From Gammaproteobacteria bacterium (GTDB lineage: Bacteria > Pseudomonadota > Gammaproteobacteria > Arenicellales > JAJDZL01), in the NCBI GenBank assembly GCA_022823405.1, contig JAJDXD010000065.1, positions 1 through 35,041 on the forward strand: a stretch of 35,041 nucleotides of DNA, written 5' to 3'. Under the pieces are notes generated by a model. The model made no database searches. It saw nothing but the letters and a program-made list of their open reading frames with translations, and was not told the origin of the DNA. Below are positions 1 through 35,041 of this stretch, one piece after another. Numbering within the stretch: position 1 is the first letter of the stretch; each line of letters begins with the position of its first letter. The position numbers and the translations under genes were made by a program.

Positions 1-85
1 ACTCAAAACACAACTTTCCGGCAACCTGAGTTTCACTCCCTCCGAGTTGTTTGACACCGCTGCACGAGCGTTCAATCGTCCATAA
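1..85 (+). CDS. Possible 3' end of a truncated gene, unknown product
   Basis: One frame is open from the window edge and encodes 27 residues ending in TAA at 83-85. The tail reads like ordinary protein (it includes SFTPSELFDTAARAFNRP) and the other forward frame I checked stops earlier. No family can be named from so short a tail. An open stretch of this length can occur by chance, so this is a tentative call resting on residue composition and on the gene-poor stretch that follows. Confidence 0.4.
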   Translation, partial: LKTQLSGNLSFTPSELFDTAARAFNRP

Positions 86-582
86 TTGATCAGGATTCGT
101 TACTCCTATCGTGGAGTATCACGGCATAACGAAATGCTTACGTCTAGCGAGCTTCCATTGAACAACACAAAACTACATATTCTTGCTTAATAACAAAATC
201 TTATCTACATAAAATAGTCAAACCACGGTGCCGAGAACATCCAAATATTCATATTAATAGGGCAAATCACTATACGACTGTCGAAAACTATCCCAAAATG
301 CAAACTGAACCAATCAGTTTCTTGATGGGTGGAATTCAAGAGCTTTGCGCCTTGAATTTGTTAAGAGATGCGAATCATGTCTACTCGCAGACAAACTGAA
401 GTAGGAAATATGAGTCAGGTTTACATGGAAATTAAACGGAACCGATAGAAAATCAACTCTTATTTAGAAACAACAAGTGGATGCTACCCAAAACCGACTC
501 AAAGCTGTTTGTTTCAGTTTGCCAACGCCTAAAAACTCAGGGTAGAACTGAAAATCACAAAAATTGCGAATTTCTTGGAAGT
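86..582. other. Intergenic stretch with no recognised gene
   Basis: About 500 bp of AT-rich sequence lie between the possible gene tail at 1-85 and the 3' end of the HMG-CoA lyase gene. I see no long open frame, tRNA-like cloverleaf, clear terminator hairpin with a T tract, or repeat. It may hold transcription termination for the minus-strand operon, but nothing visible proves that. Confidence 0.5.
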
Positions 583-1497
583 TTAATGAACTGAAGCGTT
601 AACCAGTGCATTTGCAACGCGGGATGTGGGGGGCCGCTTCAAGTGCGAAAAAACGAATTCTGACACTTCAAGTAAGTCGTTTAAATTGACACCTGTATCT
701 ACACCCATTCCGTCCAGCATATAGATCACATCCTCAGTAGCGACATTGCCGCTCGCCCCTCGGGCATATGGACAACCTCCAAGTCCACCAATTGAACTAT
801 CAACTGTGGAGACACCATGCTCTAGGGCGGTAACAATATTTGGAAGAGCCTGACCGTAGGTATCGTGAAAGTGGACAGCGATTGATTCCAGTCCAATAGC
901 GCCTTCAACTGCACACAATAACTCTCGAGTTGAGTTTATTGTGCCCACACCTATGGTGTCGCCGAGCGAGACCTCATAGCATCCACACTCGATCAGACGT
1001 TTCGCAATTGGAACGACTTTACCTGCTGAAATCTTTCCTTCATATGGACACCCCAAAACACAGGAAACGTAACCTCTGACTGGGATGCCTATTTCTCGAG
1101 CTTTCTCCAATACTGGTTGGAATCGCTCAAACGATTGTTCAATACTGCAGTTCGTATTGCGCTGCGAAAAAGTTTCAGAAGCTGCTGTGAATATTGCGAC
1201 TTCATCCACATTAGAAGCGATCGCGTCCATCAGTCCCCTGATATTTGGTACGAGTGCAACTAAAGAGACATCTTCATGCCGTCCTACACTTTTCAATACT
1301 TCAGCAGTATTGGCCATTTTTGGTACCCATTTGGGTGACACAAAACTGCCAACTTCTATGGTTTTCAGTCCGCAGGCGGACAAACGATCCACGAGCTCAA
1401 CTCGAAATGCGACCGCGGTCTGTTCAGGTTCATTTTGGAGTCCATCACGGGGCCCTACCTCAACCAGCCGCACAAAATTGGGTTTGCCCTTATTCAT
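583..1497 (-). CDS. liuE: Hydroxymethylglutaryl-CoA lyase
   Basis: A 304-residue protein of the HMGL-like TIM-barrel family, which cleaves 3-hydroxy-3-methylglutaryl-CoA to acetoacetate and acetyl-CoA, the last step of leucine degradation. The N-terminal motif VEVGPRDGLQNE carries the conserved Arg-Asp used in metal and substrate binding. The HFHDTYGQ segment supplies metal-ligand histidines, and the C-terminal loop GGLGGCPYARGASGN contains the catalytic cysteine typical of true HMG-CoA lyases. Length is normal for bacterial enzymes. Its ATG overlaps the end of the upstream carboxylase alpha-subunit gene by 8 nt, which indicates translational coupling as the last gene of the minus-strand leucine operon. 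The symbol follows the Pseudomonas liu nomenclature. Confidence 0.93.
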   Translation of the reverse strand: MNKGKPNFVRLVEVGPRDGLQNEPEQTAVAFRVELVDRLSACGLKTIEVGSFVSPKWVPKMANTAEVLKSVGRHEDVSLVALVPNIRGLMDAIASNVDEVAIFTAASETFSQRNTNCSIEQSFERFQPVLEKAREIGIPVRGYVSCVLGCPYEGKISAGKVVPIAKRLIECGCYEVSLGDTIGVGTINSTRELLCAVEGAIGLESIAVHFHDTYGQALPNIVTALEHGVSTVDSSIGGLGGCPYARGASGNVATEDVIYMLDGMGVDTGVNLNDLLEVSEFVFSHLKRPPTSRVANALVNASVH

Positions 1498-3571
1498 TAT
1501 TGGAAATTCTGTCTGATTGCTTCGATGGTTCTACAAAGATACAACTGGCTCCTTCATCGACCAGTTGATTTTCAGAATATGGAATTGAAGTGACAACTCC
1601 GTCTATTGGACTGGCAATCGGATGTTCCATCTTCATCGCTTCAACAACGATCAAAACTTGTCCGGTTAATACAGATTCGCCTTCTTCAACCAAGACACGT
1701 GCAATTCGCCCAGGCAGTGGAGCAGTTAGTGAGCCGGTGTTAACATTTGTTGAACGCGCCGCAGAAAGTCGATCTGATAGCCGCAATCCATACCTTGAAC
1801 ATTGATGAAATAAATAAACTTCATCTTCCAGCGAAATCACTGGGAGTGACCATTTAACATCATCAATGGTTGCCTCAATCGCATGATCGAAGATTTGAAC
1901 ATTAAAGCATCTATACACTCGTTCTTTAACCTTGACAACAATCTGTTGCTCACTAAGAAGTACACTGACGTTGTAGATTTGGTCATTGCATTCAAATCCA
2001 CAGGCAAATTCTTTGTGAGAATTTAGTCGCCAGCCACTGTTTGTTTGCCACGGTGAATACTTGTCGTCATTCTCTATAAGGTCTTTTCTCCAAATTTCAG
2101 TTGATTTCGATGTCAGGTAGAGTATAGCTAACACCAAAATTTCAGCGGGCAACTCTCGAATTTGTGCAGTTAGTTCTGGCAGGTTATTTTCGACGAACTT
2201 GATATCGTGTGTACAGGTAGTGAAGTCATGAGTTGTCAGTAGGTTCGATAAAAATGCTACGTTTGTGTCGACACCGACTACGTGCAGATCTCTCAACGCC
2301 TTTTGAAGTCGTTCAGTGGCTTTTGATCGATCTGAGTCACTAACGACAACTTTAGCAATTAAGGGGTCGTAGTGTACATCAACCACATCATTCTGCCGAA
2401 CACCTGTGTGCATTTGCAAGTGATCTGATTCAGACGGATAACGTAGGTACCGGATTTGACCTGGTGACGGCAAAAATCCCTTCTCTGGATTTTCTGCGTA
2501 AATTCGCGCCTGAATTGAGTGTCCATTTGGAGAGCTCGGGATTTTCAATTGTGAAATCGACTCTCCTGCAGCAATTCTAAATTGCCACTCCACAAGGTCG
2601 AATCCCGTTACCTGTTCGGTCACCGGATGCTCGACCTGAAGTCGAGTGTTCATTTCCATGAAATAGAATTCATTGTTAGCCAGTAAAAACTCGACGGTTC
2701 CAACGCTGTGGTAATTGAGGGCTCTCGTGAGGGATATCGCAGCTGCGTACATTCGCTCGCGTGTATTCTGATTAATTTGCGGTGCTGGAGCCTCCTCCAC
2801 AATTTTCTGATATCGGCGCTGGGCAGAACAGTCTCGGTCAAACAGGTGGACAGCATTCCCTTGCTTGTCGGCTGCTATTTGAACCTCAACGTGTCTGGCG
2901 GAATTTAGGTACTTTTCAATGATGATGAGATCATTACCAAAGAATTCTTTAGCCTGAGCTTTCACTGCTACTAAACTCTCGGCCAACTGGTGTTCAGAGT
3001 GGACGATGCTCATCCCTCGCCCTCCGCCTCCTAGGGCAGCTTTGAGCAATACTGGAAAACCAATGGTTTGTGCCAGTTTGGCTAAGCTGTCATCGCTATA
3101 TTCAGTTTCTCGAAAACCAGGCAACACAGGTACACCAGCTTCAATAGCAATCGCAGCTGCTTGCGCTTTAGATGCCATGCGATCAATTACGTGAGAAGGC
3201 GGACCAATGAATTCAATGTTTTCTTTTTCACAGGATTCAGCTAGAATGCTATTCTCTGATAGAAATCCATAGCCCGGATGAAGCGCGTCTGCACCTACCA
3301 TTTTGGCCGCTTCGACTATTCGATCGACATTTAGGTAACTTTCAGAAGGGCGAGACGCACCAAGGTATACCGATTCATCCGCTAATGAATTGTGTAGGGC
3401 ATCTCGGTCTGCGTCAGAGTAGACTGTCGCAACAGGAATATTGAGGCGTTGTGCTGTTCGAATGATCCGACAGGCGATCTCACCGCGGTTGGCAATCAGT
3501 AGTTTTCGAAACAACTGTTTAATCCATTCAGTGCTTTCGCCAGGCAGGTGATCGCTTATCAAGAAAGGCAC
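1490..3571 (-). CDS. liuD: Methylcrotonyl-CoA carboxylase, biotin-carrying alpha subunit
   Basis: A 693-residue acyl-CoA carboxylase alpha subunit. The biotin carboxylase domain begins at FRKLLIANRGEIACRI (about residue 20), has the glycine-rich ATP-grasp loop GGGGRGM, and extends to about residue 465. The C-terminal BCCP domain carries EAMKME, with the lysine to be biotinylated near residue 647. With the beta subunit it carboxylates 3-methylcrotonyl-CoA. The start is uncertain. The ATG at 3571 overlaps the preceding hydratase gene by 44 nt and adds about 19 residues ahead of the usual family N-terminus. A TTG at 3514 lies directly before the conserved FRKLLIANRGE and would avoid the overlap. 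The context with liuB, liuC and liuE favours methylcrotonyl-CoA over propionyl-CoA as substrate. Confidence 0.93.
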   Translation of the reverse strand: MPFLISDHLPGESTEWIKQLFRKLLIANRGEIACRIIRTAQRLNIPVATVYSDADRDALHNSLADESVYLGASRPSESYLNVDRIVEAAKMVGADALHPGYGFLSENSILAESCEKENIEFIGPPSHVIDRMASKAQAAAIAIEAGVPVLPGFRETEYSDDSLAKLAQTIGFPVLLKAALGGGGRGMSIVHSEHQLAESLVAVKAQAKEFFGNDLIIIEKYLNSARHVEVQIAADKQGNAVHLFDRDCSAQRRYQKIVEEAPAPQINQNTRERMYAAAISLTRALNYHSVGTVEFLLANNEFYFMEMNTRLQVEHPVTEQVTGFDLVEWQFRIAAGESISQLKIPSSPNGHSIQARIYAENPEKGFLPSPGQIRYLRYPSESDHLQMHTGVRQNDVVDVHYDPLIAKVVVSDSDRSKATERLQKALRDLHVVGVDTNVAFLSNLLTTHDFTTCTHDIKFVENNLPELTAQIRELPAEILVLAILYLTSKSTEIWRKDLIENDDKYSPWQTNSGWRLNSHKEFACGFECNDQIYNVSVLLSEQQIVVKVKERVYRCFNVQIFDHAIEATIDDVKWSLPVISLEDEVYLFHQCSRYGLRLSDRLSAARSTNVNTGSLTAPLPGRIARVLVEEGESVLTGQVLIVVEAMKMEHPIASPIDGVVTSIPYSENQLVDEGASCIFVEPSKQSDRISNNE

Positions 3572-4328
3572 CGACGCCTTCCTTTCCTTCTTCGGAGGCT
3601 CTGATGCTTGATATTAAGACAGCAGTGTGTTTTTGAAACTCTTCGCCCATTGATGGCGAAAATTTATCAATGACAAGACTCTTCGCCACTTTTTGAGCAT
3701 TAGGTCCGCAAGAAAGAAGTTCACGCATTATTTCAGCTTCAGATTCCGCAAGTAATTCAGCTTCACTAGATTCGTGAACCAATCCCGCATGGCGAGCTGC
3801 AGACGCATCGAATCTCTCACCAGTCAAAATGTAGCGTTTCGCGATTCGAGGGCCCATGGCATTGACGACGTATGGACCGATGACCGCAGGAATCAATCCT
3901 AGTTTCACCTCAGACAAACTGAAGACAGTAGAGCTTTCGGCCAACACAATATCACAGCAGGCGATTAGTCCCACTCCACCACCATAAACTGCACCATGGA
4001 CAACCGCCACAGTAGGTTTCGGGAAACTATACAGTGAATACATCATGTGGGCCATTTTCATGGCATCGCGATAGTTTTCCTCCTGAGCATATTCAGCTGT
4101 TCGTTTCATCCAGTTCAAATTTGCACCAGCACAAAAACTCGCGCCAGCTCCTTTAACGCAAAGAATCCTGACTGTTTCATTGGCCCGCAATTGCTGAAGA
4201 GCATTTGTGATGTCTTCAATCATAAATTCATCAAAAGCATTGTGGACATTGGGACGATTCAGCAGCAGTGTACAGATTCCCTCCGGGGTTACATCAACTT
4301 TGATTGATTCGAACTGTTGAGTGGGCAT
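3528..4328 (-). CDS. liuC: Methylglutaconyl-CoA hydratase (enoyl-CoA hydratase family)
   Basis: A 266-residue crotonase-fold protein. The oxyanion-hole region is visible as GAGASFCAGANLNWM (first oxyanion strand) and HGAVYGGGVGLIACCDIVLA (second). The segment SEVKLGLIPAVIGPYV is typical of the hydratase branch used in leucine catabolism. It is expected to hydrate 3-methylglutaconyl-CoA to HMG-CoA, between the carboxylase and the lyase. The gene lies 8 nt downstream of liuB and overlaps the annotated ATG of liuD. Crotonase sequence alone does not fix the substrate; the assignment rests on its position inside the carboxylase-lyase operon. Confidence 0.88.
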   Translation of the reverse strand: MPTQQFESIKVDVTPEGICTLLLNRPNVHNAFDEFMIEDITNALQQLRANETVRILCVKGAGASFCAGANLNWMKRTAEYAQEENYRDAMKMAHMMYSLYSFPKPTVAVVHGAVYGGGVGLIACCDIVLAESSTVFSLSEVKLGLIPAVIGPYVVNAMGPRIAKRYILTGERFDASAARHAGLVHESSEAELLAESEAEIMRELLSCGPNAQKVAKSLVIDKFSPSMGEEFQKHTAVLISSIRASEEGKEGVGAFLDKRSPAWRKH

Positions 4329-4336
4329 GATTGAAG

Positions 4337-5938
4337 TTACATTCTGAAAATTCCGAATCGGGTTGGTTCATCCGGTGCGTTATATGCTGCCGAAAGCGCC
4401 AGCCCCAATACTGTTCGAGTGTCTGCCGGATCAATGATTCCATCGTCCCAGAGCCTCGCGCTGGAATAATAAGGGCGACCCTCATTTTCATACTGATCCA
4501 AAATTGACTGCTTGAACTTTTGCTGCTCTGATTCAGGCCACGGGTCGCCTTTCACACTATCAGCTCGTACCTGGGTGAGAACGTTGCCAGCCTGTTCGCC
4601 GCCCATTACTGAGATTCTTGCATTGGGCCACATCCATAAAAAGCGGGGCGAATATGCGCGCCCACACATTGCATAATTACCTGCTCCAAAGCTGCCACCG
4701 ATAATGATTGTGAATTTTGGCACATTTGCACAAGCGACAGCCGTAACCATCTTCGCACCATCTTTGGCTATTCCACCCGCTTCATATTTCTTTCCGACCA
4801 TGAATCCAGCAATATTCTGTAGAAAAATCAATGGAACATTTCGTTGGCAACAGAGTTCGATGAAGTGAGCCGCTTTCAACGCAGATTCAGAATATAGAAT
4901 GCCCTTGTTTGCAACAATTCCGACCGGGTAGCCCATCAGGTGAGCAAATCCACACACCAGAGTCTCACCATAAAGCCGCTTGAATTCATGAAATTCACTT
5001 CCGTCTACAAGTCGGGCAATGACCTCCCTTACATCATAGGACTGTCTGAGGTCAGTGGGCACAATACCATACAAGTCACTTGCCTCATACAGTGGTTCTT
5101 GGGGAGCCTGAACTTCTATGTTCAGGCGTTTCGAACGGTTTAATGTGGCCACAATTTCCCTGATCATCGAAAGAGCGTGTTCATCGTCGTCAGCACAGTG
5201 ATCGGTGATACCGGACTCACGAGAGTGGACATCTGCACCTCCGAGTTCTTCAGCCGTGACCGATTCACCCGTAGCAGCTTTGACAAGCGGTGGCCCGCCT
5301 AGGAATATTGTGCCCTGACCGCGGACGATTATGGATTCATCGCACATTGACGGCACATAGGCACCACCAGCGGTACAAGAGCCCATGACCGCAGCAATCT
5401 GAGGGATTTTGGCCGCTGACATCGTAGCCTGATTGAAAAATATGCGCCCGAAGTGCTCTCTATCCGGGAAAACGTCATCCTGTCTTGGAAGAAAAGCACC
5501 GCCAGAATCAACCAAATATATACAGGGGAGATTGTTTTGTAATGCGATTTCCTGAGCACGCAGGTGTTTTTTGACGGTCATGGGGTAATAGGTTCCACCT
5601 TTGACCGTCGCATCATTGGCAAAGACCATACACTCCCGACCTTGAATCGATCCGATGCCAGTTACGATCCCAGCTGCAGGAACGTTGTCGTCATACATCT
5701 GATAGGCCGCATATGGCGCCACTTCCAGAAAAGGGGAACCGCGATCCAACAGTAGTCGAATTCGATCTCGGGGTAGTAACTTTCCACGTGATTGATGTTT
5801 TTGGCGGGAGCGCTCGCTGCCCCCAACTTGAATGGCGGAAAGTGTTTGATTGAGGTCATCTACCAAGGTCGACATTGCTTGGTAGCGATCGACAAACTCA
5901 GGACTATTTTTGTTGATGTTTGATGGAATAACTGGCAT
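4337..5938 (-). CDS. liuB: Methylcrotonyl-CoA carboxylase, carboxyltransferase beta subunit
   Basis: A 533-residue carboxyltransferase of the acyl-CoA carboxylase beta family. It has the duplicated crotonase-like halves: an N-terminal half with [20 protein letters not shown] and [15 protein letters not shown], and a C-terminal half with [20 protein letters not shown] followed by [16 protein letters not shown]. The FMVGKKYE and [14 protein letters not shown] stretches are characteristic of methylcrotonyl-CoA rather than propionyl-CoA or acetyl-CoA carboxyltransferases. Length matches the family, which is about 535 residues. It transfers the carboxyl group from biotin on the alpha subunit to methylcrotonyl-CoA. 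It lies 30 nt after the DsbA-like gene and 8 nt before liuC in one transcription unit. Confidence 0.94.
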
Positions 5939-5968
5939 GATTTTGGGTGCTGGGGTTCAACCCCTTAA

Positions 5969-6574
5969 CTACCAACCTCCAGATTCAAGCCACGACTCAA
6001 CATGATTCAAGCGGTCGTGTCCCCAGAATGGCTCGTTGTCAACAATGAAAAATGGTGAACCGAATACACCTCGTTCAATAGCCCTGTCGGTTTCTTCGCG
6101 AACTTTAAGTTTGATGTCTGGATTCTCAAGTGCATCGTTTACTGCATTGGCATCAAAGCCCAAACTAGTGGCTACTTCGACGACAGTCGGTGATTTTGAA
6201 ATGTTCAAATTCTTGACAAAGTACGCGCGAAAACTCGCTTGCGCAAACTGTCTGGCGCTTTCCGATCCGTACTCATCTCTAATCCAATAAAACACGCGAG
6301 AAGGTGCAACACTTGAAACGGGAAATACACTCGGAACTGAAAATTCGATTCGGTGATAGCGAGCAACGCGATCCAAGTCTCGAGCACTGTATTGATTAAC
6401 CATCGGAATTTGAACCAGCGGTTTTCGACCTGTAACTTTCATGACTGCGCCCATGACATATGGGCGCCAGATGATCTCACAGCTGCAACGCTGTGAGAAC
6501 TCGTCCATCACCTCGCTTGAAAAATAACCGTATGGTGAAGAGAAATCGAAATAAAAATCAATCGTTTTGTTCAC
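5969..6574 (-). CDS. DsbA-family protein, 2-hydroxychromene-2-carboxylate isomerase-like
   Basis: A 201-residue thioredoxin-fold protein of the HCCA isomerase / GST-kappa branch of the DsbA superfamily. The N-terminus FYFDFSSPYGYFSSEV carries the catalytic serine in place of a CxxC pair. VFGSPFFIVDNEPFWGHDRL near the C-terminus is the cis-proline and G-site region of the family. There is no signal peptide, so it should be cytoplasmic. Members typically use glutathione. Its substrate here is unknown: none of the leucine pathway steps needs such an isomerase. The start codon is GTG (6572-6574 on the plus strand reads CAC). It sits 32 nt after the thiolase and 30 nt before liuB, so it is very probably co-transcribed with the leucine genes. 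Confidence 0.85.
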   Translation of the reverse strand: MNKTIDFYFDFSSPYGYFSSEVMDEFSQRCSCEIIWRPYVMGAVMKVTGRKPLVQIPMVNQYSARDLDRVARYHRIEFSVPSVFPVSSVAPSRVFYWIRDEYGSESARQFAQASFRAYFVKNLNISKSPTVVEVATSLGFDANAVNDALENPDIKLKVREETDRAIERGVFGSPFFIVDNEPFWGHDRLNHVESWLESGGW

Positions 6575-6606
6575 TTTTGAGAGCCTCGCGAAAGAACTGG
6601 GCGATA

Positions 6607-7791
6607 CTAAGTGCGCACTACGCCAATCGCTGTAGCTTCACCACCGCCAATGCAAAGCGAGGCAACGCCGCGCTTTAGATCGTATCGTTCCATCGCTGCA
6701 ATCAGAGTAACCAGAATTCGCGTGCCTGAAGCCCCAACAGGATGACCCAGTGCACAAGCACCACCATGAATATTCATCCGATCATGCGGAATCTTCAAAC
6801 TGTGCATTGCTGCCATCGTAACTACTGCAAATGCCTCGTTGACTTCAAAAAGATCAACGTCATCGACTGACCAATTGAGTTTATCGAGTAACGTACTGAT
6901 CGCACCGATTGGTGCAGTTGGAAAAAGATTGGGTTCTGCGGCAAAAGTGGTGTGCCCAACCAGTCGTGCTTTAATTGGCTTATCGCGGCGTTGGACTTCA
7001 GCCTCTGACATCAATACTACGGTTGCACCACCATCTGAAATTGAGCTGGAATTGGCAGCAGTAACGCTGCCGTTTTTACGAAATGCAGGTCTAAGAAATG
7101 GGATTTTTTCAGAATTGGTTGTTTCAGGCTGTTCATCATTTGTTACTTCATAAGTTTCTTTTCTCGTAGAAACTTGAACCGGTGTGATCTCCCGAGCAAA
7201 TGTGCCGCTTTGGGTCGCCTTCTGCGCTCGGGTCAAAGATTCAATTGCAAATTCATCCTGTGCCTCCCGACTGAACTGATAAGACTCGGCACAGTCTTCA
7301 GCGAACTCTCCCATCAGTGCACCTTTCTGGTACGCATCTTCAAGACCGTCAGCGAACATATGATCGAGAACCTGGTTATGTCCCATGCGAAACCCACCCC
7401 TCGCCTTGGGCAGGATGTAGGGAGCATTGCTCATGCTTTCCAGACCACCTGTTGCGACAACAGAGTTGGTCCCCGCAACGATTGAATCGTACCCGAGCAT
7501 GACTGTCTTCATGCCAGAGCCGCACATTTTGTTGACTGTTGTGCATCCGACGGATTTAGGGATGCCTGCGGCAAGTGCTGCCTGCCGTGCAGGCGCCTGA
7601 CCAATCCCCGCTGGCAGTACGCAGCCCATTAGCACTTCATCAACATCGGATCCTGAGATGTCAGAATCTTCAAGTGCTGCTTGAATCGAGGCAGCTCCGA
7701 TCTGTGGCGCGGTTAGTGGGGAGAGTCGACCCTGAAAGCCACCAATCGGTGTTCGGGCCAATCCTGTAACGACGACGGATGAATTTTCCAT
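6607..7791 (-). CDS. Acetyl-CoA C-acetyltransferase (thiolase)
   Basis: A 394-residue degradative or biosynthetic-type thiolase. Cys90 in the segment VNKMCGSGMK is the acyl-accepting nucleophile. GGACALGHPVGASGTRI carries the active-site histidine, and the C-terminal SLCIGGGEATAIGVVR carries the second catalytic cysteine. Length is typical for thiolase II enzymes. It interconverts two acetyl-CoA and acetoacetyl-CoA. In a leucine operon it would process acetoacetyl-CoA after acetoacetate, the HMG-CoA lyase product, has been activated. No CoA-transferase or acetoacetyl-CoA synthetase gene is visible here, so that activation must be encoded elsewhere. It is spaced 31 nt from isovaleryl-CoA dehydrogenase in the same operon. 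Confidence 0.93.
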   Translation of the reverse strand: MENSSVVVTGLARTPIGGFQGRLSPLTAPQIGAASIQAALEDSDISGSDVDEVLMGCVLPAGIGQAPARQAALAAGIPKSVGCTTVNKMCGSGMKTVMLGYDSIVAGTNSVVATGGLESMSNAPYILPKARGGFRMGHNQVLDHMFADGLEDAYQKGALMGEFAEDCAESYQFSREAQDEFAIESLTRAQKATQSGTFAREITPVQVSTRKETYEVTNDEQPETTNSEKIPFLRPAFRKNGSVTAANSSSISDGGATVVLMSEAEVQRRDKPIKARLVGHTTFAAEPNLFPTAPIGAISTLLDKLNWSVDDVDLFEVNEAFAVVTMAAMHSLKIPHDRMNIHGGACALGHPVGASGTRILVTLIAAMERYDLKRGVASLCIGGGEATAIGVVRT

Positions 7792-7822
7792 TGATGTTGT
7801 TCCTGTTGAGTAAAAAAGTGAA

Positions 7823-8992
7823 TTAAGAGGTTTCTTCGAATAGTTCTCGTCCGATCAGCATGCGACGAATTTCGCTGGTTCCCGCCCCAATTTCATAGAG
7901 TTTGGCATCTCTCAGTAGACGACCTGTAGGCATTTCGTTAATGTAGCCCATGGCACCGAGTGCCTGAATCGCCTGTAATGCGCATTCAGTCGCTTTTTCC
8001 GCTGTAAACAGAATCGTCGCCGCGGCATCCTTTCTGGTTGTTTCGCCGCGATCACAGGCTTTTGCCACTGCGTATGCGTAAGCCCTAGAGGCATTCAAGA
8101 AAGTGTACATATCGGCCATTTTGCCCTGAATGAATTGAAACTCGCCAATACTTTTACCAAATTGCTTGCGTTCGTGCACGTAAGGTACGACAGTATCGAG
8201 GCAAGCCTGCATGATACCGAGCGGGCCGCCTGCCAAAACAACTCGTTCGTAATCAAGACCACTCATCAGGACCCGAACGCCACCACCGACTTCACCCAAT
8301 ACGTTTTCTGGCGGCACTGCACAATTTTCGAATATCAACTCACAGGTGTTGGAGCCTCGCATACCGAGCTTGTCCAGTTTTTGCGCTGTCGAAAATCCGT
8401 CAAACTCACGTTCGATCAGAAAAGCGGTGATTCCGCGGCTTCCTGCCAGTGGGTCTGTTTTAGCATAAACGACCAGTACATCAGCGTCCGGACCATTTGT
8501 AATCCACATTTTGTTGCCATTCAACACAAAGTGATCATCTTCAGCAACAGCTTCCAAACGCATACTCACGACATCCGACCCTGAATTGGGTTCTGTCATT
8601 GCGAGCGCGCCGACATGTTCGCCACTAATGAGTCTAGGCAGGTACTGATTTCGTTGCTCATCGGTGCCGTTTCTGTATATCTGGTTCACTGCCAGGTTTG
8701 AATGAGCGCCATAGGAAAGCCCAACCGAGGCTGATGCACGGCTTATTTCTTCCATCGCGACTACGTGCTCCAGATAGCCCATTCCGGCCCCGCCATATTG
8801 TTCGCTGACGGTAATACCCAGTAGACCCATCTCACCCATCGCCAGCCACAAATGGAGTGGAAATTCGTTCGACTGATCAATTTCGGCAGCAAGTGGTGCA
8901 ATTTGCTCCTGTGCAAATTCCTGTACGCTTGAGCGAAGCAGGTCGACGGTCTCGCCCAATCCGAAATTTAGCGTCGCATGCGAAGTACTCAT
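7823..8992 (-). CDS. liuA: Isovaleryl-CoA dehydrogenase
   Basis: A 389-residue acyl-CoA dehydrogenase, first gene of the minus-strand operon. It has the N-terminal helical domain, the central FAD-binding strand region ([18 protein letters not shown] and [18 protein letters not shown]) and the C-terminal helical domain ending in [19 protein letters not shown]. The segment [18 protein letters not shown] places the catalytic glutamate at the position used by isovaleryl-CoA dehydrogenases (equivalent to human Glu254) rather than the C-terminal position of other acyl-CoA dehydrogenases. It oxidises isovaleryl-CoA to 3-methylcrotonyl-CoA and passes electrons to ETF. The ATG at 8990-8992 has only a weak ribosome binding site. 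A sigma-70-like promoter lies about 60 nt upstream. Confidence 0.94.
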
Positions 8993-9050
8993 ATTAACCG
9001 GGATGCGCCATCATTACTGAAAATCGGTATGCCAGCAGAAGATGAAACAG

Positions 9051-9078
9051 ATAGTATCCGTTACCGCTGGTTATGCAA
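9051..9078 (-). promoter_or_regulatory. Putative sigma-70 promoter of the leucine operon
   Basis: Read on the minus strand, TTGCAT (9078-9073) is followed after 16 nt by TACTAT (9056-9051). Both hexamers are close to the consensus. Transcription would start near 9044 and give a leader of roughly 50 nt before the liuA ATG. I see no obvious LiuR-type palindrome next to it, and no regulator gene is adjacent. This is a prediction from sequence only. Confidence 0.5.
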
Positions 9079-9333
9079 GAAAATAGAGAAATATCCGTGT
9101 TAAATCGAAAAATCGAACATTAGTTCAATCAACTGGTCATTATATAAATTTGGTTGAGTACCATTGGTATTGCGAATAATTGAATCCAGTTTGAGGCGTA
9201 TTCTTTGTGTCATTGCATGTCGATGAATTCTCTTTTGTAATTGAGTCCTTTTAAACTCATAAAATGAAGGTGCGAAGTGAAATAAACGCACGCACACTAG
9301 CACTTGTTCTTATTCTTGATTTATCTGCTCCCC

Positions 9334-9888
9334 ATGTTGTTACGATTTTTTTCAGGTTCTGCAATTCATCTCCGGTACTTAACTGGAAGTGCAATTGCGT
9401 CAATGATTTTCAGTTTACCCGTTCTTGCAAACACCAGCGATCATATTGGTCCGGACCCCATTCAATCCGAAAAATGTGTAATGATTACCCCGGAACGATC
9501 CATAACCTGTGTGGGGCGCCAGCTATTGCCTGATTCAAGTCTGACACCAATGGTGACAATCAACTGTAAACCTGGAATTTTCATTTTGCTCACGCATAGG
9601 CCTATGGCAACGAATTCCTCAACTCGAGAGGTTCGCCTGATATCCGAGGAAGGTGAGTTTACCAGCCAATGGCTGGCTCTATCTGACACTCAGTCCGGTT
9701 TTCTGGTGTTCTACCGCGGCGTGGGATCGGATGATTACGCTTGGATGCTTCGTCTGCTTGGACAACTGAATTCGCTCGACTCAAGTCTTTTTGGGTATTC
9801 ATTCGATTCCGAGCAGATCGGAGGTATCTTTGAATTTAATTATTCAGACCGGAAAATGATCGAACAACTCCTTCCCAACTGCGGATGA
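9334..9888 (+). CDS. Secreted four-cysteine protein, paralogue A
   Basis: A 184-residue protein from the ATG at 9334. The frame is open further upstream to a TTG at 9304, but the ATG start gives a clean Sec signal peptide: basic start MLLRFF, a hydrophobic stretch to IFSLPVLA, and predicted cleavage after Ala32. The mature protein has four cysteines (KC, TC, NC and the C-terminal NCG), which could form two disulfides. A central block, MATNSSTREVRL, and a later W-LSDTQS block are shared by all three paralogues. The layout (a beta-strand ending in a Cys, then VRL strands, then a Trp) faintly recalls the TagO/VasI family of type VI secretion-associated periplasmic proteins, but I cannot confirm that and no T6SS genes are nearby. 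No Shine-Dalgarno sequence is evident. Function unknown. Confidence 0.8.
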   Translation: MLLRFFSGSAIHLRYLTGSAIASMIFSLPVLANTSDHIGPDPIQSEKCVMITPERSITCVGRQLLPDSSLTPMVTINCKPGIFILLTHRPMATNSSTREVRLISEEGEFTSQWLALSDTQSGFLVFYRGVGSDDYAWMLRLLGQLNSLDSSLFGYSFDSEQIGGIFEFNYSDRKMIEQLLPNCG

Positions 9889-9889
9889 G

Positions 9890-9921
9890 TCAGTTTCCTG
9901 GGGGAGCAATACAAATCGTTG
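9890..9921 (-). pseudogene. Thioesterase 3' stub in unit A
   Basis: This stretch of about 32 bp matches the last codons and stop of the intact thioesterase gene at 12165-12200 in unit C. It ends at GTTGTC, a 6-mer also found in the 3' part of the monooxygenase gene (12833-12838), where the first deletion joined them. It is not functional by itself. Confidence 0.75.
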
Positions 9922-10003
9922 TCGCGCCTTCTCTAGTAATGGCACTTGAAAGGGACACGGGGCAGACACCAGCCATCGGGGCCAAGAGAATTGGAATATT
10001 CAG
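9922..10003 (-). pseudogene. Nitronate monooxygenase 5' stub in unit A
   Basis: On the minus strand this encodes IPILLAPMAGVCPVSLSS, nearly the same as residues 24-41 of the intact nitronate monooxygenase, and then breaks off. About 10 nt at 9921-9930 still match the 3' end of the intact monooxygenase gene, which suggests two successive deletions. By chance an open frame of 79 codons (9890-10129) runs through both stubs and out into the upstream region of unit B. It is best read as debris rather than a gene. Confidence 0.75.
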
Positions 10004-10004
10004 T

Positions 10005-10095
10005 GATGGCAAAGTTTGAGGTGTGTTCTTGGTGCAATTGCAGTCAATAAATTTTCTTTCAGAGTTGAGTCCTTGTAGACTGATACAATGAAAGT
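10005..10095 (+). promoter_or_regulatory. Conserved upstream block of secreted-protein gene B
   Basis: About 90 nt here are almost identical to 11455-11545 upstream of copy C, and a diverged form is present upstream of copy A (9189-9265). All three contain TTGAGTCCTT, a short inverted AGT/ACT repeat and a -10-like hexamer (TACAAT at 10084-10089; TAAAAT in copy A). No good -35 hexamer lies at 16-18 nt spacing. It is probably the promoter or operator region of the family, but recent duplication alone could explain identity between B and C. Confidence 0.45.
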
Positions 10096-10159
10096 GCGAC
10101 GTGAAGTAAACGCGGACGTACACTAGCACTTGTTCTTATTCTTGATTTGTTTTCTACCC

Positions 10160-10714
10160 ATGTTGTTACGATTATTTTCAGGTTCTGCGATTCATCTCTG
10201 GTACTTAACTGGAAGTGCAATTGCGTCAATGATTTTCAGTCTGCCCGTTCTTGCAAACATCAGCGATCATATTGATCCAGACCCCCAATCGGATAAATGT
10301 GTGGAGATTATCTCGGAACGAAGTAAAGCCTGTGTGGGGCGCCAGCTAATGCCTGATTCAAATCTGACACCAACGATGATAATCAGCTGCGACAATTCTG
10401 AAGGTAGAATTACCATTGTGCTCACGCATCGGCCCATGGCAACGAATTCCTCAACTCGAGAGGTTCGCCTGAAATCCGAGAACGGTGAGTTGACTAACCA
10501 ATGGCTGGTTCTTTCCGACACTCAGTCCATTCTGAGTGTGTCTTACTCCGGTGCGGAATCGGATGATTACCTCTGGATTTTTAATATGTTTGCAAGTTTG
10601 TTTCGGGGAAACACCAGTATATTTGGGTATTCATTCGATTCCGAGCAGATCGAAGGCGTCTTTCAATTTAGTGATTCAGACCGGAGAATGTTCGCAGCAC
10701 TTAGTTGCGGATGA
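10160..10714 (+). CDS. Secreted four-cysteine protein, paralogue B
   Basis: A 184-residue paralogue of the protein at 9334-9888, with the same length from the aligned ATG. Signal peptide MLLRLFSG...SLPVLA is predicted to be cleaved after Ala32. The four cysteines (KC, AC, SC and the C-terminal SCG) are conserved, as are MATNSSTREVRL, the W-LSDTQS segment and IFGYSFDSEQIEGVFQF near the end. No stop or frameshift is present even though the neighbouring enzyme genes of this unit are broken, so this gene seems to have been kept while its surroundings decayed. Function is unknown; a loose TagO/VasI-like pattern is only a hypothesis. Confidence 0.8.
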   Translation: MLLRLFSGSAIHLWYLTGSAIASMIFSLPVLANISDHIDPDPQSDKCVEIISERSKACVGRQLMPDSNLTPTMIISCDNSEGRITIVLTHRPMATNSSTREVRLKSENGELTNQWLVLSDTQSILSVSYSGAESDDYLWIFNMFASLFRGNTSIFGYSFDSEQIEGVFQFSDSDRRMFAALSCG

Positions 10715-10715
10715 G

Positions 10716-11070
10716 TCCGTTTCCTGTCGGAGCAATACAAATTGTTGTCTGCTGTATGATCGCACAGAGTGTCGTCTTGGAGGTTTTGGTGCAGTGAACA
10801 TTGATGGTCGCTGCAGTAAGGGTTCGGCCCGCTTTGATGACCGTCGCTTCTGCCGAAAGTAGCTCACCATCGGCAGGTGCCAGCAGTTTAATCTTGAATT
10901 CAACCGTCAAGACTCGGTGACCCGCTCGCATGAGTGAGTACGCCGCGTAACCACCGGCCGAATCCCCAATCGTACTCGTAGAGCCAGCGTGAAAAAAATC
11001 CGTCCTGCTGTGTCAATTGGGGCTTGAAAGGCATGTCGATCACACAATAGCCAGGCTCGATCTGACGCAT
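10716..11070 (-). pseudogene. Decayed PaaI-type thioesterase in unit B
   Basis: This is closely similar to the intact thioesterase gene at 12165-12626 but lacks roughly the first 35 codons. It has a one-base insertion in a run of seven A (10992-10998) that shifts the frame just after DGFF, where the active-site HAG should follow. The normal TGA stop has also changed (TCA to TCC on the plus strand). Its 5' end is joined to the 3' part of the monooxygenase at GCAT near 11067-11070. It cannot make a working enzyme. Confidence 0.88.
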
Positions 11071-11453
11071 TGACAGATACCGCCGCTTTCGCATAATCTG
11101 TTGCGATGGAACGTCCTAAACGACCCGAAAATGTGCGTGTCAGGATAGTGTGATTTGGCATTGTAGTGCCAATCACATCAGACCACGCAGGTGGAATGCC
11201 CGCTTCCGAAGTGCGCAAGAACCCAGTTCCAATTTGAACCGCTGACGCGCCAATCGTGATTGACGCCGCAATTCCACGACCGTCAGCAATTCCACCCGTA
11301 GCGAAAACGGGAACACTCACGGAGTCGACAATCGCAAACGGTTGCATTAGTAAAACTCCGCACGCGCCGAGCCCGCCTTCTCTAGCAACAGCACTTGAAA
11401 GGGAGACGGGGTAGGCTCTTGGTCATAGGGGCTAAAAGAATTGGAATTTTCAG
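11066..11453 (-). pseudogene. Decayed nitronate monooxygenase in unit B
   Basis: This matches the intact monooxygenase at 12719-13807 but lacks the last 60 or so codons and an internal 450 bp. The internal junction, near 11330, joins LLMQP...AIVD of the N-terminal part to SVSVPVFATGG of the phosphate-binding part, at a 10-nt repeat AGTCGACAAT present at both positions in the intact gene (13162-13171 and 13612-13621). That deletion is in frame, but another small insertion around 11412-11432 shifts the frame in the PMAGACPVS motif. The central flavin and active-site region, including AGGHRG, is gone. Confidence 0.88.
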
Positions 11454-11611
11454 CGATGGCAAAGTTTGAGGTGTGTTCTTGGTGCAATTGCAGTCAATAA
11501 ATTTTCTTTCAGAGTTGAGTCCTTGTAGACTGATACAATGAGGGTGTGACGCGAAATAAACGCGACGCATTCTAGCACTTATCTTTATTCTTGATTTATA
11601 TTCAACCCATC

Positions 11612-12163
11612 TTGTTACGATTTTTTTCAGGTTCTGTAATTCATCTCTGGTATTTAACTGGAAGCGCGATTGCGTCAATGATTTTCAGTTTGCCCGTTCT
11701 TGCAGACATCAGCGATCATATTGATCCAAACCCCCAATCGGATAAATGTGTGGAGATTATCCCGGAACGAACCATAGCCTGTGTGGGGCGCCAGCTAATA
11801 CCTGATTCAAATCTGACACCAACAGTGATAATCAGCTGCGACAGTTCTGAAAGTAGAATTACCATTGTGCTCACGCATTGGCCCATAGCAACGAATTCCT
11901 CAACTCGAGAGGTTCGCCTGATATCCGAGAATGATGAGTTTTCCAGGCAATGGCTGGTTCTTTCCGACACTCAGTCCAGTCTGAGTGTGTCCTACCCCGG
12001 TGCGGAATCGGATGATTACGCCTGGATTTATAAGCTACTTCAAGGTTTGTTTTGGGGAACTACCAGTATTTTTGGGTATTCATTCGATTCCGATCAGATC
12101 GAAGGCGTCTTTCAATTCAGTGATTCAGACCAGAGTATGATCGCACCAGTTAGTTGCGGATGA
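11612..12163 (+). CDS. Secreted four-cysteine protein, paralogue C
   Basis: A paralogue of the proteins at 9334 and 10160, with the same reading frame and stop. The ATG used by the other two copies has become ATC here (11609-11611). The next codon, TTG at 11612, would start the protein one residue later with the signal peptide intact; a TTG at 11591 is an alternative giving 190 residues. The signal peptide ends in SLPVLA, and the four cysteines and the TNSSTREVRL block are conserved. The gene ends 1 nt before the stop of the convergent thioesterase gene. Expression may be lower than for copies A and B because of the start codon. Function unknown. Confidence 0.72.
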   Translation: MLRFFSGSVIHLWYLTGSAIASMIFSLPVLADISDHIDPNPQSDKCVEIIPERTIACVGRQLIPDSNLTPTVIISCDSSESRITIVLTHWPIATNSSTREVRLISENDEFSRQWLVLSDTQSSLSVSYPGAESDDYAWIYKLLQGLFWGTTSIFGYSFDSDQIEGVFQFSDSDQSMIAPVSCG

Positions 12164-12164
12164 T

Positions 12165-12626
12165 TCAGTTTCCTGGCGGAGCAATACCAATCGTTGTCTG
12201 CTGCATGATCGCACAGAGTGTTGTCTTAGAGTTTTTGGTGCAGTGAACATTGATGGTCGCTGCAGTAAGGGTTCGCCCCGATTTGATGACCGTCGCTTCT
12301 GCCGAAAGCAGTTCACCATCTGCAGGTGCCAGCAGGTTAATTTTGAATTCAACTGTCAAGACTCGGTGACCCGATGGCATTAGTGAGTACGCCGCGTAAC
12401 CACCGGCCGAATCAGCAATCGTACTCGTAGAGCCAGCGTGGAAAAAGCCGTCCTGCTGTGTCAATTGGGGCTTGAAAGGCAAGTCGATCACACAATAGCC
12501 CGGTTTGATCGTGCGCATAGTCGCACCCAACAATTGCATGATTCCCTGCGAATTGAAGCTTGATCTAACTTCGTGTTCGTAATTTGAGTTGACTGGGATG
12601 AAGATTGGTTTGTTTGAATCTTTCAT
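12165..12626 (-). CDS. PaaI-family hotdog-fold thioesterase
   Basis: A 153-residue protein with the single hotdog domain of PaaI/YbgC-like acyl-CoA thioesterases. The segment DGFFHAGSTSTIADSAGGYA is the hotdog helix motif, in which HAG replaces the common HGG and Asp of IADSAG is the usual catalytic acid. VEFKINLLAPADGELLSAEA is the typical strand following it. It is expected to hydrolyse an acyl-CoA; the substrate cannot be inferred. It follows the monooxygenase gene on the same strand with a 92-nt gap and is convergent with secreted protein C. This is the only complete copy of three. Confidence 0.88.
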   Translation of the reverse strand: MKDSNKPIFIPVNSNYEHEVRSSFNSQGIMQLLGATMRTIKPGYCVIDLPFKPQLTQQDGFFHAGSTSTIADSAGGYAAYSLMPSGHRVLTVEFKINLLAPADGELLSAEATVIKSGRTLTAATINVHCTKNSKTTLCAIMQQTTIGIAPPGN

Positions 12627-12718
12627 TTAAAGGAGGACATTGATAGAAGTGTTACCGGTCATTGCTGCATTTTGTAGCCTGAATTCCTATTCAATCCATT
12701 GAATGAAACGCAGCGAAT

Positions 12719-13807
12719 TCAGGGAAGCAGTTTTTGTGCCTCATCCCAAAGTCTGTTAATGAGTTGCCCAGCTGGTTCAGCAGAAGATAGAAAACCAGAC
12801 TGCCCTGTCCACGCCTGCATCCTTGCCAAATTGTTGTCGCGCCTTGCTTGGCCCGTCATACTGCCCGTGAGCCCTCGCTGTATGGGGTAAGGCGCGGGTT
12901 CTGGCGCATCGACGGATTCCGCAGCTTTCGCATAATCTGTCGCGATAGAGCGCCCTAATCGACCCGAAAATGCGCGTGTCAGAATAGTATGATTTGGCAT
13001 TGTAGTGCCAATCGCATCAGACCACGCAGATGGAATGCCCGCTTCCGGAGTGCGCAAGAATCCGGTGCCAATTTGAACCGCTGACGCACCAAGCGTGATT
13101 GCCGCTGCAATTCCTCGACCGTCAGCAATTCCACCCGTAGCAACAACGGGAACACTCACGGAGTCGACAATTGCTGGCAATATTGAAATTAATCCACCCG
13201 CCGCACGCTGAGCGTCTCCTGCTACGTAGGTGCCTCGATGTCCACCTGCTTCAAATCCTTGCGCGACGACTACGTCGGCACCCATACTCACGGCGAGCTT
13301 TGCTTCTTCGACAGTTGTTGCGGTCGCCAGCCAGTAAGTTCCGGCCTTCTTCATTCGCTCTACAAATGGACGAGGATAGACCCCCATGATCGAAGAAATA
13401 ACAGCAGGTTGGACTTGCAGCATAGCCTCACACTGCTCTTCAAAATCAGGTGTTTCGAGCATCGGTCTGGCGGATCCTGAGTCAGGGTGCCAATTTGCCA
13501 AAAATTCTCGAATCTGTTGTTCGTGGATTTCATCTCTCACCGGTGTAGGGTCTGGAATCCAGTTGTTCATCTGAAATTGGCCTTTCGATTCCGATCGGAA
13601 CTGCTTTGCCCAGTCGACAATCGCTGACGGTTGCATTAGTAATACTCCGCACGCGCCGAGCCCGCCTTCTCTAGCAACAGAACTTGAAAGGGAGACGGGG
13701 CAGGCACCAGCCATTGGGGCCAAAAGAATTGGAATTCTCAGGTTCAGTTTTCGACAGAACTGTTCCGTTCTGACATTCCAGGACTTTGATTTTGACATTG
13801 CTACCAT
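12719..13807 (-). CDS. Nitronate monooxygenase family FMN protein
   Basis: A 362-residue TIM-barrel flavoprotein of the nitronate monooxygenase / 2-nitropropane dioxygenase family. Visible motifs are LLAPMAGACPVSLSSSVAREGGLG at the N-terminus, VVVAQGFEAGGHRG in the middle (the AGGHRG motif with the active-site histidine), and VVATGGIADGRGIAAAITLGASAVQIGTGFL for FMN phosphate binding. Family members oxidise alkyl nitronates such as propionate 3-nitronate; some relatives instead act as enoyl reductases. Two in-frame ATGs exist, at 13807 and 13798. Truncated copies occur in units A and B. The paired thioesterase may act in the same pathway, but that is only inferred from co-orientation. Confidence 0.9.
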   Translation of the reverse strand: MVAMSKSKSWNVRTEQFCRKLNLRIPILLAPMAGACPVSLSSSVAREGGLGACGVLLMQPSAIVDWAKQFRSESKGQFQMNNWIPDPTPVRDEIHEQQIREFLANWHPDSGSARPMLETPDFEEQCEAMLQVQPAVISSIMGVYPRPFVERMKKAGTYWLATATTVEEAKLAVSMGADVVVAQGFEAGGHRGTYVAGDAQRAAGGLISILPAIVDSVSVPVVATGGIADGRGIAAAITLGASAVQIGTGFLRTPEAGIPSAWSDAIGTTMPNHTILTRAFSGRLGRSIATDYAKAAESVDAPEPAPYPIQRGLTGSMTGQARRDNNLARMQAWTGQSGFLSSAEPAGQLINRLWDEAQKLLP

Positions 13808-14100
13808 TAGAATTTGTTGTTGTCAAGTAACGACTTGCGTCTCCAAAATGGGTGCCGTCACAGACTTCTTTCGCTACGGCGCACGAAAAACCAATTCCAA
13901 ATGCGAGGGTGAGAGGACTCCATATACAGATTCCATAAGTTACAAGAAGATTTCATTTCAGTCAATCTTCGGGATTTGAGTGGCAAATCAATCAGATTGT
14001 GCAGGGTCTTCACTCGCACCTGACAATGCTGCTGCCAAATCAGCGCAATAACTATTCTTCAACCCGCGTGCCGGTCCAGTACAACGCACAAAGCGTCAGA
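13808..14100. other. Intergenic stretch without recognised gene
   Basis: About 290 bp lie between the monooxygenase start and the 3' end of the nuclease-like gene; both genes are on the minus strand. It should hold the promoter for the monooxygenase-thioesterase pair. I see no confident -35/-10 pair and no repeat. Confidence 0.4.
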
Positions 14101-14769
14101 TCACCCGGCGCTGCGTTGTTTCTGATCGCCGCCAACAACCAGCCGCAGATGTGGCACGCCCCTTTGCACCCCGTACACCCCGTGATAGCCGTTCGCTACA
14201 AAGTCCTCCGGCGGCGTCGCATACTTGAAGACGCCGTCATTGATATCGATCAAATGAATCCCCGCATTCCAGACTTTCCAGCGGCCCTCTTCACTGATTT
14301 TCACTACAGCCAGCATCGGATACACGGCCCGCTTCTCATAGTCTGACATATAGTACCGAAACCGCTCCACCAGCTGCATTACCTGCTCAATGTGCCCGTC
14401 GCGAAACTTGCTCTTGGTCTCTACTATGTAAGCCGCACCCGTACCGTTGCGGCTGAGACCCCAGGCATCTATTTCCAGAGCCTTCATTTCCTTAGAGTTC
14501 CTAAATCGGATCGATCCTAGAAAGTCGGCTTCAAACCGCTCCTCCAGTATTCTTCTGATGGAAGGTCTTGCCATCGCTTCGGTATAGCCGCCGAACTTGT
14601 TGCCTAGTCCACCGATCTGTTTGCCGTTCTCTATGATCATTTCTTTCGCTTCCTTGAGCTGTCTGTTCGTTTCCTTGAACTGTTCAGCCAGTTCAACTCG
14701 AAGTTCAGCATATCGCTCATTCAACTCTCTGATTCTTTCGTCGGAAACGGATGGGTTTTCTTTTTTCAT
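14101..14769 (-). CDS. Coiled-coil PD-(D/E)XK nuclease-like protein
   Basis: A 222-residue protein. Residues 5-55 are charged and helical, consistent with a coiled coil. They are followed by a linker GGLGNKFGGYTEAMARPSI and a domain with a restriction-endonuclease-like signature: Asp101 in ALEIDAW and Glu117-Thr-Lys119 in AAYIVETKSKF form the D...ExK pattern. This resembles the DUF3782-type proteins common in cyanobacteria and in accessory regions. Such proteins have no settled function; DNA processing or a role in mobile elements is possible. No partner gene, toxin-antitoxin mate or methyltransferase is adjacent. Its G+C appears higher than that of its surroundings, which would fit acquisition by transfer, but I did not compute this. 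Confidence 0.72.
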   Translation of the reverse strand: MKKENPSVSDERIRELNERYAELRVELAEQFKETNRQLKEAKEMIIENGKQIGGLGNKFGGYTEAMARPSIRRILEERFEADFLGSIRFRNSKEMKALEIDAWGLSRNGTGAAYIVETKSKFRDGHIEQVMQLVERFRYYMSDYEKRAVYPMLAVVKISEEGRWKVWNAGIHLIDINDGVFKYATPPEDFVANGYHGVYGVQRGVPHLRLVVGGDQKQRSAG

Positions 14770-15338
14770 GGCCGTTTACCTGAATTACGGTGCCTGAATT
14801 CGGCTGATTTGCGCAAAAAAAGATGGAAAAACTGAATGCTACATCATAGCACAACAACCAAGATGTACAGTTGGAATCCAGCACGATTGTCCACCTGTTT
14901 CGCCGCGCCGGAATCGGGGCTGGAAAAACCAGACTCAGCTGCATCAGCCAAGACCGCTTTGATGAAATTGATCGAACTGGTTTTACTATCGATTCCCGTC
15001 CAAGGTATCCATCGTATCGTCTGCAATCGTTAGTTCGCGGCAGGTTCCAGTTCATTTTGTATCGTCGCCACCTGCTCGTTCGACCTGAACGAGGGGTGAG
15101 TAGTTACGTTGTCAAATCTATTATCTGTCTTTGAGTAATCGGGTGGTTCAAAATATTGAAAGGTTAAACCAGACTTTAAGATAGTGCCTGACCTAAAGAA
15201 AACCGCAACGGTTTATTATGGGAATTGAGGTTGATTGATGTTTGTTAAAATAACAGTTTGGATCGAAAATGGGTTCAAATTGAGCACCAGAGTTTGTATC
15301 CGATGAGACTTAAAAATGATAAGGGATAATTTTCTACG
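14770..15338. other. Intergenic stretch without a convincing gene
   Basis: About 570 bp lie between the divergent nuclease-like gene and icmF. Short open frames exist on both strands, but none has a recognisable domain; one minus-strand stretch (about 14850-15026) has protein-like composition and could be the remnant of a lost gene. The last 200 bp, AT-rich and directly before icmF, probably contain its promoter. TAAAAT near 15248-15253 is a candidate -10 without a good -35. Confidence 0.4.
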
Positions 15339-18300
15339 ATGGCGGTAGCGGCTGCAAAAATCAGGTCTGTTCAGGATGAGGCACTGAATCTAGGGCCATT
15401 GCGATTTATAACCGCAACTAGCTTGTTCGATGGTCATGATGCGGCGATAAACGTGATGCGCCGAATCCTGCAGAGTTCCGGTGCCGAAGTGATTCATCTG
15501 GGGCATAACCGATCAGTTCGTGAGGTAGTAACCGCCGCAGTTCAGGAAGACGCTGATGGAATCGCTGTCAGTTCCTATCAAGGTGGCCATATCGAATACT
15601 TCAAGTACATCTTGGATATGCTGGAAGAATACGGACGCTCAGACATTCACGTATTCGGCGGTGGGGGTGGTGTCATCGTACCCCACGAAATTGAAGAGTT
15701 GCACCAGTATGGTGTCGCCCGCATTTTCTCTCCAGAAGACGGTCAGCAGATGGGTCTGCAGGGGATGATTGATGCAATGCTCAAGATCTGCTGTTCCAAA
15801 CCGAGATCGCATAGCGCAATCTTGACCGACAGTTTGCAGCGTGGCGACTTTACAGACTTGGCTGTACTGATCAGTGCGCTTGAAGGCGGCTCCTCTGAAG
15901 CCGTCAATTTTGTTCGGAAAATGGCCAAAGTCGGTAGCGGACCTCCAATTCTGGGGATTACGGGAACTGGTGGCTCAGGCAAGTCGTCACTGACTGATGA
16001 GCTGGTGCGTAGAATTCGACTTTATGGCGAAGCAAAAACTCGAGTTGCCATCTTAGCGGTTGATCCCAGCCGCAAGAAAACTGGCGGTGCGCTGCTTGGT
16101 GATCGAATCCGTATGAATGCTGCAGATTCCGATCAGATCTATTTTCGTTCGATTGCCACCCGAGATGCGAGCGGAGATGTACCCGGGTGTTTGGACGATG
16201 TAATCAAGGCCTGCAAATATTGGAATTTTGATCTGATCATCGTGGAAACACCTGGAATCGGTCAAGGGGATACGGGAATTGTTTCGTATGTTGATCGCTC
16301 GATTTATGTGATGACTCCTGAATATGGATCGGCAAGTCAGCTTGAGAAAATCGATATGCTGGATTTTGCAGATCTGGTGGCAATCAATAAATTTGATACC
16401 AGAGGCGCTGAGGACGCTTACCGGGATGTGTGTCGACAGGTGCAGAGAAATCAAATGGCTTTTGATCAGAATTACACTGAAATGCCAGTCTTTGGCACCA
16501 TTTCCTCCCGATTTAACGACGACGGCATCACAGCGCTATATCAGGAGATTGTTAATCTGCTAGGTGTTCCGGCAAAAAGCAGTCGCTTCCCACCACTGGC
16601 AGAATCCAAATATTCTTCGGCTCGTACGGGAGTGATTCCTAGCGAAAGGAGTGGGTATCTCGCGGAAATATCTGCGACAGCCAGAGGGTATCGCAGTAAT
16701 GTCGAAGCACAGGCACAATTGGTGAGAGAAATTCAGCAGTTGAATGCCGCGCTGGAAATGATTGGAGAGACTGACACTCAAGAACTTACAGCATTGCGGG
16801 AAGCCTTGCGGAATAGAGAGCTCAGAGTCGAAAAATTTTCTGCTCAGACGCTCAATGACTGGCAATCGAAAGTTGCGACGTATCGGCAGGAAATGAACGA
16901 ATCCAGGTATTCAGAAACCATTTCCGGTACGCGGGTGCCAAAAATTGCCTTACCGCGTTTTTCCGATCACGGCGATCTGCTTCGTTGGCTGATGCTGGAA
17001 AATTTACCTGGTGTTTTCCCTTTTACGGGTGGTGTGTTTCCATTCAAGCGCGAGGACGAAGATCCCACTCGCATGTTTGCCGGTGAAGGTGGACCCTCCA
17101 AAACCAATCGCCGATTCAAGCTCTTGTCCAGTCATTCGGAAGCCAAGCGGCTGTCGACCGCATTCGATTCCGTTTCTTTGTATGGTTTCGATCCCGATGA
17201 ACGGCCCGATATTTTTGGAAAAGTCGGCAACTCGGGTGTCTCAATTGCAACGCTGGATGACATGAAGGATCTATACAGCGGATTTGATCTTTGCAGCCCA
17301 CGCACTTCGGTGTCCATGACAATTAATGGTCCCGCACCAACCTATCTTGCCTTCATGCTCAATACCGCCATTGACCAGCAATTCGAAGCGTTTGAAAGTG
17401 AACAGGGTCGTACTCCGAACGCAGAAGAGGCTGAGAATCTCAGAGCACATGCGCTGCGTCAGGTGAGAGGAACAGTACAGGCTGATATTTTGAAAGAAGA
17501 CCAGGGGCAAAACACCTGTATTTTTTCAACTGAGTTCAGTCTGCGCCTGATGGGAGATATTCAGGAGTATTTCATTGAAAATGAAGTCAAAAATTTCTAC
17601 TCGGTTTCAATTTCAGGCTATCACATTGCGGAAGCTGGCGCAAACCCCATCTCACAACTTGCGTTTACTTTGGCGAATGCGTTCACCTATGTGGAAATGT
17701 ATCTCTCAAGAGGTATGCACATTGATGATTTCGCACCTAATCTGTCATTTTTCTTCTCCAACGGGCTTGATGCTGAATACACCGTCATGGGACGGGTTGC
17801 GAGGCGCATCTGGGCGGTCGCACTAAAAGAACGATATGGTGCAAACACCAGGAGTCAGCGCCTCAAATACCACATTCAAACTTCGGGACGTTCGCTGCAT
17901 GCGCAGGAAATTGATTTCAATGACATTCGTACCACCTTGCAGGCTTTGATTGCCGTATATGACAACTGCAACAGCCTGCATACCAATGCTTACGATGAGG
18001 CGATCACAACACCGACCGAGGAGTCTGTGCGTCGCGCAGTGGCCATTCAACTCATTATCAACAAGGAATGGGGCCTCGCTCGCAACGATAACCCGAATCA
18101 GGGAAGTTTTATTCTTGAAGAATTAACCGATCTTGTTGAAGAGGCGGTACTCTGCGAGTTTGATGCCATATCCAGACGAGGTGGTGTTCTTGGTGCAATG
18201 GAAACAGGTTATCAGCGAGGTCGCATCCAGGACCAGTCGCTCTACTATGAGCGACTCAAGCATGATGGAACCCTGCCAATTGTGGGGGTAAACACCTTTT

Positions 18301-18563
18301 TGAACCCAGATGCTTCACAGGATGCGACGATCGAACTTGCCAGATCAACCGAAGCCGAAAAAATATCTCAGTTGGAGAGATTGCGTGAGTTTCATACCCG
18401 TCATCGCGAACAGTCGCCGGCAGCACTAGAGGAGTTGAAATCAGCGGTACTTGAGGGACGTAACGTATTCGCTGAACTGATGTCGACGGTGCGTTATTGC
18501 TCAGTCGGTCAAATCACATCGACTTTGTTTGAAGTTGGCGGCAAATATCGTCGCAACATGTAA
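15339..18563 (+). CDS. icmF: Fused isobutyryl-CoA mutase (IcmF)
   Basis: A 1074-residue three-part coenzyme-B12 enzyme. First is a B12-binding domain, with FDGHDAAINVM near residue 29, AVSSYQGGH, and VFGGGGGVI. A MeaB/MeaI-type G-protein chaperone domain follows, with P-loop GTGGSGKSSLTDE near residue 208. The mutase TIM barrel runs from about residue 540 to the end. This order is diagnostic of IcmF rather than ordinary methylmalonyl-CoA mutase. At the substrate-selecting position, Gln724 in GQNTCIF stands where methylmalonyl-CoA mutases have Arg in VRNTYIF, which fits an uncharged acyl-CoA. It interconverts isobutyryl-CoA and n-butyryl-CoA; characterised IcmFs also convert isovaleryl-CoA to pivalyl-CoA. 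It faces away from the nuclease-like gene and is followed by a stem-loop at 18569-18603. Confidence 0.95.
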   Translation: MAVAAAKIRSVQDEALNLGPLRFITATSLFDGHDAAINVMRRILQSSGAEVIHLGHNRSVREVVTAAVQEDADGIAVSSYQGGHIEYFKYILDMLEEYGRSDIHVFGGGGGVIVPHEIEELHQYGVARIFSPEDGQQMGLQGMIDAMLKICCSKPRSHSAILTDSLQRGDFTDLAVLISALEGGSSEAVNFVRKMAKVGSGPPILGITGTGGSGKSSLTDELVRRIRLYGEAKTRVAILAVDPSRKKTGGALLGDRIRMNAADSDQIYFRSIATRDASGDVPGCLDDVIKACKYWNFDLIIVETPGIGQGDTGIVSYVDRSIYVMTPEYGSASQLEKIDMLDFADLVAINKFDTRGAEDAYRDVCRQVQRNQMAFDQNYTEMPVFGTISSRFNDDGITALYQEIVNLLGVPAKSSRFPPLAESKYSSARTGVIPSERSGYLAEISATARGYRSNVEAQAQLVREIQQLNAALEMIGETDTQELTALREALRNRELRVEKFSAQTLNDWQSKVATYRQEMNESRYSETISGTRVPKIALPRFSDHGDLLRWLMLENLPGVFPFTGGVFPFKREDEDPTRMFAGEGGPSKTNRRFKLLSSHSEAKRLSTAFDSVSLYGFDPDERPDIFGKVGNSGVSIATLDDMKDLYSGFDLCSPRTSVSMTINGPAPTYLAFMLNTAIDQQFEAFESEQGRTPNAEEAENLRAHALRQVRGTVQADILKEDQGQNTCIFSTEFSLRLMGDIQEYFIENEVKNFYSVSISGYHIAEAGANPISQLAFTLANAFTYVEMYLSRGMHIDDFAPNLSFFFSNGLDAEYTVMGRVARRIWAVALKERYGANTRSQRLKYHIQTSGRSLHAQEIDFNDIRTTLQALIAVYDNCNSLHTNAYDEAITTPTEESVRRAVAIQLIINKEWGLARNDNPNQGSFILEELTDLVEEAVLCEFDAISRRGGVLGAMETGYQRGRIQDQSLYYERLKHDGTLPIVGVNTFLNPDASQDATIELARSTEAEKISQLERLREFHTRHREQSPAALEELKSAVLEGRNVFAELMSTVRYCSVGQITSTLFEVGGKYRRNM

Positions 18564-18568
18564 TGTCC

Positions 18569-18603
18569 GGTGATATTTTGTTCTTCTAAAGAGCAAAATC
18601 ACC
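18569..18603 (+). terminator. Stem-loop directly after icmF
   Basis: Starting 5 nt after the icmF stop, GGTGAT...TTCTT pairs with AAGAGC...ATCACC. The stem has about 15 pairs with a two-base bulge, one G-T wobble and a three-base loop. No T tract follows, so it is not a classical intrinsic terminator. It could stabilise the 3' end of the icmF transcript or weaken readthrough into the SDR gene 60 nt further on. Confidence 0.45.
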
Positions 18604-18663
18604 CACTCAAGCCACTCATTACTCCAGAGATAATCCTTGATTTGAGTTAAACTCCGTATAGCG

Positions 18664-19413
18664 TTGCGTTCACTTTTTGACATCCAAAATTGCGTCGTAG
18701 CCGTGGCTGGTGCCGCAGGTGGCCTGGGATCCGTTATCGCCGCTGAACTGGCTTCCAGAGGGTGCCTTCTTTCACTGTTTGACAAGAACGCGGAAGCACT
18801 TGAAGCACTAACCTGTAATCTGCCGTCTGCTCACAGTCAAGTTTTTGATGCAACCAAAGAAAGCGACTGTGAGTCAGTGTTCGATTCCTGTGTCGCTCGC
18901 TGGGGTCGAATTGATGGATTTGTCAATTGCGTCGGCGATTTTGCAGTCATCCAGGCAACAGAAATGCCAGTAGAGGTGTTTTCGCATATTCTTGAAACCA
19001 ACGTAACTGCGGCACTATCAATGTGTCAACATGCGGCAAAACATATGATTCCGAACCGATACGGGAGAATTATCAATATTGCATCGGTTTCAGATTCGGT
19101 TGCGAATCCCGGTTACGCTGCCTATGCGGCCAGCAAGTCCGCACTGACTCACATGACTCGGGTGATGGCAGTCGAATGGGCGCAGTATTCGATTACAGCG
19201 AATGCAATCAGTCCCGCCTTGTGCGAAACCAATCTTACCCGATCTTTTCTCGCACAGGGCAACAACTTAGAATACGCAAAATCAAAAATTAGAATGAATC
19301 GATTGCTGGAACCTGAAGATATCTTGGGTGCGGTGATCTTACTTCTTTCACCAGGTGGCAGTTTTATTACAGGTCAGGCAATTTACGTCGATGGAGGTCG
19401 AACAATAGCATGA
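18664..19413 (+). CDS. Short-chain dehydrogenase/reductase
   Basis: A 249-residue classical SDR. The N-terminal cofactor-binding motif is GAAGGLG (about residues 16-22) after a strand VVAVA. The catalytic serine lies in NIASVSDSV, and the YxxxK pair in YAAYAASKSALTHM. The C-terminus has GGSFITGQAIYVDGGR, typical of FabG-like enzymes. The start is TTG at 18664, as no ATG lies before the cofactor motif. It overlaps the following MFS gene by 4 nt (ATGA), so the two are translationally coupled. The substrate cannot be deduced; a hydroxyacyl or 3-oxoacyl compound linked to branched-chain acyl-CoA metabolism is possible from context only. Confidence 0.88.
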   Translation: MRSLFDIQNCVVAVAGAAGGLGSVIAAELASRGCLLSLFDKNAEALEALTCNLPSAHSQVFDATKESDCESVFDSCVARWGRIDGFVNCVGDFAVIQATEMPVEVFSHILETNVTAALSMCQHAAKHMIPNRYGRIINIASVSDSVANPGYAAYAASKSALTHMTRVMAVEWAQYSITANAISPALCETNLTRSFLAQGNNLEYAKSKIRMNRLLEPEDILGAVILLLSPGGSFITGQAIYVDGGRTIA

Positions 19414-20627
19414 GCGATAAACTTGGGACCCTGCCCAATATGCGATTGAATGTACTGATACTTTCCCTGTGTCAGGCTTGCCTCTTTACCGCCAATGCGG
19501 TATTGATCGCATCGGCTGCATTAGTTGGGTTCGCACTGGCACCCGACCCCATGTATGCGACTCTCCCGGTTGGAGCGGTATTCCTTTTTGGAATGGGATT
19601 TGCATTGCCTGCATCTATCTTAATGAAGTATATCGGTCGCAGAAATGGGTTTCAGCTTGGTCTGGTGTTTTCCATTTCTGGCGCATGTTTGTCCGGTTTT
19701 GCCGTTACCCAACAAAGTTTCGTGTTGTTCTGCTTCGGTATCGCATTGATCGGAGTCGGAAATGCGTTTGGTGGATTCTACCGATTCGCAGCGGCTGATG
19801 TTTCAACAGAGAGTTATCGTAGTCGTGCAATTTCCTATGTATTAGCGGGCAGTGTTGTTGCCGCATTTATTGGTCCGAATCTGGTTGCGTTGACAAAAAA
19901 TTCGCTCATTGATGCAACTTTTGCCGGTTCTTACTACACACTTGTGGTGGTTTACTCAATTTCACTCATTCTGGTATCTTTTCTCAAAGTGCCAGAAGTT
20001 AAAAAGTCAAATGTAATTGAAGAAAAACGACCGCTTCGAGAGGTTGCAAAACAGCCAGAATTTCTGCTTGCAGTAGTCAGTGCAACGGTCGGTTACGGAG
20101 TGATGAACTTACTGATGACTTCGACTCCTTTAGCGATGAATGTTCGCGACATGAGTTTCGGACTCACAGCTCTGGTCATTCAGTGGCATATTTTTTCCAT
20201 GTTTGCACCGTCTTTTTTCACCGGTCACCTGGTTCGGAAATTCGGAGACTTAAGTATTATCGGCGCTGGTGTAGTTTTGCTCTTTCTTTCCATTCTGGTT
20301 GCATTTGTTTTGGACGACAGTTTTCTCGCTTTCTGCCTCGCATTGATTCTACTTGGACTTGGTTGGAACTTCACGTTCCTTGGCGGTACAACACTTTTGA
20401 CAAAAACGTATCGGGATAGTGAAAAGGCAGTTGTCCAGGGTGTCAATGATCTTTGCGTCTTTTCCATGGTGACATGCACAGCAGTCCTGTCAGGGGTCTT
20501 GCACCATATCTGGGGCTGGTATATTTTGAATGCTGGCGCAACTGTACCGCTCATACTGGTGGCGATGATGGTGATTTGGGTAAAACGCTCTCGGGTCGCC
20601 TCCCCAGCTACTAACCCCGTTACCTGA
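19410..20627 (+). CDS. MFS transporter
   Basis: A 405-residue integral membrane protein with about 12 hydrophobic segments. The first begins at LNVLILSLCQACLFTANAVL and the last ends at LILVAMMVIWVKRS before a short basic tail. A loop between segments 2 and 3 has MKYIGRRNGFQLG, which resembles the MFS motif A (GxxxDRxGRR). A cytoplasmic loop with many Lys and Glu separates the two halves (about residues 190-215). It belongs to the major facilitator superfamily; the cargo is unknown. Its start overlaps the SDR stop, and its own stop directly abuts the stop of the convergent oxidoreductase gene with no base between. Confidence 0.88.
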   Translation: MSDKLGTLPNMRLNVLILSLCQACLFTANAVLIASAALVGFALAPDPMYATLPVGAVFLFGMGFALPASILMKYIGRRNGFQLGLVFSISGACLSGFAVTQQSFVLFCFGIALIGVGNAFGGFYRFAAADVSTESYRSRAISYVLAGSVVAAFIGPNLVALTKNSLIDATFAGSYYTLVVVYSISLILVSFLKVPEVKKSNVIEEKRPLREVAKQPEFLLAVVSATVGYGVMNLLMTSTPLAMNVRDMSFGLTALVIQWHIFSMFAPSFFTGHLVRKFGDLSIIGAGVVLLFLSILVAFVLDDSFLAFCLALILLGLGWNFTFLGGTTLLTKTYRDSEKAVVQGVNDLCVFSMVTCTAVLSGVLHHIWGWYILNAGATVPLILVAMMVIWVKRSRVASPATNPVT

Positions 20628-21506
20628 TCACTTCGAATACAGCCTGAACAAGGCACTGTGGTCGAGCCTGCCCTCGCCACGCTGAACGAGTTTGTCATAG
20701 AGATCATGGCAGAGCTGGGTAGACGGTAGTTCTATGCCGATTGCTGATGCGAAATCGAGTGCTTGATTCAAGTCTTTTTTCTGAGTTGTTGCAGTACCAC
20801 CAGGTCGAAAATTGTCTTCAATCATTCGTCGACCATGAACCTCCAGAATTTTTGAGCCGGCAAAACCTCCGCTCAGCGCTGCCCAAACCTGGTCCAGGTT
20901 CGCTCCCCCATGTTGCGCTAACGCAAACGCTTCAGATACCGCACCGATGGTTAAGCCAACAATGATTTGATTGGCCGCTTTTGCAATTTGGCCGCAGCCG
21001 ATTTCTCCAATATGAGTAACCTGCTTTCCGAGTGCATTCAGAACCGGCTTTACACGCTCCATGTCCGACTCGGACGCACCAACCATGATTGATAGGGTGC
21101 CATCAATCGCACCAATTTCTCCACCGGATACAGGCGCGTCGACATATCCAACGGATTTTTGATGGAATATCTCGGCGAACCCCCGGGTTGCCTGAACTTC
21201 AGTGGTGCCCATGTCAATCACGATCGAACCTTCACGAATACCGTGAACGACACCTGAATCACCCAATAAAACAGATTCGACAGCTGGCGTGTCTGATACC
21301 ATGCATATGACCATGTCCACCTTTGCTGCAACGTCCATTGGAGAGTGAGCAGTTGCGAACCCTTCAGATTCCAGTTCCCTCAGTGCTGGAAGACTGCGAT
21401 TGAAAACGATTAAATTTGCTCCCGACTTCCTAAGGTTGCGTGCCATCGGTTTACCCATCAGACCGAGTCCAATCAATCCGATTTTTGTTGTCTTCAGAGC
21501 ACGCAT
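20628..21506 (-). CDS. 3-hydroxyisobutyrate dehydrogenase / tartronate semialdehyde reductase family protein
   Basis: A 292-residue beta-hydroxyacid dehydrogenase. The N-terminal Rossmann motif is IGLIGLGLMGKPMARNL. The substrate-binding block is DAPVSGGEIGAIDGTLSIMVG, and the catalytic lysine is in GCGQIAKAANQIIVG. The sequence GGE-AIDGTLS is close to 2-hydroxy-3-oxopropionate reductase (GarR), whereas a role in valine degradation (MmsB) would fit the acyl-CoA neighbourhood; motifs cannot decide between them. Residue after strand 2 is Asn-Arg-Ser (VFNRS), which suggests NADP rather than NAD use. It is convergent with the MFS gene and divergent from tgt. Confidence 0.88.
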   Translation of the reverse strand: MRALKTTKIGLIGLGLMGKPMARNLRKSGANLIVFNRSLPALRELESEGFATAHSPMDVAAKVDMVICMVSDTPAVESVLLGDSGVVHGIREGSIVIDMGTTEVQATRGFAEIFHQKSVGYVDAPVSGGEIGAIDGTLSIMVGASESDMERVKPVLNALGKQVTHIGEIGCGQIAKAANQIIVGLTIGAVSEAFALAQHGGANLDQVWAALSGGFAGSKILEVHGRRMIEDNFRPGGTATTQKKDLNQALDFASAIGIELPSTQLCHDLYDKLVQRGEGRLDHSALFRLYSK

Positions 21507-21581
21507 ATTCTTTCTCCGCTGCTAGATTGAGGCTCACCATCGACTGGTAGATAATATTTTGGCATCTTTCTTCAATTTTAA

Positions 21582-22688
<1,107 letters not shown>

Positions 22689-22753
22689 TGTGAGAGCCGT
22701 ACTCGTAAAAATTAACGCTTTGACCCGAAAAGCCGGTGATTTCAGATTTTGAG

Positions 22754-22782
22754 TTGTGAACTAGGCTTTGAAATGTTAAAAT
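22754..22782 (+). promoter_or_regulatory. Putative sigma-70 promoter of yajC-secDF
   Basis: TTGTGA at 22754-22759 and TAAAAT at 22777-22782 are separated by 17 nt, both near consensus. The predicted start, near 22790, is about 30 nt before the yajC ATG. This would let secretion genes be transcribed independently of tgt. It is a sequence prediction only. Confidence 0.6.
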
Positions 22783-22820
22783 TCACCGCTTGTATCCGAA
22801 TTTGTACTGGGTGAACCTAA

Positions 22821-23258
22821 ATGAGTTTTTTCATATCTGACGCGCTTGCGCAATCAGGCGGTGAAGGAGGCGGATTTTTGAGCCTTGTTCCGCTAATTCT
22901 GATTTTTGTCCTGTTCTATTTTCTATTGATTCGCCCGCAGCAAAAACGGGCAAAGAAGCATAAACAACTCGTTCAATCACTGAAAGTTGGCGATGAGGTC
23001 GTGACCAGTGGTGGTTTAGTCGGAACAATCACTGTTTTGCAGAGTGAGGAAGAGAAAGAGACAGGCGGACATGTTGTCAACTATGTCGGAATCGAAACAC
23101 ACCCGGGTGCATTGGTTTTCCTGCAGCGTGATGCAGTAACGCAGTTACTTCCTGCAGACACCATCAGTGAATTTCGCGCTTGGGCAGATCGAAAGGCCAG
23201 CAAGGGCAAACGCAAAAAGAAATCAGCACCGAAAATTGAACAAGACGGCGAAGATTAA
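22821..23258 (+). CDS. yajC: Preprotein translocase accessory subunit YajC
   Basis: A 145-residue protein with a single transmembrane segment, LSLVPLILIFVLFYFLLIRPQQKRAKKHKQ, ending in the family signature IRPQQKR. A cytoplasmic domain with VGDEVVTSGGLVGTI follows. It associates with SecD-SecF at the inner membrane. The C-terminal tail, rich in Lys and Glu (about residues 115-145), makes it longer than the E. coli protein of 110 residues. It sits 22 nt ahead of secD, preceded by a likely promoter. Confidence 0.95.
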   Translation: MSFFISDALAQSGGEGGGFLSLVPLILIFVLFYFLLIRPQQKRAKKHKQLVQSLKVGDEVVTSGGLVGTITVLQSEEEKETGGHVVNYVGIETHPGALVFLQRDAVTQLLPADTISEFRAWADRKASKGKRKKKSAPKIEQDGED

Positions 23259-23280
23259 GCCTCATCCCCATCTAAATTAA

Positions 23281-25170
23281 ATGAATCAAAACACTTGGTG
23301 GCGCTATCTGCTGATCGCGGCAGTCCTGATTCCGGGATTCTTCTATGCGCTACCAAATATATTTGGCGATGACCCTGGGATTCAAATCAGGGCGGCCAGA
23401 ACTACCGGATTTGACTCGACGTTACTCGCGCGGGTTGAAACTGCCCTGCAACAAGAAGAGATAGTTCCACTTGGCCTGATTTCAGACGATGGCGGTGTTC
23501 GCGTTCGGTTTGAAAGTGCGGAGCAGCAGCTTCAGGCACGTAATGCTCTGCAGGACGCACTGGGCAATCGGTACACCGTCGCGCTAACCCTGGTGTCGTC
23601 GGCACCTGCATGGATGAGTTCACTCGGGCTTCATCCCATGTATCTCGGACTAGACCTGAGAGGTGGTGTCCACTTCCTGATGGAAGTTGATCTGGATAGC
23701 GCTATTAATCGGGCGGAGGACCGATACGTGGAGTCGATTCGTCGAACGCTTCGGGAAAACAACGTTCGATACTCTTCAGCCCGTCGCATGGAAGCAGGCA
23801 GCGGAATCGAAGTCAAGTTTCGGGATGAAGAGCTAAGGAGCGCCGGGATCGATGTAGTCGAAGAGGAGTTGCCCGAACTGGAATTGCAGGAGTTTGAACG
23901 TGAAGGTGAACTCTATCTTGCCGCCAATATGAGTGAAGACGAAATCGATGAGTTGAAGGGGTTTGCCATTGAGCAGAATATTGTGGCGCTTCGCAACCGA
24001 ATTGACGAACTCGGTGTCGCGGAGCCGGTGGTACAAAGACAGGGTGATAGTCGCATTGTCATTCAGCTGCCAGGTGTGCAGGATACTGCAAGGGCGAAAC
24101 GCATACTAGGCCGTACAGCGACGCTTGAAATTCGACTGGTCGATGAAGAGCACGATCTGACCGCAGCATTACAGGGTTCAGTGCCGCCAGGTTCGGCCCT
24201 TTATCAAATGCGCGATGGCTCCCAGATACTGCTCAAAAAACCAGTGATTTATTCCGGTGACAATATCGTTGATGCCGCCGCCAGTCTGGATACACAGACG
24301 GGTGGTCCAATAGTCAGTATCACACTGGACTCTCGCGGTGCATCGATCAATCAGAAAGTTACTGGCGAGAACATTGGCAGACGCATGGCGGTAACGTACA
24401 TCGAGACGCGTTCAGAACCCAAGCGCGATGATGCTGGTCGTATTGTTTTTGACGATCAGGGAAATCCAGTACGGGTAAAGGAACTGGTGGAAGAAGTCAT
24501 TACCGCGCCGGTCATTCGCGACCAATTAGGTCGACGCTTTCAGATTGAGGGGCTTGATAGTGTAACTGAAGCCCGCGATCTGTCGTTGCTACTTCGCGCA
24601 GGTGCATTGGCGGCGCCGGTCGATATTATTGAAGAACGGACAGTCGGTCCAAGTCTAGGACAGCAGAACATTCTTCAGGGCTTGCAATCCGTGATTGTCG
24701 GATTCTTGCTGGTTTTGGTATTCATGATCATCTACTACCGAATTTTTGGACTGGTCGCAAATCTGGCTTTGGCACTTAACCTAGTGCTGATTGTTGCAGT
24801 TCTGTCTGCAATTCAGGCAACTTTGACTTTACCAGGAGTAGCCGGCATTGTCTTGACGGTTGGTATCGCTGTGGATGCCAATGTATTGATTTTCGAAAGA
24901 ATTCGAGAGGAACTACGGAACAGGAATTCGCCGCAGAATAGTATTCGTGTGGGCTATGAACGTGCGTTCTCGACGATCGTCGATGCGAACATCACAACGC
25001 TAATCGCCGCGATTGTTCTGTTCAACTTCGGTACCGGCCCAATCAAGGGCTTTGCAGTGACACTGAGCATTGGCATTGTTACCTCAATGTTTACTGCGAT
25101 ACTTGGCACGCGAACCGTTATTAACCTGATTTATGGCCGTCGGCGCCGAATTTCGGCATTGGCCATCTAG
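23281..25170 (+). CDS. secD: Protein translocase subunit SecD
   Basis: A 629-residue RND-family membrane protein that uses the proton gradient to help pull secreted proteins across the inner membrane. There is one N-terminal transmembrane helix and a large periplasmic region starting with LHPMYLGLDLRGGVHFLMEV, the D1 motif. A cluster of five helices at the C-terminus (about residues 465-620) includes the motif GIAVDANVLIFERIREELR. Length is normal. It is followed 11 nt later by secF; the two act as a complex with YajC. Confidence 0.96.
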   Translation: MNQNTWWRYLLIAAVLIPGFFYALPNIFGDDPGIQIRAARTTGFDSTLLARVETALQQEEIVPLGLISDDGGVRVRFESAEQQLQARNALQDALGNRYTVALTLVSSAPAWMSSLGLHPMYLGLDLRGGVHFLMEVDLDSAINRAEDRYVESIRRTLRENNVRYSSARRMEAGSGIEVKFRDEELRSAGIDVVEEELPELELQEFEREGELYLAANMSEDEIDELKGFAIEQNIVALRNRIDELGVAEPVVQRQGDSRIVIQLPGVQDTARAKRILGRTATLEIRLVDEEHDLTAALQGSVPPGSALYQMRDGSQILLKKPVIYSGDNIVDAAASLDTQTGGPIVSITLDSRGASINQKVTGENIGRRMAVTYIETRSEPKRDDAGRIVFDDQGNPVRVKELVEEVITAPVIRDQLGRRFQIEGLDSVTEARDLSLLLRAGALAAPVDIIEERTVGPSLGQQNILQGLQSVIVGFLLVLVFMIIYYRIFGLVANLALALNLVLIVAVLSAIQATLTLPGVAGIVLTVGIAVDANVLIFERIREELRNRNSPQNSIRVGYERAFSTIVDANITTLIAAIVLFNFGTGPIKGFAVTLSIGIVTSMFTAILGTRTVINLIYGRRRRISALAI

Positions 25171-25181
25171 GAAAACCGAAC

Positions 25182-26171
25182 ATGGAATTTTTAAAGAAAG
25201 ATTTGACTATCGACTTCCTAGGACATCGTCGTGTCGCGGGCATCGTTTCCGGTGTGTTGGTTGTTGTTTGTCTTGCTGCCATTTTGGTACGGGGAATCAA
25301 TTTCGGGCTCGATTTTACGGGTGGCACGCTGGTTGAAATTCGCTATGGGGAACAGGTTAGCGTTGACGATGTGCGCGAAGAGCTTGCAGCCACAGGAATT
25401 GAGGATACAACAGTTCAGTACTTTGGCACCAATCGCGATGTTTTGATTAGGCTACCTTCAGGTCCGGAGTCTGGATCCGCTGCTGAGCAAAGCACAAAAA
25501 TTATCGAAACACTCAGAAAGCCTTATGGTGAAGTGCTGGTTGAATCTCTAGCAGGCGGATTGCAATCGTGTACCAGGAATGACGGTTCTGTCAGTGACTG
25601 TTTTGTACAGATGCGTCGGGTTGAGTTTGTTGGACCGAAAGTTGGACAGGAGTTAGCTGACCAAGGCGGTCTGGCAATGCTTTATGCACTGATTGGCATT
25701 TTGGTTTATGTCGCCTGGCGGTTTGAGTGGCGCTTTGCAATCGGTGCAGTTGCAGCACTCGTTCACGATGTTGTGATTACGGTTGGAATCTTCTCAATTT
25801 TTCAGGTTGATTTTTCGCTCGCTGTTTTGGCAGCTATATTGGCCGTCATTGGATATTCGCTTAACGACACCATCGTGGTGTTTGACCGAAGCCGGGAAAA
25901 TTTCAGAAAGAGCCGCAGTGGCACTGCGATTGAAATCATGAACCGGTCGCTTAATCAGACGCTTCGACGGACAATTCTGACTTCAACTACAACGCTGCTG
26001 GTCGTGTTAACATTGTTGCTGTTTGGTGGAGAGGTCATTTGGGGTTTTGCATTTGCCCTGCTGATCGGTGTGCTCGTTGGTACCTACTCTTCAATATTCG
26101 TTGCAAGTCCTGTTGTATTGGTACTGAGAATATCACGTGAAGATATGGCGTTGGAGGACCAGTCGGCGTAG
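25182..26171 (+). CDS. secF: Protein translocase subunit SecF
   Basis: A 329-residue partner of SecD. The first helix is followed by GLDFTGGTLVEIRYG, the short periplasmic SecF signature. Five further helices follow from residue 160, with the conserved IGYSLNDTIVVFDRSREN containing the Asp needed for proton coupling. Length is typical. It ends the yajC-secD-secF set; a gap of 99 nt with a small hairpin separates it from ribD. Confidence 0.96.
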   Translation: MEFLKKDLTIDFLGHRRVAGIVSGVLVVVCLAAILVRGINFGLDFTGGTLVEIRYGEQVSVDDVREELAATGIEDTTVQYFGTNRDVLIRLPSGPESGSAAEQSTKIIETLRKPYGEVLVESLAGGLQSCTRNDGSVSDCFVQMRRVEFVGPKVGQELADQGGLAMLYALIGILVYVAWRFEWRFAIGAVAALVHDVVITVGIFSIFQVDFSLAVLAAILAVIGYSLNDTIVVFDRSRENFRKSRSGTAIEIMNRSLNQTLRRTILTSTTTLLVVLTLLLFGGEVIWGFAFALLIGVLVGTYSSIFVASPVVLVLRISREDMALEDQSA

Positions 26172-26248
26172 ATTGGTCTGCTGAAGAATAATCTAATGGT
26201 TCGGCCGTCAGTGATCAATCTTCGGTCGCGGCGAATTAATGATGAAAA

Positions 26249-26263
26249 CACCTGGAACAGGTG
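26249..26263 (+). other. Small hairpin just before ribD start
   Basis: CACCTG-GAA-CAGGTG is a perfect 6-bp stem with a 3-nt loop, followed by ATTTT and then the ribD ATG at 26271. The 3' arm lies where a ribosome binding site is expected, so folding could mask it, or the element could weakly terminate transcripts from secF. No FMN riboswitch is present here. Confidence 0.45.
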
Positions 26264-26270
26264 ATTTTAA

Positions 26271-27356
26271 ATGGCGGATCGTTCTGAAGACACATATATG
26301 AGGCAGGCTATTGAGCTCGCCAGGCAGCCTTTGTCCGCACCGCATCCAAACCCTCGAGTGGGTTGTGTCATTGTGGCTGATGGCCAGGTAGTTGCGGAGG
26401 GATTACACCAGGAGGCTGGCACCGATCATGCAGAAGTCGCGGCACTCAAAGCAGAGCGTGACTTTAGGGGCGGCACAATGTACGTTACGTTGGAACCATG
26501 TGCAACACATGGTCGAACACCACCTTGCTCAACACGAATATTGAGCTCTGGAATCAGTCGAGTTGTCATTGCCAGTCCCGACCCCAACCCTGTCAATGGT
26601 GGGTTGGGGATTAAACAGCTGCGTGAAGCTGGAATTCAAACCGAGGTTGGATTGCTCGCCGCCGATGCCCGTGCGATTAATCGTGGTTTTTTCTCAAGAT
26701 ATGAACGAGGCAGACCCTGGGTCACTGCAAAAATTGCAGCCACTTTGGATGGTCGTGTTGCGACCGCCAAGGGAGAAAGCCAGTGGATTACGGGGGAGGC
26801 GGCACGATCTGATGTTCAGCTGCTACGAGCGCAGGCTTCTGCAGTCCTGACGGGTGTGGGAACCGTGTTGGCCGATGACCCTCGATTGAATTGCCGGGTG
26901 GATGGAATTCTACGACAGCCTCTGCGTGTTATTGTTGACAGTCATTTGCGAACTCCTGAAACTGCCGCGCTGTTTACAGTCGAAGGTGACATACTTTTTG
27001 CAACTGGAAAAAAAGTCGAATCGGAGTCGCTTCAAAAGTCTGAAGGCCAAACAAGAATTGTTTCATTTGAGTCTGCCGATGGGCGCGTCGACTGCCGAAA
27101 ATTATTTGACTACCTCTCAGAACTGGAAATGAATGACGTGCTGGTCGAGGCCGGTCCTACGCTAGTCGGTGAGCTCCTACATGCCGAATTGGTTGATGAG
27201 ATGGTCATTTACCTGGCACCTGCCATTCTTGGAGATTCAGCAAAAGCTATGGTTGTCACGCCGGTAATCAAGCGTCTTGTCGACCGTTATCGCGGAGAAA
27301 TCGCAAATGTTCGTTTGGTCGGTAACGATATTCGAATTCAATTTATGCTTCATTAA
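26271..27356 (+). CDS. ribD: Riboflavin biosynthesis deaminase/reductase RibD
   Basis: A 361-residue bifunctional enzyme. The N-terminal cytidine-deaminase-type domain has HAEVAAL and LEPCATHGRTPPC, the zinc ligands and catalytic Glu of the pyrimidine deaminase. From about residue 150 the reductase domain starts at RPWVTAKIAATLDGRVATAKGESQWIT and includes VLTGVGTVLADDPRLNCR. Together they carry out the second and third steps from GTP to riboflavin. Length is typical. It is the first of four riboflavin genes, all on this strand. Confidence 0.96.
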   Translation: MADRSEDTYMRQAIELARQPLSAPHPNPRVGCVIVADGQVVAEGLHQEAGTDHAEVAALKAERDFRGGTMYVTLEPCATHGRTPPCSTRILSSGISRVVIASPDPNPVNGGLGIKQLREAGIQTEVGLLAADARAINRGFFSRYERGRPWVTAKIAATLDGRVATAKGESQWITGEAARSDVQLLRAQASAVLTGVGTVLADDPRLNCRVDGILRQPLRVIVDSHLRTPETAALFTVEGDILFATGKKVESESLQKSEGQTRIVSFESADGRVDCRKLFDYLSELEMNDVLVEAGPTLVGELLHAELVDEMVIYLAPAILGDSAKAMVVTPVIKRLVDRYRGEIANVRLVGNDIRIQFMLH

Positions 27357-27535
27357 TCTACCACCAAGTTGTGATAGTATTGCCGAAGCAGTTGCGTTAT
27401 CAAAAGAATGAGAGAACTATCAGACGTAGATTGGTGCCTTGGCGAATTCGAAAAAATCATTAAAACTCAGAATTCATAATTCATTCGGTAGATGCACAGA
27501 TAGTGCTGGTAATTCTAGTAATTTAGCTATTCGTT

Positions 27536-28180
27536 ATGTTTACAGGAATTGTTGAATCAGTCGGTAGCATTGTTCGCGTTAACCGTTCGGATGCAGGTAT
27601 GGAATTCAGCCTTGTATTGGGACCGGTCGAGCCGGCAAGCCTGAAGCTGGGAGACAGCATCTCAATCAGTGGAGTTTGTTTGACGGTGACTGGGATTCAG
27701 GAACAATCAGTTGATGTACAAGTATCAAACGAAACGATCGCCCGAACCAATTTTGGGCAATATTCAGTCGGAACACAAGTCAACATTGAACGTCCATTGA
27801 CGTTGAACAGCCCGCTGGGAGGACATCTCGTTTCCGGGCATATCGATGGCACAGCAAAATGCGTTAGCATCACGCCCGACGGCGATTCCCATAGAATCGT
27901 ATTTGAAGTTTCCGGCGAAGCACTCGGTAAATTTATGGTTCAGAAAGGATCGGTGACTATCGATGGGATCAGCATGACTGTCAACTCCGTTGTTGACCGG
28001 GAATCATTGACCCAATTTGATGTCAATGTTATTCCGCACACTTTGTCAGTTACAACTCTGGGGTCACTTAGGGTGAATGAATCGGTGCACATTGAAGTTG
28101 ACAATGTTGCTCGCTACGTGAACCGGTTGATGGAGTACTACGGTCTGGAGCGGGCACTCTGCGATAAAGAAAACCAGTAA
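27536..28180 (+). CDS. ribE: Riboflavin synthase alpha chain
   Basis: A 214-residue protein with two tandem lumazine-binding repeats. It begins with the hallmark MFTGIVESVGSI; the second repeat begins around FVTGHIDGTAKC-like sequence (HLVSGHIDGTAKCVSI, about residue 99) and ends with the HTLSVTTLGSLRVNESVHIEVD stretch. It dismutates two 6,7-dimethyl-8-ribityllumazine molecules to riboflavin. It lies 180 nt downstream of ribD and 206 nt upstream of ribB(A), so each may have its own promoter, but I see no strong one. In other nomenclatures this gene is ribC. Confidence 0.95.
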   Translation: MFTGIVESVGSIVRVNRSDAGMEFSLVLGPVEPASLKLGDSISISGVCLTVTGIQEQSVDVQVSNETIARTNFGQYSVGTQVNIERPLTLNSPLGGHLVSGHIDGTAKCVSITPDGDSHRIVFEVSGEALGKFMVQKGSVTIDGISMTVNSVVDRESLTQFDVNVIPHTLSVTTLGSLRVNESVHIEVDNVARYVNRLMEYYGLERALCDKENQ

Positions 28181-28386
28181 ATTCTTTGGCGTCAAATTCG
28201 ATTTAGCCGTCGTTGGTTGACAGACAGGAATTGACGGTTTTGGTAAGAATTTTTTTCGTAGTGCCTGCCGTTCTTTAAATTCTCATTTCCATTGGCGCTT
28301 GACGACAGTGATACGGGGACCGGAGAACAAACTAAAATATAGAGTTTGAATGAATTGAAAGTGATCTATTCTTTACGATTTACCGG

Positions 28387-29535
28387 ATGCCTACTTCACC
28401 AAATCCAACACCCTTGACAGGCAATTTAACGTCAGGTATCAGCCCGATAGAGTCGATTCTGCAAGATTTTGCAGCCGGCAGGATGGTCATACTGGTAGAC
28501 GATGAATCGCGGGAAAATGAAGGTGATCTGCTGTTGGCGGCAGAATGTGTCACCCCAGATCATATTAACTTCATGGCAACGCATGGACGGGGCCTGATTT
28601 GTCTGTCGATGACCGATGAGCGATGCAAGAAGCTTCGCTTACCACTGATGGTCAGAGAAAATACCTCTCCGTATTCGACTGCGTTTACCATTTCAATTGA
28701 GGCAGCGAAAAACGTATCCACTGGAATTTCAGCAGCTGATCGAGCGACAACCATTCAGGCTGCTGTTCATCCCGAGGCACTGCCAACGGACCTGGTCACA
28801 CCGGGACATATTTTCCCAGTGATAGCGGAACCGGGTGGAGTTTTGATTCGGGCTGGCCACACTGAAGCGGGTGGTGATTTGGCGAGACTCTGCGGATTCG
28901 AACCGGCGAGTGTTCTGTGCGAAATTTTAAATCCTGACGGGACGATGGCCAGATTAAGGGATTTGATTGAGTTTAGCAAAAATCACAATTTGAAAATTGG
29001 CACGATTGCTGATTTGATCCGCTATCGGTTGGCGACAGAATCAACAGTGAAGCGTGAAACCGAAAGACGATTGCATACCGACTATGGTGAAGTTCGTGCG
29101 GTTACATATAGGGATGAAGTGAGAAACAGTACGCACCTGGCGTTGGTGAAAGGAGAGATTGAGGCTGATGTTCCAACCATACTGCGGGTGCACGTATTTA
29201 CCGGACTGTCAGAAGTGCTTGACGCGTTTACACCAGGAGGTCATTCGTATTCGGTGCGAAGAGCACTTCAGAGAATCATGCGTGAGGAATCTGGAGCTGT
29301 GGTAATTCTCAATTATCAGCGAGAATTCAGCGGATTGCCAGAGAGTGTCAATGATGCAGAAGGTCAGTCTGGAGACGAAGGCGGCAGTCACGATGTACGG
29401 ATCGTTGGAATAGGCAGCCAGATTGCGGCTGATCTTGGCTTTGGCAAACTCAAAGTACTGGGTCACCCACTCAAAATGCATGGTCTATCTGGATTCGGGC
29501 TGACGGTCGAAGAGTATCTTCCGCCAGAGGATTAA
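28387..29535 (+). CDS. ribB: DHBP synthase with degenerate GTP cyclohydrolase II domain
   Basis: A 382-residue protein. Residues about 20-220 are 3,4-dihydroxy-2-butanone 4-phosphate synthase with VDDESRENEGDL (metal-binding acids), THGRGLICLSM and RAGHTEAGGDLARL. The C-terminal half aligns in layout with GTP cyclohydrolase II but lacks the Cys cluster that binds zinc in RibA (C..GD.F.S.RCDCG): the equivalent stretch is LRVHVFTGLSEVLDAFTPGG, without cysteine. It therefore should make only DHBP, as in the RibBX-type proteins of many proteobacteria. A functional RibA must be encoded elsewhere. It ends 2 nt before ribH. Confidence 0.93.
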   Translation: MPTSPNPTPLTGNLTSGISPIESILQDFAAGRMVILVDDESRENEGDLLLAAECVTPDHINFMATHGRGLICLSMTDERCKKLRLPLMVRENTSPYSTAFTISIEAAKNVSTGISAADRATTIQAAVHPEALPTDLVTPGHIFPVIAEPGGVLIRAGHTEAGGDLARLCGFEPASVLCEILNPDGTMARLRDLIEFSKNHNLKIGTIADLIRYRLATESTVKRETERRLHTDYGEVRAVTYRDEVRNSTHLALVKGEIEADVPTILRVHVFTGLSEVLDAFTPGGHSYSVRRALQRIMREESGAVVILNYQREFSGLPESVNDAEGQSGDEGGSHDVRIVGIGSQIAADLGFGKLKVLGHPLKMHGLSGFGLTVEEYLPPED

Positions 29536-29537
29536 AG

Positions 29538-30017
29538 GTGCAGACAGAGCAATTTTTCGATCTCAAGCCGTTCAATACCAACATCAATGTAGGTTTGGTT
29601 CTCAGCGACTACTATAAGGATATCGCACAAAATTTGCTGTTGGGGGTTGAGAGCGTATTGAACAACTATCCGCAAGTTGGCTTTGAAATTGCGCGAGTTG
29701 CTGGAGCTTGGGAGATTCCATTGGTTAGCCGAGTGATGGCTCAGACCGGTCGCTATCAGGCACTCATCGCGCTCGGTTGTGTTATTCGCGGTGAAACCTC
29801 GCATTTCGATTTTCTGTGCAAGGAGTGTTCCGCGGCATTGATGTCCGTCAGTATGGACTTCACCATTCCCGTAGGCTTTGGCGTGTTAACGGTCGAAACC
29901 TATGCTCAGGCCCAGCAACGTTCAGATATTGATGACATGAAGAAAAATAAGGGACGCGAGGCAGCAATTGGTACATTGCGTTCCCTCTACGCTGTAGCCG
30001 AAATTCGTCAAGGCTAA
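29538..30017 (+). CDS. ribH: 6,7-dimethyl-8-ribityllumazine synthase
   Basis: A 159-residue lumazine synthase that joins DHBP with the ribitylaminopyrimidine. Motifs are VAGAWEIPLVSR, ALGCVIRGETSHFDF with the catalytic histidine, and FGVLTVETYAQAQQRS. The end has the usual NKGREAA. Start is GTG, 2 nt after the ribB stop, with a purine-rich AGAGGA stretch just upstream inside ribB, which indicates translational coupling. It lies directly before the nusB-thiL fusion, the usual neighbour order. Confidence 0.95.
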   Translation: MQTEQFFDLKPFNTNINVGLVLSDYYKDIAQNLLLGVESVLNNYPQVGFEIARVAGAWEIPLVSRVMAQTGRYQALIALGCVIRGETSHFDFLCKECSAALMSVSMDFTIPVGFGVLTVETYAQAQQRSDIDDMKKNKGREAAIGTLRSLYAVAEIRQG

Positions 30018-30030
30018 AAGCCCCAATCCA

Positions 30031-31428
30031 ATGACTGTTTCAGCAAGGCACTACGCAAGGCTGGGTGCCGTTCAATTCCTGTATTCCTGGGATGTCCAGA
30101 ACCAGTCCGTCAATCAAGTCGATGATCAGATTCTGATTGATTCGAATGTATTGCTAAAGGGCGATCTAGTTTATTTTCAAAATCTTCTTAAATCAATTCC
30201 ACCCAAGATATCACAGCTGGATGAAATAATTTCGAAGGTGGTTCACTGGCAAATTGACACGATAGATCCGGTGGTACGCGCGATTTTACGTCTCGGTGTC
30301 TATGAGATGACTTGCGAATACGATGTGCCGCTGAAAGTGATTACGAATGAATGCATTGAACTTTCTCGGGAATTTGGCAATCCTGATAGTTACAAATTCA
30401 TTAATGGAACACTTGACAAGTTAGCATTCAGTGAACATGTTCGTCTCAGTAAACTGATCAAGCGGGGATCGCAGTCACACAGTCGAGAATTCGAGTTGAT
30501 TCAGCGTTATTTTGCGGACCGACAAAGTTATGATGATAGCGTGCTTACGGGAATTGGAGATGATTGTGCAATCGTTGATATTCCCGCAGACCAGCAACTT
30601 TTGGTTACAACCGATACACTGCATGAGAACGTTCATTTTCCAGCATCTACGAAAGCTCGACAGATCGGGTACAAGTCTTTGGCTGTTTCCTTAAGTGACC
30701 TGGCTTCGAAAGGTGCGAAACCGAAATATGCAATGCTGAATCTGTCTCTGCCGGGATATGATCCGACTTGGCTTGCTGAATTTAGTCGCGGGTTCTTTGA
30801 TTTGGCGGCTCAATTTAACATTGGTTTGATTGGCGGCGATACGGTTCGTGGCCCCCTGTCAATCGGAATTACAGCTTTTGGCATTGCAACGGTCGGCCAG
30901 TGTCCGTTGCGTTCAGGCGCTTGTCCCGGAGATGCAATCCATGTGACCGGAACATTAGGTGATGCTGCACTTGGGTTGATTTCTTCTCGCCTTGGCAACT
31001 CACTCAATCGCAAGGATACTGAATATCTTCAGCGAAAACTGGAACTCCCCCAGCCGCGAGTGAACGCGGGTCGGGTTATCGCTCGTTATGCCACATCATC
31101 CATTGATTTGTCGGACGGATTAATTGCAGATCTTTCTCACATTCTTGTTGCCAGTGGTGCAGGCGCTTCAATTGATCTTGAGAAAATTCCGCTTTCACCT
31201 GTTTATCAGAATCTCCTTGCTGACGTGGGTTGGGATTATGCCCTGGCACATGGTGATGATTACGAGTTATGTTTTACTATCAATCAGGACCTGCCGGATT
31301 CTGCAATTGAGGAGGCGGCTGTCCCAATGAGTCGAATTGGCACTGTTGTTGAAGGTGAAGGCATTGAAATCAGACAGTCAAATGGCGAACTCTACCAGAT
31401 TCAGTCTTCCGGATATTCTCATTTCTGA
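30031..31428 (+). CDS. NusB-ThiL fusion protein
   Basis: A 465-residue single reading frame with two domains normally encoded by neighbouring genes. Residues 1-135 are the antitermination factor NusB, with ARHYARLGAVQFLYSWD, IDPVVRAILRLGVYEM and NPDSYKFINGTLDKLA. After a 17-residue linker (about 136-152, rich in Lys and Ser), residues 153-465 are thiamine-monophosphate kinase with EFELIQRYF, GIGDDCAIVDIP, TTDTLHENVHF, LIGGDTVRGPLSIGI and HGDDYELCFTI. NusB binds boxA RNA with NusE for rRNA antitermination; ThiL makes thiamine pyrophosphate. No ATG or GTG lies at the domain border and I see no stop or slippery run there, so the fusion appears real unless a base is missing in the assembly. Confidence 0.93.
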   Translation: MTVSARHYARLGAVQFLYSWDVQNQSVNQVDDQILIDSNVLLKGDLVYFQNLLKSIPPKISQLDEIISKVVHWQIDTIDPVVRAILRLGVYEMTCEYDVPLKVITNECIELSREFGNPDSYKFINGTLDKLAFSEHVRLSKLIKRGSQSHSREFELIQRYFADRQSYDDSVLTGIGDDCAIVDIPADQQLLVTTDTLHENVHFPASTKARQIGYKSLAVSLSDLASKGAKPKYAMLNLSLPGYDPTWLAEFSRGFFDLAAQFNIGLIGGDTVRGPLSIGITAFGIATVGQCPLRSGACPGDAIHVTGTLGDAALGLISSRLGNSLNRKDTEYLQRKLELPQPRVNAGRVIARYATSSIDLSDGLIADLSHILVASGAGASIDLEKIPLSPVYQNLLADVGWDYALAHGDDYELCFTINQDLPDSAIEEAAVPMSRIGTVVEGEGIEIRQSNGELYQIQSSGYSHF

Positions 31429-31445
31429 ATCCCACTTTCCCAAAA

Positions 31446-31934
31446 GTGACAACCTTGAAGCGACGTCCAATCGGATTTAAACCAGCGCTTTGGATCGCGT
31501 TCGGATTTGGAACGGGCTTTGTTCCTAAAGCTCCTGGGACCGCAGGTACGCTGCTTGGCATTCCGTTAGCCATTATGATCAGCCAGATGTCGACCGTTCT
31601 TCAGGTTGTCATATTGGTAGTTTTGTTTGTTCTGGGATGCATGGTGTGTCAGATGGCGGCAGATTGGCTGGGAGAGCAGGATCCTGGAGCAGTTGTTTGG
31701 GATGAAGTGGTCGGTTATTGCGTGGCCATGGCCTTTTTACCGGCAACCCTGACGACCGTTGTGGCGGCATTCATCTTGTTCAGGCTTGCTGACATCGTCA
31801 AGCCCTGGCCTATTTCCTGGTTTGAACGTCGAATTGCCGGTGGCACCGGTATTATGGTGGACGATTTGCTGGCTGGTGTACTGACCAATATCGTCATTCA
31901 CAGCATGATTTATATCGGAATATTGACGCCCTGA
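31446..31934 (+). CDS. pgpA: Phosphatidylglycerophosphatase A
   Basis: A 162-residue membrane enzyme that dephosphorylates phosphatidylglycerol phosphate. Family motifs are FGFGTGFVPKAPGTAGTLLGIPL near the N-terminus, DPGAVVWDEVVGY with the metal-binding acids, FRLADIVKPWPI and GGTGIMVDDLLAGV. Four hydrophobic segments are visible. Start is GTG at 31446, 17 nt after the NusB-ThiL stop. The thiL-pgpA order is common in Gammaproteobacteria. Confidence 0.95.
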   Translation: MTTLKRRPIGFKPALWIAFGFGTGFVPKAPGTAGTLLGIPLAIMISQMSTVLQVVILVVLFVLGCMVCQMAADWLGEQDPGAVVWDEVVGYCVAMAFLPATLTTVVAAFILFRLADIVKPWPISWFERRIAGGTGIMVDDLLAGVLTNIVIHSMIYIGILTP

Positions 31935-32029
31935 TTATTCCAGTGCTGTGAAATCGAAAAATGAAAATCTGAAAGGTCGCTGAAAGCATTAAAATTGAAC
32001 TTTTGAGCACTTGAAACGGTCAAATTGTA

Positions 32030-32416
32030 ATGAAAATCGGATACAAGGAACTGCTTGACAAGGCAATGGCAGAGGTGGAGACGATCTCCGTTGATAAAGC
32101 GCAGGAACTGCACTCCGGCGAAACGGCTCAATTCGTGGATTTAAGAGATATCCGGGAACTGAAAATGGAAGGAAAGGTACCCGGTTCCTACCATATGCCG
32201 AGAGGTATGCTTGAATTCTGGATTGATCCTGAGAGCCCATATTTCAAGTCAATATTTGATCAGGATTGCAAGTTTGTGTTTTATTGCAAGTCAGGTTGGC
32301 GTTCCGCACTGGCGACCCAGACGGCACAAAACATGGGTCTGTCGAATGTCTGTCACATTGATGGTGGATTCGATGCATGGAAGCAGGCTGACGGTCAGGT
32401 CGAAAATTCGGATTGA
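32030..32416 (+). CDS. Rhodanese-domain protein
   Basis: A 128-residue single-domain rhodanese. VDLRDIRELKMEGKVPGSYHMPRGMLEFW has the DxR and GxxxGA-like elements. FYCKSGWRSALA contains the active Cys86 in a six-residue loop, and HIDGGFDAWKQA is the usual end. No signal peptide is present, so it should be cytoplasmic. It may transfer sulfur or act as a persulfide carrier; the partner is unknown. It stands alone, 95 nt after pgpA and 79 nt before the dsbC-like gene. Confidence 0.9.
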   Translation: MKIGYKELLDKAMAEVETISVDKAQELHSGETAQFVDLRDIRELKMEGKVPGSYHMPRGMLEFWIDPESPYFKSIFDQDCKFVFYCKSGWRSALATQTAQNMGLSNVCHIDGGFDAWKQADGQVENSD

Positions 32417-32495
32417 GGTCAATATTTGAAATTTATCCTGGATCTGAAAGTTCAATGCAATCGGGCTGGGATGACACAATTCATAGGATGAAGTT

Positions 32496-33221
32496 ATGAA
32501 GTACGCAACGATCGCACTGGCAATACTGATAACTCTAACTGCAAACAGTATCGCGTTCGCAGATGGCAGTCGAGATGAAGTTAAGGTGGCCATTGAGTCC
32601 CTAATTGGTAGCGAGTTGCCCGATGCAGCGGTTGTCGAATCGGCGACAGATGGAGTTTTTGTCATTGATATAAGCGGGACAATTTATCACGCTTTGCTGA
32701 AAGACTCTGTTTTGCTGATTGGTGAAGCATTTGATCTGGCTCGCGGCGTGAGCCTGAACGAGGAAATCAACAATCGAGGCATCAGTGCTGCCGTAAGTGA
32801 GCTGTCATATGAAGATATGATAATTTTTGCTGCCACTGACAAAAAGCGCTACGTTACCGTGTTTACCGATATCGATTGCTCCTACTGCAGGCGATTCCAT
32901 CAGGAAGTACCGGCGTTGAATGACGCCGGACTGGAAGTTCGTTATGTGGCCTATCCAAGAGCAGGAATAGGGTCGTCAAGTTACGACAAAATCGTGACGG
33001 TTTGGTGTTCAGACAATCCACAGCAGGCGATGACTCGATCAAAGGCAGGTGAAGTGCTGCCGGCGTTGTCTTGCGCGAATCCGGTTGCGGATCACTTCCA
33101 GGCTGGAGTTGATGGAGGCGTAAGGGGCACCCCCACGCTGGTGCTTGACGATGGCAGCGTTATCGGCGGATTTTTACCAGCGGATGATTTACTCGTTCGG
33201 ATTGGTTTAAAAGGCAGCTGA
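32496..33221 (+). CDS. DsbC-like periplasmic thiol:disulfide interchange protein
   Basis: A 241-residue exported protein. The signal peptide MKYATIALAILITLTANSIAFA is cleaved near residue 22. An N-terminal dimerisation region follows (about 25-100), then a thioredoxin-fold domain with VFTDIDCSYCRRFHQEV, whose active pair is Cys128-Ser-Tyr-Cys131, and the cis-proline loop GTPT near the end. A second cysteine pair lies at VWC...LSC, as in E. coli DsbC. It is expected to isomerise wrong disulfides in the periplasm. Length and domain order fit DsbC rather than the larger DsbG. Neighbours are unrelated in function. Confidence 0.92.
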   Translation: MKYATIALAILITLTANSIAFADGSRDEVKVAIESLIGSELPDAAVVESATDGVFVIDISGTIYHALLKDSVLLIGEAFDLARGVSLNEEINNRGISAAVSELSYEDMIIFAATDKKRYVTVFTDIDCSYCRRFHQEVPALNDAGLEVRYVAYPRAGIGSSSYDKIVTVWCSDNPQQAMTRSKAGEVLPALSCANPVADHFQAGVDGGVRGTPTLVLDDGSVIGGFLPADDLLVRIGLKGS

Positions 33222-33396
33222 ATTTACATCAATTGAATAGCGGCAGTTGGTCTGATTGATTTTTCAGTCAATAGTATCTTGATACTGATCGGCTCGTTCA
33301 AAGAACGCAAGAAGTTCTGATTGAATACAAATTTCGGTTCGAATCTGTCGACTGTCACGTAAATGAACTGAGCAAAACTGAGAACGGAAAAACGGA
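33222..33396 (+). promoter_or_regulatory. recA upstream region with inverted repeats
   Basis: This 175-bp region should drive recA. I find no good match to the usual gammaproteobacterial LexA box CTGT-N8-ACAG; the nearest, at 33345-33360, matches only the first half. Two perfect inverted repeats stand out: AGTATC-TT-GATACT at 33273-33286 and CGTTC-AAA-GAACG at 33295-33307. Either could be a diverged LexA operator or simply a transcript hairpin. No convincing -35/-10 pair was identified. Confidence 0.4.
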
Positions 33397-34419
33397 ATGG
33401 ATGAAAGTAAGAAGAAAATACTGGAAGCAACTCTAGGACAGATTCGACGACAGTTTGGACAAGGCTCAATCATGCGATTGGGTGATGAAGATGTTGACGG
33501 TGATGTATCGGTAATCCCAACCGGGTCGCTAGGACTTGATCTGGTCTTGGGTGTTGGCGGTCTGCCACGCGGGCGCGTCGTTGAAGTTTACGGACCTGAA
33601 GCATCAGGCAAGACAACACTAACGCTGTCGGTGGTTGCACAAGCCCAAAAACTGGGCGGGACTGCAGCTTTTATCGATGCCGAACACGCACTAAACACTT
33701 CCCATGCAGCGGTATTGGGTGTGAATGTAGATGACCTTTTGGTATCTCAACCCAATAATGGTGAAGAGGCACTTGAAATTGCGGATCAACTGGTTCGTTC
33801 CGCAGCAATCGATGTGGTTGTTGTTGATTCGGTCGCAGCATTGACACCACGTGCGGAAATCGATGGAGAGATGGGTGATTCCTACATGGGTTTGCACGCA
33901 AGGTTAATGTCCCAGGCACTCAGAAAGCTAACCGGCAGCATTAATAAATCCAAGACGCTGGTCATATTTATCAATCAGATTCGAATGAAAATTGGGCAGA
34001 TGTATGGTAGCCCTGAAGTAACGACCGGTGGAAACGCACTTAAGTTCTATGCTTCAGTTCGACTTGATATTCGTAGATTCGGCAAGATATCAAAGGGAGA
34101 GGATGTGATCGGTAGCCAAACTCGAGTCAAGGTTGTCAAGAATAAGGTTGCTCCACCATTCAAGCAGTGCGAGTTCGATCTGATTTTCAAGCAGGGAATC
34201 TCGCGCGAAGGCGAGTTGATTGATCTGGGTGTAAAACATAAAGTGGTTGAGCGGGCTGGTGCTTGGTACAGCTTCGGAGATACCCGCATTGGTCAAGGTC
34301 GCGAGAATGCACGAATTTTTCTGAGTGAGAATCTGGATATCGCAGAGGAAATTGAATCCAATATCCGCGAGGAGGTTGGCGTGGCGCCTAAAGCAGTGGA
34401 GGCAGAGACGGTCGCTTAA
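33397..34419 (+). CDS. recA: Recombinase A
   Basis: A 340-residue RecA. The N-terminal helix begins [24 protein letters not shown]. Walker A is GPEASGKTT (residues 66-74) and Walker B is [10 protein letters not shown]. The L1 and L2 DNA-binding loops lie at [17 protein letters not shown] and [21 protein letters not shown]. The C-terminus is short and acidic. It forms filaments on single-stranded DNA for strand exchange and LexA cleavage. No intein or intron is present. It is followed 8 nt later by recX, its usual partner. Confidence 0.98.
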
Positions 34420-34427
34420 CCCAGAAG

Positions 34428-34892
34428 ATGAAAGAACTCGGTGAAGTTCGCTCAAGAGCGGTGGCGTTTTTGTCACGACGCGAGTATTGTCGGCAGGAAA
34501 TGGTGGAAAAACTGATCAGCAAAGGCGCTCGGCGAGAGCATGCTGAATCGGTTGTTGAGCAGTTAAGCACTAGCGGTGTGATTTCTGAAGAAAGATTTTC
34601 CAAAGCGTTAATTCAGGCTCGCGTGCGGCAAGGTTACGGTCCGGTCCGAATCAAATATGAACTCACACAGCGCGGTGTAGCTGATGATCTCGCAACCACC
34701 TGCCTGGCAGAGTGGAATGACAGTTGGACTCAGCAGTTGACGCGCGTAATTGAGCGTAAATACGGAGATCGTCCGGCAAACAGTTTTAACGAATGGGCAA
34801 AACGAGCAAACTTTCTGAAAAACCGCGGATTTACTACCGATCAGATTCATGAAAAATTGGAAAAGTACCGAAAGGTAAGCCAGACAGAATAA
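34428..34892 (+). CDS. recX: Regulatory protein RecX
   Basis: A 154-residue helical repeat protein that limits RecA filament growth. It has the RecX repeats AVAFLSRREYCRQEMVEKLISKG, ISEERFSKALIQARVRQGYGPVRIKYELTQRGV and FLKNRGFTTDQIHEKLEKYRK. Length is typical. It lies 8 nt downstream of recA and is probably transcribed with it. In many gammaproteobacteria alaS follows; here an insertion sequence does, within about 15 nt of the stop. Confidence 0.95.
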   Translation: MKELGEVRSRAVAFLSRREYCRQEMVEKLISKGARREHAESVVEQLSTSGVISEERFSKALIQARVRQGYGPVRIKYELTQRGVADDLATTCLAEWNDSWTQQLTRVIERKYGDRPANSFNEWAKRANFLKNRGFTTDQIHEKLEKYRKVSQTE

Positions 34893-34906
34893 GTATTCAG
34901 CATCAC

Positions 34907-35041
34907 TAGTGTCCCGCTTAATAATCGAACAAATTCAACTGTTTAGGTCCTTCAATCGGTTGCTCTTTGTATCCGTAATCCGTAAATAATTGATATAAAG
35001 GCTTTTTATCGAACAGTGTGGTATCGATTATCTGAGAAATT
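34907..35041 (-). mobile_element. End of an insertion sequence (IS4-like) running off the window
   Basis: The transposase tail at 34918-35041 and the short outer sequence CACTAGTGTCCCGC (about 34903-34916) look like the right-hand end of an IS, with the coding region reading towards recX. CACTAGTG is itself palindromic and could include the target site. Only one end is visible, so size, terminal repeats and target duplication cannot be read. Confidence 0.65.
34918..35041 (-). CDS. IS4-family transposase, C-terminal fragment (cut by window edge)
   Basis: On the minus strand the open frame from the window edge to a TAA at 34918-34920 encodes 40 residues, among them ISQIIDTTLFDKKPLYQLF and EGPKQLNLFDY. 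This tail, with QI...LF-K and the closing QLNLFD, is typical of IS4-type transposases with an N-terminal DUF4372. The catalytic DDE domain lies outside the window. Whether the gene is intact cannot be judged. Confidence 0.75.
   Translation of the reverse strand, partial: ISQIIDTTLFDKKPLYQLFTDYGYKEQPIEGPKQLNLFDY

Follow-up and report, generated by a model that had tools for sequence, protein, structure and literature searches.

A tandemly triplicated 2.3-kb unit in a gammaproteobacterium, with redundant enzyme genes probably lost by short-repeat deletions and the exported-protein gene kept in every copy

A three-unit array in a gammaproteobacterial contig is best explained by tandem duplication of a 2.3-kb unit, addition of a third unit by recombination and loss of the enzyme genes through short-repeat deletions, with the exported-protein gene kept (probability about 0.88). 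This reading draws on the structure of the array, a polarity provided by two single-unit relatives, deletion scars and codon statistics. Successive duplication followed by repeat-mediated deletion had been proposed in a first-pass annotation of the same DNA, and both the alignments and the single-unit outgroups support it.

Global alignments with long gaps allowed resolve positions 9188-13741 of the window (the whole 35,041-nt stretch that was analysed) into three head-to-tail copies, designated A, B and C, of a 2.3-kb unit containing one exported-protein gene, a thioesterase gene and a nitronate monooxygenase gene, confirming the original description of three copies with a common junction and a complete unit C. 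The exported-protein gene lies on the plus strand at the start of every unit and the enzyme genes lie on the minus strand; the first codons of the monooxygenase gene extend beyond the right edge of unit C. G001 in the following list is the closest relative, described below.

9188..10003, plus strand: unit A, 816 bp, enzyme genes deleted and 79-nt right end kept (aligned to unit C and G001)
10004..11453, plus strand: unit B, 1450 bp, two deletions within the enzyme part (alignment)
11454..13741, plus strand: unit C, complete (alignment)
9334..9888, plus strand: exported-protein gene, copy A, 184 aa, probable Sec signal peptide, ancestral type, 90% identical to the G001 protein
10160..10714, plus strand: exported-protein gene, copy B, 184 aa, divergent type, 69% identical to A, open frame
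11612..12163, plus strand: exported-protein gene, copy C, divergent type, 68% identical to A, open frame
12165..12626, minus strand: thioesterase gene (4HBT), intact, unit C, Pfam PF03061 E 4.8e-11, 92% identical in G001
12719..13807, minus strand: nitronate monooxygenase gene, intact, Pfam PF03060 E 7.2e-60, 93% identical in G001
10719..11060, minus strand: thioesterase remnant, unit B, with a 1-nt frameshift, stop lost and start deleted
11061..11453, minus strand: nitronate monooxygenase remnant, unit B, two joined pieces
9925..10003, minus strand: nitronate monooxygenase remnant, unit A, 79 nt

In pairwise alignments, B and C are ~91% identical outside two gaps of 391 and 450 bp, in agreement with the losses and the 1450-bp length first reported for B, and A is ~84% identical to C outside a net 1463-bp loss and short indels. 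The latter figure bears out the earlier account of A as an 816-bp unit that had lost 640 and 823 bp; the residual '10-nt difference' in that account is junction filler. A search of the whole genome (166 contigs) found the array sequences nowhere outside this one array.

The closest relative (G001), a metagenome-assembled gammaproteobacterium represented by record JAJEHQ010000006.1, carries exactly one intact unit at the same place, with the same flanking genes and DNA that is ~90% identical. In a more distant relative (G002) the unit is likewise single and its genes stand in the same order. The one intact unit of G001, between the same flanks, shows that the array is derived and that the gaps of A and B are true deletions. 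Two or three units were found in no genome other than the present one, and the order of events is therefore read from this genome and its single-unit relatives; the expectation that related genomes would show one, two or three units is borne out for one unit (G001 and G002) and not for two or three.

The losses are selective: decay is confined to the two enzyme genes, and each of the three units has an open exported-protein gene. The 'graded decay' of the first-pass annotation is thus not uniform, and copy A of the exported-protein gene evolves unlike copies B and C. The enzyme remnants of B show dN/dS of 0.21-0.27 relative to C, suggesting that the B enzymes were under constraint, and probably of use, for some time before they broke. 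The deletions in B join pieces of the monooxygenase and thioesterase genes into an open frame of 146 aa (minus strand, 10907-11347), which resembles the deletion-born gene fusions of PMC12803068; unlike those fusions, the thioesterase part here is out of its own frame.

Copy A is constrained like the copy in G001, with a pairwise dN/dS of 0.17 between the two (0.16-0.19 over estimates). A branch model assigns dN/dS of 0.19 to A/G001 and 1.49 to the B/C lineage (lnL -1479.99 vs -1495.20 with one ratio, a gain of 15.2), and within B/C the ratio is 2.56 on the common stem and 1.0 on the tips. The fast change of the B and C copies reflects either relaxed constraint or a new function. We give slightly less than even odds to the view that both are unconstrained pseudogenes in the making, open by chance so far: the tip ratio is 1.0, the ATG of copy C has changed to ATC (the following codon is TTG), and neutral simulations leave both tips open with a frequency of 0.13. 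Against this view, the joint chance of open frames over all three branches, stem included, is ~1.3% (0.013), all three coding indels (3/3) keep the frame, and the stem left the signal-peptide region unchanged (0 substitutions in the first 120 alignment columns).

The same three observations favour a new or diversified function gained by positive selection after amplification, as in the innovation-amplification-divergence model, as does a stem dN/dS above 1 (2dlnL 5.5, p ~0.02). The stem test weakens to p ~0.12 once two highly divergent tracts are left out, the tips stand at 1.0, the B/C changes avoid family-conserved columns weakly (p 0.06-0.18) and C has lost its ATG, and we regard a new function as possible, though doubtful. 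Marginally more doubtful is the fuller account in which a genus-restricted exported protein was amplified, its two extra copies were positively selected to a new function and repeat-mediated deletions stripped away the hitch-hiking enzyme genes; if true, it would be a natural, readable case of innovation-amplification-divergence.

The exported protein is small and has four conserved cysteines besides its probable Sec signal peptide, and its family occurs in 6 of the 109 genomes of the order, all of this genus. In three other species the gene is located elsewhere, beside a second, distant paralogue. A Pfam search with the protein returned no match above threshold. The profile of VasI (PF11319), a type VI secretion accessory protein, reached a best E of 0.028, in 2 of 11 family members; this score is under the Pfam cut-off, and no VipB (PF05943) was found in the six genomes of the genus. 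The predicted structure, a modest model (pLDDT 68), gave weak fold matches to the MotY N-terminal domain and invasion-associated protein B at Z 9.2, 8.3 and 8.2, and Foldseek with this same model returned E of 0.09 or worse. On these results an assignment of function to the protein was set aside. A foreign origin of the B/C gene type was also set aside, as the own genome holds no other homologue and the genome collection gave the G001 record only; a plasmid search with copy A as the sole query had no match.

Synonymous divergence places the duplication after the split from G001, because dS between A and B/C (0.24-0.25) is below that between A and G001 (0.32); B/C and G001 differ by 0.35-0.37. 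It is improbable that the duplication predates the split and that G001 fell back to a single unit when its first unit recombined with its last. The A-left/C-right unit expected from such a collapse would be exactly like that of G001, and copy A is 90% identical to the G001 protein and copy C 66%, but this history runs against the dS order (0.25 for A vs B/C, below both distances to G001) and against the single unit of the more distant G002.

Both internal junctions read TTGGAAT-TTCAG, followed by an 11-nt filler, (T/C)GATGGCAAAG, and TTTGAGG, a common head-to-tail join that is absent from single-unit G001.

10004..10014, plus strand: junction filler TGATGGCAAAG, A/B junction, missing at the left edge of A and in G001
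11454..11464, plus strand: junction filler CGATGGCAAAG, B/C junction, one change relative to the A/B filler

The left edges of A and of the G001 unit are filler-free and run directly into CAGT(T/G)TGAGG, and the right edges of C and of the G001 unit continue into the monooxygenase gene. The 10-nt discrepancy formerly placed in the upstream region of A is this filler, present at 10004-10014 and 11454-11464 only. The restriction of the filler to the two internal junctions indicates that one joining event with little homology made the first duplication and that the other junction was copied from it; the third unit probably arose by homologous recombination between units, which would copy the same junction. 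A template for the filler was sought in the window, where the only candidate, GATGGCAA on the minus strand at 14568 and 16045, is at chance level. Synonymous divergence between B and C (27/147 in the enzyme part vs 13.5/124 in the exported-gene part) fits a crossover origin of B. The 79-nt right end of B is 82% identical to A vs 89% to C and, being no nearer A than C, counts against a simple unequal crossover; a composition of B as C-left plus A-right is left as suggestive owing to this misfit.

Three of the four deletions end exactly in direct repeats, which were repeats of 12, 13 and 6 bp beforehand, as read in G001, and of which one copy is left; the fourth has 2 bp of exact homology.

9912..9930, plus strand: deletion scar in A, CAAATCGTTGTC-G-CGCCTT, 640- and 823-bp deletions joined, same as the G001 internal site
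11061..11070, plus strand: scar of the 391-bp deletion in B, TCTGACGCAT, crossover in TC (alignments)
11323..11332, plus strand: scar of the 450-bp deletion in B, AGTCGACAAT
12827..12845, plus strand: intact internal site in C, CAAATTGTTGTC-G-CGCCTT, counterpart of the site used by the two deletions of A
13162..13171, plus strand: left copy of AGTCGACAAT in C
13612..13621, plus strand: right copy of AGTCGACAAT in C
13663..13668, plus strand: right copy of CGCCTT in C

Both G001 sites of the 640-bp deletion in A read CAAATCGTTGTC (12 bp, spacing 640), of which the GTTGTC proposed earlier is a stub; the 823-bp deletion in A used CGCCTT (6 bp) and the 450-bp deletion in B used AGTCGACAAT, 13 bp long in G001. 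The repeats used at spacings of 640, 450 and 823 are the longest available at each spacing in the G001 unit, and random junctions reach the observed homology at ~0.5-0.8% of positions for these three deletions. At the 391-bp deletion the exact homology at the crossover is TC, and ~16% of random positions do as well. This crossover sits inside an imperfect 10-bp repeat (TCGTGCGCAT/TCTGGCGCAT) just left of GCGCAT, and B at the scar reads GATCTGACGCAT, the right-hand sequence from TCTG onward. The eight repeat copies listed in the first-pass annotation were all found where it had placed them, and its claim that the gaps fall exactly at those repeats stands for the 450-, 640- and 823-bp deletions; it fails for the 391-bp deletion, which had been assigned to the GCGCAT copies and whose crossover lies outside GCGCAT, in the TC to its left.

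The 19-nt scar of A, CAAATCGTTGTCGCGCCTT, equals the G001 internal site letter for letter, and this match supports a two-step loss in A, for which the window alone gives one retained base. Judged from this sequence match, two successive deletions, or one event switching through the internal site, are much likelier than a single deletion that gained a random extra base. The single base between the two repeat stubs (G, 9924) would suit one deletion with a 1-nt insertion, but that origin of unit A is very unlikely, as the whole scar equals the G001 site and, even with the 12-bp repeat taken as granted, a chance match of the 7 nt that follow has a probability of 4^-7.

At their left end, B and C share ~78 nt without a difference (run test p 0.006), while the adjoining sequence differs by 10-20%, and in a short stretch just before the start codon A and B are the most alike (p 0.005); these homogenised patches suggest that units probably exchanged sequence. 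The array is seen in one genome only, a draft in 166 contigs, but an origin as an assembly artefact is barely credible: the units differ by 9-20%, a divergence that assembly software would not create, and they share no exact repeat longer than 87 bp, which is below common short-read length.

In the favoured history of tandem duplication and repeat-mediated loss, a single illegitimate join would have duplicated a 2.3-kb segment, comprising the exported-protein gene facing the thioesterase gene and most of the nitronate monooxygenase gene, and left the 11-nt filler behind. A third unit bearing this junction would then have come from homologous recombination between units, and the units have probably traded patches of sequence. 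The redundant extra enzyme genes would have been lost via short-direct-repeat deletions, two in A and two in B, possibly by replication slippage or single-strand annealing; the exported-protein gene would have been kept in all units, with A ancestral and constrained and B and C diverging rapidly.

The mechanism, tandem duplication followed by short-repeat loss of redundant genes, is standard and well known. Tandem duplication and amplification in bacteria begin with an illegitimate first join and proceed by homologous recombination, a course on which the innovation-amplification-divergence model also bears; a literature search combining the name of this model with further terms gave no match. 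The present array shares with such amplifications its head-to-tail units, one novel junction at all joins and unequal copy fates. It differs in being old and diverged by 9-20% rather than recent and identical, and in having a multi-gene unit with one gene kept in all copies. In maize, fractionation after tetraploidy removed duplicate genes by deletions ending in direct repeats of 3-24 bp (PMC2893956). Redundant duplicates are likewise lost here at direct repeats (~6-13 bp), sometimes imperfect, but in a bacterial tandem array whose pre-deletion repeats are readable in a sister genome.

Natural multi-gene bacterial duplications are mostly found while still fresh and identical, or else after their erasure. 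This locus has kept its junction and its scars, and an intact sister locus shows the pre-deletion repeats, so that most steps can be ordered and tied to exact repeats. What the case adds is a sister locus that keeps the pre-deletion repeats and the escape of one gene of the unit from decay. The locus offers a worked example rather than a new mechanism, in which the fate of one gene can be traced apart from that of its neighbours.

Within the exported-protein gene of copies B and C, a tract of ~36 nt is almost unalignable with copy A and with the close relative that carries one intact unit (G001); in copy B it contains a small hairpin-like GTTTCGGGGAAAC. The 146-aa open frame in unit B is the product of both deletions in that unit, which leave two monooxygenase pieces joined in frame and followed by thioesterase sequence read out of frame.

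10579-10620 (copy B) and 12028-12069 (copy C), near-unalignable tract of the exported-protein gene
10907-11347, minus strand, 146-aa open frame

Two fused genes lie elsewhere in the window.

15339-18563, plus strand, fused methylmalonyl/isobutyryl-CoA mutase, 1074 aa, with B12-binding and MeaB-type GTPase domains
30031-31428, plus strand, NusB and thiamine-monophosphate kinase (AIRS domains) in a single 465-aa open frame

The mutase gene lies beside a gene cluster (583-8992) that looks like a leucine-degradation cluster. Of the six genomes in the genus, five have the NusB/kinase frame open from end to end; for the more distant single-unit relative (G002) the match is restricted to residues 126-465.

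Three other species carry the exported-protein gene close to purB or dihydroorotate dehydrogenase-like genes, and its neighbour there is a distant second paralogue whose cysteines follow a similar pattern.

L034 3946-5020, exported-protein gene and distant paralogue
L035 4533-5679, the corresponding gene pair
L036 3185-4292, the corresponding gene pair

These two genes are an older tandem pair of the exported-protein family.

Follow-up and report, generated by a model that had tools for sequence, protein, structure and literature searches.

One reading frame for NusB and ThiL

The window, by which we mean the whole stretch of 35,041 nucleotides that was analysed, contains an open reading frame on its forward strand (30031-31428) that begins with ATG and comprises 465 codons with zero internal stops. 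The window's genome (G000) was compared with five further genomes of its genus, an uncultured gammaproteobacterial group (G001-G005). The features at the locus are the following.

29538..30017, + strand: ribH (lumazine synthase), directly upstream of the fusion, GTG start (TIGR00114, 107 bits, above cut-off)
30031..31428, + strand: nusB-thiL fusion gene, 465 aa (open reading frame with NCBIfam and Pfam matches; fusion also in G001, G003, G004, and G005)
30046..30426, + strand: NusB domain, residues 6-132 (TIGR01951 and structural alignment with E. coli NusB)
30436..30486, + strand: polar linker of 17 residues (136-152), predicted to be partly helical and then disordered (AlphaFold2 pLDDT and congener alignment)
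30487..31425, + strand: full-length ThiL domain, residues 153-465 (TIGR01379 and structure matches)
31446..31934, + strand: pgpA (phosphatidylglycerophosphatase A), directly downstream of the fusion (PF04608, 138 bits, above cut-off)

Residues 6-132 matched TIGR01951 (nusB) with 114.2 bits, exceeding the curated equivalog cut-off of 88.35, and residues 153-465 matched TIGR01379 (thiL) with 318 bits (curated equivalog cut-off 184.15) over profile positions 2-320 of 320 (NCBIfam). The fused NusB scored 114-117 bits over profile positions 2-128 of 131. Pfam identified NusB, AIRS, and AIRS_C in the fusion protein, in agreement with NCBIfam. The E. coli NusB structures 1ey1 and 3d3b aligned with residues 3-132, and the A. 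baumannii ThiL structure 5cc8 aligned end to end with the ThiL part; among the solved structures compared with the fusion, no chain spanned both parts. A preliminary description had read NusB (1-135) and ThiL (153-465) as encoded in one frame and separated by 17 residues. The stop-free frame and the two above-cut-off family matches bear this out, and the linker falls at residues 136-152.

The AlphaFold2 model of the fusion, built on a shallow alignment, had a mean pLDDT of 78.9. The ThiL part was confident and the helical NusB part less so, and the relative placement of the domains in this model is not interpretable. Linker residues 142-152 had pLDDT values below 50 and are predicted to be disordered. 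The modelled ThiL part matched 5cm7 with a target-normalised TM-score of 0.90, and the ThiL structures of A. baumannii and P. aeruginosa with 0.87-0.91.

The gene order at the fusion is secF, ribD, ribE, ribBA, ribH, nusB-thiL, pgpA, rhodanese, DsbC-like, recA, and recX, where the names of secF, ribD, ribE, rhodanese, DsbC, recA, and recX were given from sequence without a family search. The order of the flanking genes is kept in congeners and relatives.

Conservation in the genus and origin of the fusion

All four complete congeners carry the full fusion without a stop, at 95% identity in G004, 57% in G005, and 53-54% in G003 and G001. In the fifth, G002, the reading frame is open over the junction and the contig ends inside nusB. 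Linker length differs among the congeners by at most one codon, and only by whole codons. A sequencing or assembly error could in principle mask a stop between two ordinary genes, a concern already raised in the preliminary description, and the draft genome that contains the window is indeed fragmented, with 166 contigs. However, the same frame is present in four further genomes (53-95% identity), two of which, G003 and G005, are single-contig assemblies, and the junction is under purifying selection. Between G000 and G004, dN/dS was 0.077 for NusB, 0.068 for the linker (few sites), and 0.073 for ThiL; since the ratio is low throughout, all three segments are constrained as protein. The four independent congener genomes, with linkers that vary by whole codons, refute error as the source of the fusion, and we assign this explanation a negligible probability.

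Searches with both family models returned one nusB and one thiL above cut-off per genome, both in the fusion gene, with the truncated nusB of G002 left out of scoring. These models detected no stand-alone nusB or thiL in any of the six genomes. The sole other NusB-domain gene in the window's genome is RsmB (C29; 447 bits to the RsmB model) and the sole other ThiL-like match is PurM (C123; 308 bits to the purM model). In the congeners the other matches showed the same pattern and were below cut-off, and free-standing copies, which had been named as a sign that the fusion gene is redundant, were rejected for the six genomes. Separate genes in all close relatives had been named as a ground for refutation; every complete congener has the fusion, and separate genes occurred only outside the genus.

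In the trees of both parts, the five fused sequences group as a single clade (support 100/99 for NusB and 100/100 for ThiL). The match to the fusion runs end to end in many non-fused relatives. There nusB and thiL, which the preliminary description called commonly adjacent, lie side by side in one frame that is interrupted at the junction by a single stop; the thiL start follows a few codons later (in G012, for example, ...DIRDN-stop-FRS-MNEFDLI). Because so many relatives have both genes adjacent, in frame, and one stop apart, loss of the nusB stop suffices to explain the fusion. A single origin by such a loss is supported by these sequence comparisons: the ancestor of the genus would have lost the nusB stop within the conserved ribD-ribE-ribBA-ribH-nusB-thiL-pgpA run. 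The NusB-ThiL fusion is unusual yet simple in mechanism.

After fusion, the start codon of ThiL itself would have decayed. The only candidate start noted beforehand, a TTG inside EFELIQ, was located at codon 156 of the window's gene (E-F-E-TTG), where it is the sole standard start near the beginning of ThiL; the next one is a GTG at codon 171, already within ThiL. The TTG is present only in G000 and G005. It is CTG in the 95%-identical G004, which has no ATG, GTG, or TTG from codon 103, in NusB, to codon 171, in ThiL, and none of these codons was found near the junction in G003 and G001. With its start lost, ThiL would therefore hardly be made except as the C-terminal part of the fusion, barring a non-standard start. 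As far as standard start codons are concerned, three of the four complete congeners (G004, G003, and G001) have none for separate initiation, which shows for these genomes that ThiL would be made only as a part of the fusion.

The fused chain might still be a precursor, in which a protease cutting the linker or an internal ThiL start releases separate NusB and ThiL, leaving the fusion as a curiosity at the gene level. The predicted disorder of residues 142-152, the poor sequence conservation of the linker, and the TTG available in G000 and G005 would all fit such a scheme. Against it, the TTG or any other nearby standard start is lacking in G004, G003, and G001, and inspection of the linker by eye revealed no conserved processing motif. 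We regard a precursor as improbable.

Beyond the genus, no other stop-free full-length fusion occurred among the matches listed for the sampled genomes (109 in the order, 369 in the class, and 398 in the phylum); these lists were limited by score or length, and a divergent fusion could escape them. In a search of genome contigs, only the congener G004 was fused among the matches listed. The fusion may be family-wide rather than only genus-wide, because the genus is the sole one of its family in the genomes searched. The preliminary description knew of no reported fusion of this kind, and likewise we found no paper on a NusB-ThiL fusion in the open-licence literature, a silence that is weak evidence of novelty.

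Divergence of the fused NusB

Mean identity between fused and non-fused NusB was 39.6%, as compared to 52.9% among non-fused pairs, and the corresponding values for ThiL were 43.6% and 44.8%. In NusB divergence the five fused proteins were the most extreme of 33 (28 non-fused relatives). The stem branch of the fused clade measured 2.1 in NusB vs. 0.5 in ThiL, a join that the tree program flagged with a long-branch warning. Three positions that are invariant in the 28 non-fused relatives (A16, Q19, and I30), and three that are nearly constant in them (T23, F34, and V127), are changed in all fused NusB sequences. In E. coli NusB, residues Y18, E75, and E81 belong to the pocket that contacts NusE (PMC9820117). 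Y18 is kept in all five fused proteins and the E75 position is D76 in the window. The E81 position (codon 82, window 30274-30276) is Glu in the 28 non-fused relatives and in three fused congeners, and Val in G000 and G004.

One explanation is that the NusB part has drifted out of its antitermination role and would act chiefly as an N-terminal structural or regulatory domain for ThiL, comparable to the NusB-like domain at the start of RsmB. The drop in identity, which ThiL almost lacks, the long NusB stem, and the changes at constant or nearly constant positions, including Glu82 to Val in G000 and G004, all speak for it. However, the fused NusB remains above the equivalog cut-off, whereas the RsmB domain reaches 36 bits on the same model, and no second nusB was found in the genus. 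The fused NusB retains R6 and R10 at its N-terminus, Y18, and the KF-NG-LDK end; three of the five fused proteins still have E82, and within the genus NusB is better conserved than ThiL (70 vs. 58%). A boxA-like site in G003 also argues against drift: TGTTCTTTAATA begins 92 nt upstream of the 16S gene of this one congener, and has two mismatches to TGCTCTTTAACA; the arms of a stem for 16S processing, identified by eye, come after it. The search located no 16S gene in the remaining five assemblies, the window's genome among them. In the case of the single-contig assembly G005 (3.1 Mb), either the rRNA operon is missing from the assembly or the search missed it. Taken with both sets of observations, a NusB that has left antitermination seems possible but unlikely.

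As to NusB retained as an antitermination factor, antitermination may be altered in the fused lineage, because the NusB stem evolved fast and Glu82 is replaced by Val in the species pair G000 and G004. The stem changes could reflect adaptation to the fusion, or a shift that has nothing to do with it. All fused genomes represent one evolutionary event, and NusB acceleration as a consequence of fusion is therefore not countable statistically. The S10 protein (NusE, rpsJ) of the genus carries I3V, E21Q, H53N, V81I, and A91S at positions that are constant or nearly so in 21 relatives of the order. Its likely NusB-binding stretch (AFDHR.IDxSA) is nearly unchanged, and no connection of the five changes with NusB emerged.

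Proposed function and known systems

We conclude, with a probability of about 0.8, that the fusion gene encodes a single, obligate protein of two domains, NusB(1-135)-linker-ThiL(153-465), which would have arisen once by loss of the nusB stop and would retain both ordinary jobs. The fusion is real, fixed, and obligate, and most likely amounts to two ordinary proteins on one chain. In antitermination, the NusB domain would pair with S10 (NusE) at the boxA site of the rRNA leader, and the ThiL domain would phosphorylate thiamine monophosphate to thiamine diphosphate. A flexible linker would let the two domains act independently. Known ThiLs dimerise, and if the fused ThiL does so, each ThiL dimer bears two NusB domains. 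Production of NusB and ThiL at 1:1 would follow from the fusion, which is a physical tie between rRNA transcription and thiamine. A stronger proposal is that thiamine status is coupled to rRNA synthesis, with ThiL modulating or bridging NusB in the antitermination complex, either by dimerising or via bound TMP, TPP, or ATP, and with the stem changes as co-adaptation; we consider this very unlikely.

All six genomes carry thiE, so that ThiL would still have a supplier of substrate. No thiC (TIGR00190) was found in any of the six, two single-contig assemblies included, in a search that was positive in 13 of 14 controls, and members of the genus probably depend on an outside supply of the thiamine pyrimidine (HMP).

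The locus joins a conserved antitermination factor to a vitamin-cofactor enzyme in a fusion that is natural and fixed, and the searches found no second copy of either. As no spare NusB was found, the antitermination complex of the genus must accommodate an enzyme of about 34 kDa on NusB, unless the chain is cut, and the fusion is thereby a natural probe of the space at the NusB C-terminus in that complex. It also illustrates how end-to-end, same-frame operon genes become one protein through stop loss, and it offers a testable case of NusB evolution released or redirected by fusion.

A ribH-nusB neighbourhood, often with thiL, has been described (PMC6362234). The proteobacterial ribDE(BA)H-nusB-thiL-pgpA run with separate nusB and thiL has the same genes, order, and neighbours as the locus in the window; the difference is that here the nusB stop and, in most congeners, a usable thiL start are gone, yielding one protein. 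RsmB, the 16S rRNA m5C967 methyltransferase, likewise has a NusB-type domain N-terminal to an enzyme. However, its NusB-like part scores far below the nusB cut-off of 88 and its enzyme modifies rRNA, whereas the fusion joins an above-cut-off NusB to a vitamin kinase in a genome where RsmB is separately present. The inositol monophosphatase SuhB belongs to the rRNA antitermination complex (PMC6614801) and resembles the fusion in that a small-molecule enzyme is physically associated with the NusB/boxA machinery. Unlike the fused ThiL, which is of another enzyme family, SuhB is a separate protein that acts via NusA and RNA.
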